Source of the DNA: Oceaniferula marina
Lineage (GTDB): Bacteria > Verrucomicrobiota > Verrucomicrobiia > Verrucomicrobiales > Akkermansiaceae
NCBI RefSeq assembly: GCF_013391475.1
Contig: NZ_JACBAZ010000008.1
Span: 186,001 to 250,000 of the forward strand
Direction of reading: 5' to 3'
DNA: 64,000 nucleotides
Under the pieces are notes generated by a model. That model ran no database searches and had not been told where the DNA came from. It saw nothing but the letters and a program-made list of their open reading frames with translations. Position numbers and translations under genes: made by a program. Below, piece after piece: positions 1 through 64,000 of the stretch. How positions within the stretch are numbered: the first letter of the stretch is position 1; every line of letters starts with the position of its first letter.

Positions 1-732
1 GAAACCGAGCTCTTCACCCGCTCTACCCTCCCCAAGGAGCTCAAGGGACTCACCCTTCGTGGACGCTCAAACAAAAACATGCCCATCGAGGAAGTCATCT
101 TCAGCATGAGGAAATCCGACAACAACTATGACCACGTCTCGGATCCTCTTCCCGTTGGAGAATCCGCCCACGTCATCTTTGTTCTCAAAAAAGTCGTCGA
201 GCCGGTCCTACTGACCTACGAAACGGCCCGCAACAAGGCCCGCGCAAATCTGATCGGTGAAAACGCCACCAAAAAAGTCAAGCAAGCTGCCAAGGATCAG
301 CGCAACGCCATCGTTGAACTGATGAAGTCCGGAAAATCCTTTGACGAATCAGCCAAAGAAAAAGGCCTGACTCCTGTTCAGGTTGGCCCGTTCTCACTCT
401 CAGGCACCCCTCCCAAGGATGAACTGGCCTACCAGTATCTGCATGAAGTGGCCCAGGGGCTCAATCCCGGTGAGGTCTCGGAAACCATTGACTCCGACAC
501 CCAGTTCGCAAACCCACAGCAAGCCCAGCGCTTTAAGCGTCTCTTCAACGACCGCGCCATCTTCTTCTACGTCGATAAACGTGAACTCGAAGACACCGAA
601 CAAAACAAACTGCAACTCGACCGCGCCGTACAGGGAGGCAAAGCTGACTTCATGATCAGAACCTACCTCAACTGGATGCACCACCAGTATGCCAAAGCCG
701 AAGTCAAGGGACCTGCCACCGAGCAACAATAA
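1..732 (+). CDS. C-terminal part of a periplasmic foldase-like (SurA/PpiD-type) protein, 5' truncated by window edge
   Basis: The frame is open from base 1 with no start, so the gene begins upstream; the first ATG in frame is only at 79. The visible part is about 243 residues, hydrophilic and helical, with no membrane segment. The segment ending in VFVLKKVVEP-like text followed by a long Lys/Ala-rich helix resembles the C-terminal half of SurA/PpiD/parvulin chaperones, where a hydrophobic strand precedes a helical chaperone lobe. A stretch around residues 120-160 with GPFSLSGTPP could be a degenerate parvulin-like region. This is a family-level inference from style; no catalytic residue can be verified. 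It ends 72 bases before metG on the same strand, so the two may be co-transcribed. It could instead be another SurA_N-containing membrane-anchored protein. Confidence 0.5.
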   Translation, partial: ETELFTRSTLPKELKGLTLRGRSNKNMPIEEVIFSMRKSDNNYDHVSDPLPVGESAHVIFVLKKVVEPVLLTYETARNKARANLIGENATKKVKQAAKDQRNAIVELMKSGKSFDESAKEKGLTPVQVGPFSLSGTPPKDELAYQYLHEVAQGLNPGEVSETIDSDTQFANPQQAQRFKRLFNDRAIFFYVDKRELEDTEQNKLQLDRAVQGGKADFMIRTYLNWMHHQYAKAEVKGPATEQQ

Positions 733-804
733 CCTCACCCGACGCTTCTGAACGAGCAACCTTCGAGAAATCTCATCCCCCACTCACACGGCCCAGACTC
801 TGCC

Positions 805-2361
805 ATGTTTTACATCACCACCGCAATCGATTACACCAACGGAGCCCCCCACATTGGCCACGCCTACGAAAAGGTTCTCGCCGATGTCATCACCCGTTAC
901 CGCCGACTGGCTGGTGAAGAGGCCTACTACCTCACCGGTGTGGACCAACATGGGCAAAAGGTCCAGCAGACGGCCGAAAAAGAAGGCGTCAACCCCGCGA
1001 CCTTCGCCCAACGTAACACAAAAAAATTCATCAAACTCTGGGAGAAACTCGGCGTTGATTACGATGGCTGGGCCGAAACGGTCGACCCGCGCCACAAAGC
1101 CTGTGTGCAAAACATTCTGACCCGACTCCATGACGAGGGACAGATCTACAAAAAACAATACAAAGGATTCTACTCCGTCCGACAGGAACAATTCCTGACC
1201 GACAAAGAGCGTGACGAACATGGCAACTTCGGACCCGAATGGGGAGAAGTCGAAGAACGGGACGAGGAAAACTACTACTTCAAACTCAGCGAGCACGCCG
1301 ACTGGTTACGCTCTTACGTCGAATCCCACGATGACTTTGTCATCCCCGGCTTCCGCACCCCCGAGGTCCTCAACGCAATCGACCGGGCGGCCGACACCGA
1401 CCTCTGCATCTCACGCCCGAAAGAACGCCTCCGCTGGGGAATCGAACTTCCCTTCGATACCGATTACGTCACCTACGTTTGGTTCGATGCTCTGATCAAT
1501 TACATTTCCTTCGCTGGCTACCTCGCCGATGATGACAGCGGCCTCCCAGACTTCGATTCGCTCTGGCCAGCCAACATCCACGTGCTGGGAAAAGACATTC
1601 TCGTGCCATCCCACTCGATTTATTGGCCAGCCATGCTGCACGCCATCGGGTTCTCCGACGAACAAATGCCCTCCCTGCTCGTCCATGGATGGTGGAATAT
1701 CAAGGGAGAAAAAATGTCCAAATCGATTGGTAACGTCATCGACCCCGATGCTCTCGCTGAGCAGTTCGGTCCCGAAACCCTGCGCTACTACCTGGTGCGT
1801 GACATCACCACCGGTAAAGATGCCGATTTCGATGCCGACCGACTCGTCATGCTCTACAATACCGAGCTGGCCAACGACCTCGGCAACCTCTGCAACCGCG
1901 CACTCAACATGAGCAAACGCTTCCTCGGAGGAACCATGCAAGTCTCCACCTCGGACGATGAAGATGCCAGCGCCCTGCGTCAGTCACTCAGCGATGCGAC
2001 CAACGCCTACCAAAAGGCAATGGCCAAATACGACACCGCAGCGGCTTTACGTGCGTTGAACGCCCACGTCAGCTTCTGCAACGGCTTCGCCGAACGGAAC
2101 CGCCCGTGGGAACTGGCTAAAGACGACGATCAAAAAGAAAAACTGGCTTCGGTGCTCTATCACATGATCGAAAGCTGCGCCCACATCAGCGTGCTGCTCT
2201 CTCCCGTCACCCCGGGAGCCTGCACCAAAATCCAAAACCAACTCCGGATGCCCGGCCTGAGTGAAACCACCATCCCCGAACTCCAATGGGGGCTCATCCC
2301 TGACGGTCACGAAATCGGCAAACCCAAACCGGTTTTCCCCCGGATCCAAATCGAGGAATAA
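805..2361 (+). CDS. metG: Methionyl-tRNA synthetase, short zinc-knuckle-free form
   Basis: This class I synthetase charges tRNA-Met with methionine in the cytosol. The HIGH signature appears as PHIGHAY at residues 12-18 and the KMSKS loop as GEKMSKSIGN near residue 306. At 518 residues it is the short type, without the C-terminal Trbp111-like tRNA-binding domain. The connective-peptide region that carries zinc-binding Cys knuckles in E. coli-type enzymes here reads YSVRQEQF and NFGPEWG, so all usual knuckle cysteines are replaced. The start at 805 gives MFYITTAIDYTNG, the normal beginning of the Rossmann fold. The stop codon TAA coincides with the left edge of a palindromic element. Assignment is secure. 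Confidence 0.97.
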   Translation: MFYITTAIDYTNGAPHIGHAYEKVLADVITRYRRLAGEEAYYLTGVDQHGQKVQQTAEKEGVNPATFAQRNTKKFIKLWEKLGVDYDGWAETVDPRHKACVQNILTRLHDEGQIYKKQYKGFYSVRQEQFLTDKERDEHGNFGPEWGEVEERDEENYYFKLSEHADWLRSYVESHDDFVIPGFRTPEVLNAIDRAADTDLCISRPKERLRWGIELPFDTDYVTYVWFDALINYISFAGYLADDDSGLPDFDSLWPANIHVLGKDILVPSHSIYWPAMLHAIGFSDEQMPSLLVHGWWNIKGEKMSKSIGNVIDPDALAEQFGPETLRYYLVRDITTGKDADFDADRLVMLYNTELANDLGNLCNRALNMSKRFLGGTMQVSTSDDEDASALRQSLSDATNAYQKAMAKYDTAAALRALNAHVSFCNGFAERNRPWELAKDDDQKEKLASVLYHMIESCAHISVLLSPVTPGACTKIQNQLRMPGLSETTIPELQWGLIPDGHEIGKPKPVFPRIQIEE

Positions 2362-2562
2362 TACCAAGTAGTAAAACAGATGGGACGATAGCCGAGATGA
2401 ATGAGTTCTTTGGTCAGGCGCGACGAAGGAATGGTGCGGGCACCATGACTAAGGAGAAACAAAGCCAAAGGAGTCATTCATCCGGAACTCTCATGGATCA
2501 CGCAGTGCTTTTCCACATACCTCAACAACGATCAATCGTCTCGTCTGTTTTGCGGAGTGGTA
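2362..2562. repeat. MITE-like nested palindromic element at the 3' end of metG
   Basis: Outer imperfect inverted repeats lie at 2361-2389 and 2535-2563 (22 of 29 positions pair). Inside them is a second pair at 2396-2413 and 2465-2482 (16 of 18), and at the centre a perfect 7-bp palindrome, ATGGTGCGGGCACCAT, at 2431-2446. Both edges are flanked by TAA (2359-2361, which is the metG stop, and 2563-2565), compatible with a 3-bp target duplication. There is no transposase gene. The architecture suits a small non-autonomous transposon or a structured 3' UTR; the transposition reading is inference from repeats and flanks. I saw no second copy in this window. Confidence 0.55.
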
Positions 2563-2565
2563 TAA

Positions 2566-2674
2566 GGCCTAGCAGAAATTGATAATGAGCAAGACCGATT
2601 TTCATCGGTCGGCAGCTTATGTGCTGCTAGTGAAACTCCACTCATACCATCAAATACAGGCGCTCATGCGGCGC
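2566..2674. other. Non-coding stretch with stacked hairpins between the palindromic element and the glycosyltransferase gene
   Basis: It contains the perfect hairpin GACCGAT-TTTC-ATCGGTC at 2591-2608, enclosed by CTAGCAG (2569-2575) and CTGCTAG (2625-2631). No credible gene is present. It may act as a bidirectional transcription barrier between convergent metG and the minus-strand glycosyltransferase, but it lacks a clear T-run. Confidence 0.4.
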
Positions 2675-3640
2675 CTACGATCGCTCTGCCATCGCGGATT
2701 CCAACGCCGCCATCACACGCTCCACGCTGGCGCCATCCATACACCGATGATCCATGGGACATTCGGCCAAGTAACACGGGCTACAAGCCACATGTTCCCG
2801 AACGACCAAGCTTTGCTTACCCAACGGCCGTTTCCAATCAGGCTCGCCGGGACCAAACACAACCACGGCTGGCAAACCGACAAAGGATGCCCAATGTGCC
2901 ACTTCCCCATCACTCGCTAACAAGGCCGTGCAGGATTGAAGCTGAGGGATCAATGGTTCACCTTTGCGGATCGCCACCCATTGCACAGCCCCGTATTTTT
3001 CCTCCATTGCATGCTTCAAAGTTTCCAACTTTGCTTCAGGCCATTGGTAGGCCGATCCATATTCAGACTCCACCGCAACAGCAATACGTATAGACCTGGG
3101 TTTCTCAGGCAGAGGAATGGTTTGAAAATTTTGTCGAACAAAGGCATCAGCACCAAGCTCCTGTACCAATCCCAGGTAATACCTGACCCGGTGTTCGATC
3201 GGCCCAGGATCCGTCACCCGCTCCACGGGATCGGTCAAACATTTCACCAACCCCTTGGCCGGATATCCGAAGCGCTGCAGGACACGAGCCCGCATCACAG
3301 CCAAAGCCGCAGCCCCTGGCTCCCATAAAACAGCCGAGTCAAAAAACGAATGCGTCGACTCCCCCCCTTTAATCAAAGCATGCAATTTCCTCGCTGAACT
3401 CCCAAGCGGATAGTCCACCACCGCATCCACTTCAGGCATGGCATCCCACATCTCCCGCTGAGACTCCACACAAAGGACCGTGATACTGCCCATCGGCCGG
3501 AAATGCTTCAAGGCACGAACCGCTGGAACCGAAAAAAAGGCTTCTGCCAAATCTACAGGAGCAACCACCAACAACACTCCTCCTTTGAGGTGACGGGCAG
3601 GCTCTTCAGGGATGGGGGCCGCATCGGGAAGCGTTGACAT
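2675..3640 (-). CDS. Glycosyltransferase family 9 (ADP-heptose:LPS heptosyltransferase-like)
   Basis: About 321 residues. GT9 enzymes transfer heptose or similar sugars to the lipopolysaccharide core on the cytoplasmic face of the inner membrane. Visible features are an N-terminal Rossmann-like start (GGVLLVVAPVDLAEAFFSVPAVRALK), and a C-terminal nucleotide-sugar site region SDGEVAHWASFVGLPAVVVFGPGEP. This is followed by the family-typical cysteine-rich stretch CSPCYLAECPMDHRCM. The canonical TPDSGxxH is altered to ASDGEVAH, so donor preference may differ. I prefer the ATG at 3640 (MSTLPDAAPIPEE) over the upstream ATG at 3691, because the extra 17 residues are not conserved in style. It sits downstream of nuoBC on the same strand but about 200 bases away, so co-transcription is uncertain. 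Confidence 0.82.
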   Translation of the reverse strand: MSTLPDAAPIPEEPARHLKGGVLLVVAPVDLAEAFFSVPAVRALKHFRPMGSITVLCVESQREMWDAMPEVDAVVDYPLGSSARKLHALIKGGESTHSFFDSAVLWEPGAAALAVMRARVLQRFGYPAKGLVKCLTDPVERVTDPGPIEHRVRYYLGLVQELGADAFVRQNFQTIPLPEKPRSIRIAVAVESEYGSAYQWPEAKLETLKHAMEEKYGAVQWVAIRKGEPLIPQLQSCTALLASDGEVAHWASFVGLPAVVVFGPGEPDWKRPLGKQSLVVREHVACSPCYLAECPMDHRCMDGASVERVMAALESAMAERS

Positions 3641-3843
3641 GTCGGAGGCTATGCTATTCCCAAAGCAAAACGACAGAATAATTTTGTGCAATCTTCCCCC
3701 ATCTCAAAAAGCACCCTCAAGACACCAGCCAAAATCACCCTAAGACCATTTCACTGGAGATCACACGACACAGGGGAAGACCGGCAAAACGCCAAATCAA
3801 GCGCTCATCACTGAGGCCTCCCGAATAAAAAAACACCTTGCGT

Positions 3844-4416
3844 CTAAGCTCTGGAGCGGGGCTCAGACTTGATTCGAGAATCCGCACCACAAGTTGCGAC
3901 AAATGGGCCGTCCGCCATCGGGGCGGCATCCGTCGATGCCACATCAGGCAGTTCCGTCGGCTTACCAGCCAGAGGAAACTCCTTGCGAAGCGGGTGGTAA
4001 GGATACCCCTCCCACATCAAAATCCGCCGCATGTCAGGGTGATTGCCAAACCGAATCCCCATCATATCGTAAACCTCACGCTCATGCCAATTGGCCGTAG
4101 CCCATAAATCCGAAACGGTCGGTACGGCTTCTGCCTCAGCCTGCTGCTCGCTAACGGCGGCTTTCACCCTCAGATGAACCGAATCGTCCACCTTGGCCAA
4201 CTCATAAACAACTTCAAACCGTGGATCATCTCCCATGTGATCGACACTGGAGACATCCAATAAAAAATCCAAATCCAACTCCCCCTTGCAATACTCCATG
4301 ACCTCCCTCAAATTCTCCAAAGGAACCGTCACTGTATGCTCACCTCGGAACTCCAAATGAGTCACCCGATCAAACGATCCCAAAACCTTTTCAGCTGCCT
4401 GCTCTGCCGTCATCAT
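3844..4416 (-). CDS. nuoC: NADH-quinone oxidoreductase subunit C
   Basis: Encodes the 30-kDa-type peripheral-arm subunit of complex I (190 residues). The diagnostic C-terminal signature is intact: WHEREVYDMMGIRF, then NHPDMRRILMWEGYP and HPLRKEFPL. The tail after this signature is short and low in conserved content, unlike NuoC proteins that continue with a VxYEP-type motif. The first codon could be either of two adjacent ATGs. It follows nuoB by 21 bases on the same strand, so they form a two-gene transcript. NuoD is neither fused to it nor next to it: the following gene is a glycosyltransferase. Confidence 0.95.
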   Translation of the reverse strand: MMTAEQAAEKVLGSFDRVTHLEFRGEHTVTVPLENLREVMEYCKGELDLDFLLDVSSVDHMGDDPRFEVVYELAKVDDSVHLRVKAAVSEQQAEAEAVPTVSDLWATANWHEREVYDMMGIRFGNHPDMRRILMWEGYPYHPLRKEFPLAGKPTELPDVASTDAAPMADGPFVATCGADSRIKSEPRSRA

Positions 4417-4437
4417 CAGTCAAATTTGTTGTTTGTT

Positions 4438-5040
4438 TTAGCCTTTGGACGCCTCACCCACTTCACTGGAGTCCACCTTCAATGCTTTGAGTGACTCTTC
4501 CTGGTCGATCTTATCCTGCAGTTTCATCAACCCTTCAATCAACGCTTCAGGACGAGGAGGACAACCGGAAATATACACATCCACCGGGATCAGGCGGTCA
4601 ATCCCCTGCAAAACTGAATAGCTGCGGAACATACCACCGCTGGAAGCACAGGCCCCCATGGCAATACACCACTTCGGGTCCGGCATCTGATCCCAAACCC
4701 GCTTCACCGCAAGCGACATCTTATACGTCACAGTGCCAGCCACAATCATCACGTCACTCTGACGAGGTGAAAAACGCATCACTTCGGCCCCAAAACGAGA
4801 AATATCAAAACGAGATGACGCCGTCGCCATCAATTCAATCGCACAACACGCCAAGCCCATGGGCATCGGCCACAGTGAATTTTTCCGCATCCAGTTGATC
4901 GCGGCATCCACGCGAGTAAAAATAACGTTACCCTCAATTTTAGAGTCATATGCGGCATGCGCCAAAGTCGTCTGAGCGGACTCCAGCGAATCCGAGGCTG
5001 AAGAGGGTGTGCCTGAGGTGTTGTCGGAGGAAATAACCAT
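4438..5040 (-). CDS. nuoB: NADH-quinone oxidoreductase subunit B
   Basis: NuoB holds the terminal [4Fe-4S] cluster N2 that hands electrons to quinone in complex I. The four ligand cysteines are present at C65, C66, C131 and C160, in the motifs [19 protein letters not shown] and [10 protein letters not shown], at spacing matching the E. coli protein. The protein is 200 residues and has a Ser/Thr-rich N-terminal extension of about 30 residues before the conserved core. It is divergent from the secretin gene, with about 190 bases between the starts. The normal upstream partner nuoA is absent here, so the complex I genes of this organism are probably scattered or this is a partial set. Confidence 0.97.
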
Positions 5041-5105
5041 ATCGGGAACCGGATACTCTCCGGTGCGCGCAATCTAGCCAGACTCCAGCCCATCACAAGT
5101 CATTT

Positions 5106-5134
5106 TTGCACGGAACTCTCTAATTTTCTATGTG
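5106..5134 (+). promoter_or_regulatory. Possible sigma-70-like promoter of the secretin gene
   Basis: TTGCAC at 5106-5111 and TATGTG at 5129-5134 are separated by 17 bases in the AT-rich gap between divergent nuoB and the secretin gene. The -10 match is weak, so this is only a candidate. Confidence 0.25.
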
Positions 5135-5230
5135 CCATAACAATGTGAAGCCCCTGTAAAACACTGCATTTTTTTGAATTTTACGCTTACTCCCGAGCCA
5201 GAAGCAGTCTATAAGCCAGTCACTACACCT

Positions 5231-7714
5231 ATGGAAAAGTTAAATATTGCGCATCATAAGCAATGGGGGAGGCAATTGACGAGCTTGGGAATGGCCTGTG
5301 CCATGGGCCTGGTCGTGCCTACTTATACCCCAATCGCCAAGGCTCAGGAGTCCTTGGTCCAAAAAGAATTGCAGCGCCGGGTCAACAATACCCGCAAAGC
5401 CCAGGAGCTTCTCCATCAAGGTGATACTGCCTACAACAGCAAAGACTACGCCAAGGCGGTGCAACACTACTCGCAGGCATTCGCTCTACTGCCCATTGGG
5501 TCGATCACCCAGGAAATCCACGCAGCCGCGGCAGATCGATACGCAACGGCAGCCACTGAGCGCAGCCGGGCACTTGCCAAGGGCGGCGACTACGAGAGCG
5601 CCAAGCAATTACTCGATCAGGTTCTCGCCCCCACCGTGGCCCCAGCCCACCTCGGAGCCATCAAATTACGCAAACAGATCGACGACCCGATCCGTTACAA
5701 CCACACCCTGACGCCGGAACACGTTCAGGATGTTCAAAAAGTAGGTCTCTCGCTCAGGGAAGCCGAAGGTTACTACAACCTTGGCCAGTATGACCGGGCC
5801 TTGGCCATGTACCGCAATGTCTTGCGTATCGACCCCTTTAACAAAGCAGCCAGACGCGGCATGGAAAAAGTGGAAGCCACGAAATCCGATTACTATCGCG
5901 CGGCTTACGACCACACCCGCTCCGTCATGCTCGGCGAAGTGGATGCCAACTGGGAGCTTCCTGTTCCTGCTGAAGTCATCATCCCGAGCGCCCTGGGCCT
6001 TGATGCCGATCCCGCTGGCAGAGTCGGCATCAGCTTACGCGAAAAACTGGCAGGCATCACGGTGGAAGTCATTGATCTGGATAATGCATCCATCGACGAG
6101 GCTCTGGATTTTGTCCGCGTGCAAAGCCGACTCGGCGATGCCCCATCAATTACCGGAGAAAAAACCGGCATCAACATTGTCCTGAACCTCGGGGAAGATG
6201 GCTCGGAAACAGCCAAAATGGTCCGATCCAGCCGGGTCGATCTCAAAGCTAGGGCTCTTCCACTATCCAAAGTTCTCGACTACATCACCGACCAAACGCA
6301 CACCCAGTGGCGCAGCGACGGTGCAGCCATCCTCATTACCCCCCTCGGTAGCACCGATGAGGCCTTGGTCTCCAGAACCTTCCGGGTGCCCCCAAATTTC
6401 CTCACATCAGCCAGCACAAAACAAGAGGAAGACTCCACAAGCATCTTCGATAGTGAACCAAGCAGCTCAAGCGGACTTACCCCGAAAAATGTCAACATCG
6501 TAGAATTCCTTCAGAAGAGCGGCATCAGCTTCCCCGACGGAGCCAGCGCCAACTACAGCGCAAGCAGCAACAGCCTGGTTGTGCGCAATACGCCGTCGAA
6601 TCTCGACATCGTGGATCAACTCGTCTCCAACCTGACCGATGAAGAACCCGTTCAGGTCATCGTGCGCACCACCATCATGCGTATTTCGGAGAAACAACTC
6701 AAAGCCTTGAATTTTGACTGGCTGATTACTCCGATTGATCTCACCAGCCATCTCTTTCTCGGAGGTGGCACCGTGGGCAACGGCACCCCATTGGCCGACA
6801 TGCCACTCTCACCATTCTCCGGATTTGGCAGTCCGATCACCTCTGGAACCCGAAGCGGAGACACAGGTCTGGACAGCGACTCGATCGAGGGCCTGATCCG
6901 GGCTGGCAGCACCTCAGCCTTTACGGGTTCTGATGTCCGCGCTCCCGGCATCCTGACCCTGACCGGGGTCTACAGTGGCGTCCAAGTCCAAATGATGATG
7001 CGCGGTCTCGATCAAAAAACAGGCGCCGACGTCATGCAAAAGCCGGCGACCATCGCCCGAAGTGGTGAGCGGTCAAAAATCGAAGTCATTCGCGAGTTCA
7101 TTTACCCCACGGAATATGAACCACCTGAGCTACCCAACACTGTTGGTGGAGGCGACGCGGTTCTGGATCTCACCACCGGAACCATCGGAGTATCTAACCC
7201 GGCAACTCCAATCACACCGGCACACCCGACAGCTTTTGAAACACGCAACGTCGGGGTCACCTTGGAAGTAGAACCCACGGTTGGACCGAACAAAAAATTC
7301 ATCGAGCTATCACTCCGCCCTGAGCTGGTTGAGTTCGAAGGTTTCGTCAACTATGGATCTCCGATCAGTGGATCAGCAGGATCGACAACCTTGATCGACA
7401 TCAATAACATGGTTTCGAATAGTGGCGGCCAGTTTGGTGTCCTAACTGAAAACCGTATCTTGATGCCCGTGTTCAAGGCAACCCGCCTCAAGGACCAGAA
7501 TGTCACCATCCAGGATGGGGCCACGGTGGTCCTGGGTGGCGTAATGACCAGCCGAAAAACCAAAATCGAAGACAAGGTTCCCTTATTGGGAGACATCCCC
7601 TTTGCCGGTCGCCTGTTCCGCTCTGATGCAGAGCAGTCATTCAATGAAGCGGTGATCATCACCGTCCAGGCTGAGTTAATTGACCCAAGCGGCCAGATCT
7701 GGAGAAATCGCTAA
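5231..7714 (+). CDS. TPR-containing outer-membrane secretin of the Amuc_1098 (type IV pilus) family
   Basis: A 827-residue secreted secretin, the ring-forming outer-membrane channel of type IV pilus or type II secretion systems. From the ATG at 5231 it opens with a signal peptide ending near AKAQE (about residue 38). TPR repeats follow at about residues 40-250, including a block (EGYYNLGQYDRAL... to ...WELP, residues 179-244) also found in the alpha-2-macroglobulin-like protein at 30052. Secretin N-domains follow at about 275-470. The C-terminal secretin core has the hallmark GATVVLGGVMTSRK and DKVPLLGDIPFAGRLF near residues 760-800. A TTG at 5174 would add 19 residues with no signal-like character, so I reject it. 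No pilM/N/O-like genes adjoin it, so it looks like a stand-alone copy. Family assignment is strong; the exact machine it serves is inferred. Confidence 0.88.
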   Translation: MEKLNIAHHKQWGRQLTSLGMACAMGLVVPTYTPIAKAQESLVQKELQRRVNNTRKAQELLHQGDTAYNSKDYAKAVQHYSQAFALLPIGSITQEIHAAAADRYATAATERSRALAKGGDYESAKQLLDQVLAPTVAPAHLGAIKLRKQIDDPIRYNHTLTPEHVQDVQKVGLSLREAEGYYNLGQYDRALAMYRNVLRIDPFNKAARRGMEKVEATKSDYYRAAYDHTRSVMLGEVDANWELPVPAEVIIPSALGLDADPAGRVGISLREKLAGITVEVIDLDNASIDEALDFVRVQSRLGDAPSITGEKTGINIVLNLGEDGSETAKMVRSSRVDLKARALPLSKVLDYITDQTHTQWRSDGAAILITPLGSTDEALVSRTFRVPPNFLTSASTKQEEDSTSIFDSEPSSSSGLTPKNVNIVEFLQKSGISFPDGASANYSASSNSLVVRNTPSNLDIVDQLVSNLTDEEPVQVIVRTTIMRISEKQLKALNFDWLITPIDLTSHLFLGGGTVGNGTPLADMPLSPFSGFGSPITSGTRSGDTGLDSDSIEGLIRAGSTSAFTGSDVRAPGILTLTGVYSGVQVQMMMRGLDQKTGADVMQKPATIARSGERSKIEVIREFIYPTEYEPPELPNTVGGGDAVLDLTTGTIGVSNPATPITPAHPTAFETRNVGVTLEVEPTVGPNKKFIELSLRPELVEFEGFVNYGSPISGSAGSTTLIDINNMVSNSGGQFGVLTENRILMPVFKATRLKDQNVTIQDGATVVLGGVMTSRKTKIEDKVPLLGDIPFAGRLFRSDAEQSFNEAVIITVQAELIDPSGQIWRNR

Positions 7715-7780
7715 AGGCACGCGATACCCCCTCCCCTGAACGCAGCTCTACTGCAAAGTGTACAACCAGCGAAGGTTTCC

Positions 7781-9385
7781 ATGGCACCCATCCCTGATAA
7801 ATCCAACCAATCCAATCCAAGCAACGAGTCTGTCTCCGTTGACGAAATGATGGCCCGCCTAAAACGCGGCAACCGCAAAAAACGTCACTCCGAATCAAAG
7901 GAAAAACGGAAGTCCGAAGGAGAGCTCGTCACGCGTGAAGACGGAACCCAGGCCATCAAAGTCCGCCGCCGCAAACGCCGCAGCAAGCAACCCAAAAAAC
8001 AAAGCCAGACGGACCCCCGCCTCAAATGGATTTTACTTGGTTGTTTTGGCATTGGTTTCGTCCTGTTAATCGTTGCCAGCATCTTCATCATCGTGAAGTA
8101 CAACGGCAGGACGTTCAAAGCCGACACAGAATCCATGATCTGTTCGCTCTCAGGATCACAAAGCGCAGAGCTTACCCAACTCAGAGTCACACCGGTCTCA
8201 GCCAAGGCAAATAAGGTCGACATCCATTGGGATAAACACTCCTTCATCCAAAACGCCAGCTTCAACAACCTGCGTGCTGATATCAAAGCGACCAGTTTCT
8301 TTTCAAAAAACTGGATCGGCGAAGAAATCGTTGCCAGTACAGGGACGCTCCACCTGCAAGTCCCCCAGCCGTCAAGCGAACCCAACGAGGCAACCGCATC
8401 GCCCCCCTACGAGTTCGAAGCCTACCGATGTAACCAGCTCTCGCTAAGCTTTGGAGACCAGCGCAAGGCACCACAAATTGCCGACATCGAAGTCTCCCTG
8501 CGGGAACTCGCCAATGAGCAAAAACAAATTGTCTTCAGCAACGGCACACTGAAGATCCCCGACTGGCCCCAAATGCAATTGGCCTCTGGGGTCCTGACCC
8601 TCAAATCAAAAAGTGCCGATATCGAAGCCCGCTTGGTGTCCGAATCTTCTAATCAGGGGGAAATCACGCTCAAAGGCAGCCTACCAAACAATACCCGGAC
8701 AGCGGCCAGTCTTGATGTCTCTGCCAAAAACTTCCCGATGGAAGAACTGCTGGGCAAAGAAATGGGGCGCCTGATTCAAGGCAATATTCAAAGCCGGTCA
8801 GGTAGTTTCTCTTACGACTACAACAAAGCACCTGAAGAAGCACTGAGCTTCAACCTACCGTTCAATGCAACCGAACTTTTCATGTCCGGGCTTCCCATGT
8901 TCAAGGATTTGAAAAAGCTAACCGGTGAAACCGCGTATGCCCGGGTCAATTTCTTCAACTCCACCGGAGTCTTGATGCGCACGGCCCAAGGCCTCACCCT
9001 CAGTGAGATTGACTTCGCCAATAGCAGCCTGCTCACCATGGAAGGGTCAATCCGGGTGAACCATGATGGCGCACTGAGTGGCACGCTGAAACTCGGCGTC
9101 CCCGAATCCTACTTTGAAGAGGAAGTCCCGGCTCCGTTTACCGGTCCCAACAGTGGATTTTACCACATTGATGTCAAACTGGCGGGAAACATCCGCACCC
9201 CGAGTGACAACCTGCACAGCCAGTTGAAACCATACCTTGGTGCATCCTCACGCAGTGAAACCAAAGCCTTGCTTGAAGCCCTCGTCCCCGAGCAACAAAA
9301 AAAGAAACCTGAAAACGGGGAAAAACAACCTGCCCCAGAGGGTGAGCCCTCTGAAAAGGATTTCGACAAGCTCTACCCGCGCTGA
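7781..9385 (+). CDS. Single-pass membrane protein with basic cytoplasmic head and large periplasmic beta-rich domain
   Basis: 534 residues, not recognised as a named family. Residues 28-80 are extremely Lys/Arg rich (NRKKRHSESKEKRK and VRRRKRRSKQPKK), followed by one transmembrane segment at about 83-105. The remaining roughly 430 residues are polar, with repeated short strands (for example SNGTLKIPDWPQMQLASGVLTLKS and AQGLTLSEIDFANSSLLTMEGSIRV). That texture resembles AsmA/TamB/DUF748-type envelope proteins, but the similarity is stylistic only. The C-terminus is Lys/Glu/Pro rich. It lies 66 bases after the secretin and 73 bases before the next gene on the same strand, so it could belong to the secretin transcript or head the MoxR operon. 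The basic head could bind nucleic acid or lipid head groups. Confidence 0.7.
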   Translation: MAPIPDKSNQSNPSNESVSVDEMMARLKRGNRKKRHSESKEKRKSEGELVTREDGTQAIKVRRRKRRSKQPKKQSQTDPRLKWILLGCFGIGFVLLIVASIFIIVKYNGRTFKADTESMICSLSGSQSAELTQLRVTPVSAKANKVDIHWDKHSFIQNASFNNLRADIKATSFFSKNWIGEEIVASTGTLHLQVPQPSSEPNEATASPPYEFEAYRCNQLSLSFGDQRKAPQIADIEVSLRELANEQKQIVFSNGTLKIPDWPQMQLASGVLTLKSKSADIEARLVSESSNQGEITLKGSLPNNTRTAASLDVSAKNFPMEELLGKEMGRLIQGNIQSRSGSFSYDYNKAPEEALSFNLPFNATELFMSGLPMFKDLKKLTGETAYARVNFFNSTGVLMRTAQGLTLSEIDFANSSLLTMEGSIRVNHDGALSGTLKLGVPESYFEEEVPAPFTGPNSGFYHIDVKLAGNIRTPSDNLHSQLKPYLGASSRSETKALLEALVPEQQKKKPENGEKQPAPEGEPSEKDFDKLYPR

Positions 9386-9458
9386 TGTCAGTCAATGCAC
9401 CAGGCGGCCCTAAGGTATCCGTAGTTGTCATTTACCATAAAGCTGCTTGATTATAGTT

Positions 9459-11516
9459 ATGTTCCACGCCAACCAGAGTCGATTCATCAAAGCTCACACA
9501 TTCCCCGAGCTGCGGATGGGACTCTGCATCATGCTGGGAGCCCTCCTGCTTCAGTCCTCGCCCCACAGCCGGGCGGACACGCCTTCTGCAGAGCCCAAAG
9601 CCACACCGGAAACATCGATCGCATTGCGGTATCTGGACAAACTGGCCAAGGGAACTCTGGATATTTCAAAAGACACCGCCCTTTCGCCATATTGTAGCAT
9701 CAAACGGCGCAACGAGATTCGAGAACAGCTTGAATTCCTTCAAAACACCCACTTTCAAGACGGTGATGTGTTTTCCTATGAAGGCTCCCGTACTGAAGCC
9801 AATTTTGCAGCCATCCTGCTACGATCTGACAACGCCCGCAGCCCCCTTAACATCCGCATTCATGCCGTTGCTTTAGTCAAAAAAAACAATCAATGGCTGG
9901 CGTCACCACTCCCCAGCCGATTTACCAACACCGGCTACGGCTACGACCCGGCTGTCCAGAAATCGGTCCAGCAACTGGAAATGTGGATGGCCAAAGAAAA
10001 AACGAAGCGAGAATCCAGTGCCCGCCAAAACGCCCAAGCCAATTTGCTGGACTCCATCAAAGAAGAAGAGAATTCAGCCCGACTCGACCGGCTGGATAGC
10101 CATCAGGCCGTTGAAAATCTTCTGCGACAACTGAAAAATAAAAATCTACTTGGCGTCCTCGCCAGTCTGGGAGCGGGGTCAAATCAACTCCCCGAGCCTC
10201 TGGACACCACCACCGATCTCATTTCCCGCGGCCTCGACCATTCGGAGGACGCAAATGCGTGGACCCTCGTCACCCACCCGTCCGTGATTACCCACACCTT
10301 GAAAACGGATCAAAAAAACAAGGATGTCGTCGTAGGCTTCTGGAACCCTCTCGATTCGAAACACAGCCATATTCTCTATTTTCCCACGGAAAAACAAAAA
10401 GGAAAAACCTTCACCAAACTACCCAATTTGCTCAAATCAGCCCTTCTGCCAGAAGAAGAACGCTGGAGGGAACAGTGGAGAAACCAACAACGGGACCAGG
10501 AAGAGCTCGTTGGAAAACTACCCCAACTCATCTACAAACATCACCCGGCGAAAACCTTCTCTGGGGATCCCGAAGAAGTCAGCCAGTACTTCATCCAAGC
10601 CCTCGACAGCCTGAACTTCCTCAATTGCTTCCGTCTCATACCCCGCAATGGAGACTTCTTTGACAACCCACAAAAACAGGCCCAACACCTGAACCAACTG
10701 AGCCAGCTCTGGAAGTCACTTCACCGGGTGAGAGCCAACCCGCGCAGAGACCTCGACCTCATCCAATCCGAGTCGCTCGCGCTACTGCCGCTGCAATTCG
10801 CCAAACCCAACCGTTCAGGCGAATTTCATACAATCAAAGTCTGGCTGATCCGGGAATCCGGAAATTGGCACCTCATCCCTCACGAAACCCTCAACGAGTA
10901 CGCTAACGATCAGCTCAAAGCCGAAAAAAAGAAACTTGAGACGCAACTCCGTGCACTGGAAAAAGAACAGCAGGAAAAACATTCGAAAACGCTGCTCGCC
11001 CGGGTAACCACCCTCTCGCCCCCACTACACAAAAAAAATATCAGTGCCGACGAAGCAAAAAAAACACTCACGCGCTTCAGATCCACGCTTCGGGCCAACG
11101 ATACCACCGAAGCCCTTTCCCTCTGTGCCGTCCTCAAGGGAACCAGCAACGTCCAAACGTTGAAAACCTTCAACTACGCATTGCGCGGTGCTTCTGACCA
11201 CAGTGCCAATGACCATGTTCTCGGGGTCAACTCCGCCGGTTCTTGGACCGCCGTCTCGATCCGCACCGAGTCGAAAACATCACACCATTACGACTACCCG
11301 CTGTATTTGGTTGTCGCCACGGAACAAGGACCAAAAATCCTGCTCGATATCGACCTCAGACACGCGACCAACAAAGGCCGCAAATTGCTCAACAACCGGA
11401 ATTGGAAAAAACTTGAAGAAGCCGTTGGTGACGTATCTGACGTGCAAACGCTATTCAATGGCCACAGTGCTCTCGCTACTGAAGACATCAAAACCAACGA
11501 GCCCATCAAAGATTAA
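9459..11516 (+). CDS. Secreted helical protein of unknown function upstream of moxR
   Basis: 685 residues from the ATG at 9459; a TTG at 9447 is the alternative start. The N-terminus carries a hydrophobic segment (LRMGLCIMLGALLLQSSPHSRAD), fitting a signal peptide. The mature part has three similar-looking alpha/beta blocks, each with a charged helix followed by a strand such as VKKNNQWLASPLP, IRESGNWHLIPHE and VNSAGSWTAVSIR. This suggests repeated NTF2-like or DUF-type cup folds, at about residues 40-180, 330-460 and 510-650. A long charged helix lies between blocks (KAEKKKLETQLRALEKEQQEK). I recognise no family. It is followed after 32 bases by the MoxR gene, so it probably belongs to the MoxR-DUF58-transglutaminase operon as an exported component. 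Confidence 0.72.
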   Translation: MFHANQSRFIKAHTFPELRMGLCIMLGALLLQSSPHSRADTPSAEPKATPETSIALRYLDKLAKGTLDISKDTALSPYCSIKRRNEIREQLEFLQNTHFQDGDVFSYEGSRTEANFAAILLRSDNARSPLNIRIHAVALVKKNNQWLASPLPSRFTNTGYGYDPAVQKSVQQLEMWMAKEKTKRESSARQNAQANLLDSIKEEENSARLDRLDSHQAVENLLRQLKNKNLLGVLASLGAGSNQLPEPLDTTTDLISRGLDHSEDANAWTLVTHPSVITHTLKTDQKNKDVVVGFWNPLDSKHSHILYFPTEKQKGKTFTKLPNLLKSALLPEEERWREQWRNQQRDQEELVGKLPQLIYKHHPAKTFSGDPEEVSQYFIQALDSLNFLNCFRLIPRNGDFFDNPQKQAQHLNQLSQLWKSLHRVRANPRRDLDLIQSESLALLPLQFAKPNRSGEFHTIKVWLIRESGNWHLIPHETLNEYANDQLKAEKKKLETQLRALEKEQQEKHSKTLLARVTTLSPPLHKKNISADEAKKTLTRFRSTLRANDTTEALSLCAVLKGTSNVQTLKTFNYALRGASDHSANDHVLGVNSAGSWTAVSIRTESKTSHHYDYPLYLVVATEQGPKILLDIDLRHATNKGRKLLNNRNWKKLEEAVGDVSDVQTLFNGHSALATEDIKTNEPIKD

Positions 11517-11548
11517 GCCCGAGTTTTCCCATCACCCTTACTCTATCC

Positions 11549-12484
11549 ATGTCAGCCCAAGCCTCGGCCCTCGCTCTCGAACAATCCGTCTCCCAAATTA
11601 TTCGCGGACAAGACCACACCATCCGCAACGTCCTCGCCTGCTTGATCGCCGGAGGACATGTCTTGCTGGAAGACAACCCGGGAACCGGGAAAACCACACT
11701 GGCCAAAGCCATTTCAAAATCCATCAGAGGAGCGGAATTCAACCGCATTCAATTCACTCCGGACTTGCTCCCTTCTGACATTCTCGGCGTTTCCATTCTC
11801 AACCAGCAGACGAGTGCGTTTCAATTTCACCCGGGGCCTGTCTTTACGGATATCTTACTCGCGGATGAAATCAACCGGGCATCGCCGAGAACCCAAAGTG
11901 CGCTGCTTGAATCCATGGCCGAACGCCAGGCAACCATTGAAGGCCGATGCCACCCACTCGAAGGGTTGTTCTTTGTCATCGCCACCCAGAACCCGGTTGA
12001 GTTCAGAGGAACCTACCCATTGCCTGAAGCCCAGATGGACCGCTTTATGATGCAGTGCTCACTCGGATACGTCGCCCCGGAGGAAGAAGTCCAAATCCTC
12101 CAAAGCCAGAACGAAGGACACCCGCTGGAACAACTGGAAGCGGTCACCTCACTCGAAGAGATCCTCAAGCTCCAACAATCGGTATCTTCCGTAAAAATCA
12201 GTGACGAACTCTGCCACTATATTGTCACCCTCAGCAACGCCACTCGTGAGGTGGAAGACGTCAGGCTCGCAGCCAGCCCACGAGCATCACTGGCGCTCAT
12301 GAAGGTTGCTCAAGCCCTCAGCATCTTCGAAGGCAGGGATTATGTCATCCCGGAAACCATTCAACGCATCGCTCCAGCCGTCATTGCACACCGACTGGTT
12401 CTTGCCCCCGAAGCCAAGTTCAACGGACTCACAGGGAAAGCCGTCGTCGATGACATTCTGGCATCCACCCCCGTCCCGGTCTAA
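11549..12484 (+). CDS. MoxR-family AAA+ ATPase
   Basis: 311 residues. MoxR ATPases are cytoplasmic chaperone-like AAA+ proteins that act with von Willebrand/DUF58 partners to mature or regulate envelope complexes. Walker A is EDNPGTGKTT (residues 41-50), Walker B is ILLADE (residues 102-107), followed by the family-typical INRASPRTQSALLESMAERQ and the sensor-1 region FVIATQNPVEFRGTYPLPEAQMDRF. The gene is 3 bases from the next one (DUF58, GTG start at 12488), indicating tight translational coupling. Together with the downstream TgpA-like gene this is a classic MoxR-DUF58-transglutaminase module. Confidence 0.95.
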   Translation: MSAQASALALEQSVSQIIRGQDHTIRNVLACLIAGGHVLLEDNPGTGKTTLAKAISKSIRGAEFNRIQFTPDLLPSDILGVSILNQQTSAFQFHPGPVFTDILLADEINRASPRTQSALLESMAERQATIEGRCHPLEGLFFVIATQNPVEFRGTYPLPEAQMDRFMMQCSLGYVAPEEEVQILQSQNEGHPLEQLEAVTSLEEILKLQQSVSSVKISDELCHYIVTLSNATREVEDVRLAASPRASLALMKVAQALSIFEGRDYVIPETIQRIAPAVIAHRLVLAPEAKFNGLTGKAVVDDILASTPVPV

Positions 12485-12487
12485 GTC

Positions 12488-13873
12488 GTGAGCCAGAGCC
12501 AACCATCGCCCCGGCTTCAGCGAATTCTCTACCGTATTTATCACCAGAATTCGGCGGTCGCCCACTTTCTGATGCATCGCTTCCGGCCAGGGGGCATTCT
12601 GTTGGTTCTCTTAATTCCGGCCTCGCTGCTACTCCTCCCGCAGTATTCCCTTGCCCCCTTGTTCCAAATCAGGGCCAGCCTCTTTGCCTTACTTGGCTTC
12701 AGCGCTTTCTGGGCTTTGATTCGGCGAGCCAAGCTCAAGGCCACACGCCATCTGCCTAAACACGCAACGGCACAACAAGAACTCCGGTACCGTGTCGACC
12801 TTGAAAATACCGGAGCGCTCTCACTCACAGGCTCATCGGTTCTGGAAATACCTCCAGACAACCGGCCATCCTTTGACCTCTTCGCCCACTCCCGTGAACC
12901 AGGGGAGCAAAAACGGAACCTCTTCGATCGTTTTTTTTGTTATTATCGTTGGGAATGGCTGCAACGCACACTGACCCGGTTCCGCAGCGAGAGTTCACCA
13001 CCTCTGCAAACACTGGCTCCGGGGGCTCACACCAGCACCACCCTCACACTTACACCCAAACAACGCGGCGTCATCTCTCTCAACGATTTGCGTGTCACCC
13101 TGCCCGACCCCTTGGGCTTATTCCAACAGGTTCGAAAAATCCATACCAACAACGATCAACTGATCGTCCTACCGAAACGCTACCGCTTACCCCAATTCAG
13201 CCTACCCGGAAGTGCCCGCTTCCAAATTGGAGGAGAAACAGCCTCCAGCGCCGTCGGCCAATCAGGGGATTTCACCAGCGTCAGGGACTACCGCCCGGGG
13301 GACCCTCTGCGCCACATCCACTGGAAGAGCTGGGCAAAAACAGGACACCCTATCGTCAAAGAATACGAGGAAGTTTTCTTTCCTCGCTACGGACTCGTGT
13401 TAGACACCTTTGTCCCCGCTGAAGATGCTGATATCTTTGAAGAATCCGTCTCGGTAGCAGCCTCCTTTGCCGCAACCATTGACACTCGGGAATCTCTACT
13501 CGACTTGATGTTTATCCGGGATGAAGCCCATGTCTTCAGCGCCGGAAGGGGCGAGGAACGCATCGACAAAATGCTGGAAGTTCTGGCAGGCGTCAGCTGC
13601 GAGCCCAGAGAAGACTTCATCGAACTACAAAAACTCATCCTCAGATACCGTGAAGACCTCACAGCGTGCATCTGCATCTTCACTGGTTGGTCAGAGGCCA
13701 GGAACACCATGCTGAAACGCCTGCTACAAGCAAGCATCTCCTTGAAGGTCATCTGCATCTGCAAAGATGAAGAAAGTATACGCCAGGCCAAACAATCCTC
13801 ACCTCCCGTCACGCCAGTCCACTGGCTGAGAAGTCAACACATCCAGCAAGATCTGATCTCACCCGCGACCTAA
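12488..13873 (+). CDS. DUF58 domain protein, MoxR partner
   Basis: 461 residues with a GTG start chosen because it is 3 bases after the moxR stop and no better start lies inside. Two hydrophobic segments at about residues 33-75 anchor it in the membrane. The DUF58 signature is clear around residues 258-290: SGDFTSVRDYRPGDPLRHIHW followed by KSWAKTGHPIVKEYE. The region after it has a von Willebrand A-like layout (GLVLDTFVPAE), though a full MIDAS cannot be confirmed by eye. DUF58 proteins couple MoxR ATPases to exported partners. The next gene starts 18 bases downstream. Confidence 0.92.
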   Translation: MSQSQPSPRLQRILYRIYHQNSAVAHFLMHRFRPGGILLVLLIPASLLLLPQYSLAPLFQIRASLFALLGFSAFWALIRRAKLKATRHLPKHATAQQELRYRVDLENTGALSLTGSSVLEIPPDNRPSFDLFAHSREPGEQKRNLFDRFFCYYRWEWLQRTLTRFRSESSPPLQTLAPGAHTSTTLTLTPKQRGVISLNDLRVTLPDPLGLFQQVRKIHTNNDQLIVLPKRYRLPQFSLPGSARFQIGGETASSAVGQSGDFTSVRDYRPGDPLRHIHWKSWAKTGHPIVKEYEEVFFPRYGLVLDTFVPAEDADIFEESVSVAASFAATIDTRESLLDLMFIRDEAHVFSAGRGEERIDKMLEVLAGVSCEPREDFIELQKLILRYREDLTACICIFTGWSEARNTMLKRLLQASISLKVICICKDEESIRQAKQSSPPVTPVHWLRSQHIQQDLISPAT

Positions 13874-13891
13874 CAACTTAATCATCCGACT

Positions 13892-16012
13892 ATGCCTCCG
13901 CGTCTGTTATCCGGTATCACCCTGCTCTTCTGGGGCAGCATGACCGGGCACCCTGTACTCGGGCTCATCGCGGCCTTATTATTAGAATCCAAATCCTGGC
14001 TGACAACCCGCTGGGAGTTCGGCCCTACCACCTACGTCAGGGCCTGGCACTACTCCGTGCTGTGCGCCACCCTGATCGCGATTCTCTCATGGATTAACGG
14101 GACAAAGGCAAACCAGCTCCACAGTCTCTTCATCTGGGCGCCCTTGGCCTTACTGCCAATTGAACTGGCCATGCGCTTTGGCACCGCTAATAAAATACCA
14201 CTGAATACCTTTTCCTTTTTTGCCCGCAGGAAAATGCAAGAAGATGAGCGACTGGGGCGCCAGGTTGAACCTCGCATGATCCACACGAGCTACCCCTACC
14301 TGGCCGTAACACTACTCGCTACGGCCATGGGCAGCAGAAGCGAATGGCATCACCTCGCCGGCATGTCGTTGCTGATCGCCATAGCGCTTTTCTTCAATGC
14401 TCGCAAAGCCGGGTTCCGCCCCTGGGCATGGGCCGTTTCCATCGGGTGCATCATCGCGCTCACATCGGCCGGCCAGTGGGGGATGTTCAAACTACGCGAT
14501 TACTACCGGAGCAGCAGCGCCCCCGACCATGAAAACCATCACAGCTCTGCAGACGAATCCCGAACCAGCATCGGAAGGCTCGGGCGCCTCAAGCTCAGCT
14601 CACGCATTTTTTGGCGAATGCGCGTCCACCAGGGTCCCCCGCCCCCCTTGGTCAGGGTGGCCACCTACAACCGCTACGCCAACGCTGTCTGGAAATATCA
14701 GTACCTTGACCGTGACCCCAATGCTCCTCACGATGAGCTGGGCTACCTCGGACAAACCATTCTCCCCCAATCTGACATCCGGGTGTTCAAAGATCAGGAA
14801 TCCGCCCCGCTACCCGTCATTGAAGAACCCGCCGAGCTCACGATGATCGGTGAAATCAACCCCCGGCTGATCGACAACCCCCTACCACTGCCCCACTTCA
14901 CCCAAGCCATCGGCGGCATCGCCAAACTGGGACCCGAATCCAACCTCGACTGCAATACTCTCGGCACCGTCCGCCTCGCCAACCCCGAATACCACGTCAT
15001 TCAATATCAAATCTGGCGAGGAAAACACTCGACCACCGAACGAGCTCCAGACAAAACCGACCTCGACATCCCGGCAAAAGAACAAGCGTCGATCCGCAAA
15101 ATAAGTGAAGAGCTCAAGCTCAAGGAGCTACCTAACACAGCTCTCAAAATTCAAGCCCTTCGTCATTTTTTCACCACCGAATTTGCCTACAGCACCCACC
15201 TCAACACCCCGGGACTCAGTAAACGCAACCGCCGAACGGCCATCTCCCGCTTCCTCGAAGAAACCCGCACCGGACACTGCGAATACTTTGCAACAGCCAC
15301 AACACTCTTACTCAGAGAGGCCGGAGTTCCCACACGCTACTGCATCGGTTTCGCCGCAGACGAAAAAGATCAAGACGAATGGCTCATGCGGGGACTGGAT
15401 GCCCACGCCTGGTGCCGGGTCTGGATTCCATCAAACGACAGCACACATGGTGGTCACTGGCAAGATCTGGACCTCACGCCGCCCAGCTGGCAACACCTCG
15501 GAGAGGGAAAAAGAAACCAGTGGCAACGCAAACTTTCCGATTGGTGGCAAATGCTCAGTGAAGACTTCCTTCTCTGGAGAAGCGAAGAGAGTAACCGTTC
15601 CCAGGTTTCAACCATCATCGCTAGCCTGATCGCCGTACTCACCCTCTGGATCGCATGGAGACTCTGGAAATCGCGACGTCCCCGGCAATCTCACACAGCC
15701 AAGGTCTATCACCCACCCAGCGGAGTATCCCAAACCCCGCTCAACCGACTCGAACCCCAATTGGGCAAAATCCTCGGCCCGCGGCCTGTAGGGATGCCTC
15801 TTCCGGAATGGCTCGCCCAACTGACCGAGCATCTACCCGAACAATCCGAACTGATCAACAAGCTGAGTGAATCGCATAATCACATCCGCTTCTGCCCGGA
15901 TGTTCCTTCCGGTTCACCCGAAGACCAAGCGATCGACAGCCTGTGTAAACAACTACAGAGACAGCTGAAGTCCTGTCAAAAGCACCGCAAGCGATCAAAC
16001 CATAGCGACTAA
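13892..16012 (+). CDS. Polytopic membrane protein with periplasmic transglutaminase-like domain (TgpA type)
   Basis: 706 residues. The N-terminal third has about five or six hydrophobic helices. A papain-like transglutaminase fold follows with the full catalytic set: Cys463 in TGHCEYFATA, His505 in GLDAHAWCRVW, and Asp527 in DLDLTPPSW. A further membrane helix lies near residues 573-592 (IIASLIAVLTLWIAWRLW), and a polar helical tail follows, matching the TgpA plan of TM bundle, TGase domain, TM and cytoplasmic tail. TgpA-type proteins are found with MoxR and DUF58 proteins; substrates are generally unknown. It is the last gene of the plus-strand operon. The next gene is convergent. Confidence 0.92.
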   Translation: MPPRLLSGITLLFWGSMTGHPVLGLIAALLLESKSWLTTRWEFGPTTYVRAWHYSVLCATLIAILSWINGTKANQLHSLFIWAPLALLPIELAMRFGTANKIPLNTFSFFARRKMQEDERLGRQVEPRMIHTSYPYLAVTLLATAMGSRSEWHHLAGMSLLIAIALFFNARKAGFRPWAWAVSIGCIIALTSAGQWGMFKLRDYYRSSSAPDHENHHSSADESRTSIGRLGRLKLSSRIFWRMRVHQGPPPPLVRVATYNRYANAVWKYQYLDRDPNAPHDELGYLGQTILPQSDIRVFKDQESAPLPVIEEPAELTMIGEINPRLIDNPLPLPHFTQAIGGIAKLGPESNLDCNTLGTVRLANPEYHVIQYQIWRGKHSTTERAPDKTDLDIPAKEQASIRKISEELKLKELPNTALKIQALRHFFTTEFAYSTHLNTPGLSKRNRRTAISRFLEETRTGHCEYFATATTLLLREAGVPTRYCIGFAADEKDQDEWLMRGLDAHAWCRVWIPSNDSTHGGHWQDLDLTPPSWQHLGEGKRNQWQRKLSDWWQMLSEDFLLWRSEESNRSQVSTIIASLIAVLTLWIAWRLWKSRRPRQSHTAKVYHPPSGVSQTPLNRLEPQLGKILGPRPVGMPLPEWLAQLTEHLPEQSELINKLSESHNHIRFCPDVPSGSPEDQAIDSLCKQLQRQLKSCQKHRKRSNHSD

Positions 16013-16065
16013 CCGGCTCAGCCGGCTAAAACCAAAGACGCCCCCCCCTCTCCGAGCAAGCCAAA

Positions 16066-16797
16066 CTACGGAGTACTGACCTCAGGTTTTGCTTTGGGTT
16101 TGTCCTGCTGGAATTCCACAATGGCCTTGCACTTCACCTTGTAGCGGTTGTTCGCACTGGGAACTTGATAAATAAAAAACTTGGAATGTTTTTTAGGGTT
16201 ATAATGAAACGTATTGCGCTGCAGCCATTGACGTTTTCCATCAACCTCGGCCTGAGTGGCATAAGGCAAGGGAGTCCCGGCTTTCAATTGGAGCTGAACC
16301 AACTTATGTTTTCCTGCATCAACATCGAATCGCTTATTTCCGAGCAAGCCCTTCACCGGCAAACGGCTGAAATTATAAAAGCTATACGCGCCAAAAGGTG
16401 AACGCTTCCGATCATCGGGAATCACTTTGATCTGATAGTTGTTTTCCTTTTTCGGCATAAACAACAATAGAAAACGATTACAACCCGTGGGGATCCTCAC
16501 CTGGGCAACCTTGCGGTATTCCTCATCCCCGACGCGCTTGTAAAAACCAAGGGACCCCTCAACTCTGGCCTCATAGGGAAGCGATCGAACCATTTCCGAC
16601 ATACTCACTTCTTCATACGTAGGCTTCTTGGATCTCGAACTCCCTGTTTTCTGATAGTAAAGCTCGTCGTCCATCGGGATCCAACTTGCACAAACAAATG
16701 AAATTTTTCTTCCCTGCTTGTTCTGTTGGGCTTCAAGCATACTCGAGCTCACCAACAATATGGAAAGCACCTTGATAAGCGATATGACGGTTCTCAT
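16066..16797 (-). CDS. Small secreted protein of unknown function
   Basis: About 243 residues from the ATG at 16797. I chose that start because it gives a signal peptide (MRTVISLIKVLSILLVSSS, cleavage near LEAQQ) and begins 17 bases after the upstream gene ends. An earlier ATG at 16833 would overlap that gene. The mature protein is basic, with strands such as VAQVRIPTGCNRFLLLFMPKK and FFIYQVPSANNRYKVKCK, suggesting a beta-sandwich. It has no catalytic motif I recognise. The close spacing to the cassette A-type gene implies one transcript, so it may be an accessory of that prepilin-like protein. Confidence 0.7.
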   Translation of the reverse strand: MRTVISLIKVLSILLVSSSMLEAQQNKQGRKISFVCASWIPMDDELYYQKTGSSRSKKPTYEEVSMSEMVRSLPYEARVEGSLGFYKRVGDEEYRKVAQVRIPTGCNRFLLLFMPKKENNYQIKVIPDDRKRSPFGAYSFYNFSRLPVKGLLGNKRFDVDAGKHKLVQLQLKAGTPLPYATQAEVDGKRQWLQRNTFHYNPKKHSKFFIYQVPSANNRYKVKCKAIVEFQQDKPKAKPEVSTP

Positions 16798-16813
16798 TGA
16801 GGCTATATATAAT

Positions 16814-19800
16814 CTAAACTTCATCCTTCGCAAGCCAGCGGAAAGAAATCACGCGGAATTGACGACCAAAGTCCTTGGCGGCGAGAGGAGCTTCGGCGTT
16901 TTCCACATAAGCATCTGTGCCTCCCGGGTTGTTCCCTGGGAACTCTGGGTTCGGCATATCCAACAACTTCCCGTTGTCATCCACAGGCGTCGGAATACGC
17001 TGCAACACGGCTTCACACCAGGCTCGGGCTCTCACCTCACCCGTTGCAGTCAACGAATCACCATAGGCGCGAACGATAAAGGTATCGCTACGGGCTGCGA
17101 TCGAAGCGCCTAAACCAGCCAATACATCACCTTGACGAATCGTGCCCGGAATCCCTTCTTCCACTCCGGACCCTAGATTCAGCGACGAAGCACGAAGAGC
17201 GGCCTGAAGTGCACCTTCCTTGCCGGTCTCGTCAGAGCTGATCCTGCGGTTGACAAAATCGGCGACCGATAGAAACGGCCCCCGCTTTTTGACTTCCTCT
17301 ACGATATTTTCAGCCAATTTTTGAATCTGGCTGTCTGACAAGGTGTTGTAGCCGCGCCAGTCCTCACCTTCCTTCCCCCCGGCAACCACCGAGCGTGAGA
17401 AGGGTGTGTTTGAATTGGAATCCTTCGTTAGACGACCATTCACAGGGTTCACTCGATCCACATCGGCCCCCTTCAAACTGCTCAGCCATGCTTTCCATGC
17501 CTCCACCCGGGTGGAGTTGACATTGAAAGCACCGTCCAACATCAAATGACGGGCGATCCAACGATAATGGGTCAACTCCTCAATCGGAGGTGAGCTTTGC
17601 CCCCCGGAAAGACTCAGGCGTCGGTTCCCCAGCGGGTTTTCCTTTTGAGGGTCAAGAAACTCAGCCATGATTTCTTCAGCAAGTGGCAAGGCGTTCGACT
17701 CATCCACATTGGTATCGCTGAAAGTTAGCCCGGTGAAATAATAGCGATCCCACAAGGCGCTGTTGAGAAGATAGGCGTCGTCGTAATACACATTCTCAAA
17801 GCCTGCACTCTCTGTCTGAGTTCTGAAAATTTGATTCCGATTTAGCTTTTGCGGAGCCGAGCTTCCACCGATAGCATAAGGCTGGTCCCAGGCAGCCGGA
17901 GAGGTCTGCGCATGTTGCAGACCGCCAATCGAGGCAATAGGAGCATCCGGGATTTCATAGTAAATCACATGCGTCTCCCCATCTCCCTCATGGGAGGGGC
18001 CCCAGAAGCCATTATTCCGGCCTCCACTTCCAATCCCTATCTGAACCTGGTCATAATCGCTGATCGATTCAATTGAAACATCCCAGTTGGCCGGAACATC
18101 CCCCTTGCCACTCTGCCCTGCGGCCTTGACGTGATTGACAATGGCACGCGGGTCAAACTCCCGAGCGATGCTGTTACCGCTCAGGGTCTCACCGGATGAG
18201 CGCAATTTAAAATCGATGGTCATCAATGCCATCTTTTTATCGGCACCTTCAGGCACGGTAATTTTTTTCTTAATCGGAGTTCCAATACTCGATGCATCCT
18301 TCACCACCATTCCTGAGAATTGGGGAAGGTCATGAAAATCCCCCCTCATGAAGGGGTTCATAAACTGCCCCTTGGCAGTATGAAAATAACCGATGTAATT
18401 CTGCAACCACACGGTATTGGTATTCGGGGTGCATTCAAATTCAACCTGCTTACCAGCTGGGACGGTTCTCCGGGAATAGCGACCAAACAGTCCACCTGTC
18501 CAATTGTTATTAACAAACGACCCCGGAACCTTGCCACCACTCCCCGCAAAATAATCCTTCGGCTCAGGATAGTTGAGCGAGTAGGTTCTCAACTCTCCCG
18601 GCTCCAGACGAATCAGCTGGCTGGGAGGCGATGAAGCAAAGGGGTAATTCGGGTCTTTCTCTTCGGTCACGCCAAGGCGCAAACTATTGAATGGCAAGTC
18701 GATCTCCCAACCTTCACCTTCAAGTTTGGCATTCATGGCCAAGCCCTCCAACTTAATGTCCGAAAATACAGACTCCACCTCGATCGGGACATTGTAGGGG
18801 TTCCATAACGTTCCTACGGCATCCACGGTAAACTGCATCCGGTCAATATCACCATTGTCATCGGTATCTTCACCATAGGTGCCAATCACCAATGTCAGAC
18901 GGGTCATAATCGGAACCAGACCAAGGGAAGACACTTCCCGGTCATTCCAATGACGGATGCCGCGTGATGCTGCAAATCCATAGGTGTAATAGGGGTCCAA
19001 CAAACTCTTGCTGGGACTGGCATTGGCCGCTCCTGGCCCAAATTCACCAACAGCGGTCAACGTAAGCGGGGTTTGACCTTTTGATCCCGTATGGGGACTT
19101 GGCGGATCATAACTCCTCACCAACCAGGTTCTGTCATCGCTCGGGTTGCGCACCCCCTGCCGAGTGGGGTCTGAGGATCCCAACTGCTCATACTCACGTT
19201 TGTACATCCGGTAATGGTTGCGCAACATATCCCAGTTAGCACCACGAAGATACTGCTTATTACCCTGAACATCGGAGCCCGAATTTCCCGGATAGGAATA
19301 GACATAACCTACTTTTTTACCCCACCAATCAGGACGGAACCCATTCGGCCAGCGCTCGGTACCGTCATATTCCTGTGACACCCATTGGGAGCGCTGGTCC
19401 CCACTGTTATTGAACTCCTGAATTTTGGCAAAACCCGATTCCCGCTCCTGCGGCACATCACTTCCGTTCAGATTATAAATCCAATCAGAAGAACCTGAAT
19501 CCGCAGTTAGATTAGGCAATTCAAAAGGCAGAGACAAGTCTCGCTTCAACCCACCCAAGGCAACATCAGCCAGCACGCCGCGACTCAAGGTCGTGACATC
19601 ATGGTAACGCTCTTTCAATGTGTCCAAAGCAAGAGCTCCTCCGTTAAAAAATCCGCTTTGGGAATAGCTCAGGATCCGCTGCAGTTCTTCCTGCTGTTCC
19701 TCGTTCTCGGGGTCGATGCCAATGTTTTCAAAACCTTCGACACTGGCCATGCCCATCTGCACCGGATTCACCCGCTCCCGACGGTTCGTCCACTCCTTCT

Positions 19801-20518
19801 GGGATGTGTCCCGACGTAGGTCGGCTAAATCCAATCGGGCCTTAACCCCCTGGTCACCGACCCACCAAGCCATCCGACCCGATACCTTTCCTTGGGCATC
19901 AGTGACAGCATCATAGGGAACCCTGATCCTGTCAGAGGCACTGTTTTCCCCCACAGTGCCGGAACCGACCAATTCAATGGATTGATCCTCGGCCACCGTT
20001 TCCGTGGCAAAGCCCAAGGAATTCCGATCTTCACTATCACCGGAAACCAACCATCGCATAAAGGCATCCCGGTTGCGCGTTTCGTCATACGTTTTCCAAG
20101 CCTTGCGCAAACCATTGGAATCCCTCTCATGCCACTCTTCCGTCGAATAAATACCCAAATAATGCTTACGCCCCTCACTCCGGTTGTTTTTATAAAAACC
20201 GGCTGAGCTCAGAATATCAGCTTCAGCGGTGACCCTCTGATCAGGTCCTGCATATTTTTGGAGTTCACCAATGGCCATCATCAAGGCCACCCGGGCATTG
20301 GCCCGGGCTTCTTCCTGGGCCTTGGCAGCTGTCGAGCTCCGAAGCTCAACCGTTGATAAACTCAACATAGCCAAGGCTATCATCACCAATAAAACCATCA
20401 CCGAAATCGTGGCCACCAATGCAAATCCACGGGATTGATTTGGTGGAGGATTGTTTCCCCGCCGATACGAGAAATTGACACGTCCGGTCCCTGTCGTGAG
20501 TTGATGATAACGTCTCAT
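16814..20518 (-). CDS. Very large prepilin-like protein of the Verru_Chthon cassette protein A type
   Basis: About 1234 residues from the ATG at 20518. A short basic leader rich in Arg, Asn and Pro (NNPPPNQSRG) precedes one hydrophobic helix at residues 31-58 (FALVATISVMVLLVMIALAM). After it comes a polar helix (SSTAAKAQEEARANARVALM), the organisation of PilX/GspK-like minor pseudopilins. The canonical Glu5 after the cleavage site is missing. The rest is a long extracellular, Trp/Gly/Asn-rich beta domain with no recognised fold. This matches the size and layout of Verru_Chthon cassette protein A, which elsewhere sits with B, C and D pseudopilins; those partners are not here. An upstream ATG at 20602 exists but adds 28 unlikely residues. 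Confidence 0.75.
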   Translation of the reverse strand: MRRYHQLTTGTGRVNFSYRRGNNPPPNQSRGFALVATISVMVLLVMIALAMLSLSTVELRSSTAAKAQEEARANARVALMMAIGELQKYAGPDQRVTAEADILSSAGFYKNNRSEGRKHYLGIYSTEEWHERDSNGLRKAWKTYDETRNRDAFMRWLVSGDSEDRNSLGFATETVAEDQSIELVGSGTVGENSASDRIRVPYDAVTDAQGKVSGRMAWWVGDQGVKARLDLADLRRDTSQKEWTNRRERVNPVQMGMASVEGFENIGIDPENEEQQEELQRILSYSQSGFFNGGALALDTLKERYHDVTTLSRGVLADVALGGLKRDLSLPFELPNLTADSGSSDWIYNLNGSDVPQERESGFAKIQEFNNSGDQRSQWVSQEYDGTERWPNGFRPDWWGKKVGYVYSYPGNSGSDVQGNKQYLRGANWDMLRNHYRMYKREYEQLGSSDPTRQGVRNPSDDRTWLVRSYDPPSPHTGSKGQTPLTLTAVGEFGPGAANASPSKSLLDPYYTYGFAASRGIRHWNDREVSSLGLVPIMTRLTLVIGTYGEDTDDNGDIDRMQFTVDAVGTLWNPYNVPIEVESVFSDIKLEGLAMNAKLEGEGWEIDLPFNSLRLGVTEEKDPNYPFASSPPSQLIRLEPGELRTYSLNYPEPKDYFAGSGGKVPGSFVNNNWTGGLFGRYSRRTVPAGKQVEFECTPNTNTVWLQNYIGYFHTAKGQFMNPFMRGDFHDLPQFSGMVVKDASSIGTPIKKKITVPEGADKKMALMTIDFKLRSSGETLSGNSIAREFDPRAIVNHVKAAGQSGKGDVPANWDVSIESISDYDQVQIGIGSGGRNNGFWGPSHEGDGETHVIYYEIPDAPIASIGGLQHAQTSPAAWDQPYAIGGSSAPQKLNRNQIFRTQTESAGFENVYYDDAYLLNSALWDRYYFTGLTFSDTNVDESNALPLAEEIMAEFLDPQKENPLGNRRLSLSGGQSSPPIEELTHYRWIARHLMLDGAFNVNSTRVEAWKAWLSSLKGADVDRVNPVNGRLTKDSNSNTPFSRSVVAGGKEGEDWRGYNTLSDSQIQKLAENIVEEVKKRGPFLSVADFVNRRISSDETGKEGALQAALRASSLNLGSGVEEGIPGTIRQGDVLAGLGASIAARSDTFIVRAYGDSLTATGEVRARAWCEAVLQRIPTPVDDNGKLLDMPNPEFPGNNPGGTDAYVENAEAPLAAKDFGRQFRVISFRWLAKDEV

Positions 20519-20551
20519 TGTGTTGAATATGATGCCATTTGTTGGATCCAT

Positions 20552-20575
20552 CAAATGATATATACAAATGATATA
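20552..20575 (-). promoter_or_regulatory. Tandem 11-bp direct repeats upstream of the cassette A-type gene
   Basis: CAAATGATATA occurs at 20552-20562 and 20565-20575, 13 bases apart, in a very AT-rich stretch (TATATATATA close by at about 20581-20590) just upstream of the start at 20518. The position and spacing suit a regulator site overlapping or close to the promoter; no regulator is identified. Confidence 0.35.
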
Positions 20576-20723
20576 CGTTTTATATATATACACAACGGCC
20601 ACTTGGTCACCCCCTATTGAGAGGACTTGTTACCAAACCACTTAAACTAACCAAGCATCTCGGCCATTGCACCTTCCCCCACTCAAGAAAGGGGATCAGA
20701 CACGGTCAAAAAGAGGATCGCTT

Positions 20724-21734
20724 TCAATTTCCCGGGAAGGGATTGGCTGAATGGCGCAGCTCCACTTCACTCATCTCGTCCGCCGGTGATGCCACCCCCG
20801 GAATCACGTCCCATGATGGTCTATTCACCGGCTCGACCAACGCTGAGGCCAGCGCACTGACAAAAGTCACCAATACCACCAGAGCCGCTGCCGCTCCCCC
20901 CTGACTACTGGCCTGCACCAGCATCCGGTCAACCCGACGTTTCAAGCTGGCATGATCCGCCATCGCCAAGCCACCAACAGAAATAACCCTGGCTCTCGAC
21001 TCGAGCATCCTTTCAGCGACATCGCACAAAGCACCGATATAATGTTTTTTATCCACACCTGCACGAATCACTCTCGCATCACAGGCGTATTCACACTGGC
21101 TCATCAACCTGGAGCGCATCCAATACACTATAGGGTTATACCAATACAGCGCACAGCAAAGCTCGGCAGCCAAGCGCATCCACAAATCCCAGCGCTGAAT
21201 ATGCCCCAGCTCGTGAAGGATCGCCATCTTGCGCATTTCGGGTGACCACGCTTCCGCATGATAGGGCATCACAATCACCGGCTTCCAGTATCCGGCAACC
21301 ACCGGCGAATACAGCCCCTCTTTCATCCTCAGCTCAGGAACCCGTTTCACCCCCAACATCCGACAACATTCCTCAAGGAGGAATAAGCCATCGCCCTCCG
21401 CCCGATCAACAGGAGTCGAACACATTAACCACTGGCGCAAACACCGATGCCGCCAGAACAAACGGAACATCATCACCATTGTTCCCAGAGCCCACAAAAC
21501 CAGTAATGCTGAAACCAATCCCCCGCCTGACGAAACCCGATCAGCGGCATCCGCCATCACGGGCGACTGCATATGCCACTTCGGACACAGTGACAACAAT
21601 GGCAAAAACAAGAGTAATCCAAGACTCCATACAGTCACCCAGGGCCAACCCGCCGGGTCTTTCCTGGCAATCAGCCACAGACCTGCGGCAGCAAGCACGG
21701 AAATCATCAAACTACTCAGGAGGATCGACATCAT
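20724..21734 (-). CDS. BlaR1/MecR1-type M56 membrane metallopeptidase (sensor without penicillin-binding domain)
   Basis: About 336 residues from the ATG at 21734. M56 proteins are multi-pass membrane proteases that cleave or trigger cleavage of a BlaI-type repressor. The zinc motif HELGH is in MAILHELGHIQRWD, followed by a helix LCCALYWYNPIVYW and the distal zinc-ligand region CEYACDARVI. There are transmembrane segments near the N-terminus (two to three), around the active site, and near residues 290-310 (AAALVVLVTFVSALASALV). It ends about 35 residues later with no beta-lactam sensor domain, so its signal is unknown. It lies 20 bases after blaI. Start alternatives at 21776 and 21803 overlap blaI. 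Confidence 0.88.
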   Translation of the reverse strand: MMSILLSSLMISVLAAAGLWLIARKDPAGWPWVTVWSLGLLLFLPLLSLCPKWHMQSPVMADAADRVSSGGGLVSALLVLWALGTMVMMFRLFWRHRCLRQWLMCSTPVDRAEGDGLFLLEECCRMLGVKRVPELRMKEGLYSPVVAGYWKPVIVMPYHAEAWSPEMRKMAILHELGHIQRWDLWMRLAAELCCALYWYNPIVYWMRSRLMSQCEYACDARVIRAGVDKKHYIGALCDVAERMLESRARVISVGGLAMADHASLKRRVDRMLVQASSQGGAAAALVVLVTFVSALASALVEPVNRPSWDVIPGVASPADEMSEVELRHSANPFPGN

Positions 21735-21753
21735 CTTTTTTATCAGTGGTTCA

Positions 21754-22143
21754 TCAACGCTCCGCCTGGTCATCATCGCCCAAGGCCTCCCGGATCCTGA
21801 CAACCTCTTCCTTCTCGAGCTTCATATCCTCCGAATCCAACAACGCAGCAACCAACTTCTCAGGTTTTCCCTCAAAAAAAGTACTCAGCAAATTCGAAAT
21901 CGCCGATTTCCTCGCCTTGGTCTCGGCCACCACCGGTTGGTAGATATACCGCCTGGATTCCTTGCTATGCTTCACCATCCCCTTGCCCTCCAGCGTCGCC
22001 ATCAATGCCCGCACCGCCGAATACGAAGGAGGGTCCGGCAAATTCTCCAGAACCTCTTTCGCCGACGCTTTGCCGAGACGATACAAAATATCCATGATCT
22101 GTCTCTCACGACGCGACATCTGCCCCTGCTCCAATCGATTCAT
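21754..22143 (-). CDS. BlaI/MecI-type winged-helix repressor
   Basis: 129 residues from the ATG at 22143 (MNRLEQGQMSRRERQIMDIL). The fold follows BlaI/MecI: a winged helix at residues 1-75 with SAKEVLENLPDPPSYSAVRALMATLEGKGMV, then a dimerisation tail containing the protease-sensitive region and LLSTFFEGKPEKLVAALLD. Family members bind palindromic operators and are inactivated by the M56 protease encoded just downstream. The longer frame to 22317 runs through the divergent promoter region and is not credible. The gene is divergent from a lipoprotein gene with about 105 bases between starts, where repeated ATGCT/AGCAT boxes lie. Confidence 0.93.
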   Translation of the reverse strand: MNRLEQGQMSRRERQIMDILYRLGKASAKEVLENLPDPPSYSAVRALMATLEGKGMVKHSKESRRYIYQPVVAETKARKSAISNLLSTFFEGKPEKLVAALLDSEDMKLEKEEVVRIREALGDDDQAER

Positions 22144-22160
22144 ACAATCAACCTTCCACA

Positions 22161-22245
22161 ATGCTGGAAATACCGCAATTAAAAAATGCTGGAAATTTAG
22201 CATCCAAGCTTGACAGCATACCTCAATTGCTGTTTTTTTAGCATC
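22161..22245. promoter_or_regulatory. Cluster of ATGCT/AGCAT boxes between blaI and the divergent lipoprotein gene (candidate BlaI operators)
   Basis: ATGCTGGAAAT occurs at 22161-22171 and 22186-22196. The second copy extends to the inverted repeat ATGCTGGAAATTTAGCAT (22186-22203). TTTAGCATC occurs at 22196-22204 and 22237-22245, and ACAGCAT at 22213-22219. A -35-like TTGACA for the lipoprotein gene lies at 22210-22215 between the boxes. A repressor bound here could control both directions. Confidence 0.5.
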
Positions 22246-22248
22246 ACT

Positions 22249-23079
22249 ATGAAAAACAAAGCCTTGTTCCCCATAATCAGTTCCGGTCTCAGCCTGCTCG
22301 GAATCGTTTTGATGCATTCATGTGCTACCGCACCCTACCCTGCGGTTGTCAGTCCTCCAGATAGCCAGTCCGCACCTGCGGCGGGAAGTGCTAATTATGC
22401 CGCCTCTGAAGCCCCCCGCAGCCGTCCAGGTCTGGGCACAGGTTGGGGAGATGAGCTGGAATCGGAGATTGGCTACACTAGCTTCAACCGGACATCCTCG
22501 AAACCTGCTGGAGTCGCAGCGATTTATTACAATGACAAGGAGGGCGTCAATGCCATGGTTGATTCATGGAAATACAGTGGCAAGGGCATGCAAAAGGCGG
22601 CAGGCGGGCTGGTCGAGTGGGGAGTCAAGGGTTCGTGGGGAAGCTTGAAAAACTACCATACCCGATACAGTGACAATCCTCGCCGCTATGTGGTCGGACG
22701 CAAAAACAGCAACTACTCGCTGGTGGTGAAAAACCTCAGCCACTCCCGTTTGGAAATTGTCCTCAGCGTCGATGGGCTCGATGTGATGGATGGCAAGGCG
22801 GCGGCCTACCGAAAGCGCGGATATATTGTTCAGCCGGGTAAAACCCTCGTCGTTGACGGATTCCGAACCAGCGAATCAGCGGTCGCGGCTTTCAAATTTT
22901 CTTCGGTGGATGCGTCCTACTCAAATCAGCGGCACGGCACCACCCGCAACGTCGGCGTGATCGGCATGGCGGTATTCACCGAAAAGGGCATCGACCCTTG
23001 GAAGTGGTCGAGGGCCGCAGTGAAGCAAAGGCATGGAGCTTCCCCCTTCGCCGAAGCCCCCTACAGCAGAGCTCAATAG
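22249..23079 (+). CDS. Lipoprotein of unknown function divergent from blaI
   Basis: 276 residues. The N-terminus is a type II signal peptide with lipobox LMHSC, so it is lipid-anchored. A Pro/Ser/Ala-rich linker follows, then a globular region of about 220 residues, with strands such as YSLVVKNLSHSRLEIVLSVDGLDV and GYIVQPGKTLVVDGF and the short motif NVGVIGMAVF. I do not recognise a named family, although the strand pattern suggests a single beta-sandwich. It is driven from the box-rich intergenic region shared with blaI, so it is a plausible effector of that regulator pair. Its stop lies 6 bases from the stop of the convergent E2 gene. Confidence 0.75.
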   Translation: MKNKALFPIISSGLSLLGIVLMHSCATAPYPAVVSPPDSQSAPAAGSANYAASEAPRSRPGLGTGWGDELESEIGYTSFNRTSSKPAGVAAIYYNDKEGVNAMVDSWKYSGKGMQKAAGGLVEWGVKGSWGSLKNYHTRYSDNPRRYVVGRKNSNYSLVVKNLSHSRLEIVLSVDGLDVMDGKAAAYRKRGYIVQPGKTLVVDGFRTSESAVAAFKFSSVDASYSNQRHGTTRNVGVIGMAVFTEKGIDPWKWSRAAVKQRHGASPFAEAPYSRAQ

Positions 23080-23085
23080 ATTTTT

Positions 23086-24324
23086 CTACAGATCTTCAGG
23101 CTTTTGCAGCAGCTCGGAAATCCTATTCAAGAGCATGCCTGCGCCACCACCATCCACCACCCGGTGATCGAAGGTCAGATCGATTTCAGCTTCGGTCACC
23201 GGAATAAAGGCTCCCGCCTGCTCGCTCCAAACCGGTCGCTTCACCCCGGCACTCAAACCAAGAATCAAGGTCTCATTTGGCAAAGGAATGGGAGTCCCCC
23301 AGGTCAAACCAAAGGTTCCAAAATTCGTTACAGTGGCAATCCCGTGCTGGGTGGCTTCCTCCGGTAACTTCCGAGCTCGAGCCAAGCTGACCATTTCGTG
23401 GTATTCTTCGACTAGGTCCTTCAACCTCTTGGAATCCGCATTGCGGATAATGGGAACCAACACACCGTCCTCGACCTGAACCGCCACGCCAATATCAAAG
23501 GAACGCGGGTGCACCACGCTCTCACCAATCAGATAGCCCGCTGTTGTCGGGTTTTCGGCCAATGCCAATGCCAATGCCCTCAAAATATACAATGCGGGGC
23601 CGGGTTTGGGATCCTGCCCCCTGCGATGATCCAAAATTTTATCCATCACCAGCGGCCGGGCCACAGTAGCCAAGGGGCGCGACCAACTACGGCGCATGGC
23701 ATCCGCCACGGCCAAACGCATCGGCGATGCTTTGGTATGGGGCCAGGTTTCGATATACTCGAGAAAGTTTTCCAAATCCTCCACCGTCACACGCCCGCCG
23801 CCGCCACTCCCTGAAATGGCAGAAATATCAGCCGCCCGCAATCCAAGCTCCATCATTCGGGCACGCATCCGGGGAGAAATATAATGCGCTCCTCCTTTGC
23901 CCGCCGGCACGGGCAGCCCTTTGACATTTGGCTCCACAGGCTTCGGCTCATGATACCCTCCGCCGTCGGTCTTGAAGTGCAGGGTGGCATCCTCATTGGC
24001 TTCACTTGAATCACCGTTCTTGGGAAGCGGCTGCGCTTCGGTGGCGTCCATGCACTGTTCTCCGGTTCGATCAAGTTCCTCTTCCGTGACTTGTAACACC
24101 CCCAGCACGGTCCCCACTGCGTAACTTTCGCCTTCAACGGCATAAATCTCGAGCACATCACCGGCACAAACCGATGGCACATCCATCACCGCTTTATTGG
24201 TCTCCACTTCGATGAGATCCTGATCCTGTTCGACCTGGTCCCCGACCGCGATATTAAGGCGAAGAATGGTGGCTTCGGCAATGGATTCACCCAGCTGGGG
24301 CATGAGAATAGGAACCTTGGGCAT
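23086..24324 (-). CDS. Dihydrolipoyl acyltransferase (E2) of a 2-oxoacid dehydrogenase complex
   Basis: About 412 residues from the ATG at 24324 (MPKVPILMPQLGESIAEAT). Domains in order are one lipoyl domain with the lipoylated Lys in VETNKAVMDVP at about residue 46, a linker, and a peripheral-subunit-binding domain (YISPRMRARMMELGL... GSGGGGRVTVEDL) at about 145-185. The catalytic chloramphenicol-acetyltransferase-like domain comes last, with active site DHRVVDGGGAG near the end. E2 forms the core that moves acyl groups to CoA. It follows E1beta by 40 bases on the same strand. The substrate (pyruvate, branched-chain or acetoin) cannot be decided; no E3 gene adjoins. Confidence 0.94.
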   Translation of the reverse strand: MPKVPILMPQLGESIAEATILRLNIAVGDQVEQDQDLIEVETNKAVMDVPSVCAGDVLEIYAVEGESYAVGTVLGVLQVTEEELDRTGEQCMDATEAQPLPKNGDSSEANEDATLHFKTDGGGYHEPKPVEPNVKGLPVPAGKGGAHYISPRMRARMMELGLRAADISAISGSGGGGRVTVEDLENFLEYIETWPHTKASPMRLAVADAMRRSWSRPLATVARPLVMDKILDHRRGQDPKPGPALYILRALALALAENPTTAGYLIGESVVHPRSFDIGVAVQVEDGVLVPIIRNADSKRLKDLVEEYHEMVSLARARKLPEEATQHGIATVTNFGTFGLTWGTPIPLPNETLILGLSAGVKRPVWSEQAGAFIPVTEAEIDLTFDHRVVDGGGAGMLLNRISELLQKPEDL

Positions 24325-24364
24325 AGTCTGATTAGGGTTGGAAATTATAAACGACAATGAAAAA

Positions 24365-25336
24365 CTAGTAATTCAAGAGCTTGAGGAGCTCGTGCACAAT
24401 CGACTCGGGCGTTGGTCGGTGACTCGACCACAATTTCGGGTGATACGGGATCGGCGTGTCGCGGGCGTTCAGCCTGACCGGAGGTGCATCCAGCAAGTGA
24501 AAACCGTCCGCACTCACTCGCGAAACCACTTCAGCGGTCACGCCTCCCCAGGGAAAGGCTTCACCCACAACAAGCAGACGCCCGGTTCGGGCCACCGATG
24601 CAACCACCGTATCCGTATCCAGCGGCTTCACACTCCTCAGGTCAACCACCTCGATCTCCCACCCCCCCTCGGCGTGCAGGATTTCAGCAGCACGCACAGC
24701 CTCATGCACCATCGCACTGTAGGCCACCACCGTTGCATGTTTTCCCGGACGGGTAATCCGAGCCTTGCCAATCGGTAACGCATCCCCGTCAAAATTCTCT
24801 GATTTCAGCCAGCGATACAAAAATTTGTGCTCACAGAACACCACCGGGTCGTCGAGCTCAATCGACTCCAAAAGCATCGAATACGCATCTGCCACCGTTG
24901 CCGGAGTCACCACAACCAGCCCTGGATAGTGCGCATAGATCGACTCCATACTCTGACTGTGAAACGGCCCGGACCCCGGGGTGCCGCCGGAAGGCAGACG
25001 CACCGTCAAGGGCACGGGAACCCCCGTCCGGTAATAATGAGTCGCAGCCTGGTTCACGATCTGGTTGAACGCCACAGACGAAAAATCCGCGAACTGCATT
25101 TCCAAAACCGGGCGGGCTCCTTCGATCGCCGCTCCAATCGCCACACCGGCCATCGCATCCTCACTGATCGGAGCATCCAGCACCCTGCCGGGGTATTTGC
25201 CAACCAAACCCTTGGTCGCCTTAAAAGCCCCACCAAAGGTTCCGATGTCCTGACCGTAAAGAAAAACTCCCGGGTCATCTGCCATCGCCTTGTCCAAGGC
25301 AGCATGAATCGCGTCTATGTAGGTTACCTCACTCAT
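24365..25336 (-). CDS. 2-oxoacid dehydrogenase E1 component, beta subunit
   Basis: About 323 residues from the ATG at 25336 (MSEVTYIDAIHAALDKAM). The transketolase pyrimidine-binding half shows LYGQDIG, then FKATKGL and the ThDP-activating region DAPISEDAMAGVAIGAA. The C-terminal transketolase domain carries VVDLRSVKPLDTDTVVASV and GRLLVVGE. It pairs with E1alpha to form the alpha2-beta2 thiamine-diphosphate decarboxylase. The gene starts 5 bases after the E1alpha stop, so translation is probably coupled. The upstream ATG at 25390 overlaps E1alpha and is not needed. Confidence 0.95.
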   Translation of the reverse strand: MSEVTYIDAIHAALDKAMADDPGVFLYGQDIGTFGGAFKATKGLVGKYPGRVLDAPISEDAMAGVAIGAAIEGARPVLEMQFADFSSVAFNQIVNQAATHYYRTGVPVPLTVRLPSGGTPGSGPFHSQSMESIYAHYPGLVVVTPATVADAYSMLLESIELDDPVVFCEHKFLYRWLKSENFDGDALPIGKARITRPGKHATVVAYSAMVHEAVRAAEILHAEGGWEIEVVDLRSVKPLDTDTVVASVARTGRLLVVGEAFPWGGVTAEVVSRVSADGFHLLDAPPVRLNARDTPIPYHPKLWSSHRPTPESIVHELLKLLNY

Positions 25337-25341
25337 CCACT

Positions 25342-26385
25342 TCAGTCTTGATTGTAATACGTGGACAAATGGGTGGCATAGGCCTGCCAATCATCCTGGT
25401 AGGGGTCGGGAGAGCGCTCTTTCTGAGCCTGGGCCAGAGCCTGCTGCACCGTCTGAGCCGCTTCCTCCTGCCAAGTGTCGATTTCATCACCTCCGGCAAA
25501 GCCACCGTCCACCATCTGCTTGCGCCCTACTTCCAAACAATCGCGACCAACCCCCGACTGCTTGATTGCAGCATCCACATAAAAAGCATCATCGTGCTCA
25601 CCATGACCAGTAAGCCGCAGCATTTCCGCCACCACTAACTGAGGTCCCTCACCCGCCCGGGCCCGTTCGACCGCTTCATACATCACCTCGACGCAGGCCA
25701 ACATATCCGTGCCGTCGACCTGATGCCCCCGCACTCCATATCCCACAGCCTTGTCCACCAGCCTCTCACATGCAAACTGATGCACATTGGGCGTTGAATA
25801 CGCATACTGGTTGTTGGCAACCGTTAACACCAGAGGAAGCTTTTCTACCGCAGCCGTATTTAATCCCTCGTGAAAGGATCCCGTCGAGGTGCAGCCGTCA
25901 CCAATACAAGTGGCTCCGACCACGCCATCCAAGGTCCCCTTCAAGCGCTTGGCCAGCAGCATACCACTGACCAGCGAAATCGAAGCTCCCAGATGCGAGA
26001 TCATTGCCGGCATCCCCTCTGCAGGGCGTCCCCGGTGAATATTCCCATCCCTACCGCGCATTGGGCCATCCACCGAGCCAAGGTAAGTCCGGGTGCAATC
26101 GAGTAAATCCTCACCAAAGGCCGTGCGTCCGGCCTGGTCCCGAATCAAGGGGGCAAACACGTCCCTTCCCTTTTCCAGGCAAGTCGCAAGGGAAGCGCTC
26201 ACCGCTTCCTGCCCCTTACCCAGATACACACCGCCAACAATCTTACCGGCCTTGTAGAGGCTTCCCAATTTGTTCTCGAGAACACGCGCCGTAAGCATCG
26301 CCCGATAAACTGAGCGCACATGCCGGCGTCCTCCTTCGTCAGATAGTATCTCCATGCAGTTGTGATTCGGATCGGTCGTCCACAT
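25342..26385 (-). CDS. 2-oxoacid dehydrogenase E1 component, alpha subunit
   Basis: About 347 residues. The thiamine diphosphate-binding motif is intact, beginning at GDGCTSTGSFHEGLN and ending at LTVANNQYAYST. The characteristic YLGKGQEAVSASLA and MRGRDGNIH segments lie upstream. The activation loop carries the RLTGHGEHDDAF region, which in pyruvate/branched-chain E1 enzymes holds the regulatory loop. The start is uncertain: ATGs at 26415, 26385 and 26355 are all possible; I use 26385. First gene of the E1alpha-E1beta-E2 operon. The neighbouring gene is divergent. Confidence 0.93.
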   Translation of the reverse strand: MWTTDPNHNCMEILSDEGGRRHVRSVYRAMLTARVLENKLGSLYKAGKIVGGVYLGKGQEAVSASLATCLEKGRDVFAPLIRDQAGRTAFGEDLLDCTRTYLGSVDGPMRGRDGNIHRGRPAEGMPAMISHLGASISLVSGMLLAKRLKGTLDGVVGATCIGDGCTSTGSFHEGLNTAAVEKLPLVLTVANNQYAYSTPNVHQFACERLVDKAVGYGVRGHQVDGTDMLACVEVMYEAVERARAGEGPQLVVAEMLRLTGHGEHDDAFYVDAAIKQSGVGRDCLEVGRKQMVDGGFAGGDEIDTWQEEAAQTVQQALAQAQKERSPDPYQDDWQAYATHLSTYYNQD

Positions 26386-26572
26386 CACCACCCCCATCCA
26401 AGGATGCGAAGGCAATCTGTATGACCGGGGCCATCAAAGACAATGGAAGCGGCACTGACAATAGCATTCTTTACCAAAGGCAGCGCGGATTTTCCTCAGC
26501 ATGAAAGAAACCATTGCCAAATCCCCTATTCCACGGCAAAACATCCCCGCACAACCACAGAAAATTCTTATT

Positions 26573-27484
26573 ATGGAACCCACACTTCTTGTTCTCGCAG
26601 CCGGAATGGGCAGCCGATACGGCGGCCTGAAACAAATGGACCCCATGGGGCCCAATGGCGAAACTGTCCTCGACTACTCGGTTTACGATGCCATTCGTGC
26701 CGGATTCAAACGTGTTGTCTTCATCATCCGCGAAGATTTTGCCGACCTGTTCAAGGAACAAGTCGGAGCCAAGTTCGCTGGAAAAATCGAAGTCGACTAC
26801 GTCTTCCAGAAACTCGACGACCTCCCGGTCGGATTTGCCGTCCCAGAAGGACGCGTCAAACCCTGGGGCACCATTCATGCGATCCGGGCTGCCCGGACCG
26901 CCATTTCCGGCCCCTTTGCCGTGATCAACGCCGATGACTTCTACGGATCGGACGCCTACCAACAAATTGCCAAGTACTTCGCACAGACCACAGAACAAAA
27001 CGACGACAAGTCACACTACTGCATGGTCGGCTACCACATCACCAAGACCCTTTCGGATCACGGAGATGTCAACCGTGGCATCTGTTCCGCTGAAAACGGA
27101 TTCCTCAAGGATGTCGAGGAAGTCACCGAAATCAAACGTGAGGACGATGGGAACATCTACGGTAACGGACTCGACGGCAACCGCCGCGAAGTTCCGGAAT
27201 CAGCGATTGCTTCCATGAACTTCTGGGGATTCACCAACGAGTTCTTCACTCAGATCGAAGCACACTTCATCACCTTCCTCAAGGAACGAGGCACCGAACT
27301 CAAATCCGAGTGCTACATCCCGACACTCGTCGACGAACTCATCCGGGAAGACAGAGGCGACTGCAAAGTTCTTGAAACCACCAGTTCATGGTTCGGAGTC
27401 ACCTATCCGGAAGACAAACCACACGTTGTTGAAAACATCCAACAGCTCATCGACGCCGGGGACTACCCGACACCTCTGGACTAA
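26573..27484 (+). CDS. Sugar-1-phosphate nucleotidyltransferase
   Basis: About 303 residues from the ATG at 26573 (MEPTLLVLAAGMGSRYGG). The nucleotide-binding signature LAAGMGSRYGGLKQMDPMGP and the metal-site motif VINADDFYGSDAY are clear. The middle contains the acceptor-sugar pocket region YCMVGYHITKTLSDHGDVNRG. Such enzymes couple NTP to sugar-1-phosphate, giving an NDP-sugar. The gene precedes a kinase of the N-acetylhexosamine kinase type by 59 bases, so the pair could act in sequence: sugar to sugar-1-phosphate, then to NDP-sugar. An upstream ATG at 26501 gives an unlikely 24-residue extension. The specific sugar is not readable from sequence. Confidence 0.85.
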   Translation: MEPTLLVLAAGMGSRYGGLKQMDPMGPNGETVLDYSVYDAIRAGFKRVVFIIREDFADLFKEQVGAKFAGKIEVDYVFQKLDDLPVGFAVPEGRVKPWGTIHAIRAARTAISGPFAVINADDFYGSDAYQQIAKYFAQTTEQNDDKSHYCMVGYHITKTLSDHGDVNRGICSAENGFLKDVEEVTEIKREDDGNIYGNGLDGNRREVPESAIASMNFWGFTNEFFTQIEAHFITFLKERGTELKSECYIPTLVDELIREDRGDCKVLETTSSWFGVTYPEDKPHVVENIQQLIDAGDYPTPLD

Positions 27485-27543
27485 TCGTCCAAGGTGTTCC
27501 CTAGGTGCGCCCACTCCTAAACACACAAAACATTACCACCACT

Positions 27544-28644
27544 ATGCACGACATCAAAGAGATTGCCGGGCTGTTCGACATGCGCGCGGACTTTGTTCAC
27601 GCCCACCCTTACGGCTCCGGTCATATCAACGATACCTACTGCGCTTACTACGACCAGGCAGGACAACGGATTCGCTACATCCACCAGCGCCTCAGCACCG
27701 AGGCCTTCAAAAAGCCCATCGAACTGATGGAGAACGTTGACCGGGTCACCACCCACGCACTCGACGAACTGCTCAAGGAAGGCAACCCGGAAGCCCGCCG
27801 TCGCACCCTCACCTGCATTCCATCGATGCAAGGCACCCCGCACGCCATCGATGCCGCAGGCAACTGCTGGCGCACCTACCCGTTCATCGAACGTGCCCGC
27901 ACCTACGACACCATCGAGTCGGAAGCCCAAGCAACCGAAGCAGCCCGTGCATTCGGTGAGTTCCAAAAACTCGCCGCCACCCTGCCCGGTGATCCCCTAC
28001 ACGAAACCATCCCAGGCTTCCACAACACCAAACAACGGTTCCAGCATCTCGTCGAGGCCATCGAGGCCGACACCGAGAACCGCGCCGCCAGCGTGCAAAA
28101 GGAAATCGATTGGTACATGGCCCGTCAGGAAGAAGGCAGCAAGGTCGTCGACATGCTTGAAAGTGGTGAACTTCCGCTTCGTGTCACCCACAACGACACC
28201 AAGCTCAACAATGTCATGCTCGATGACGTAACCGGCGAAGGCATCTGCGTGATCGACCTCGACACCACCATGCCCGGATCCGCCATCTACGACTTCGGCG
28301 ACATGGTGCGCACCGCCACCTCTCCGGCAGCCGAAGATGAAAAGGACGTCTCCAAGGTTGAAATGCGCATGTTCATGTTCGACGCCTTGGTTAAAGGCTA
28401 CCTCGCATCCGCTGGGGAATTCCTGACCGACAACGAACGCTCACTGCTCGCCTTCTCCGGCAAACTCCTGACGATGGAATGCGGAACCCGCTTCCTGACC
28501 GATTACCTCAAAGGCGACGTCTACTTCAAAGTGCACCGTGACGGCCACAACGTCGATCGCACACGCACCCAGATCGCACTCTGCGAATCCATCGACGCCC
28601 AGATGGCGGAAATGGAAGCGCTCGTTGCCAAATACAGCGTCTAA
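27544..28644 (+). CDS. Aminoglycoside-phosphotransferase-fold sugar kinase (N-acetylhexosamine 1-kinase-like)
   Basis: 366 residues. The kinase fold shows the catalytic loop HNDTKLNNVM, the metal-binding IDLDTTMPGSAIYDFGD, and a Gly-rich start HAHPYGSGHINDTYC. This is the pattern of NahK/APH-type small-molecule kinases, which phosphorylate the anomeric carbon of HexNAc sugars. It is translated from the ATG at 27544. The upstream nucleotidyltransferase provides a natural next step, comparable in logic to AmgK-MurU or NahK-type salvage. The substrate itself is inferred. A strong terminator follows 24 bases after the stop. Confidence 0.84.
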   Translation: MHDIKEIAGLFDMRADFVHAHPYGSGHINDTYCAYYDQAGQRIRYIHQRLSTEAFKKPIELMENVDRVTTHALDELLKEGNPEARRRTLTCIPSMQGTPHAIDAAGNCWRTYPFIERARTYDTIESEAQATEAARAFGEFQKLAATLPGDPLHETIPGFHNTKQRFQHLVEAIEADTENRAASVQKEIDWYMARQEEGSKVVDMLESGELPLRVTHNDTKLNNVMLDDVTGEGICVIDLDTTMPGSAIYDFGDMVRTATSPAAEDEKDVSKVEMRMFMFDALVKGYLASAGEFLTDNERSLLAFSGKLLTMECGTRFLTDYLKGDVYFKVHRDGHNVDRTRTQIALCESIDAQMAEMEALVAKYSV

Positions 28645-28668
28645 GCGGCCAACATCACCAACTCTTCA

Positions 28669-28706
28669 AACATCCCCGCTGGTTCTATCCGGTGGGGATG
28701 TTTTTT
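28669..28706 (+). terminator. Rho-independent terminator after the kinase gene
   Basis: The stem AACATCCCCGCTGG pairs with CCGGTGGGGATGTT (14 bp including two G-U pairs) across the loop TTCTAT, and is followed by TTTTATT. It ends at the stop of the convergent Nudix gene and could serve both strands. Confidence 0.85.
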
Positions 28707-29100
28707 ATTGTCCTCCAATCCAGTGGCGCCAGATAGGAATATCCGCCTCAGCCCAATCCAAAGACGGAAAATCCCCCTCCTCGAGCCAGCGAACAGCAGC
28801 GTGTTCATGGGGCACAGGCTCAGCGCCCTCTCCCAAGCGGCAGACAAAGGGGATCAAACAAATGGCAACGTCTCCATAATCATGCTTCACCTCAGGTAAT
28901 CGATCTCCGACCTCGATTTCACAGCCCAGCTCTTCCCGGATCTCTCTGCGCAAGGCATCCCGAGGATCTTCACCGGTTTCTACTTTCCCTCCGGGGAACT
29001 CCCATTTCCCGGCATGGGACTGATGCTCCGACCGCTGGCAAGCCATCACCCGTCCGTCATCATCCTGAATCACCGCACAAACCACATTGATCATGCCCAT
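28705..29100 (-). CDS. Nudix hydrolase, MutT-like
   Basis: 131 residues from the ATG at 29100; the second Met at 29094 is equally possible. The Nudix box is complete: GGKVETGEDPRDALRREIREELG, with the expected Gly, Glu and REUxEExG spacing. It is preceded by WEFPGGK, typical of MutT/CTP pyrophosphohydrolases that remove oxidised or odd nucleotides. The opening INVVCAVIQDDDGRVMACQR is the usual first strand and substrate loop. It is divergent from the HTH-metallo-beta-lactamase gene, and a perfect 7-bp inverted repeat sits next to its start codon, so expression may be controlled from that site. Confidence 0.92.
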   Translation of the reverse strand: MGMINVVCAVIQDDDGRVMACQRSEHQSHAGKWEFPGGKVETGEDPRDALRREIREELGCEIEVGDRLPEVKHDYGDVAICLIPFVCRLGEGAEPVPHEHAAVRWLEEGDFPSLDWAEADIPIWRHWIGGQ

Positions 29101-29103
29101 GAT

Positions 29104-29124
29104 CTAGACTAAAGATCAGTCTAG
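29104..29124. promoter_or_regulatory. Perfect inverted repeat CTAGACT-N7-AGTCTAG in the divergent Nudix/HTH-MBL promoter
   Basis: CTAGACT at 29104-29110 and AGTCTAG at 29118-29124 form a two-fold symmetric site with 7-bp spacing. It lies 3 bases from the Nudix start and 30 bases from the start of an HTH-bearing protein, which is the obvious candidate binder. Confidence 0.5.
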
Positions 29125-29154
29125 CGACAACTCCAAACCTCTACCACAAGCGCG

Positions 29155-29961
29155 ATGACACAGGACAAGACCAAAGCCCCTCAGATCCCCAGAGAAGACG
29201 ACATCTGTGATGTCATTGGCAAGGCCATGCGCGGTCAGGGACTTACGCCGGCATCTCTGGCACAACAGGCATCCTTGCCTGAGCCCGCTGTCTCCCGTGC
29301 CCTGCAAGCCGATGGCCCGGCACTGCCCGTCCACGAGCTCAACGCCATTGCCTCAGCCCTCGGGCTCAACCCCAAGGCTCTGGCCCAGCTCAATACCTAC
29401 CTCCCGGGCTGCCAAGCACCAGCCGGACTGATTACGATCACAACCCGCTTCGGCCACGCCGGCGTCAACGCCTTCATTCTGGAAAATGAGCACTCCGCTT
29501 GGGTCTTCGACACCGGAACCGACCCATCGCCCATCCTCTCCCACCTTAGCACACACCGACTGGAGCTAAAAAACCTCTACATCACACACGGGCATCACGA
29601 CCACATCTCCGGGCTGCCCTCGTTTCCAGAAGATCAAACCATCCTGCCAGAGAACATCCGTCACGGAGAGTCCCGTGCACTGACACCGAACATCCGACTC
29701 ACCGCACTGGAAACCAGCGGCCATTTTACGCCCTCCCGGGCCTACTTCATTGAAGGGCTCTCCGCACCGGTTTGTATTTGTGGTGACATCCTCTTTGCCG
29801 GATCGATGGGAAAAGCATCCGGGCTCAGCAGCTATCAACAGTCGCTACGGCATGCGCGTGAAAACCTCCTCAGCCTGCCCCCCGAAACTCTCCTCTGCCC
29901 GGGGCACGGCCCCCTGAGCACCATCGCTCTGGAAAAACAACACAACCCCTTCCTCGCTTAA
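29155..29961 (+). CDS. Fusion of an N-terminal helix-turn-helix domain with a metallo-beta-lactamase-fold hydrolase
   Basis: 268 residues. Residues 15-80 form an Xre-like helix-turn-helix (LTPASLAQQASLPEPAVSRALQ and ELNAIASALGLNP). Residues 92-268 are a glyoxalase-II-type metallo-beta-lactamase fold with THGHHDHISG (H145, H147, D149, H150), a later histidine in TSGHFTP, a bridging Asp in CGDILFAGSMG, and the C-terminal His in LCPGHGPLS. The metal set for a dinuclear hydrolase is therefore present. One polypeptide can both bind DNA and hydrolyse or sense a small molecule, which would make it a metabolite-gated regulator. The paired inverted repeat upstream supports self- and Nudix-gene regulation. 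Substrate unknown. Confidence 0.85.
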   Translation: MTQDKTKAPQIPREDDICDVIGKAMRGQGLTPASLAQQASLPEPAVSRALQADGPALPVHELNAIASALGLNPKALAQLNTYLPGCQAPAGLITITTRFGHAGVNAFILENEHSAWVFDTGTDPSPILSHLSTHRLELKNLYITHGHHDHISGLPSFPEDQTILPENIRHGESRALTPNIRLTALETSGHFTPSRAYFIEGLSAPVCICGDILFAGSMGKASGLSSYQQSLRHARENLLSLPPETLLCPGHGPLSTIALEKQHNPFLA

Positions 29962-30024
29962 ACTTCAGCCGACGCCCCCTTTTACAAACCCTTTACACGA
30001 GCCCAACATTTATTTCTCGTATCA

Positions 30025-30051
30025 GCTGGCCGGCTTGCTAAAAAAGCCAGC
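30025..30051 (+). promoter_or_regulatory. Leader hairpin directly abutting the alpha-2-macroglobulin-like start codon
   Basis: GCTGGC (30025-30030) pairs with GCCAGC (30046-30051), the last six bases before the ATG at 30052, with an A-rich loop. In RNA this would place the start codon at the foot of a stem and could limit initiation. Confidence 0.35.
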
Positions 30052-33000
30052 ATGAAAAGTTTCATCGCCTTCGCCGTCCTCCTTTTCACCTTCGCTCCCA
30101 TTCCGTGCGTCCATGCTGAAACCGACGCCAGAAAAGCGGCCAACGCCCTGCAGGACAACAACTACGCCCTCGCAGGAAAAATCCTCAGCGGCAATCTGGA
30201 AACCCTGGCTGCAGCGGACAAGCAGTTCACCCAGGATCAACTCCTGCACCTGAAGGCAACCACCGAATTCCTTCAAAAAAATTACGAAGCAGCGGAACAA
30301 TCCTGCCAGCAGCTCCAAAAGCAATTTCCAAAGAGCACATGGTTATCCAAGTCCATCTTCCTTGAAGCGGAAACCTATAGCGCTCGCAAACAGTATGAAA
30401 AAGCCATTGGCATCTACGAAAGCCAAGCCATCAAACTCTTCGCGACCGAACGTAAGGCTGGCATCGCCCGATCATTGATCCGCTTTGCCGAGTCGTTCAC
30501 CCGCAAACCCGCGGCTGACAACCTCGATGCCCCCGCACCGGATTACGCCAAAGCCTACAACCTCTACAGCGAAATCCTCGACCTCAACTGCGGCCACACA
30601 CTACGAGCCGAAGCCCGCTACCAAATGACCAGCATGCTCTCGCTGGCAGGTAACTATCAGGGAGCAGAAAAAGAAGCCCTCGCCTACCTCGCAGAGTTTG
30701 ACCCGTCATGGAGAGGTTTGATCGGAAGCCCTGAACGGGTGACCATGAAAAAAAATGCCAACACCCTGGCGACGGGCAAACACATCGCCATGGTTCGTTA
30801 CCTTCATGCCGAGGCACTGCACCGACAAAACCGACGACCCGAAGCCGATAACTATCTCTTCGAACTCCTCCAGCTGGTTGAAGAAAAACACATCGATGCG
30901 GATCAAGCATTACTCGCCGACGCCAGCTGGCTGCGTATTCACACCCTGCGCCAAAAAGGAGGCAAAGCATACGACATCAACGAATGGAAACAAACCACCG
31001 AAGCCTACCTCCAAGCCTACCCCAAACACATCCACGCAAACAAAACGGCCTTCCTTTTAGGCTCCATGCTGCAATCCCACGGCAAAAACAAACTGGCCAT
31101 CACCGCCTATCAAAATTACATCGCTGATAAATACAAGACCGCCGTCACCCCCACGCCGCTCAGTCAGTCAGTGGAAACCGCCGGAGAGCTGGAGGTTCGA
31201 AAAAAATTAGCAGGACAACACCTTGAGTTGGCCCATTACGCACTCGGCTCCATCCACCTCGCGATGGAAGAATTCGAACTCGCCCGTAAAGCCTGGAACC
31301 TGACAGCTCAAACGTTCCCCAATGGAACCCAATGGGCCGCATGCCAGAAAGGCCTCGTCGAAATCGACTACGCCCAGCTGCAAAGCCAGCTGGCAATCCT
31401 GAAAAAAGAAGCTGGGGCAGCCAATGAGGTGGACTGCCACACCCAGGCGACCAAACGAGTCGAAGCCTTCATCAGCCAATATCCTCTCGACCCGAGGATT
31501 GCGGGGCTCCTGTTCTCCTGCGGCCAGATTCCATACGAACTGGCTATTCGGATCGACAAGGAGTCCCCGGAACCAGCAAACAAAAAAATCCGACAGGACA
31601 CACTCTATCAGCAGGCCATCTCGTCTTGGAATATCTTGACCAGTAAATACGGAAAATCCAATGAAGCCTCCCGCGCAAAATTTCTGACGGCCAAACTCTG
31701 GGAAGAACACTTCATCGATATGGAAAAGGCGATCAGCCTCTACAAAAGCTCCAAAGCCAAAGACTTCCGCACCCGTCTGGCCGCCCTCACCAGCAAACGA
31801 TTGTTAGCCAGCGCTGAAAAAACGTTCACCCTGAAAGAAACACCTCAAATCATCCTCAATACAAGGAACATCGAGAAGGTCAAAGTCCATCAGTACTGGA
31901 TCGACCTCAAAGCCTACTTCCTCAAAAATGGCCACCTGGCAGATCTTACCAAACTGGATATCGACCTCATCGAACCCGATCATTCATGGGACGTCTCCAT
32001 CAAAGACTATCAAAAACATCATCCGCTCACCCAGAAAATAGATATCCCCTTCCCCAAAAATAAACCCGGCGTCTGCATCATCAAAATTGAAGACGAAGAC
32101 TACCACACAACCAGCCTGGTTATGCGTAGCAATATTGATATTGCCGTCCGCGTTGGCACCCGGGAGCTTATCGCTTACGCCACCAACTGGGTCAGCGGAA
32201 AACCGGCGTCCAAGGTAAAACTCTTGTTCGCCAGCGGTGAAAAAATCATCGGGACAGAGCTCACCGGTCCCGACGGCGTTTGTTATAAAACATTCGATGC
32301 CCTCGAAGATCTCAGTTCATTGCGAGTGCTGGCCATTTCCCCAGAAGGGGCGGCCACATGCTCTCAGGACCTCGACAGCACCTCCTCTCCGGCTAAACTC
32401 ACCGCCAAGGCGTGGTTCCATACGGCCAGCAGTGAAAACCGCCCCGGAGAAACCGTGCACCTCTCCGGCATTGTCCGGGACGCACTCAACGGTTCCTACA
32501 CCCTGCCTAAAAACAAGAAATACACCCTCAACTGCAGAACCAACCACCACTTGCCCATTTTTGAATCCTCGCTTGATTTAAACCCGCAAGGTGGTTTTGA
32601 AGCCCAATTTAAAATCCCACGACACACGCAAAGTAAAGCCGTCATCGTCACATTAACCCCCGAAAGTCCCGACGAAGCCAAGCAATCGTCCACACCCAGC
32701 CCCGAACGTTTCCAGTACCTCATCCCGATCACCCGACAGTCGGACAGTCAAGCCTCCCTGACCCTCACCTTTGACCAATCTCACCTCAAAACGGGTGATA
32801 TCCTGACTGGCTCTCTCCGTGCCCGTTATCACTGGGACGCTCCCGTCAGCGACCGACGGATCCGTCTCACTTTACCATCAGGAAAACACAGCGATGTTGT
32901 CACCGATGCCCAAGGCCTCGCCACATTCAGCTACGACACCACAGGCATCGCATCCGGTTCATCACTCGTCTTTTCTGCGCAACTCATCGGCATCTCCAGC

Positions 33001-36000
33001 ATGGGAGCAGCCAACGCCATCACAATTGACCCGCTGCAGCTCTACATCCGGGCTGAATCAGACAAAGCCATGGTCACCAGCCAGGAGCCGATCACCATCA
33101 AGGTCAACACCCACAATGCTTCCGAACAACCGGTAGGAGCCACACTCGCACTCAAACTCCTGCGAAGCACTGAAGGCAACAAGGAGAAACTCGTTCAGGA
33201 ACTCCCAATCACCACCGACCCCCAATCAGGAAAAGGTAAAACCGAAATCAAGATTGCCGCTCAAGGTCGCTACATTCTCCGCATCGAAGGCTCTGACCCT
33301 CAGGGAAAACCCAGCCTGACAGAAACGATCATCCACGTGTTAGGTGATGATGCTGCATCTGAAATCACCGCCTACCACCATACCCAAAAGCTCTTCGATG
33401 ACAGCCAATTCGAGTTGCGGGTCTTTTCCAAACGCCATACCGCTTGTCAAGCCCTGCTCACAGTTGAGGCCCAACACATCATTGAACATCAAATCGTCGA
33501 GCTAAAACCGGGAGCCAACCTTTTCAAGCTGGATCTCAGCCCGCAGCACGCCCCGATATTCAGGACCTCCTTGATGGTCATGCACGACCGATCATTCTTT
33601 TCCGCGGAGGACGTGGTTACGGTGAGCCGCCGGCTATTCGTCCAAACCATACTACCGGAAAAGGCGTCCTTCTCACCCGGAGAAACCATCACAGCCCAGG
33701 TCAACGTGAGTGACACCCAAGGCAAACCCGTCCCGGCTCTGTTGATGGCATCCATTGAAAAGCAGCGCCACGAAACTCAGGCCAAATCACCCGAGGGCGG
33801 CTGGTTCATCTACACCCCGTTCCAACGCTCCTCAGAGCTTCCCCAATATTCAATGGGCACCAGCTGCGGGTTCACCCACACCGGAACCCAGCAACGAATC
33901 CTCGCTGCCTATAAAGAAGAACAACAACGCATCGCCGACGGCAACAACCGAGCTCACAGAGTCACCGACCTCAGCCGTCTCGCCCAACAACACTTCCAGA
34001 GTATCGACAACATCCGTAAGCATCTCTACATGGGTGAAGGATACTACAACCTAGGCAAATACGATGAAGCAGATGAAGCATTCCGTAACGTCCTACGTGA
34101 AGATCCGTATAACAAAGATGCCCGCCGCTGGATGGAAAAAGTCGCCAGCATCAAATCGGATTACTACCGCTCCGCATACGACCAAACCCGAGCTGAGAGC
34201 CTTCAACAGGTTGATCAGGCATGGGAACTCCCCAATCAAGTTGACATCCAGGCAGGCAACCGCGCAACCGCAGGTCTTCGCTCAGGAGACTACGCCGTGA
34301 CCCGGAATTCCATCGATGCCATTCTCAACAACCCAAACCGCACACAATCACTCCAACGCAATAGTATCGATTTTTATCTCAACAACCCACAACGAACCTC
34401 GACAGCAGATGCCAATGCCATCGCTCTGGCGAGGTCCCGGAATGGGTTTGCCGTCAACCCCAACCGGATCAACCAACCCGTGTTCCGCTCCCAAGGAGCT
34501 CAAAGCGGGTTCGTCGGAGGAGGCCGTATCGGAAATGGCGAGGCCCGCAACGGGGTCGACTTCATCAGCCCGGTCAATTTCACCAACATCCCCGGAATCC
34601 CGGCAAATCAGGGGGGGGCGAGGCTCAATCAAATCCCCGAGCTTCCCAATGCCGTAGGAACCAGCCCCATGGCATTAACAGGCCTCTTCAATGGCACATG
34701 GAACACCACCGAACACACAGCCGCACCCAACTGGTCCGCCCCCATCCAACTACTGGCCCAAGGAAGCTCGACGCTGAAAATCCCCCTCCCCGATCGTGCT
34801 GGAACATGGACGCTCCATGTCCTCGCTGCAGCAAAAAATGGAACCTTGGGGGTCGATCGACAGACCATCAAAACCTCTGAACCGGTCAGCCTGCGCTTTG
34901 CTTCCATCCCACAGGTCATGGGCGGTGACAAATGGATCCCCGAACTCTCACTGTTCCGCCACGGCGCCCTGCCCGCGACCAACGGCCAAGTAAAAATCAG
35001 CGTCAACCATAACGGCAAGCCTCTGGCTACTCACACCGAGGAACTCACCATCGACAAAGATGCCGACTCAGCCACCGTCCCGACAAAAAAGATCACGGTC
35101 CCAGCATCCGGCACCCTGACGCTACTCGCAGAGCTCACGCTGGAGGGCGCCGCATACCAAACCGAGATCAAGGTTCCGATCCGCCCATACGGAGCCCCGG
35201 TCGCAAATCGGCACAGCCAGACATTGAGCGCCGGAACAAGCAGCTTCGATATCGCTCTGCAAGATCAGGCAACCCCACACCACCTGACTCTGACACTCAG
35301 AAAAGACATCAACCAGTCACTCTATCAGCTCTCCACCTCGAAGCTTGAGCCCGTCTTTGGCTGGAACGTCCCGTGCCGGCAAGCCCACCCGGCGGGTCAA
35401 TTCAACGCCCAGGTCGCGGTGCTGGAGTATTTGACCAAACAAAAGGCCACCTCCAGCCCACACTACCAGCAACTACTACAACGGGCAAAATGGACACTCA
35501 ATGAGCTGCTCGCACTTCAGCGGGCAGATGGATCATGGACTTCGACACATGGCCGCAAACAAAGCAACCTGATCGTGACCGCCACAGCCTACGAAGCCAT
35601 CCATCGCTGGAAGGCCATGGGTTTCAGCAAGGAACTTGCGACACAAACAACCGAATCCTGGCTCAAAACCCAGGCAAAAAAAATCCCAGACCCCGAAGTG
35701 GATTCCCGCTGCCTCGTGCAACAAGCGCTTTCCTTTGGCAAAGCATCTGATTTCTCCATCTGCAACCGCCTCTACCGAGACCGAGGCACCCTGGGAGACG
35801 CTGGAAAGGTGCTCCTCGCCCAGGCATTTATCAACCTCGACCGCCCGTCCTTTGCTTCGGACCTCCTCGAAAGCATGCACGATCAAGAGCAATGGGCCAG
35901 CTCGACCGATCCGATCACCCGCCATCCGGCATGGATCGCAGGGCAAGCACTCCGGGCACTCTCCAGCATTTCCAAGATCAATCCCAAACTGAAGGCTCAG

Positions 36001-38502
36001 GCCAAGCAACTCAAACAGCTCACCTGGCAACAAGCCGGAGCCGTGGGATACACCAATGACATCATCCGTGCCGCCGCCGTCTCCGGGCTGGCTGCATCCG
36101 TGAAAGCAACGGACGCCACCAAGGCAACGGTTGAAATCTTCGTCAATGGGAACAAAATCCTTACCCACCACACAGACGACAACACCCCATCCACCCCGAT
36201 CCATATCCCGGGCAAGAAGCTGACACCTGGAAAGAACACGGTCAAAGCCGTGGTCAAGGGAAAGGGCGAACTCTACCTATCAGCCAGCCTGACAGGATTC
36301 CTCGCCGAATTCCCAAAATCCAATAACGACAACTTCGCCATCCTCGAACGGAAATACTACCGTGAAAATCTGAGTTTCCAGGGGCAGCCTATCAAAACCA
36401 CGGGACAGTCACCGGCAAAAGAGGCCGAATTCCAGAACATCGTGCGTGTCGACATCCGTCTGGAAAATCAGAAAAAAGACCAGAAAGATGTCGTCTTGGT
36501 CGAGCAGCTTCCTGCCGGATTCACTTACATTCCGGGCTCTCTTCGTGGTGCCCATAGTGGGGCCCGGTTGGAAAACAACCACTTGGTCGTCACCTTCCGA
36601 GGGACATTCAAACCACGCTGGATCCGCTATGAAATGATTGCAAGCCACACAGGAACGTGGAATCAGACACCCTCGACCTTCATTCCCCTGCAATCCCCCG
36701 GACAAGCGGTGTTCGGTCCGCAAGGGTCACTCACCGTACTTGCCCGAGGCAAGGCATCCACACAACCCTATCAAACCTCTGCGGCCGAGCACGCCGAACT
36801 CGCCAAACTCCATTACAACCATGGAGAACACCAACTGGCGAAACAACACCTCGCAGCACGACGCAAGCTGAAACTTCCATCCACCGAAGATGCTGAAATC
36901 GCACGCATCACACTCTGGTTAGAATCCGCTGAACAAACACCCGATGCCAAGCGACTCGTCGAAGCCTTTGAAACACTCGACGCCAGAATGCCGGACCTCA
37001 GCATTCCCTTCGATAAAATCCTTAAAGTCGGCAAAGCATACCGACAACTCAAAGAGTTCGAACGGGGGCAGTACGTTTTTGCCGCCACGCTCGAAGCTGG
37101 TTTCGCCCAAGACACCTACGTCGGAGCAGCACTCGAAGACCAGGGACGTTTCCTCGACGCCATTGACTACCAGAAAAACATCTGGCAACTCTATCCTGAC
37201 CACGGCGAGATCACCAACACGTGGTTTGCCATGGCTCAGGAACTGAACGAAAGGTCTGGCAACGCCAGAAAAGTCCAAGCCAGAATCGATAGCCCGGCAA
37301 ACAGCAAGGTCAGCGAAGTCGAACTCATCTCCGAATCCCAAAAGATGCTCGACCAATTCCTCTTCCTACACCCCGAACACCCGGCAGCCGATGAAGTCTC
37401 CTACACCATGGCCAACACCCTGTTCGCCTTAAAAGACTACCGCGCCGTCGTCGCCCAGGCTCGACGCTGCCATCAACGGTATCCTGAAAGCAAACACCTC
37501 AGCAGCTTCCGCTACATGGAGGCCCTCGGGTCATTCTGGCTGCGAGACTACGATGTCGCCATCCAAGCCGCCGCTGAAGTGGCCCACGGAACCTCGCAGG
37601 ATAAAAATCTGGCAACCTTCATCACTGCCCAGATTTTCCATGCCAAAGGACAACCCGATAAGGCAATGGAATGGTATGAACCCATCAAGGACCATTACCC
37701 GGACGCACGTGAATCCATCGCTTACTTTGAACAGAAAAAAGTCAAACTCGATGAAGTCAAAGTGCTCTCATCTGGAAAAAAAGCCACCATCACCATGGAC
37801 TACCGCAATATCTCAACCGCTGAGTTGAAAATCTATCGTGTGGACCTCATGAAGCTCTACTTAAAACAAAAAAACCTGTCGAACATCACCAATATTGAAC
37901 TCGCCGGTATTGCTCCGGAACATGAACTCAGTATCAAACTCAACCAGGGCGACATGACAGAGGATATGCAGCAACACATCACGCTCCCCATCCGCAACGA
38001 CGGTGCCTACCTCATCCTCTGCCGTGGAGACTACCTCTATACGTCCGGCCTCGTCTTGATCACCCCCCTAAAAATGGAAGTCCAAGAAGAGCCTGACGCC
38101 GCGAGCTTGCGAGTCCACGTCAGGGATCGCGAATCCGGCAAGCTCCTCGACAACGTCCATGTCAAAGCCATCGGTAGTGACAACTCCCGATTCAAAACCG
38201 GGGAAACCGATCTCCGCGGTATTTGGAAAGCCGAATCCATCCAGGGAAAACCCACCGTGATCGCCCGCGACCCCAAAGGTCGTTATGCGTTCTTCCGTAG
38301 CCAGATTGATTACCAATCCAGCGAAACTGAGCAAAGCAACGATGATGCCTTCGCCGCCCCACAGAAAAAACAAAAAGTCGATTTCAAAGGCAACCTGATC
38401 CAAGGCCAGCTGGAACTCAACAAGAAGAACTACAAAAGCTACAATGAGTTCCGCCGAAGCAAAGGCAAGGGAGTCAAAGTCAACAAAGCCATGAAAAAAT
38501 AA
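30052..38502 (+). CDS. Giant alpha-2-macroglobulin-like envelope protein with TPR arms and an internal TPR insertion
   Basis: 2816 residues with a signal peptide (MKSFIAFAVLLFTFAPIPCVHA). Order: TPR-like helices about 25-580; macroglobulin-like strands about 590-1290 containing an MG2-type segment; then a 66-residue TPR block at 1329-1394 nearly identical in plan to the secretin's. Next is a low-complexity repeat region (RNSIDAILNNP/RNSIDFYLNNP); then the A2M core at about 1540-1630 (PLPDRAGTWTLHVLAAAKNGTLG). A thioester-domain-like alpha-toroid follows at about 1750-2010, and more TPR helices at about 2260-2560. A second macroglobulin-like unit closes the C-terminus (about 2567-2740). Bacterial A2Ms trap proteases in the periplasm. 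The thioester CxEQ is replaced by CRQA (Cys1775), so covalent capture is probably lost. Only a short hypothetical gene follows on this strand; usual partner pbpC is absent. Confidence 0.85.
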   Translation: MKSFIAFAVLLFTFAPIPCVHAETDARKAANALQDNNYALAGKILSGNLETLAAADKQFTQDQLLHLKATTEFLQKNYEAAEQSCQQLQKQFPKSTWLSKSIFLEAETYSARKQYEKAIGIYESQAIKLFATERKAGIARSLIRFAESFTRKPAADNLDAPAPDYAKAYNLYSEILDLNCGHTLRAEARYQMTSMLSLAGNYQGAEKEALAYLAEFDPSWRGLIGSPERVTMKKNANTLATGKHIAMVRYLHAEALHRQNRRPEADNYLFELLQLVEEKHIDADQALLADASWLRIHTLRQKGGKAYDINEWKQTTEAYLQAYPKHIHANKTAFLLGSMLQSHGKNKLAITAYQNYIADKYKTAVTPTPLSQSVETAGELEVRKKLAGQHLELAHYALGSIHLAMEEFELARKAWNLTAQTFPNGTQWAACQKGLVEIDYAQLQSQLAILKKEAGAANEVDCHTQATKRVEAFISQYPLDPRIAGLLFSCGQIPYELAIRIDKESPEPANKKIRQDTLYQQAISSWNILTSKYGKSNEASRAKFLTAKLWEEHFIDMEKAISLYKSSKAKDFRTRLAALTSKRLLASAEKTFTLKETPQIILNTRNIEKVKVHQYWIDLKAYFLKNGHLADLTKLDIDLIEPDHSWDVSIKDYQKHHPLTQKIDIPFPKNKPGVCIIKIEDEDYHTTSLVMRSNIDIAVRVGTRELIAYATNWVSGKPASKVKLLFASGEKIIGTELTGPDGVCYKTFDALEDLSSLRVLAISPEGAATCSQDLDSTSSPAKLTAKAWFHTASSENRPGETVHLSGIVRDALNGSYTLPKNKKYTLNCRTNHHLPIFESSLDLNPQGGFEAQFKIPRHTQSKAVIVTLTPESPDEAKQSSTPSPERFQYLIPITRQSDSQASLTLTFDQSHLKTGDILTGSLRARYHWDAPVSDRRIRLTLPSGKHSDVVTDAQGLATFSYDTTGIASGSSLVFSAQLIGISSMGAANAITIDPLQLYIRAESDKAMVTSQEPITIKVNTHNASEQPVGATLALKLLRSTEGNKEKLVQELPITTDPQSGKGKTEIKIAAQGRYILRIEGSDPQGKPSLTETIIHVLGDDAASEITAYHHTQKLFDDSQFELRVFSKRHTACQALLTVEAQHIIEHQIVELKPGANLFKLDLSPQHAPIFRTSLMVMHDRSFFSAEDVVTVSRRLFVQTILPEKASFSPGETITAQVNVSDTQGKPVPALLMASIEKQRHETQAKSPEGGWFIYTPFQRSSELPQYSMGTSCGFTHTGTQQRILAAYKEEQQRIADGNNRAHRVTDLSRLAQQHFQSIDNIRKHLYMGEGYYNLGKYDEADEAFRNVLREDPYNKDARRWMEKVASIKSDYYRSAYDQTRAESLQQVDQAWELPNQVDIQAGNRATAGLRSGDYAVTRNSIDAILNNPNRTQSLQRNSIDFYLNNPQRTSTADANAIALARSRNGFAVNPNRINQPVFRSQGAQSGFVGGGRIGNGEARNGVDFISPVNFTNIPGIPANQGGARLNQIPELPNAVGTSPMALTGLFNGTWNTTEHTAAPNWSAPIQLLAQGSSTLKIPLPDRAGTWTLHVLAAAKNGTLGVDRQTIKTSEPVSLRFASIPQVMGGDKWIPELSLFRHGALPATNGQVKISVNHNGKPLATHTEELTIDKDADSATVPTKKITVPASGTLTLLAELTLEGAAYQTEIKVPIRPYGAPVANRHSQTLSAGTSSFDIALQDQATPHHLTLTLRKDINQSLYQLSTSKLEPVFGWNVPCRQAHPAGQFNAQVAVLEYLTKQKATSSPHYQQLLQRAKWTLNELLALQRADGSWTSTHGRKQSNLIVTATAYEAIHRWKAMGFSKELATQTTESWLKTQAKKIPDPEVDSRCLVQQALSFGKASDFSICNRLYRDRGTLGDAGKVLLAQAFINLDRPSFASDLLESMHDQEQWASSTDPITRHPAWIAGQALRALSSISKINPKLKAQAKQLKQLTWQQAGAVGYTNDIIRAAAVSGLAASVKATDATKATVEIFVNGNKILTHHTDDNTPSTPIHIPGKKLTPGKNTVKAVVKGKGELYLSASLTGFLAEFPKSNNDNFAILERKYYRENLSFQGQPIKTTGQSPAKEAEFQNIVRVDIRLENQKKDQKDVVLVEQLPAGFTYIPGSLRGAHSGARLENNHLVVTFRGTFKPRWIRYEMIASHTGTWNQTPSTFIPLQSPGQAVFGPQGSLTVLARGKASTQPYQTSAAEHAELAKLHYNHGEHQLAKQHLAARRKLKLPSTEDAEIARITLWLESAEQTPDAKRLVEAFETLDARMPDLSIPFDKILKVGKAYRQLKEFERGQYVFAATLEAGFAQDTYVGAALEDQGRFLDAIDYQKNIWQLYPDHGEITNTWFAMAQELNERSGNARKVQARIDSPANSKVSEVELISESQKMLDQFLFLHPEHPAADEVSYTMANTLFALKDYRAVVAQARRCHQRYPESKHLSSFRYMEALGSFWLRDYDVAIQAAAEVAHGTSQDKNLATFITAQIFHAKGQPDKAMEWYEPIKDHYPDARESIAYFEQKKVKLDEVKVLSSGKKATITMDYRNISTAELKIYRVDLMKLYLKQKNLSNITNIELAGIAPEHELSIKLNQGDMTEDMQQHITLPIRNDGAYLILCRGDYLYTSGLVLITPLKMEVQEEPDAASLRVHVRDRESGKLLDNVHVKAIGSDNSRFKTGETDLRGIWKAESIQGKPTVIARDPKGRYAFFRSQIDYQSSETEQSNDDAFAAPQKKQKVDFKGNLIQGQLELNKKNYKSYNEFRRSKGKGVKVNKAMKK

Positions 38503-38582
38503 ACCACCGAGCTAACAGACCACGTGCCCCCACCCTCTTCAGCCGGCGTGAGAGCACCATCCCTTGACCAAACTACCTTAGC

Positions 38583-38683
38583 AAAGTAGGACAGGTTTCC
38601 AACCTGTCAGCTGGCATGGCATAACTACAATTACCCCCCACCTCACACCCGGAAGCCGGCAGGATAGAATCCTGCCCTACTTT
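38583..38683. repeat. Compound REP-like palindrome (GTAGG-type hairpins)
   Basis: Outer arms AAAGTAGG (38583-38590) and CCTACTTT (38676-38683) enclose two perfect hairpins: ACAGGTT-TCC-AACCTGT (38591-38607) and GGCAGGAT-AGA-ATCCTGCC (38658-38676). A related hairpin after a GTAGG start occurs near 44661. Typical of dispersed extragenic palindromes; it also lies where the giant gene's transcript should end. Confidence 0.55.
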
Positions 38684-38748
38684 ACCGCAACCTACAAACT
38701 AACAAAAACACATAGACAAACCTCCTAATAAATGTTAGATGTTCATCT

Positions 38749-39078
38749 ATGAACCCTGCAAAAACACCCGCGACGAAACAAGCCACGCATACACAACTGA
38801 AGGCATCAGCGCTATCCAGCGAAAAGACGCCTCCTCTCGCGCCCCAATCCACGGCATCATCAGCCCCTAGACCACCAGCATGGAGACACACCTGTGCCCT
38901 CATTCATATGGAGCAAAAACTGCGTCAGACAAACGACCTCATCCTCCATCTCGAAAACGAGATCGAGTTCACCACCGACGAAGAAAACCGGGAGCGTATC
39001 GAAGCCGAACTACTCCGGGCCCTCAGTAAAAGAAACGCCGTCCGGACCGCTCTCGAAATCGCCTTGAGAAAACCCTAG
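38749..39078 (+). CDS. Small hypothetical protein with Pro/Ala/Thr-rich head and coiled-coil tail
   Basis: 109 residues from the ATG at 38749. The first 45 residues are low-complexity (Lys/Thr/Ala/Pro/Ser); a second Met at residue 54 would give a compact 56-residue product. Residues 54-109 form an amphipathic, highly charged helix pair (LHLENEIEFTTDEENRERIEAELLRAL), probably a coiled coil. No family recognised, no signal peptide. It lies 247 bases after the giant gene and converges on the transglutaminase gene. Real-gene status is moderately supported by the coherent helical tail. Confidence 0.5.
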   Translation: MNPAKTPATKQATHTQLKASALSSEKTPPLAPQSTASSAPRPPAWRHTCALIHMEQKLRQTNDLILHLENEIEFTTDEENRERIEAELLRALSKRNAVRTALEIALRKP

Positions 39079-39151
39079 CATTCCAAGCCCATACACAACT
39101 CGCGCATCAAGCACGAAGGAACAAAACAGAGGCCATCAGAAAGTTCCTCCC

Positions 39152-40366
39152 CTACCCCCCCAACTTGACCTCCAGCCAGGTTTTATCTTTCGGCGTGGTG
39201 ACCGTTTGCCGTTGCATCGCTCCAGACACCTCATCCTTCCACATCAATTGATAGATCTGCCCTTTGCGAACCACGACCGTATAAAAACGATTCATATCGT
39301 CGCTTGGCTTAGGTGAAACGCCCTCGGCAATTTTAAGATCCCCCTGAAGCACCACCACGGGAATCGCAACCCGCTTCCCGCCCACCATCCGGTGAATGCG
39401 CAACTCGCAATCGTTTTCACCTACCGCATTTTCACCACCTAACGCCACATAGCGTTCCGTGACATTCACCGCGGGCACTTCCTTGTTTTTCATATTCCAC
39501 ACCATAGGAAAATGCAGCCCGGTCGACTTCCAAGAGCTTGCATAAATACTGTGGTAAAAACTCTTCGGGTTCGCCTGTGCGGCGTCAGCCAGTAACCAGC
39601 CGTGGTCCAGTCCCTTGGCATCCGGGTAATACTCGGTAAAATGCCAGGCTTTGTCGACCGGGGTCCAGACTTCCACCCAATTGTGATTCCCTCGCTTGGT
39701 GGTCCATGCTGGAATACCTGCCACCCGAGAAGGGATGCCCACCGAGCGAAAGGCATTGTTCAGCAGAATCGACAAGCCACTACAACTCGCCATCCCCTGC
39801 TCCATCGACTCATACGGGCTCTGATCCGGCTTTTTACGCTTGGTGTTGTATTCCACCTTGAGCTCCTTCAAAATGTTCCGATTCACAGCCATCAAAGCCT
39901 CCTCTTGCGTTTTCGCATCCTTCACATACTTGCTGAAGCGTTTATAAAAATCCTGCCGCCAATCGTCACGCCGTTCATTCAAACTGGCATAAGGTAACAC
40001 ATCGTTAAAAAACACGTCCTCAGGAACCTGCTTCGCCCAAGTGAAATTCTCGCGGGCCTTGTATGCCCAGGCCACATTGTTTAACAAATAAGCGGCATTC
40101 AGCGAGCGGGCGTCAGAATCCGGCATGTAAGCGATCAAAAAATGCATCCCCTTGCGCTGCGCCTTTGGCACCTCATCGAGAGCCTTTTCCAGCTCAGCAC
40201 GGTTCTCACCCGCTTGCTCAAGCTTGGCATCCAGCTCTCTACTGTAAGCGGTTTCGACGCGTTCATCAGCAATGAGGGGCATTCCGGGTATCAACACTCC
40301 GACCATCACCGCCACACCAACAGCTGCCCCCGTCCATCTCAATCGCATTGCTCTCATCACCTGCAT
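39152..40366 (-). CDS. Secreted transglutaminase-like domain protein
   Basis: About 404 residues from the ATG at 40366, with a signal peptide (AVGVAVMVGVLIPGMPLIA). A transglutaminase-like core spans about residues 190-290: catalytic Cys in QGMASCSGLSILLNNAFRSVG, His in TKRGNHNWVEVW, and the acidic third residue in FTEYYPDAKGLDHGWLLAD. The arrangement is that of papain-like transglutaminase/peptidase superfamily members. The C-terminal 110 residues form beta strands with GGENAVGENDCELRIH, perhaps an Ig-like or sugar-binding domain. Divergent from the large secreted protein at 40494, with about 127 bases between starts. Substrate unknown; cell-wall peptide or protein cross-link cleavage are both plausible. 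Confidence 0.85.
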   Translation of the reverse strand: MQVMRAMRLRWTGAAVGVAVMVGVLIPGMPLIADERVETAYSRELDAKLEQAGENRAELEKALDEVPKAQRKGMHFLIAYMPDSDARSLNAAYLLNNVAWAYKARENFTWAKQVPEDVFFNDVLPYASLNERRDDWRQDFYKRFSKYVKDAKTQEEALMAVNRNILKELKVEYNTKRKKPDQSPYESMEQGMASCSGLSILLNNAFRSVGIPSRVAGIPAWTTKRGNHNWVEVWTPVDKAWHFTEYYPDAKGLDHGWLLADAAQANPKSFYHSIYASSWKSTGLHFPMVWNMKNKEVPAVNVTERYVALGGENAVGENDCELRIHRMVGGKRVAIPVVVLQGDLKIAEGVSPKPSDDMNRFYTVVVRKGQIYQLMWKDEVSGAMQRQTVTTPKDKTWLEVKLGG

Positions 40367-40493
40367 AGCGACACCCTCCCCCATCTTTGTGCCTCTGCCA
40401 AGCCATCATATGCTACGCAACATACATCAAATCGATCATCCCATAAAAAAAATCAATTTCCATGCTGTGTCCAAGCGTGTTAGTCATTGCAGC

Positions 40494-43400
40494 ATGAAAC
40501 GAAGATTGTTCTCTCCGCTACGCCTTCTCTCCACCACCTTCATGCTGACGGCAACGTCCTTGAATGCCGACACCTACTACAAAGTCGAAATCCAGGATCT
40601 TACCTTGGACAAGGCACAGAAGCTTCCCGAACAAGCGTTGGCTCTCGGCATTTGGGACACCAAAAGACAGCAAGCGGTCTCGGTCCGCATACCGGAATCC
40701 TCCGGTCAGGCATTCACCGCCTTTATCCAAGAGGGAGAACAACAACAACATCGCTGGCACACCCCGGAACAAAAAGAACTACAAATCGCCATCCAGCTTA
40801 AAGAGCCGAAAAAAACAAAAGGCATCATCAACCTCTGGATGAGCAACGATCAACGCCAAAAAAAACTGCAATCATACGCGTTCCAATTCGACCCGTCCAC
40901 GGCCAAACCCTGCAGCAAAGAACAGTTTGAAGCCCTTCGCAGCCAACACTACCAACGCCTCGCAAATGGACACCTCCCGGGAACCGCGTGGTTCAGGCAC
41001 CAAGCAGGCGCCCCTCAAAAAGAAAACGCCAACACCAGACGCAATGCTTCAGACCTCGACGATACCTTTGCCATTTTTTCCGGTGGCCGCGCGATCTCCG
41101 AAAACCTGGCCCTCGACCGCGACCTGATTCTAGCCACCTCAAAAGACAAACCTGATGTCGAAATCAAAACGATCAAAGGGGTCACCGTCAAAGCCATCGA
41201 CTGGACAGACAAACTTCCCTCAGACCCGGTAAGCGTCGACCCCCTCTCCCATTACATCCCCATCGACCAGCACGCTCTCTTTGTGCCATCCATCAACGAC
41301 CTCTTCAAGTTGATCGACCACATCGAACGTGACGGAGCCCCCGTCATTCAGAGCTTCACCGTCCGCAACCCCTTCCGAACCCTGCCATCACGTTACCGAC
41401 GCCAAATGGGGCTCGATGTTCCAGACATGGCGGCAAAACTCCTACCCATTCAATCGGTCGCCGTTACCGGCGGGGATCCCTTTTTCCCGATGGGCAGCGA
41501 TGTCGCCGTTCTGTTTGAATCGGACAAACCGGAACTCCTGTTCCAGTCACTATCGAAAACCATCGAACTCAAAGCAAAACAACATCAAGCCAAAAGCCTG
41601 AAAGCCGTCGACGTTTCTGGCAGCTCCAAGCACCTTGCCTTTGAAAACACCGATCGATCGTTCTCCTGCCACCTCCTGCTCAAAGGCACATTGGTCGCCG
41701 TGGCCAATTCCTCTGAACAAATCAAACGCCTCACCGCAGTGACCCGCGATCGTTCACTCGGAGCCAGTGAAGAGTTCCGCTTTTTCCGTCACCGCTACCC
41801 TATCGCCGCAGACGAGTCCGCCTTCGTCTACCTCTCCGACGCCACTATCCGACGCTGGTGTAGTCCGGAACTTCGCATCGGGGCATCCCGTCGCACACGC
41901 GCCGCAGCCGCCCTAGGTGAACTCAACGCCCGGGCCTTGGCAGAACAACCCATCGGCAAGGATTTTGACGGGCTACTCGGATCCTGCAAGCTTGCTGGAA
42001 GCTCCATCCACAGTGAACACTACGGCAACCTCGGTTTCATCACCCCGGTTTCCGAACTCAAACTCACATCGGCAAGCGCCACCGAAGCCCAAGCCTACGA
42101 ACAATGGCGTCGCGGATACGAGTCCGGCTGGGCCCAGGTCTTCGACCCCATCGCCATTCAGCTGAAACTCAAACCCGACTCCCAAGCTCTGGATATCACG
42201 GTGCTTCCACTGAGTGTGGATAGTGATTACAACGAAATGATCGACCTCGTAGGAGAAGCCAGCCTCTCCCCCAAGGCCCGCTCAGTCCCCGCGGAATCCT
42301 TGCTCTATTTCGCCCTTGCCCTCGATAAAAACAGCGAGCTCTTCGACGAGTTCGATAAAGATCTGGTGGAAATGCTCCCAGGGCTGAAAATCAATCCACT
42401 CTCCTGGGTCGGTAACTCCGTCTCACTTCACCTCGAAGACGGATTTTTCTGGAAAGCTGTTCAGAACACCAAAATGAGCGAAAAACTGATCGGACAGTTA
42501 CCTCTCGCCATCAGGGTCGAATCCACCAGTAAAATGAAACTGGCGTTGTTCCTGACCGCGATCAAGGGCATGATCGGCAGTTCCGCTCCCGATCTCGTCC
42601 GCTATGAGACTCGCAAACATGGAGGCAAATCCTATGTCGCCGTGCTAACCGATGAAGAAGAACTCAATGGCGTCCAAATCTCCCTCTATTATGCAGCCCT
42701 GCCAAGTGCATTCCTCCTATCGCTCGACGAAAACATACTACACCGAGCCATCGACCGAGAAGCTGAAACCATCGCCGAAGGCCCGGCACTCGACGCTCTG
42801 CCTCAGGCCAAACACTGCCTCTTCGAATCTAATCCGAGGTTTCTCACAGGTCTCTCAAAAATCATCGACGATACCGATCTGGAGGAAACCCGGAGAATGG
42901 AAAGCTGGCGCGCCATCCCCATTCTCAACGAATGGCACCGCCGTTTCCCCGGCCAGCAGCCAGCCCTCATCCATCAACAACGTTTTGCATCCGACCTCTA
43001 CTGCCCCGGAGGTAAAGGATACCAATGGAACGCCGAAGCCATGACCATGGAGTCCGTCGCCTACGGCCACCCCGGAGCCCCTCGCAACGATGCCCCGCCA
43101 CTCTCCTGGCTCACCCGCTTCAACAGCCTGCAATCGTCACTCGGATTCGAAGACGGCGGTGTGAGGATCAGGGCCAAACTTTACAATAAACAAGCACCTG
43201 AAAAAAACAAAGCACCAAAGCAAAACAAAGGAGAAGTCCTATCAACCGCCAAGGAGCTCATCAACCTCACTGAGGGTAACACTTGGCTGTATAAAAACAC
43301 AATCCACAACGGTGATGAGATCAGCATAAAAAGCAGTGTGACCAGCTCGACAAACGGAACCGCGACTGTGACTCACGACCAAACTCTACCTGACGGAAGC

Positions 43401-43826
43401 AAACATAAATCAACAAGTAAACATCACATCGATCAAAACGGATTTCATTTACTTGAATATGCTAATCCGGCCCTAAGCCTCAAGCTTACTGAACCTGATC
43501 TGGAGCTTCCACCTACCCTTCACAAGGGAGATGTGATTTCATCGAATGCTAGCGGGAAGCAACACTATGAAGGAAAAATTTTCCCGTTTATTCAGTCATC
43601 CTCGATCAAAATCATTGGCCGGGAATCCATAACAACACCCGCAGGCACCTTCAAAGATTGCATCAAAATTGAAAAATCATCGAATCAACTGTACCTGGGT
43701 AATGTTCAAACCATCCACGCCACCAAGTGGTATTACCCTGGACTCGACTGCATCAAAACGATCTCAAGGGTCAATGGACAAGTCAGCACCACGGAGCTAG
43801 TGAAAATAATCACCCCCGAAAAATAA
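40494..43826 (+). CDS. Large secreted protein with DUF3352-like middle and DUF3108-like C-terminal segment
   Basis: 1110 residues from the ATG at 40494, with a signal peptide (MKRRLFSPLRLLSTTFMLTA). The segment from about residue 270 to 830 alternates helix and strand with SLGASEEFRFFRHRYP and VAVANSSEQIKRLTAVTRD, resembling DUF3352-type bacterial secreted proteins. The final 200 residues switch to short Lys/Thr/Ser-rich strands with TPAGTFKDCIKIE and TKWYYPGLDCIKTI, the pattern of DUF3108/TapB-like domains. That tail is visibly more AT-rich than the body: 22 G/C in bases 43381-43440 against 32 in 42361-42420. This suggests a domain fusion. Divergent from the transglutaminase-like gene. Family labels are by motif style only. 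Confidence 0.65.
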   Translation: MKRRLFSPLRLLSTTFMLTATSLNADTYYKVEIQDLTLDKAQKLPEQALALGIWDTKRQQAVSVRIPESSGQAFTAFIQEGEQQQHRWHTPEQKELQIAIQLKEPKKTKGIINLWMSNDQRQKKLQSYAFQFDPSTAKPCSKEQFEALRSQHYQRLANGHLPGTAWFRHQAGAPQKENANTRRNASDLDDTFAIFSGGRAISENLALDRDLILATSKDKPDVEIKTIKGVTVKAIDWTDKLPSDPVSVDPLSHYIPIDQHALFVPSINDLFKLIDHIERDGAPVIQSFTVRNPFRTLPSRYRRQMGLDVPDMAAKLLPIQSVAVTGGDPFFPMGSDVAVLFESDKPELLFQSLSKTIELKAKQHQAKSLKAVDVSGSSKHLAFENTDRSFSCHLLLKGTLVAVANSSEQIKRLTAVTRDRSLGASEEFRFFRHRYPIAADESAFVYLSDATIRRWCSPELRIGASRRTRAAAALGELNARALAEQPIGKDFDGLLGSCKLAGSSIHSEHYGNLGFITPVSELKLTSASATEAQAYEQWRRGYESGWAQVFDPIAIQLKLKPDSQALDITVLPLSVDSDYNEMIDLVGEASLSPKARSVPAESLLYFALALDKNSELFDEFDKDLVEMLPGLKINPLSWVGNSVSLHLEDGFFWKAVQNTKMSEKLIGQLPLAIRVESTSKMKLALFLTAIKGMIGSSAPDLVRYETRKHGGKSYVAVLTDEEELNGVQISLYYAALPSAFLLSLDENILHRAIDREAETIAEGPALDALPQAKHCLFESNPRFLTGLSKIIDDTDLEETRRMESWRAIPILNEWHRRFPGQQPALIHQQRFASDLYCPGGKGYQWNAEAMTMESVAYGHPGAPRNDAPPLSWLTRFNSLQSSLGFEDGGVRIRAKLYNKQAPEKNKAPKQNKGEVLSTAKELINLTEGNTWLYKNTIHNGDEISIKSSVTSSTNGTATVTHDQTLPDGSKHKSTSKHHIDQNGFHLLEYANPALSLKLTEPDLELPPTLHKGDVISSNASGKQHYEGKIFPFIQSSSIKIIGRESITTPAGTFKDCIKIEKSSNQLYLGNVQTIHATKWYYPGLDCIKTISRVNGQVSTTELVKIITPEK

Positions 43827-43894
43827 AAATCACCCCCTCCCTCGTGATAAATCACTATTGAAAACGCTGGCTTTCACGCTAAAAGGCATCCGCC

Positions 43895-44647
43895 ATGAAC
43901 AAGATCCCAGTCGAAACCTTTGATACCCCGGAGCTGGCAGTCGCCAAACTCGCTGCCGAAACCGCCGAACTGATCCGCAGCAACGATGCCGCAGGCAAGC
44001 CCACCGTTCTCGGACTCGCGACCGGAGCAACTCCGATCCGCTATTATCAGGAACTCATCCGCCTGCACAAAGAAGAGGGACTGTCGTTCCAGAACGTCAT
44101 CACCTTCAACCTCGACGAATACGCCGGCCTGCCGCGCGAACACAAAGAAAGTTACTGGTTCTTCATGCACCACAACCTCTTTGATCACATCGACATCAAA
44201 CCTGAAAACATCAATCTTCCCTCAGGCACCGTCTCCGACGCTGAGATCCCGGCACACTGCGAGGAATACGAACAGGCGATCATCGACGCCGGAGGCATCG
44301 ACCAGCAAATCCTCGGCATCGGACGCACCGGTCACATCGGATTCAACGAACCGGGATCACCCAAAGACTCCCTGACACGTGCTATCACCCTCGATGAAAT
44401 CACCCGCGAAGATGCCGCCCCTGCATTTGATGGCATCGACAACGTGCCCACCGCGGCCATCACCATGGGATGCGGAACCATCCTCGCAGCCAAACGCATC
44501 GTGCTCATGGCTTGGGGAGAAGGTAAGGCATCCATCGTGCAAAAAGCCGTGCAAGGACCGGTCAACGACATCGTCTCAGCATCCTACCTTCAGGAGCACG
44601 ACAATGCGGTCTTCTACATCGACCAACCGGCATCCACCGAGCTCTAA
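43895..44647 (+). CDS. nagB: Glucosamine-6-phosphate deaminase
   Basis: 250 residues. NagB converts glucosamine 6-phosphate to fructose 6-phosphate and ammonia in amino-sugar catabolism. Signature segments are present: GLATGATPIRYYQELI near the N-terminus, the catalytic FNLDEYAGLPREHKESY (Asp about residue 72), and the phosphate/active-site segment GIGRTGHIGFNEPGSP. It also has AITMGCGTILAAKRIVLMAWGEGKA. The residue between GR and GHIGFNEP is Thr where many homologues have Asp or Asn, a position that varies in the family. It starts 68 bases after the previous gene and is followed by a strong terminator, so it is probably a single-gene unit. Confidence 0.96.
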   Translation: MNKIPVETFDTPELAVAKLAAETAELIRSNDAAGKPTVLGLATGATPIRYYQELIRLHKEEGLSFQNVITFNLDEYAGLPREHKESYWFFMHHNLFDHIDIKPENINLPSGTVSDAEIPAHCEEYEQAIIDAGGIDQQILGIGRTGHIGFNEPGSPKDSLTRAITLDEITREDAAPAFDGIDNVPTAAITMGCGTILAAKRIVLMAWGEGKASIVQKAVQGPVNDIVSASYLQEHDNAVFYIDQPASTEL

Positions 44648-44665
44648 ACCATTCTTCCCCGGTAG

Positions 44666-44687
44666 GGAGGATTGGCCTCAATCCTCC
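44666..44687. repeat. Hairpin of the GTAGG-type extragenic palindrome family
   Basis: GGAGGATT (44666-44673) pairs with AATCCTCC (44680-44687) around GGCCTC, directly after GGTAG. The layout matches the hairpins at 38583-38683. Located between the nagB stop and its terminator. Confidence 0.45.
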
Positions 44688-44760
44688 GCTTATGGCCTCA
44701 ACTTCCACCGGCAGCTAACGAGACCAAGCCTTCCCCCTGGTCCGAGATTCACCACCAGCG

Positions 44761-44790
44761 CGCAGCCCTAACAGGCTGCGTGTTTTTTTT
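44761..44790 (+). terminator. Rho-independent terminator downstream of nagB
   Basis: The stem CGCAGCC-CTAACA-GGCTGCG is followed by TG and eight T residues. It ends 3 bases before the stop of the convergent MFS-acyltransferase gene. Confidence 0.88.
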
Positions 44791-44792
44791 CA

Positions 44793-47360
44793 TCAATACT
44801 GAACGAATCCACTGTCATCAACACCAGCATCTTCTAACACCACCTTATCATCGGGCAACGACAGCCCGGCAATCTTCAGTCCGGTGTCGGATGTCCGAGC
44901 TACAAACCCGGGCAACACCCGCCCCCATGTCCCGGCGCGATGTCCGTCCTGATGATCGTTGATCCGCGTCTGAGCTTTGGGGTCCGGCAAGGCCATCGAG
45001 ATCACACAACGCCCGCGAACCAGACAAGGGAACGCAAAGCGCCCACTCTGATCGCCGGCCCGCTCGCAGGCGCCCTCGGAAAAATCATAACAATTTCCCG
45101 GCAACTGCCGGTCCTGCCAAATCCTGGCCAAGCGCTCCCCCCCGAAAAAAGCACTCACCCCGTGCTCTCCGGCCAACGCCTCAATTTCCTCCCCACTCTG
45201 TGAGCCCGAGACAATCACCAGCTTGAGCCCTTGAACCAGCGGATACATCACCGCAACCAAATCCCGCACGCCACTGAACCCATCCCAATCCACCATCACA
45301 ACCTCCCCGCGGGTAACCGCATTCACATCCGCCATTTGCAAGGCATTGGCCACCTGTTCCATCGTTGCCTCTCCTTGCACAGCGCAAGCCTGCTCCAGAT
45401 ATTGAGGGTCGGCAGCAAACAACACCTGGTAGGGCAAAGACGTCCATTGCTTCTGATCCTGCAGCAACGGGCGCGTCAACATAGCCTCGCTCCGAAGCTC
45501 CCCCATCTGCACACGCAAAGCCTCGGCCGTAGCCGCTTTGGCATCCATGGGTTCACCGATGTTCACCCTGACGCCATACTGAAGACTGTATGGTTTTTTG
45601 TAGATGAAACGGTTCCGTTCAAAGGAAAAAATAGACCCCCACAAGCCATCCATCGCCACCGGGATCACCGGACATTTTGCCCGCCGGGCAATCATCTCAA
45701 ACCCGCGCATAAAGGCATTCATCGAGCCCGTCCGCGTGAGTTGTCCTTCCGGAAAAATACATACGACCTCGCCATCCCGGAGGGACTCCGAAGCCAGACG
45801 GAGTCCCTCCTTTGCCCGGGTTTTCGAAATCGGAATCGCATCGAACAATCGGACAAAGCGGCCCACGGTTGGGTGCTCAAAATACTCATCGAAAAGCACA
45901 AACCGAATCGGCCTTGGGCAGGCAACCGATAGGATAAAGGCATCAATATAACTAACATGATTCGGAGCCAACATCACGCCCCCCTGACGAGGAATCCGCT
46001 CGGCATTCATCGTCTTCACCCGGTAAACCGAGCGGAAAAGTGCCAACAAAACAAAGCGAACCAACTGCTGTGGCAAGATGCGGGCAGAATAACAACTCAC
46101 CACCACCGAGACCAAAGCCAGAGCCCCAAACTGAAGCCCATAGGAAACACCGAAATGCACCATCGCAAACTGAGCCACCACCGCAACAAAACCGGCCAAA
46201 CAATCCAACAAATTCAAGCCTGCCAATACCCGCCCCCGCTTCTCCGGAGGACAAACGTCCTGAAGGTAGGCATTCAATGGCACCAACAACATCGCACCAC
46301 CACCACCGGCAATCGCCATCCAAATCATCAACCAGCCCCGCTCAATCGGCCCCAGAGCCAAGGCCAGAGAACCCAGCACCATCACCGCCCCTCCGACCGG
46401 AACCAAACCCAATTCGATCTTCCTTTTACAAATGAGTGAAGCAAGCACCCCTCCCAAAGCAATCCCCCCGCTCGCAGCCAACATCAGCCAGGAGTTTTCA
46501 CTACCAAATCCAACACCACCACCGCCGGATAAATCCGATCCAATCTGGATCGCCGCCAAATTGATAAACCCGGCAAAACCCCAGAAAAAGGCAATACCCA
46601 CACTACTCAGCCGAATCCGACGATCATGCCAGAGGTCTTTCAATTGACCAAAATGCTCAAACAAAATCCCAGCAGAAAAGGGACGTTTCCCCATCGGCTT
46701 GACCCTCTCCACACCAAAACTCAATGCCAAACTCGCCAAGGCCGCCGTCCCCACAATCATCAGCGGACCATGCGCCGCTTCCCAAATCCCATGCCCGTCT
46801 ATACGTCTGGCATCATACCACCACCCGGAAATAATCTGCCCAAAACACACCGACAAAATCACCGACATCTCCAGAACCCCACTGGCAAAACCCAAGCGAC
46901 TGTGTCCCACAAGCTCCTTGACGATCCCCTTCTTCGCCGGGCTCAGCAAGACCGACTCCACCGACAACAAGAAAAAACCCAACACCGCCAAGGGCAAACT
47001 CTGCATACCCACCGCGCACACAATCAAGGCAAACACAGCCAATTGCATACACAAGGTCCCACGTATCACATGCGTCTTGCTAAAACGATCCGACAACCAT
47101 CCCGCAACCGGAGCAAACAGAATAAAGGGTAACACAATCAAGGCTCCCAGCACATGTGCCATGTTCTGCCCCAAAAACCCAACTTCCTGCCCCGAATCCT
47201 TCGCTGCAAACACCAACGCCCCGGCCAGGGGAATCAATAAAAATTGCGCCGCCTTGTCATTGAACGCATTCTGAGTCTGCAAGGTCAACAAACTCCAAAA
47301 CGATGCCCAGTTTCGCCGTGTGGGCATTTGATCTCCTGCTGACTCACTCATCTTCGTCAT
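44793..47360 (-). CDS. MFS transporter fused to a PlsC-type acyltransferase (LplT-Aas-like, without the acyl-ACP synthetase domain)
   Basis: About 855 residues using the ATG at 47360; 47351 and 47369 are equal alternatives. The N-terminal ~410 residues are a 12-helix MFS module of the lysophospholipid transporter LplT type (LTLQTQNAFNDKAAQFLLIPLAG, WLSDRFSKTHV). A glycerophospholipid acyltransferase domain follows with PlsC motifs NHVSYIDAF (HxxxxD) and FPEGQLTRTG. The C-terminal ~200 residues include SGSQSGEEIEALAGEHGV and LPGFVARTSDTGLKIAGLSLP. The STGxTGxPKG-type AMP-binding motif of classical Aas is absent, so it may re-acylate imported lysolipids with acyl-ACP or acyl-CoA supplied by another enzyme. 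Strong fold assignment; function inferred from LplT-Aas logic. Confidence 0.85.
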   Translation of the reverse strand: MTKMSESAGDQMPTRRNWASFWSLLTLQTQNAFNDKAAQFLLIPLAGALVFAAKDSGQEVGFLGQNMAHVLGALIVLPFILFAPVAGWLSDRFSKTHVIRGTLCMQLAVFALIVCAVGMQSLPLAVLGFFLLSVESVLLSPAKKGIVKELVGHSRLGFASGVLEMSVILSVCFGQIISGWWYDARRIDGHGIWEAAHGPLMIVGTAALASLALSFGVERVKPMGKRPFSAGILFEHFGQLKDLWHDRRIRLSSVGIAFFWGFAGFINLAAIQIGSDLSGGGGVGFGSENSWLMLAASGGIALGGVLASLICKRKIELGLVPVGGAVMVLGSLALALGPIERGWLMIWMAIAGGGGAMLLVPLNAYLQDVCPPEKRGRVLAGLNLLDCLAGFVAVVAQFAMVHFGVSYGLQFGALALVSVVVSCYSARILPQQLVRFVLLALFRSVYRVKTMNAERIPRQGGVMLAPNHVSYIDAFILSVACPRPIRFVLFDEYFEHPTVGRFVRLFDAIPISKTRAKEGLRLASESLRDGEVVCIFPEGQLTRTGSMNAFMRGFEMIARRAKCPVIPVAMDGLWGSIFSFERNRFIYKKPYSLQYGVRVNIGEPMDAKAATAEALRVQMGELRSEAMLTRPLLQDQKQWTSLPYQVLFAADPQYLEQACAVQGEATMEQVANALQMADVNAVTRGEVVMVDWDGFSGVRDLVAVMYPLVQGLKLVIVSGSQSGEEIEALAGEHGVSAFFGGERLARIWQDRQLPGNCYDFSEGACERAGDQSGRFAFPCLVRGRCVISMALPDPKAQTRINDHQDGHRAGTWGRVLPGFVARTSDTGLKIAGLSLPDDKVVLEDAGVDDSGFVQY

Positions 47361-47521
47361 GCTGCGCATAAGATCAAAAAATAGCGAGCCAATCAAATCG
47401 ACTTTTTCTCCCGAATCATCGATCCTATCAATCATTCATCACAAGGCAGGAGCCAGTATAAGCGCCCTGGCCAGTGATGCACCCCACCCTCACACTCTTT
47501 TTTGCCATCATCCATGCCATC

Positions 47522-47782
47522 ATGATCCTCCGTATTAAAGCCACCCCTAACGCCAAACAGAACGAAATCACAGGCTGGGAAGACGCCCCCATGATCGGTC
47601 CGGTGTTGCGCATCCGTATCCAGTCCCCTCCCATCGATGGCAAAGCCAATAAAGCGCTTACCTCCTTCCTGGCCGATTCGCTGAACATCCCGAAATCGAA
47701 AGTCAAACTCATCAAAGGCCACAACTCCCGCATCAAAACCTTCGAAATTCCAGACAACATCAAACTTCCGGGACAAAAATAA
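47522..47782 (+). CDS. DUF167 (YggU-type) small protein
   Basis: 86 residues from the ATG at 47522. An ATG at 47474 would add a hydrophobic lead not seen in the family. DUF167 proteins are small alpha/beta folds of unknown role, often beside yggT. The family pattern is complete: IKATPNAKQNEITGW, the conserved LRIRIQSPPIDGKANKALTSFLAD, and SKVKLIKGHNSRIKTFEI. No yggT or other usual neighbour lies here. Divergent from the MFS-acyltransferase gene, about 160 bases apart. Confidence 0.9.
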   Translation: MILRIKATPNAKQNEITGWEDAPMIGPVLRIRIQSPPIDGKANKALTSFLADSLNIPKSKVKLIKGHNSRIKTFEIPDNIKLPGQK

Positions 47783-47883
47783 AACGAAGCCCCCTGAAAA
47801 CAAACGCCCCCCATCAAGGGTTCTCAAACACAGGCCTACTTCGCAGACATAAAAAAGCCCCAAGCCTAGATGGATTGGGGGGA

Positions 47884-47958
47884 TGGTGCAGGAAGAGGGA
47901 TTTGAACCCCCGACCGCCTCGGTGTAAACGAGATGCTCTACCGCTGAGCTATTCCTGC
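47884..47958 (-). tRNA. tRNA-Val (anticodon UAC)
   Basis: The minus strand folds into a complete cloverleaf. Acceptor arms GCAGGAA/TTCCTGC close the molecule, and the D-arm reads AGCTCAGCGGTAGAGC. The anticodon stem-loop is TCTCG-TTTACAC-CGAGG with anticodon TAC. The T-arm carries GGTTCAAATC, and the CCA end is encoded. It lies alone between the DUF167 gene and the convergent lipoprotein gene. Confidence 0.95.
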
Positions 47959-48051
47959 GTATCTCCTGGCTTTTTGCGCTGCTCCGATAATCGGAAACGG
48001 TGCGACGCGGGGAAAAAAGCCGAAATCCCGCCGCGATGCAATGCTTTTTTA

Positions 48052-48774
48052 TCACGATTTTCGAATCAGGCGATAAATCCCTGCAACCAAGAGTACAACC
48101 ACCACGGCAAGAGCCGCAAACACCCACCACGGCAGTGGCACCGGAGCCCGCATCTGCATGTGTATCGGATGTTGCTTGGTTTCTCTCAGCTTGAACCCCC
48201 ATTTGAGGGTCCTCCCCTCGTTTAATGACTGATGGGCATTAGTGGTTTCCGCGGCCTTGGGCAAGTGCACGGTATAGCGAAATTCAGACTCGCCGAGGAC
48301 CGACGGTCCCATTTTTCCAAGGTATTGGTCAAAAAGCGGCTGCAGATCAACATTCCGGTCCACTCCGGCAGTCAATCCGTCCAGCGACACCTGCATTTCT
48401 CCAAGCAAGGCCTGCAAGATCTTACCCGCCTTGGTGGGTTCCTCACCATCTTCACCCGTTTCTTCCTCATCCAACAGATCATTGAGTTCCATCACATTCT
48501 CGGCATCAATTTCGATGTTGATGATTTTCTGACCCTTCTGACTCTGCACCTGGTTGGTCACCAAAGACAGGTTCGCTTTTTCTCGGACGGCCTTGTCTAC
48601 GATCTCTACGAGCTTGTCCGCTTCCAAATCAGAAAGCATCATGCCCGGCACCGTGTACTGAACACGCATCTTCGCAGACCCGTCCGCATGAATAAACACC
48701 TCTTCCTCCCCATCAATGCAGCTCGCAAGCATCAACACAGCCAAAGCCAAAACAAGATTCATCAAAAATTTCAT
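48052..48774 (-). CDS. Lipoprotein with C-terminal membrane helix, unknown function
   Basis: About 240 residues from the ATG at 48774. It opens with a type II signal peptide (MKFLMNLVLALAVLMLASC) and lipobox LASC. The periplasmic part has an acidic central loop rich in Glu/Asp (LLDEEETGEDGEEPT). The end has one transmembrane helix (WWVFAALAVVVVLLVAGIY) with basic residues after it, so it may span both leaflet anchors. The plan resembles LppM/DUF3153-type actinobacterial and other lipoproteins, but I cannot confirm homology by eye. Divergent from the MscS-type gene with about 127 bases between starts. Confidence 0.7.
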   Translation of the reverse strand: MKFLMNLVLALAVLMLASCIDGEEEVFIHADGSAKMRVQYTVPGMMLSDLEADKLVEIVDKAVREKANLSLVTNQVQSQKGQKIINIEIDAENVMELNDLLDEEETGEDGEEPTKAGKILQALLGEMQVSLDGLTAGVDRNVDLQPLFDQYLGKMGPSVLGESEFRYTVHLPKAAETTNAHQSLNEGRTLKWGFKLRETKQHPIHMQMRAPVPLPWWVFAALAVVVVLLVAGIYRLIRKS

Positions 48775-48901
48775 CTGAGCCGGACTCTGCACAATCCCCG
48801 AACAACTTCAATCTGGAAAATCAAGGAGGAGGGAGCTCCGCCACCGTGATCGAAGCGCATTACCCTTGCACCACGGCAGCGATTGTGGCAACTCATCCTG
48901 C

Positions 48902-50182
48902 ATGCAAGAATGGCATAACGAACTGTCCAAACAGTTTTTCAATCTCAATCACGCAGATCTCGGCCTGATCAAGGGGCTGCTGGTCGACGCCATTTTGTTT
49001 TCCCTCGTTCTGGCTCTGGCGGCTCTGGCGTATTATCTCGTCCGCAATATTCTGGTCCGGGTCGTTAACAAGGTGGTGCACAAAACCAAGAATACCTGGG
49101 ATGACGAACTGCTGCAGAGTAAACTCCTCACTTGGGTCGCCTTACTCGTCCCCACCGTGATCATTTGGAACGCCGCTCCGCTGGCGATTACCACCGAACA
49201 TGCGGGCTACCCGTTTTTTGCAGACTTGGTCCAGGTCGCAGCCCGAGTCACCGTCATCATCCTGTCCTTCCTTGCAGCCAACTCCCTGCTCAATATCGTC
49301 GAACGCATCTACGAGCGGTATGAAGTTTCCCGGGAACTCCCGATCAAGAGCCTGATCCAGGTGATCCGAATCATTCTGGTCCTCGCCTCTCTGATCTTCA
49401 TCATCTCCACCCTACTCAATAAATCCCCTGTCCTGATCTTCTCCGGTCTGGGGGCCATGACGGCCATCATGATGCTGATCTTCAAGGACTCCATCCTCGG
49501 GCTTGTCGCCGGAGTCCAACTTTCTGCCAACCGCATGGTTGCCCGCGGCGATTGGATCGAAATGCCCAAATTCGGAGCCGATGGAGACGTCCTCGAAGTC
49601 GCACTCACCACCGTCAAGGTGCGCAACTGGGATATGACCATCACCACCATCCCGACCTACGCACTCATCTCCGACAGCTTTAAAAACTGGCGTGGTATGA
49701 GTAACTCCGGGGTGCGCCGGATCAAGCGGGCCATCAACATCGACATGTCCACCGTAGGTTTCCTCAACGACAGCATGCTCAGCAAAATGCAGCAAATCAA
49801 TCTGCTCAAACCTTACCTCGCAAAAAAACAAAAAGAGATCGATGAATGGAACACATCCCAGCCAGAGGAAGGAAAAAATAACCCAGTAAATGCACGCGCG
49901 CTCACCAACCTCGGCACCTTCCGAGCCTACTGCGAGCAATACCTGAAAAATCATCCGAAAATCGATGACCAACACACCCTACTCGTGAGACAACTCCAAC
50001 CGACCGATCACGGCATCCCCATCGAGCTCTATATCTTTACCAACGACAACCGCTGGGTTCATTACGAAGGCATCCAATCCGACATCTTCGACCATCTGCT
50101 CTCGGTGCTTCCCGAGTTTGGTTTACGGGCATTTCAAAGCCCGAGCGATCATTGCTTCAAGACGGCTCTCCAGGGCCGCTAA
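48902..50182 (+). CDS. MscS-family mechanosensitive channel (YbdG-like)
   Basis: 426 residues from the ATG at 48902 (MQEWHNELSKQFFNLNHADL). Five hydrophobic helices precede the pore-lining TM3 segment (GLGAMTAIMMLIFKDSILGL). The conserved MscS beta domain follows (GDWIEMPKFGADGDVLEVALTTVKVRNWD, then TIPTYALISDSFKNWRGM). A hydrophilic C-terminal domain of about 160 residues contains an insertion (EIDEWNTSQPEEGKNNP) typical of YbdG-like rather than minimal MscS channels. It protects against osmotic downshift. The upstream extension to 48866 lacks an ATG and is dropped. The next gene cysS begins 42 bases later. Confidence 0.9.
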   Translation: MQEWHNELSKQFFNLNHADLGLIKGLLVDAILFSLVLALAALAYYLVRNILVRVVNKVVHKTKNTWDDELLQSKLLTWVALLVPTVIIWNAAPLAITTEHAGYPFFADLVQVAARVTVIILSFLAANSLLNIVERIYERYEVSRELPIKSLIQVIRIILVLASLIFIISTLLNKSPVLIFSGLGAMTAIMMLIFKDSILGLVAGVQLSANRMVARGDWIEMPKFGADGDVLEVALTTVKVRNWDMTITTIPTYALISDSFKNWRGMSNSGVRRIKRAINIDMSTVGFLNDSMLSKMQQINLLKPYLAKKQKEIDEWNTSQPEEGKNNPVNARALTNLGTFRAYCEQYLKNHPKIDDQHTLLVRQLQPTDHGIPIELYIFTNDNRWVHYEGIQSDIFDHLLSVLPEFGLRAFQSPSDHCFKTALQGR

Positions 50183-50224
50183 TCCACCTCACTCCTTTTA
50201 ACTGATAACCGATAACTCATAACT

Positions 50225-51619
50225 GTGAAACTCCACGACACCCTGACCCGCAAGCAACGCGAACTCTCCCCGATCGACGGCAAAACCTTCCGCTTCTACT
50301 GCTGTGGCCCCACCGTCTATGGTCCGGCCCATATTGGAAACTTCCGGACTTTCGTCATGCACGATGTCTTCCGCCGGGTGCTCGAAACCGAAGGCACCCC
50401 CACCCTGCATGTGCGCAACATCACCGACGTCGATGACAAAACCATCCGCGACGCCCAGGCATCCGGAAAATCCCTCAAGGAGTTCACTTCATACTGGACC
50501 GAGAAGTTCCACGCCGACTGCGAGGCTCTCGGCTGCCTGCCGCCGCACATCGAACCCAGCGCCATCGAACACATCCCTCAACAGATCGCGATGATCGAAC
50601 AACTCATCGAAAAAGGACACGCCTACCCATCCGGTGACGGTTCGGTCTACTTCAGCGTCTCCTCTTTCCCAGAATACGGTCAACTGTCCCATCTCGACAC
50701 CCGCGAGCTCGATCTCGGCAAAACCCAGAACCAACGCGCCGATGCCGACGAGTATGAAAAAGACTCCGTCGCCGACTTCGTTCTATGGAAATCACGCAAG
50801 CCCGAAGATGGTGATAACTACTGGTCATCCCCCTGGGGCGATGGCCGTCCCGGCTGGCACCTTGAGTGCTCCGCCATGATCAAAGAATACCTCGGTGAAA
50901 ACTTCGACCTCCATTCCGGCGGCGTGGATCTCGTCTTTCCCCACCACGAAAATGAAATCGCCCAAAGCCGGTGCTCCTGCGGCGGGGACTTCGCGGCCCA
51001 TTGGTTCCACATCACCCACCTGATGGTCGACGGAGGGAAGATGTCGAAATCACTCGGCAACCTCTACACCATCGATGATCTCGCCGAAAAAGGACACTCC
51101 GCCATGGAGGTTCGCTACGTGCTCATCTCCGGCCACTACCGGAAACAGCTGAACTTCACGCTCGACTCCCTACACGCCGCTCAGGAGGCACTGCAAAAAC
51201 TCGCCAAAGGCCGTGCGGCCCTCGCATCGGCTGGAGGTGACTCATCCAACATTCAGGCCGACATTCGGAGCTCAGCATTCGCCCCCGCACTCGAGGCGCT
51301 GAACAAGGACCTCAATACTCCGGCAGCCTTGGGGCATCTTTTCTCAGGACTGAAAGCTGCCCAAAAACTCTCCGGTGAAGAAGCCGCTGCCAACCTCGCA
51401 GCATTCGACAGCCTGCTCAGCGCCCTTGGTCTTGAGCTCCCAGCCATCGAGGAGGCCGCCAATACCGACATCCCAGCCGATATTCAAGACCTCGCCGAAC
51501 GCCGCAGGCAAGCCAAACAAAACAAAGACTGGGCAGCCTCCGACCAACTCCGCGACGAACTGGCAGCCCTTGGCTGGACGATCAAAGACAACCCGGACGG
51601 GTATGAACTCACTCAATAA
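50225..51619 (+). CDS. cysS: Cysteinyl-tRNA synthetase
   Basis: 464 residues with a GTG start at 50225, supported because the family start (LHDTLTRKQREL) follows at once. Class I features: AHIGNFRTFVMHD, zinc ligands including the first Cys in FYCCGPTVYGP, then Cys in WHLECSAMI and His in FPHHENEIAQS, and the catalytic loop GKMSKSLGN. The C-terminal helical tRNA-binding domain is complete and ends AALGWTIKDNPDGYEL. The upstream region shows a short ATAAC-repeat (AACTGATAACCGATAACTCATAACT at 50200-50224) with no obvious function. Confidence 0.97.
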   Translation: MKLHDTLTRKQRELSPIDGKTFRFYCCGPTVYGPAHIGNFRTFVMHDVFRRVLETEGTPTLHVRNITDVDDKTIRDAQASGKSLKEFTSYWTEKFHADCEALGCLPPHIEPSAIEHIPQQIAMIEQLIEKGHAYPSGDGSVYFSVSSFPEYGQLSHLDTRELDLGKTQNQRADADEYEKDSVADFVLWKSRKPEDGDNYWSSPWGDGRPGWHLECSAMIKEYLGENFDLHSGGVDLVFPHHENEIAQSRCSCGGDFAAHWFHITHLMVDGGKMSKSLGNLYTIDDLAEKGHSAMEVRYVLISGHYRKQLNFTLDSLHAAQEALQKLAKGRAALASAGGDSSNIQADIRSSAFAPALEALNKDLNTPAALGHLFSGLKAAQKLSGEEAAANLAAFDSLLSALGLELPAIEEAANTDIPADIQDLAERRRQAKQNKDWAASDQLRDELAALGWTIKDNPDGYELTQ

Positions 51620-51632
51620 TCAACGATCTCAG

Positions 51633-54251
51633 CTATTGACTCGAAATTTTGTGCTGTAAAAGGTACTCTCCCCCACCTTCAGCTCGCACCCTAATCAAGA
51701 CAGGGTGAGTCATACCAGCAGCAGACTTATCGACAGCCCAAGTGATTACCCCTTCACGGGTAAGCACCATCCCATCCGGCCCTTCGACCAACTCATATTG
51801 TAATGGAGCCTGAGACGAGGATGCCATTTTGAGTGTGACCGTGACTTGATCACCCACCGAGACGAGCGAAGGGAGATAAGTCAACGGGTATAAATAATCG
51901 ACGCCCTTGGATTTCAAATATTGCCAACAATCAAATTTTCGAACAATCAACGTCCGATTATCCAAAGGAACGGTGCATAACAAACCGAGATGAGCATTGT
52001 AAAAAAAACGTTTATTCCATGTCAGAGGATCTTCAGGGGTTTGGCTGAATTTAAACTTTAGCTGACTCTGGTCAAACTCCGGCAAATCAACGGCATTTTC
52101 AAGAATACTTTTATGCCGCAGAGCATCATATAGCCCCAATGACAAGTCTTGATGAGCCTCCCGCCCATTGTCAGGCATAGGAACCTGGCAGACAAGCCCC
52201 GTCATTGTAGTAGGGATAAATGCAGGATGCTTCATTGTTCCTCTCTGAGAACTTTGTTGATACCCAGCTAACACAGCTCCCTTAAAGGAAGTGTAACAGT
52301 ATTGCCCTAATGGATCAGGGCTTAACCAACCACTGCCCCCATACTCCCCTTTGGCCATTCCCCCTTGTCCAGAGTAATAGACCATGGTCTTACCAGAAGA
52401 GCTATAAGCGTTGGTATAGGCTCCATATGCATGTCCTGTCAGAGATGATGAAAAATGTAAATTTTTGGTTAATCCCGCACTAGGGGGATCGATAGCGATC
52501 AGCTTACCAGTTTTAAAATCCCGGAATTCAAAACGGTACATTCCAGCGGATTCAATCGCATCATAATAAACACCTACAATCTGCGATGCTCCAGCTCCCA
52601 CACTCAGCCCCAAAATGTGCCCTGATACCCATGGGGCAGATTGTCCGGATTTTGCCAACGGCTCATAATCCCAATGCTGTACCCGATTCCCCTTCGCAAT
52701 TAATAGCTGTCTGGCTCCAGCTCCAAAAGTAACGTTTTCTGCCCCATATGGAATCTCACCGTGGACTTGGCCGGCAGCGCAATCAACAACCACCAATTTC
52801 CTTTGGCTCCTGATATCTGCCACCAGATAACGCCCTCCCGCGCCCCACGCCACATCATAAATTTCACCATCAAACAATATTTCCCTTTTGTCTTGAGCAA
52901 ACAATTCCGGATTACCGGCATAAGGATCAAACCCCGAACTATACGGGCTGCCCTGAGACATCAAACTTGATGTTGATCCGACAAGAGGAACATTCACGGT
53001 CTGTTGTGACGTATATGCCTCATCCTTCACTACAACCTTAAGTCCTAACGCCTCACGGGCTAACCTGACTGGTCGCAAAGCAATCGCATGCCAATTTTTC
53101 ATGGCTATAGGAGTCTTCCGCTGATCATTCAACTTTTGAATCGACTCAAGACCGACAATCACACCTCGGTATTCCTGTCCTTGATGCCCCAAAACCAATT
53201 GTCTGGAAGGTAAAATCATGCTGATATCTGACAGCATCATTTGGTGCACCCCCACCGTCACTTTTTGGTCACAAATGGCTGTCGTCGAGGTATGGGTATA
53301 TCTTCCCGATGACTGGATAAAACTCGCTCGAATAGAATAGGAATCCACCTGAGAATGCCCCGTCACAGGAACGCCTCTGACCTTGAACTTAGAATCTCCC
53401 AAGTGGATCACCTTAATTTCACGATCATCCATCTGCCGACTTAGGAAATACGCCTTCACCGAGGTTTTTCTGCTACTAGGCACCAGGTAATCCAATTCAA
53501 AGCCAACCTCGAGAGGCTTCCCCCGATCCCCATAACTAATAGGCTCGATCTTATCGACTTCCACCCGTGCCGACTTAATCAGCAAATTCAAATGATCTGT
53601 CCCAATTGCGAAATTTAAATTTGATCCCACAATGGTAGACACGGCAACGCCTACAACCTCACCCTTTTTGTTAACAACGGGTCCGCCTGAATTACCAGGA
53701 TTCAACTTGGCATCTATTTGTATGCGCCCAACCGTTTTTCCATCAGACCGAACCGATGTTATCTTACCCGTACTGATTGTCGCCGCTGGGTTATCTCTAC
53801 CAAAAGCTAGAGCATCTCCCAAAGGAAAGCCTGAAACCATGATAGCTTCGGTTTCTTTTAACTTCGACGGAGATCCAAATTTAAGGGCCGGAGCCTCCCT
53901 CGCATCAGTTTTCAGAATAGCCAAATCAAGTTCGGGTGATTTTCTCACCACCAGTGCCAAAACCTCTTTCTCCAAGGCCACACCTGAATTGAGAACCAAT
54001 GTCACATTCTCTCCTTCAGCAACCCCGTCCACCACATGAGCGCATGTAGCAAAATACCCTTGTGTCGAAATACAAAAGGCTGACCCTTGCATTCCAGTCT
54101 GTTTCACTTTGACGAAAGCTGTTGCCTTTTTAACGGAATTAACGGTGTGACTCGATTGGGCCGAAATCGGGCCAACGATCAAACAGCTAGCAAGGCAAAA
54201 CAAAACACAACGAGCACCCCCTCTCAAAAAACGAATTGAAACAATCATCAT
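51633..54251 (-). CDS. Secreted trypsin-like serine protease with C-terminal propeller-like and Ig-like segments
   Basis: 872 residues with a signal peptide (CVLFCLASCLIVGPISAQ). The catalytic triad of an S1C/HtrA-type trypsin domain is intact: His72 in YFATCAHVVDG, Asp109 in ELDLAILK, Ser188 in LNPGNSGGPVVN. It lacks a recognisable PDZ domain; instead residues 240-450 are beta-rich and about 460-720 form WD40-like blades (VAWGAGGRYLVAD, VTFGAGARQLLIAKGNRVQHWD). The end has an Ig-like/cadherin-like unit (VEGPDGMVLTREGVITWAV) whose pattern recurs in the divergent lipoprotein. AT-richer than the neighbourhood. Divergent from the lipoprotein gene at 54359, suggesting a shared job such as surface sensing and processing. 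Confidence 0.88.
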   Translation of the reverse strand: MMIVSIRFLRGGARCVLFCLASCLIVGPISAQSSHTVNSVKKATAFVKVKQTGMQGSAFCISTQGYFATCAHVVDGVAEGENVTLVLNSGVALEKEVLALVVRKSPELDLAILKTDAREAPALKFGSPSKLKETEAIMVSGFPLGDALAFGRDNPAATISTGKITSVRSDGKTVGRIQIDAKLNPGNSGGPVVNKKGEVVGVAVSTIVGSNLNFAIGTDHLNLLIKSARVEVDKIEPISYGDRGKPLEVGFELDYLVPSSRKTSVKAYFLSRQMDDREIKVIHLGDSKFKVRGVPVTGHSQVDSYSIRASFIQSSGRYTHTSTTAICDQKVTVGVHQMMLSDISMILPSRQLVLGHQGQEYRGVIVGLESIQKLNDQRKTPIAMKNWHAIALRPVRLAREALGLKVVVKDEAYTSQQTVNVPLVGSTSSLMSQGSPYSSGFDPYAGNPELFAQDKREILFDGEIYDVAWGAGGRYLVADIRSQRKLVVVDCAAGQVHGEIPYGAENVTFGAGARQLLIAKGNRVQHWDYEPLAKSGQSAPWVSGHILGLSVGAGASQIVGVYYDAIESAGMYRFEFRDFKTGKLIAIDPPSAGLTKNLHFSSSLTGHAYGAYTNAYSSSGKTMVYYSGQGGMAKGEYGGSGWLSPDPLGQYCYTSFKGAVLAGYQQSSQRGTMKHPAFIPTTMTGLVCQVPMPDNGREAHQDLSLGLYDALRHKSILENAVDLPEFDQSQLKFKFSQTPEDPLTWNKRFFYNAHLGLLCTVPLDNRTLIVRKFDCWQYLKSKGVDYLYPLTYLPSLVSVGDQVTVTLKMASSSQAPLQYELVEGPDGMVLTREGVITWAVDKSAAGMTHPVLIRVRAEGGGEYLLQHKISSQ

Positions 54252-54261
54252 AGCAACTTGA

Positions 54262-54277
54262 ACTCACTTATGTGAGT
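54262..54277. promoter_or_regulatory. Inverted repeat ACTCAC-TTAT-GTGAGT between the divergent protease and lipoprotein genes
   Basis: A perfect 6-bp two-fold symmetric site lies 11 bases from the protease start and about 80 bases from the lipoprotein start, within the only AT-rich gap between them. A candidate shared operator; no binder identified. Confidence 0.4.
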
Positions 54278-54358
54278 CCACCCTATTCCAGGAGAATTGC
54301 ATGTAAATCTTAATTGTTATCTTTACTTCTGGTTTAATCTCATTTTGCTTAATTCATC

Positions 54359-57300
54359 ATGAATTTGAGATTTTGCTTGGCCGTTGGAGTTGTTTGTCTA
54401 GCTAGCTTATCCTGCAAAGAAAAACACTCTCCATCAAACAATTCCCAAGAAAAGTCTTCGGCTCTATCTTCGGCACCAAATACTCAGCCAGAGTCCACAT
54501 CGCCCCCCTCCTCCACAACGAACGCCAACAACAATAAAGCGCCAAACTCACCACCACCCCCCTCTCGATATCTGGCTCCGGTGGCAATCGGCAATAACTC
54601 AAGCTCCGTCGTCCCCGGTCTCATTTATCTCCACAACAACTCCCCTCATATAGCATTCAAAGCAAGACCACTGAGCAATCAATATGTTTACGCTTATCTC
54701 TCCTATGCTGATAAAAGTCGCTGGAAGTCCTGTAAAATATTCATCAAAAACAAAAAGCGAGATCTATATATTGCAAAATTACCCCATGACTATTCTGGCC
54801 CTATGCGGTCCTTTCTAAAGGATCCGGTTAAGGGACAGCCGCAAAAAATCGTCTCTATTTTCACAGCTCAATGGGAAGCGTCTATCAACAAGGAGCCCGT
54901 TGACAAACAACGGCAAAAAGAGATTCTTTTATCAGAAGAACTCAACGAGCAATATCAATCCATTCAAGACGAATTAAAACTCATTCAAAAAAGAATGTAC
55001 GAGCTTTCAAAGGATCGATCACGACAAAGAACAAGCAATGGAAAGCATGAGCAATTTCGCGAATTATCAAAAAATAGATCGGATCTCGCAAAACGTCTAC
55101 TGGAGGTAAGAGCCAAAGCTAGAGAGCAGGGTGTTTACTTAAGCAGATCTCGATCAAATACAAGATCATCATTCCCGACGCCTCCCCATCGAAAGGCTAT
55201 TATAGCCCCCATGAAAGTAAGCGCAGAACCACATACTGCGTCTGCAGATTACACCGTCAGCAGTAATGGACCAACTCCCCCCTATGCCATTATTCCAGGT
55301 AGTGCATTCGCACGAATCTCAGATAAAACACTACAAATAACACCCTATGGAGAAATCACCCGAATGCATGAAATCAAGCTCGGGAACCCAACAGCCTATT
55401 TCAAGATAGAATACAGTAATCGAACAAGCCTCAATATTCATATACCAGTCCCTCAAGAATTAACTCTCAAACCTCAAATCAAAATTGGATTTGGACCAAA
55501 AGGAAAACTGAATAAAGACATTGATCAGGCCATCGCATCTTCTTCTTTTCACCATAGCTCATCATCGAACGCTTACCGGTGTTCAGCCAAAATGTCGGAA
55601 CTCTCAAATACAGGAGAAACCGAATTTGAGGCCATCATTGCCTATCGTGAAAGCTCAGAGGCAAACTGGATCATTTTCAATGAATTCGACTTCAGGCTGT
55701 CTATCAACGAAAAGAAAATGATCATTCCCGAATGGGGATCCACTAACAGCATCACTCTTGCAGCCAACCAAAACAATAATCTGTTCAAGGAGTCAATTGC
55801 TTGCCCCCCCGTCCATCACAAGCAAATCCCGGAGCAAATCAAAAAGACAAGCTTAGCAAAATGTGGTCAAATCCTAGTCGTTCAATACGGAAAAAAACTA
55901 AGATTACTCAACACCAAAACCTTTGAATGGGGTAAAACAATCGAATGGTCCAATGATCATGTCGCATTTACCGCCGATGCTCAACACCTATATACTGTGA
56001 CCGACCAACTAGTCTCATCCTATCAGTTACCATCACTAAAACTGATTCAAGAAGTGCCCTTACCCTCAGGCGGGCCTGTTCTCGCACTCTCAGCAGGCTC
56101 ACATGCAACAAACTCACCTCTGGTGATTGTCACCTCTGGGAGAATCACCCTGCTCGATGCCGAAAAACTAACCCCACTAAAGCAACCTATCAACGATGAA
56201 CAAAATGCATCAAAGGCTGGCCTTTCAAGTATCTCATGGCCAACCAGTAGCAAAGGCACCCCCCCCTATGATATCGCCAACGTGATTTCATCACCCGATG
56301 GCGAGGGGCATACCATCTGCACCGTTCAATCTTCAGCTAAACATTCTAGTCCGAAGAGCTGTTTACTCATTGATCTCGGTGAACGTTGGTTGATCAAACA
56401 CCATACAACTGGAACAGTCGGGGGGAATCGCAAAATCTATTATCATACCGAGATCAGCCAATTTGATAACAAAGAAAAAAAACGACTCAAGCTTGAGAAG
56501 CGGCCGGATCTTCTCATTCCGACATCAGCCCCCGGAATGCTAGCCATCAACCTCCCAAGTCAACGCACAGTCCCTGCATCAAGCATTCACTTTCGTTATT
56601 TGGCAAATCCAGACCAATCAGAAGCAACCGTCTATACAGGAGCATCGAGTGCTGCGCCCCTGATGATTAAAGCAAAATCCGAGAGAACGACTCATCTCCA
56701 GCCTCCTCGCTTAATCTTCCTCCCGGAGGAATCAAACCTTCTATCCATCGGGGATAAGTCCATCACGTTGGAAAATGTGCCACAGGTGAATTTATCAGCC
56801 AAACTTTCTCTGCCGACATTACTCAATACCCCGCACTCTCCAAGACGAGGAAAATCTTGGTCATTTACTCCTATTATTCACGGAATAGAAGCAAAAGACA
56901 TCCAGTGGGTGAAAGGCCCTGAACTGGCAGAATATGATTCAGTCAATGGCATCTCTTGGAACGTCCCAGCCGAATTCATCGAAGACAAAGCCAATTTTAA
57001 GCTATCAGTCAAAGGGCAAGAACTTAACATTGAAGTCCGCGTACTAGGCAACCCAGTCTCCATATTAACTCAAAGCTCCGATCATAAAAAAGCCCATGGA
57101 ATCCCCATCTCCGGCACCCTCAACTTTCCCGACGGCATTGACCGCATTCTTACATCACCTCATCAAAACAAAGCAGTGATCGTCAGCAATAAACACCGCC
57201 GGATATCTCTGTTTGACTTCAGCACACGCTCTATCACCGCGTCCTACTCATCATCCACGGGACCACTGGAGCCAGCCTTCACTCCAAACGCTCTGTTACT

Positions 57301-58057
57301 GTGGCACACCAATGGTAACATTCTTGAAAAACGCAATCTGAAGGACCTTTCACCTATCCAGATCGCTTCAAGCTCTACCACCCTCCCCCTACGGGGACTT
57401 GCGGGAGGCTCTGCACCCGTGGCATTTCTTGAAACCACATCCAATCAACTCGTTTTGTTTGAGATTGAAACGGACTCACTGAAACTAAGTTCCCCAATAT
57501 CATTAGGTCAATTTTCCACCAGCACACTGAACTATCGTTCCCGAAACAATGTAAACCAGCTAGCGAGCACAATGGATAACTCACGTATCCTCATAGGTAA
57601 CACCTTAGTTCAAAAAAATGGACCGATGAATTATACCAAATACGCTTTCTCTCAATATACAAATAGCGAGTCCACCGCCTATTTCAACCTAAGCGGAGAC
57701 TCCATATTCAGCACAGGCAAATCCGTTAATGTCACCACCAAACGATCCTGGTCGGTCAATTCCAACAATAATTCCACCCTGATTCCCGAAATTTCAGGCG
57801 AATATATCATGAGCTTCGAATCAAGCCGCAATGAACCTGCAGTATTAACCATCATCGCCAACAAATCACGCCAGCAGATGGGACAACTTACAGGCTTCCC
57901 TGAGTTCAAGATTCGCGACAGCCAATTATTTAGCCAACCTCATGGCACATCACGCATTTCTTATCACGCTCCAACAGATACGCTCTTAACTCTGAGTGAA
58001 GATAACAACCAAATCCATATCAGAAACCTGCCCTCTGAGCTGCTGCATTCAAACTAG
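54359..58057 (+). CDS. Large lipoprotein with coiled coil, propeller-like repeats and Ig-like unit
   Basis: 1232 residues. Type II signal peptide with lipobox SLSC at Cys19, then a Ser/Pro/Asn linker. Residues about 180-260 form a coiled coil (SIQDELKLIQKRMYELSKD, SDLAKRLLEVRAKAREQ). Blades resembling WD40 repeats occur at about 490-640 and 930-1230 (LVVQYGKKLRLLNTKTFEWGK; KAVIVSNKHRRISLFDFSTRS). Between them, at about 830-905, is a WVKGPELAEYDSVNGISWNVP unit like the protease's GPDGMVLTREGVITWAV. It is strikingly AT-rich: 21 G/C of 60 in 55021-55080 against 37 of 60 in 50401-50460. Not recognised as a named family; the shared modules and divergent layout with the protease suggest they act together. 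Confidence 0.7.
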   Translation: MNLRFCLAVGVVCLASLSCKEKHSPSNNSQEKSSALSSAPNTQPESTSPPSSTTNANNNKAPNSPPPPSRYLAPVAIGNNSSSVVPGLIYLHNNSPHIAFKARPLSNQYVYAYLSYADKSRWKSCKIFIKNKKRDLYIAKLPHDYSGPMRSFLKDPVKGQPQKIVSIFTAQWEASINKEPVDKQRQKEILLSEELNEQYQSIQDELKLIQKRMYELSKDRSRQRTSNGKHEQFRELSKNRSDLAKRLLEVRAKAREQGVYLSRSRSNTRSSFPTPPHRKAIIAPMKVSAEPHTASADYTVSSNGPTPPYAIIPGSAFARISDKTLQITPYGEITRMHEIKLGNPTAYFKIEYSNRTSLNIHIPVPQELTLKPQIKIGFGPKGKLNKDIDQAIASSSFHHSSSSNAYRCSAKMSELSNTGETEFEAIIAYRESSEANWIIFNEFDFRLSINEKKMIIPEWGSTNSITLAANQNNNLFKESIACPPVHHKQIPEQIKKTSLAKCGQILVVQYGKKLRLLNTKTFEWGKTIEWSNDHVAFTADAQHLYTVTDQLVSSYQLPSLKLIQEVPLPSGGPVLALSAGSHATNSPLVIVTSGRITLLDAEKLTPLKQPINDEQNASKAGLSSISWPTSSKGTPPYDIANVISSPDGEGHTICTVQSSAKHSSPKSCLLIDLGERWLIKHHTTGTVGGNRKIYYHTEISQFDNKEKKRLKLEKRPDLLIPTSAPGMLAINLPSQRTVPASSIHFRYLANPDQSEATVYTGASSAAPLMIKAKSERTTHLQPPRLIFLPEESNLLSIGDKSITLENVPQVNLSAKLSLPTLLNTPHSPRRGKSWSFTPIIHGIEAKDIQWVKGPELAEYDSVNGISWNVPAEFIEDKANFKLSVKGQELNIEVRVLGNPVSILTQSSDHKKAHGIPISGTLNFPDGIDRILTSPHQNKAVIVSNKHRRISLFDFSTRSITASYSSSTGPLEPAFTPNALLLWHTNGNILEKRNLKDLSPIQIASSSTTLPLRGLAGGSAPVAFLETTSNQLVLFEIETDSLKLSSPISLGQFSTSTLNYRSRNNVNQLASTMDNSRILIGNTLVQKNGPMNYTKYAFSQYTNSESTAYFNLSGDSIFSTGKSVNVTTKRSWSVNSNNNSTLIPEISGEYIMSFESSRNEPAVLTIIANKSRQQMGQLTGFPEFKIRDSQLFSQPHGTSRISYHAPTDTLLTLSEDNNQIHIRNLPSELLHSN

Positions 58058-58278
58058 ATATGTCATCAGCGATAAGTCGCCTGTTTCAAATCTGTATAGT
58101 CCACAACGGCCATAGCCTCCAAACCAGGGCCATCGAAATGATGCCAAGGTCACCAGCCTAGCCACGGCATCAGGGGTTTCATATACGAAATGCTAAACTC
58201 ATTTGAAGATGCAGCCAGTTAAGATTTTATCGTAAAAAATTTCCGTGCCTTCCGAGTCTTCCGTGGTTAAAAAAGGTC

Positions 58279-59253
58279 ATGATTCGTCCGCGCCGCAACC
58301 GCAAGTCCCCTGCCGTCCGTGATCTCGTTCGTGAGACCACGCTGTCGCCAGCCGATTTTATCTACCCCCTCTTTGTGCATGACAAAGATACGGATGAAGC
58401 CATCGACTCCATGCCGGGATGCACCCGCTGGTCGCTCGAGGGGCTCGTCAAGGAAGCTGGAGAAGCCCACGCACTCGGCATCCCCGCCGTCGTGATTTTC
58501 CCGGCCATCGCCGAAAATCTCAAAACCAGTGAGGCCCAGGAGAGTTACAATGACAAGGGCCTAGTGCCACGTGCCATTCAAGCTCTCAAATCAGCCCACC
58601 CCTCACTCTGCGTCATCACCGACGTCGCCCTCGACCCCTACAATGCGGACGGCCACGACGGACTGGTCCGACCGGACTCAGACGGCAATCTCGAGATTGT
58701 CAACGATGACACCGTCGCCGTGCTCTGCCAGCAAGCACTTTGCCACGCCCGGGCCGGAGCCGATATTGTCTCGCCCTCCGACATGATGGATGGTCGGGTT
58801 CTGGCGATCAGAGAGTCCCTCGACGCCGAGGGCCATACCGATGTATCCATTCTCGCCTACACCGCCAAATACGCCTCAGCCTACTATGGTCCGTTCCGTG
58901 GAGCGCTTGAATCCGAGCCGAAGGCCGGAGACAAAAAAACCTACCAAATGGATCCAGCCAACGTCAGGGAAGCCATCCGGGAAACCATGATGGACGAAGA
59001 CGAGGGAGCTGACATGATCATGGTCAAACCTGCAGGCCCTTACCTCGATATCATCGCCAAGGTCAAAGAGTCGACCACTCTGCCGGTTGCCGCCTATCAG
59101 GTCAGCGGTGAATACCTCATGATCAAAGCCGCCAGCCAAGACGGTTGGCTCGACGAAAAGGCCATCGTCCTCGAATCTCTAACTGGCATCAAACGCGCCG
59201 GAGCCAGTATCATTCTCACCTACTTCGCCAAAGACGCCGCCCGCTGGCTCTGA
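58279..59253 (+). CDS. hemB: Delta-aminolevulinic acid dehydratase (porphobilinogen synthase), magnesium-type
   Basis: 324 residues. HemB condenses two 5-aminolevulinates to porphobilinogen in haem synthesis. The two active-site lysines are K197 in AYTAKYASAYYGPFR and K250 in MIMVKPAGPYLD. The metal-site motif is DVALDPYNADGHDG, with Asp in place of the Cys residues used by zinc enzymes, so it should be of the magnesium-dependent class. The start ATG is supported by MIRPRRNRKSPAVRDLVRET. It is preceded by a short repeated phrase (TTCCGTGCCTTCCGAGTCTTCCGTGG at 58241-58266) and is followed by a small anchored protein. Confidence 0.97.
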   Translation: MIRPRRNRKSPAVRDLVRETTLSPADFIYPLFVHDKDTDEAIDSMPGCTRWSLEGLVKEAGEAHALGIPAVVIFPAIAENLKTSEAQESYNDKGLVPRAIQALKSAHPSLCVITDVALDPYNADGHDGLVRPDSDGNLEIVNDDTVAVLCQQALCHARAGADIVSPSDMMDGRVLAIRESLDAEGHTDVSILAYTAKYASAYYGPFRGALESEPKAGDKKTYQMDPANVREAIRETMMDEDEGADMIMVKPAGPYLDIIAKVKESTTLPVAAYQVSGEYLMIKAASQDGWLDEKAIVLESLTGIKRAGASIILTYFAKDAARWL

Positions 59254-59346
59254 GACAGACGGTGTGTGATGGCATGAGCTGAGCTCGGCACCGCTTTTGT
59301 GCGGGTTGGCTTGACGCCACCCGTTTGCAGGCCCAAGTTTACTATC

Positions 59347-59838
59347 ATGACCAAAAGCAATTTTATCATCGCCGCCGTCTTCGCCACAGTGGTTGCCGTC
59401 TTGCTTTGGTGGTTTAGCGACACCCAGGTAATCAAACGCAAGACCCATGCCTTGGCCGAAACCGCCAGCGTGGCACGGGCCGATGGCAAAGGTGCCCGAG
59501 CCCTGAAAACCAAGGATCTCGCCGGCCTGCTGTCGAATGAAGTGATCGGCAGTGTCGAGGTCTCACGGCTCTCCGATAGCTTTAGCAAAGATGAAATGCT
59601 CAGCGCGCACCACATGCTGGTGCACAATTGCCGTTCGGCATCTGCCATTTTCTCCGACATGGAGATAGAAATCGATGACGAAACAGGCACCTCTGCCACA
59701 GTCACCGCCAGCCTCGATCTGCTCGTCACCGATACCAGAGGCGAGGAATACAAGGAATCCTGCCTGGCCTCCCTGACTTGGAAGAAAAACGATCAAGACC
59801 AATGGAGCTTGCATCGTATCCAAATCCATCAGCAGTGA
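59347..59838 (+). CDS. Small membrane-anchored protein with a single extracytoplasmic domain
   Basis: 163 residues from the ATG at 59347, with an N-terminal anchor (FIIAAVFATVVAVLLWWF) followed by a basic stop-transfer KRKTH. The outside domain of ~120 residues ends in strands (TASLDLLVTDTRG, CLASLTWKKNDQDQWSLHRIQIHQ) that fit an NTF2-like or SnoaL cup. No named family is certain. It follows hemB by 93 bases on the same strand, so weak co-transcription is possible. Confidence 0.7.
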   Translation: MTKSNFIIAAVFATVVAVLLWWFSDTQVIKRKTHALAETASVARADGKGARALKTKDLAGLLSNEVIGSVEVSRLSDSFSKDEMLSAHHMLVHNCRSASAIFSDMEIEIDDETGTSATVTASLDLLVTDTRGEEYKESCLASLTWKKNDQDQWSLHRIQIHQQ

Positions 59839-59933
59839 CGCCCCGGATAGGTTTCAAGTCTGGCTGCGGCAAGCCCGCCAGACTCGTTGCAACCGCCGTC
59901 CATAGCGGGCAAATAGAAGCGAGAGGCACACCG

Positions 59934-59969
59934 AAAAAACGGCCACGGAACCAATATCCCGTGACCGTT
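59934..59969 (-). terminator. Terminator of the small Arg/Gln/Asp protein unit
   Basis: Read on the minus strand, AACGGTCACGG pairs with CCGTGGCCGTT (one mismatch), followed by a T-run (plus-strand AAAAAA at 59934-59939). Same plan as the terminators at 60743-60779 and 63953-63989. Confidence 0.6.
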
Positions 59970-60070
59970 GCGCTTCGTTGACTCTAAAAGAACACCATTG
60001 AGCTTACGCATCTTTCTGAGCGTGTTCTCAACGACGGGGCTGAGTTCGTCTTCTTTCAAGAGCTCAATTT

Positions 60071-60286
60071 TTACCAGCGGTCACGGCGGCTGTCCTGACG
60101 ATTGTCTCGGTGGTCCTGGCGATCATCCTGGCGCTCGCCCCGATTGTCCTGTCGATCACCTCGGTGCTCCTGTCGCTTATCTTGACGGTGATCCCGGTTC
60201 TGCTGTCCGATGGTGTCTCCGTAGAGGGAGCAGCTGGAAAGGACGAGGAGGCTGACGACGATGTTTTTTGTTGTAGTTTTCATCAT
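60071..60286 (-). CDS. Small secreted Arg/Gln/Asp-repeat protein, copy 1
   Basis: 71 residues. A signal peptide (NIVVSLLVLSSCSLYGD) is followed by a 45-residue, almost entirely Arg/Gln/Asp/His mature part built of short RQD/NRQD units (QDKRQEHRGDRQDNRGE). No hydrophobic core and no Cys, so it is probably unfolded or a polyelectrolyte. The neighbouring copy 2 (60362-60544) and the one at 63236-63424 share leader and repeat pattern, so this is a family. The usable start could also be the second Met at 60283. Last gene of the minus-strand unit; function unknown. Confidence 0.6.
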   Translation of the reverse strand: MMKTTTKNIVVSLLVLSSCSLYGDTIGQQNRDHRQDKRQEHRGDRQDNRGERQDDRQDHRDNRQDSRRDRW

Positions 60287-60361
60287 TCTTATTTTCTAAT
60301 GGTTTATTGTTGAATGGTTTGTAGTAATTTCAGTTTTGCTAGAGCTTGGGTAGGAGACGGA

Positions 60362-60544
60362 CTAATTACGATTACCCTGGCGGTCATCTTGGTTTTGTTC
60401 GCGACTATCCTGCCGGCCATCACGATTTTCTTGGCGGTCTCCCTGACGGTTATCCCGATTATCTTTGGTTACGGTGTCAGCATAAAGTGAGCTACCAGAA
60501 AGAATGAGGAGACTGACGACGATGTTTTTAACGGTATTGTTCAT
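60362..60544 (-). CDS. Small secreted Arg/Gln/Asp-repeat protein, copy 2
   Basis: 60 residues: signal peptide NIVVSLLILSGSSLYAD, then RDNRQGDRQENRDGRQDS-type repeats. First gene after the 135-bp control region at 60581-60715, 75 bases before copy 1 on the same strand. Its first 20 residues are very close to copy 1 (NIVVSLLxLSxxSLYxDT), which points to recent tandem duplication. Confidence 0.6.
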   Translation of the reverse strand: MNNTVKNIVVSLLILSGSSLYADTVTKDNRDNRQGDRQENRDGRQDSREQNQDDRQGNRN

Positions 60545-60580
60545 AATAGTAATGGGTTGTAGTAGTTTAGTTGTAGAAGC

Positions 60581-60715
60581 CCGGGGAATGATTGCTTCCC
60601 TCAGGACGATTTAAAATTACCACCACTCCACCGATCCCACATGTATCCGAAGGGTGTAAATAAGGGTGTAATTGGCACCTTTTTGACTATTTTTACCCAA
60701 TTCTCCTTCTCGCTA
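60581..60715 (-). repeat. 135-bp duplicated control region, copy A
   Basis: About 93 percent identical to 63791-63925 at a constant offset of 3210. Contains the tandem decamer AAGGGTGTAA (60650-60659 and 60663-60672, plus strand) and a -35/-10-like AT tract. Lies directly upstream of the small protein copy 2 on the minus strand, so it likely holds that unit's promoter and 5' UTR. Confidence 0.75.
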
Positions 60716-60742
60716 TCCTTCGCGAGCTGATACTGCCGCTTC

Positions 60743-60779
60743 AAAAAAGCGGCCACGGGACCTCTCCCGCAGCCGCTTT
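60743..60779 (-). terminator. Terminator after the His-rich three-repeat protein
   Basis: Minus strand: AAAGCGGC and GCCGCTTT arms at 60746-60753 and 60772-60779 with an inner CCCG/CGGG stem, then T-run (AAAAAA at 60743-60748 on plus). Confidence 0.8.
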
Positions 60780-60805
60780 CCCTTACTATGAAAAAAACGA
60801 TTCCT

Positions 60806-62875
60806 TTAGCGTCTGCGCCCCCTGCCTCCGGATGATCTGGATCGAGTCGACTTTGAATAACTTGTTCTTCCCGAGCTCTGTTTGTAAGAGCGGCTTGAGC
60901 TCTTTCGCGTGCTCGAAGAATACTGACGCTGTTGACGGTTCACCTGAGTCGATTTGGAGTAGCGGTTCACACTCCCCTGATAGGATGGCTGTGCCGTCGT
61001 TGTCTTCCGACGGGTTACCGTCTGTCTCGATGAAACACTGGGAGGTGTTTGCTGAATCCTTGTCGACTTCGGCTGGACCGTCGTCGATGTCCGGCGACTC
61101 ACTGACTGCGTAGTGCGCTGGGCGTGATGTTGCCCTGTGCGATGAACAGTCTGGCTCGGAGGATGAATTCCGGGAGCTCCATGCCAACCACCATCGCTAC
61201 GTTTTTGCCAGCCGCCATCATCACGACGGTAGAGGTTGCCATCTTTTCCAACAAAGACATCACCGTCTTTATTTTTCCCGAGGAATTTATCAGAGCCATA
61301 CTTCCGATTGACACGAATAGCCTCTCCACCTTTCGATGTCTGTATAGCACGAGCTGTCGCGTTAGCATTAGAACGATGGCCAGTGCGAGCCCACTCTCCG
61401 TCGCGAACTACGGCGGAGCGGCCCCAGGACCCGTAAGGCGTAGCTGCGCCAACACGTCCAGCTGCTGTATTGGTCCATGGATTATAAGCTGATTTTCCAG
61501 CGGCTACACCCCTTGGTCCGTAGGCATAAGCGCCACGGGCATAGCCCCCCGTGTGTGGATTGTAAGCAGCGACGGCTCCTACGCCCCCGTGGGGACCATA
61601 ACGATAGCCTCCACGAGCTACATATCCTGAACCATGATGGTAATGGGAGCCTCCACCATAACCATACCAACATGGCTTGGGGTGATGATGATGATAATGG
61701 TGATCATGACCATCTTCATGACCGAGCCAGTAACCCAGACCGAACACCACCAGGCCTCTGGCGACGTAAGCACCTGAATAACCGCCTGTGGCCCCGACAA
61801 CGACGGTCTCGGGTGTCGATTCGTAAACTTTCACATGGGTGACATTGTATTTCGGGCTTTCCTCGGGGATAGAGTAGATCGCCGTCGGAACATTATCACA
61901 TACCATCCATTCTCCGGTTGGCAATGCAGCCTGGAACCAGACCCCCTGATGGCAGGCGTAATATTGGCCGGAGACCTCGAATACATCGTAGCTCGTATTC
62001 ACGGCGAACATCAGATTGTCCGAGCCTACTACCGGCTCAAACTGAGGCTCTCCGTCATAGACCACTTCCAGCGTCACCGAGTCACGACTCACTGTGGCTT
62101 TCTGTGGCGTGGAGGCTAACAAAACAGCTTCCTCAGCTTGGGATGTGCCGGGCACGGATACTAAAACACTTCCTTTGACATGATCCGAACGAATTTTTGC
62201 AAAGTCGTCAGGTAAATCAAGCGTAGCAGCCGTCCATGGCCCGGTCAGCGCCGTGGCACGGAACCAACGGCCAGCCGTCAAATAATAGTAACTTTTTTCA
62301 GACGGAAGAAAAAACAAATCATCCTCGGTATTACTAACATAAAGCAATCCGGTTCCCGGGATCGGTGACATGTGAGGCTGACCTTCGGTTTGTATCAACT
62401 CGGCCGGCTGATCGGAAACAAACACGTTCGGAGCCTCACTGGGACCCTTGGTCGTGTTGAGTCGGATTTTAACCTCCGACCAATTTTCATCGTTGGGAAG
62501 CTGACTGAAACTCTGCGGAAGTTCGCGCGCAGGCACCCACGCCCCTTTGAGTAGGTCCTGGGTTTTCAACCAATGGTCTCCAACGAGCAGAAAATAGCCA
62601 CCGGATGAAGTATCGAACAGAACATCCCAGTTCGTATTCACCGCAAACATCAGAGAATTATCTCCGGATTTGACAGGCTCCATCACAGGTTCACCCATGA
62701 ATGACACTATCACGGATGGAGTGTCACTATAGAAGATCGGTGGAGGATCCAGATTGACCTGGGTATTGACAATACTCCCTCCATTTTGCTGAGGCTCGGC
62801 CTGAGCCATGGATGGATAGGTAGTAGCCAGCACAGATGCGACAAATGCAGATGTGGGATAGATGATATGTTTCAT
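60806..62875 (-). CDS. Secreted three-repeat protein with His/Gly/Tyr-rich middle and basic Ser/Arg tail
   Basis: About 689 residues from the ATG at 62875 (MKHIIYPTSAFVASVLATTYP), signal peptide cleaving near MAQAEP. Residues 60-370 contain three similar ~100-residue units, each with a GExxxxPV/FAVNTxxDV start and a GxWxxA/TGxW end (SLMFAVNTNWDVLF; GTGLLYVSNTEDDLFF; NLMFAVNTSYDVFE). A His-rich stretch at about 384-415 (HEDGHDHHYHHHH) and Gly/Tyr/Ala segments follow, then a Ser/Arg/Thr/Gln tail ending in RGRRR. Likely a surface or matrix protein that can bind metal. No family named. Same transcript as the genes at 62931 and 63236. Confidence 0.72.
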   Translation of the reverse strand: MKHIIYPTSAFVASVLATTYPSMAQAEPQQNGGSIVNTQVNLDPPPIFYSDTPSVIVSFMGEPVMEPVKSGDNSLMFAVNTNWDVLFDTSSGGYFLLVGDHWLKTQDLLKGAWVPARELPQSFSQLPNDENWSEVKIRLNTTKGPSEAPNVFVSDQPAELIQTEGQPHMSPIPGTGLLYVSNTEDDLFFLPSEKSYYYLTAGRWFRATALTGPWTAATLDLPDDFAKIRSDHVKGSVLVSVPGTSQAEEAVLLASTPQKATVSRDSVTLEVVYDGEPQFEPVVGSDNLMFAVNTSYDVFEVSGQYYACHQGVWFQAALPTGEWMVCDNVPTAIYSIPEESPKYNVTHVKVYESTPETVVVGATGGYSGAYVARGLVVFGLGYWLGHEDGHDHHYHHHHPKPCWYGYGGGSHYHHGSGYVARGGYRYGPHGGVGAVAAYNPHTGGYARGAYAYGPRGVAAGKSAYNPWTNTAAGRVGAATPYGSWGRSAVVRDGEWARTGHRSNANATARAIQTSKGGEAIRVNRKYGSDKFLGKNKDGDVFVGKDGNLYRRDDGGWQKRSDGGWHGAPGIHPPSQTVHRTGQHHAQRTTQSVSRRTSTTVQPKSTRIQQTPPSVSSRQTVTRRKTTTAQPSYQGSVNRYSKSTQVNRQQRQYSSSTRKSSSRSYKQSSGRTSYSKSTRSRSSGGRGRRR

Positions 62876-62930
62876 AGATAGAGTAGGTTTGATTTGATGT
62901 TGAAAATACGCCGTTAAAGACAAGAACGAA

Positions 62931-63164
62931 TTACGTTGGCTCCACCAGCACACACTCCACGGAAACCAGCGGTAGGTGCAGTTCATACAGGGAATGAAGA
63001 AGGCCGGTTAATGCGGCCTGATCAACAAAGCGGCCAACCAAAATGGAAATCGGCGGCAAATCACTTTGCTTTTCCTCGCTAAGGTTGAGTCCATCAAAAT
63101 GCCGAGCCAAGCCGGCATCCAACTGACCTCTCACTGCAATGCGGTAAATTGCAGAAGAGGACAT
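62931..63164 (-). CDS. Small cytosolic-type hypothetical protein (~77 residues)
   Basis: 77 residues from the ATG at 63164 (MSSSAIYRIAVRGQLDAGLA). A compact alpha/beta plan: IAVRGQLDAGLARHFDGLNL, then PPISILVGRFVDQAALTGLLHSLYELHLPLVSVECV. This resembles a common short bacterial protein with HFDGL and DQAALHGLL motifs found beside regulators or secreted proteins, of unknown function. Sits between the RQD protein and the three-repeat protein, on the same strand. Confidence 0.7.
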   Translation of the reverse strand: MSSSAIYRIAVRGQLDAGLARHFDGLNLSEEKQSDLPPISILVGRFVDQAALTGLLHSLYELHLPLVSVECVLVEPT

Positions 63165-63235
63165 TTTGAGTGTTAGGGGGATTTGAAACATCGCTGTGGT
63201 TTGTAATAGTGATGAAGTCTGACGGAGAGGGCTTC

Positions 63236-63424
63236 CTAGTTCTGACGGTTCTCTTGACGAGCATCTTGGTGAGCGTCCCGCCCGTCCTGACGGTCTTCGC
63301 GGTGATCCTGGCGACCTTCCTGACGGCCATCTCGGTTTTGCTGCCCCACGGTGTCTGCATAAAGCGATCCACAGGAAAGAGTGAAGAAGGTTACGAGGCT
63401 GATATTTTTAAGTGTCTTGTTCAT
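63236..63424 (-). CDS. Small secreted Arg/Gln/Asp-repeat protein, copy 3
   Basis: 62 residues: signal peptide NISLVTFFTLSCGSLYAD, then GQQNRDGRQEGRQDHREDRQD repeats. Clearly related to the copies at 60071 and 60362. Begins 41 bases after the gene at 63466-63741 and ends 71 bases before the small gene at 62931. Confidence 0.6.
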   Translation of the reverse strand: MNKTLKNISLVTFFTLSCGSLYADTVGQQNRDGRQEGRQDHREDRQDGRDAHQDARQENRQN

Positions 63425-63465
63425 CGGTTTGATTGGTTCATTGGTTTGATTGATTGGAAGAGTTC

Positions 63466-63741
63466 TTACTTGTTATGTTTGTGGTTTTTGCCGTTTTTAC
63501 CGTTCTTGTAATGGCCTTTCTTTTTGCCGTTATCGTGACCGTTCTTGTGGTGTTTCCCGTGATGGTCATCATATTTTTTGTAGTGATCTTTATCGAACTC
63601 CTCGTGATACTCTTTGCGAACCTCATCACGGACTTCTTTGTTTACTTCCTGTCGGATTTCCTTGCGAAGCGAGTCAGCATAAAGTGAGCTGCTGGAGAGA
63701 ACGAGGAGGCCGAGGACGATGCTTATTGTAGTGGTTTTCAT
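63466..63741 (-). CDS. Small secreted Lys/His/Asn-rich protein, divergent relative of the Arg/Gln/Asp copies
   Basis: 91 residues: signal peptide ISIVLGLLVLSSSSLYAD, a helical EIRQEVNKEVRDEVRKEYHEE part, then a Lys/His/Asn/Gly tail (HHGKHHKNGHDNGKKKG). Shares the leader and signal-peptide pattern with the three RQD copies but has a different tail. First gene of its unit, immediately after control region copy B. Confidence 0.6.
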   Translation of the reverse strand: MKTTTISIVLGLLVLSSSSLYADSLRKEIRQEVNKEVRDEVRKEYHEEFDKDHYKKYDDHHGKHHKNGHDNGKKKGHYKNGKNGKNHKHNK

Positions 63742-63790
63742 AGTTCTTATTTTCTAATGGTTGGTTGTTGAGTTGGTTCGTTGTAGTTGT

Positions 63791-63925
63791 CCGGGGAACG
63801 AATGCTTCCCTCAGGACGATTTAAAATTACCACCACTCCACCGATCCCACATGTATCCCAAGGGTGTAAAAAAGGGTGTAATTTGCACCTTTTTGACTAT
63901 TTCTCGCAAATTCTCCTTCTCGCTA
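63791..63925 (-). repeat. 135-bp duplicated control region, copy B
   Basis: About 93 percent identical to 60581-60715. Same AAGGGTGTAA tandem (63860-63869 and 63873-63882 in this copy). Lies directly upstream of the gene at 63466. Confidence 0.75.
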
Positions 63926-63952
63926 GCATGTGTGACCAGGACTGCCGATTAA

Positions 63953-63989
63953 TAAAAAAGCGGCCATGGAATCGCTCCCATGACCGCTG
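63953..63989 (-). terminator. Terminator of a minus-strand gene beyond the window
   Basis: Minus strand: AGCGGTCATGG and CCATGGCCGCT arms (63959-63969 and 63978-63988, one mismatch), then a T-run (63954-63959 on plus). Implies a gene that ends just past base 64000. Confidence 0.6.
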
Positions 63990-64000
63990 GTATTACTACA

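Follow-up and report, generated by a model that had tools for sequence, protein, structure and literature searches.

What occupies the bait position of a large alpha-2-macroglobulin (A2M)-like protein of Oceaniferula marina, and where does that sequence come from? The question is raised by a window of 64,000 nucleotides, the whole stretch of DNA analyzed here, in which this protein shares a 66-residue TPR block with a secretin. The features on which the answer depends are listed below; pieces are numbered in A2M residues.

5174..7714, + strand: secretin of the Amuc_1098 family, called type B here (NF042912, E 8e-281), the more distant source
30052..38502, + strand: A2M-like protein of 2816 amino acids, with a signal-like N-terminus (by eye), MG domains, a bait-position insert and an A2M core (Pfam, fold match)
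33898..34728, + strand: bait-position insert, approximately residues 1283-1559 (limits approximate), between two MG-type beta stretches of the structure model
33976..34239, + strand: piece 1, TPR2 segment of an Amuc_1098-type secretin, residues 1309-1396 (129.4 bits; 61/86 identical to the type-A secretin of the same genome)
34036..34233, + strand: the 66-residue block, inside piece 1 (44/66 identical to the window secretin)
34246..34350, + strand: piece 2, RSGD..NSID..LNNP segment, residues 1399-1433, predicted disordered (33.8 bits; 25/31 identical to the type-A secretin of the same genome)
34345..34422, + strand: possible second, degenerate copy of piece 2, RNSIDFYLNNPQRT (-0.1 bits with a mixed secretin profile; alone not significant)
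34495..34617, + strand: piece 3, FVGGGRIGNG..DFISPV..IPGIP segment, residues 1482-1522, predicted disordered (20.0 bits; 20/32 identical)
34633..34665, + strand: possible fourth piece, IPELPNAVGT, like secretin PPELPNSVGT (8/12 identical; too short for significance)

The block had been put forward as a 44-of-66 match, and pairwise alignment of A2M residues 1329-1394 (window 34036-34233) with the window secretin returned exactly that count, ungapped. The corresponding secretin residues are 179-244 if numbered from the ATG start at 5231 and 198-263 in the longest open reading frame (ORF), which begins with TTG at 5174. In a six-frame search of the organism's own genome, the block scored 5.1e-24 against the window secretin and had a better match, 6.5e-31 with 78% identity, in a second secretin encoded on contig C4. 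The next-best TPR reached only 0.002 (43% over 43 residues), so the match is not background TPR similarity. A type-A secretin profile extends the homology beyond the block, to residues 1309-1396, and the NCBIfam model of the Amuc_1098 family, NF042912, matches the whole protein at E 2e-38 and 131.9 bits, with its best stretch at 1310-1397; since the cut-off of this model is 750 bits, the A2M-like protein holds pieces of such a secretin and is not itself a member of the family. The TPR fold proposed for the block agrees with a match to TPR_2 (35 bits for the whole protein against a cut-off of 27, best stretch 1324-1354) and with predicted helices, modeled at pLDDT 82-84 over residues 1340-1359 and at 45-55 just before them.

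The genome thus offers two candidate donors. The type-A secretin on contig C4 has 887 residues and stands in a row with genes of the Amuc_1099, Amuc_1100 and Amuc_1101 families; it is 42% identical to type B, and both score above the NCBIfam Amuc_1098 cut-off. We rejected the window (type-B) secretin as the direct source, as the TPR segment is 78% identical to type A and 67% to type B. The RSGD piece likewise fits type A, with identities of 0.74 in A2M_G000 and 0.86 in A2M_G012 compared with 0.26 and 0.31 to the type-B secretins of the same genomes. The original prediction of copying from secretin to macroglobulin therefore holds for the secretin origin, while the closest source moves from the window secretin to the type-A secretin. 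In the 12 genomes with two secretins that were fetched, one of each pair is nearer type A; assignment of the second to type B is weak where the genomes are distant. One antisense ORF (L080) entered the secretin alignment and was left out of the type-A set. A structure model of the secretin (pLDDT 61, pTM 0.30) left the RSGD and GGG regions without structure. PMC4960237 describes Amuc_1098 as more abundant than any other outer-membrane protein of Akkermansia muciniphila and compares its N-terminal TPRs with pilotins. In the window, positions 5174-16012 carry the type-B secretin followed by two ORFs without a family match, a MoxR-type ATPase, a DUF58 protein and a transglutaminase-like protein.

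The recipient has the MG domains and A2M core that mark the A2M superfamily: Pfam matched MG2 (3e-9) and A2M (5e-5) above the cut-off and MG4 below it, and several TPR models matched toward both ends of the protein. A structure model of residues 1140-1760, built from 17 sequences and of low overall confidence (mean pLDDT 60, pTM 0.39), has in its local numbering strands to 98, helices at 146-252, a mostly unstructured region at 253-420 and strands again from about 433, so that some 165 residues mostly without structure lie between the helices and the second beta stretch. Its fold matches included E. coli and Salmonella A2M, C3, C5 and CD109. Residues 855-1126 of E. coli A2M align to model positions 53-574 (Z 12.0, rmsd 5.8, 200 residues); in the cleaved E. 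coli structure, bait residues 923-942 have no electron density (PMC4498604). Since these residues fall inside the aligned range, the insert takes the bait's place, which is where the block had been predicted to sit. By position in the structure alignment, the protein therefore has what other superfamily members have, a putative bait region within an MG domain. The C-x-E-Q thioester that characterizes Type I A2Ms is absent from all seven proteins compared, this one included, and by that absence the protein can be classed as a type II-like macroglobulin.

The A2M gene is flanked by transglutaminase-like, weakly DUF3108-like and sugar-phosphate genes. At window positions 39152-43826, the transglutaminase-like gene (- strand) overlaps the start of a 1184-amino-acid ORF (+ strand) with a weak DUF3108-like end. 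Directly upstream, at 29155-29961, lies a protein of metallo-beta-lactamase fold whose N-terminus gives weak helix-turn-helix matches. Farther away, at 16814-20602 (- strand), the N-terminus of a 1262-amino-acid protein weakly matches Verru_Chthon cassette protein A (2.6e-6, far below cut-off).

Secretin homology in the insert is not confined to the TPR segment. Against a background in which the top score of the type-A profile among 800 shuffled proteins was 4.0, three pieces stand out at 129.4, 33.8 and 20.0 bits. Piece 2 reads TAGLRSGDYAVTRNSIDAILNNP in the A2M-like protein and TAGLRSGDYATTRNSIDAILNNP in the type-A secretin of the same genome. Piece 3 lies upstream of piece 2 in the secretin, which means that their order is swapped in the insert. 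The degenerate repeat of piece 2 and the IPELPNAVGT stretch are suggestive of additional secretin pieces. When the bait without its TPR core was compared with the own genome, the only matches were the secretin, a VWA protein and one hit at chance level (E 0.13). As a donor control, 52 ORFs of at least 200 amino acids, taken from the window and locus L008 (many of them not genes), were compared with three A2M baits and a VWA linker, and only the two secretins matched at E<0.1. In G000, G012 and G013, the three A2Ms of the genus that carry both, the RSGD piece begins 3 to 18 residues after the copied TPR. A TPR segment and predicted-disordered segments, all from an Amuc_1098-type secretin, make up a collage at the bait position. 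What had been described as one copied module is accordingly right for the TPR segment and wrong in its singularity, given the further pieces at 1399-1433 and 1482-1522.

No described A2M had been known to have this arrangement, yet it is not peculiar to this protein: in relatives, pieces occur in A2Ms, in VWA proteins and in a few others. A related A2M C-terminal half was found at E 1e-60 or better in 33 of 260 genomes of the family. Of these 33, 26 allowed at least partial examination of the bait position: 25 include the sequence preceding the bait, and G241 the sequence following it. Secretin pieces were present in 5 of these 26: TPR and RSGD in G000, G012 and G013, N1 and RSGD in G241, and gate in G243. 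The type-A profile scan detected no secretin piece in the A2Ms of G009, of the same genus, and G034, nor in those of G043 and G037, outside the family. With 21 of the 26 family genomes, G009 included, carrying no piece, the insert is dispensable for the family. A relative of the A2M in a genome of the same genus (G007:C19:535-4335) has two in-frame TAG stops in the matched stretch, and another part matches on a different contig.

Pieces were more frequent in the VWA proteins, occurring in 13 of 20 scanned (i-E < 1e-4); all 20, one of them partial, were matched by the O. marina VWA protein at E 7e-131 or better in 58 relatives. The O. marina protein (L104:2306-5617, - strand) consists of a weakly anti-sigma-like N-terminus (NF052375, E 1e-4, far below cut-off), a linker with secretin pieces, VWA and YfbK_C, and in this genome its gene adjoins an ECF sigma gene. 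Part of the linker (KPSAPSSSMAKVIAAN, DFGDGDDFGDGWGDG type) is common to three other membrane proteins of the genome, at 60-78% identity (L166, L167 and L168; FTPEIVSYQ is also shared, by eye), which makes the VWA protein a mosaic of more than secretin parts. Further carriers comprise more VWA proteins, a DUF2135 protein with TPRs, an alpha/beta hydrolase and two large proteins (G038, G052); having been found through matching, they have no denominator. In G243 (L185:1345-2649 and L187:2-2512), a TPR1 piece is joined to the alpha/beta hydrolase, and the DUF2135 protein with TPRs contains an RSGD piece (15 bits). On contig C3 of G000 (L105:5130-7398, + strand), three small proteins in tandem, whose starts look signal-like by eye, resemble the secretin gate and barrel, with NF042912 matches at E 6e-34, 3e-4 and 4e-19, all below cut-off; a VIT/SLBB protein follows directly, and similar small ORFs match in G144 and G243.

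A single acquisition, inherited without co-evolution, should leave each copy about equally similar to all secretins. Instead, as judged from protein sequence, the copies mostly resemble the secretin of their own genome most. Ranked against 33 or 34 type-A secretins, the own secretin came first for TPR2 in 11 of 13 copies, for TPR1 in 8 of 10 (one case against 34, the rest against 33), for N0/N1 in 6 of 7 and for RSGD in 4 of 6. It came first in just one of six gate copies, a ranking that says little because the gate segment is nearly invariant. Exceptions included A2M_G012 TPR2, for which the own secretin ranks 5th, VWA_G001 (3rd) and A2M_G013 RSGD (7th). GGG rows, a single spurious TPR1 row of A2M_G012 and the two small secretin-like proteins were not part of this main ranking. 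The GGG piece had no own-genome preference (own secretin first in 0 of 2); for piece 3 of the window A2M, the own secretin ranks 4th of 24, and for the small secretin-like proteins 8th of 33. Among the 12 TPR2 copies of at least 60 residues, none of 20,000 label permutations, which ignore kinship among the secretins, reached the observed summed identity, and the own assignment scored best in each of four groups of related genomes (the three A2Ms of the genus and three VWA pairs).

A TPR2 tree, from which type-B secretins were left out, gave a similar picture. It paired the VWA protein with its own secretin in G043 (100), G019 (100), G022 (99) and G014 (98), and grouped A2M_G012 with A2M_G013 (99) next to the G012 and G013 secretins (96), the sister relation itself having only 59. 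Against the own-genome match, VWA_G034 joined the secretin of another genome of its genus, G243 (94), and VWA_G001 paired with the secretin of G007 (73).

The copies do not look recent. Codons agreed at 856 of 2,078 identical residues, compared with 772 expected from codon usage, and the small excess lay, by piece, in TPR1 and TPR2, where it leaves old copying possible. Recent gene conversion or a mobile DNA repeat was considered and is not supported by a codon identity so close to expectation. Up to 95 of 107 residues are identical despite near-saturated synonymous codons, and the RSGD pieces of the G012 A2M and secretin have 29 of 30 residues in common but 11 of 29 codons. The RSGD serine is encoded by TCN in all three genus A2Ms and by AGY in all 12 genus type-A secretins examined, a difference that argues against recent conversion involving this codon; overall, serine codon families were the same in 50 of 79 cases, with 41.4 expected. 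Silent sites near saturation beside a conserved protein indicate that the copies are old, and purifying selection seems to hold their protein sequence. Either copying was repeated and old, or the copies co-evolve with the secretin; the differing pieces and piece orders favor several acquisitions across genera.

The explanation that we consider best, though we hold it tentatively and would not call it probable, is that the insert mimics the cell's own pilus secretin and so lets the protease trap dock onto the secretin or onto its partners, with the disordered pieces serving as bait. On the strength of the pilotin remark about the Amuc_1098 TPRs and of the pilotin TadD, the N-terminal TPRs of the secretin would act as a built-in pilotin. 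A copy of them would let the macroglobulin bind the secretin, or whatever partner handles the secretin, and so station the trap at the outer-membrane channel, where the disordered pieces might be a ligand or a cleavable bait. If each copy has to fit the secretin of its own cell, the species-matched sequences would follow. Such mimicry in the VWA proteins might link a sigma factor to the condition of the secretin. A wider proposal, which we regard as possible but unlikely, is that Akkermansiaceae and their relatives use a species-matched code of self-mimicry, in which pieces of the main pilus secretin, repeatedly copied or co-evolving, sit in protease traps, sigma-linked VWA sensors and other envelope proteins that all recognize, or are recognized like, their own secretin channel.

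The main rival to docking mimicry dispenses with docking: the pieces would copy protease-sensitive stretches of an abundant outer-membrane protein, a protease attacking the secretin would spring the trap, and the VWA proteins would be cleavage sensors that release the sigma factor. The bait position of the pieces, the predicted disorder of two of the three, the abundance reported for Amuc_1098 in A. muciniphila (PMC4960237), and the weakly anti-sigma-like VWA N-terminus (far below the NF052375 cut-off) beside an ECF sigma gene are all in keeping with such a decoy. However, the best conserved piece is a predicted folded TPR, which would make a poor bait, and a bait can absorb change and would have no need to follow the own secretin for 80-100 residues; we think this reading rather unlikely, while taking it seriously. 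We give still less weight to mutational bias with little function, in which segments of a highly expressed gene are occasionally copied, by recombination or from reverse-transcribed mRNA, into linkers that tolerate inserts and are kept for a while. The same abundance in a relative (PMC4960237) would suit it, as would the preponderance of linkers among the recipients, the variation by lineage in the piece present and the many relatives with none. Such copies ought not to be old and under purifying selection, yet this is what near-saturated silent sites with up to 95 of 107 residues identical imply, a finding that makes bias without function less likely. Moreover, the kinds of recipient recur, and the 52 control ORFs yielded no other donor, although the VWA linker shares a stretch with three other membrane proteins.

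A single ancestral acquisition, inherited vertically and changing in step with the secretin without renewed copying, would account for the TCN serine common to the three genus A2Ms opposite AGY in the genus secretins, for the grouping of A2M_G012 with A2M_G013 at 99, and for the G012 piece in which 29 of 30 residues are held in common against 11 of 29 codons. It is hard to reconcile with lineages that differ in pieces and in piece order, and with the TPR2 of the G022 and G034 VWA proteins, which have 46 of 98 residues in common although the cores are 62% identical, pointing to separate acquisitions at least among genera; we judge it quite improbable. Ordinary shuffling of a mobile TPR domain, already disfavored, is the least probable of all. 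TPRs are indeed common, and the A2M has others toward both ends, but shuffling would hardly draw on one secretin type only, take non-TPR (disordered) pieces along and mostly follow the own genome. Of these readings, we therefore continue to prefer docking by mimicry of the own secretin; it leaves the original interpretation partly supported, and the TPR docking face proposed there plausible.

Docking mimicry, if right, would point to the pilus secretin as what a thioester-less bacterial macroglobulin guards, and would suggest a way in which a sigma-linked envelope protein of Verrucomicrobia might sense the condition of the outer membrane. Were the wider code also true, the bait of a macroglobulin would be a portrait of the protein it guards. 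The evolutionary pattern is odd in its own right: segments of one gene lie in several unrelated proteins and mostly match their own donor at the protein level, with silent sites near saturation. Denser sampling would make co-evolution and repeated copying directly testable against each other. Among the matches listed in a search of titles and abstracts, mostly of open-access literature, we found no work joining macroglobulin baits with secretins; nor did the titles and abstracts among those matches describe a species-matched spread of secretin pieces. Macroglobulin, secretin and TPR are each of a known kind, and what appears to be new, judging by the matches listed, is the presence of pieces of the own secretin at the bait position, together with their species-matched spread.

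Among known systems, the Type II A2M MagD of Pseudomonas aeruginosa likewise lacks the C-x-E-Q thioester and is described as still trapping protease after bait cleavage (PMC5764988); in the present protein, by contrast, secretin pieces fill the bait position and TPR matches lie toward the ends. The Type I A2Ms of E. coli (ECAM) and Salmonella are among the best fold matches (4ziq, Z 12.0; 4u48, Z 11.6), and the insert lies at the place of their disordered bait. They differ in having the thioester that is absent here and in scale, the disordered bait of cleaved ECAM measuring 20 residues (PMC4498604) and the insert about 280. The Amuc_1098-family type IV pilus secretin, PilQ of Akkermansia, is the sequence source of the A2M pieces (NF042912), yet the A2M has only segments of it, in altered order, with no N-domains or barrel. 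TPR pilotins such as TadD and PilF resemble the copied segment in their TPRs. A groove that takes up a secretin segment is a feature of TadD, which is reported to hold the C-terminal tip of its secretin, predicted to be unstructured, in that groove (PMC10499894). These pilotins are separate proteins, whereas the TPRs of Amuc_1098 and their A2M copy are built into larger ones, and binding by either is putative, by analogy with the pilotins.
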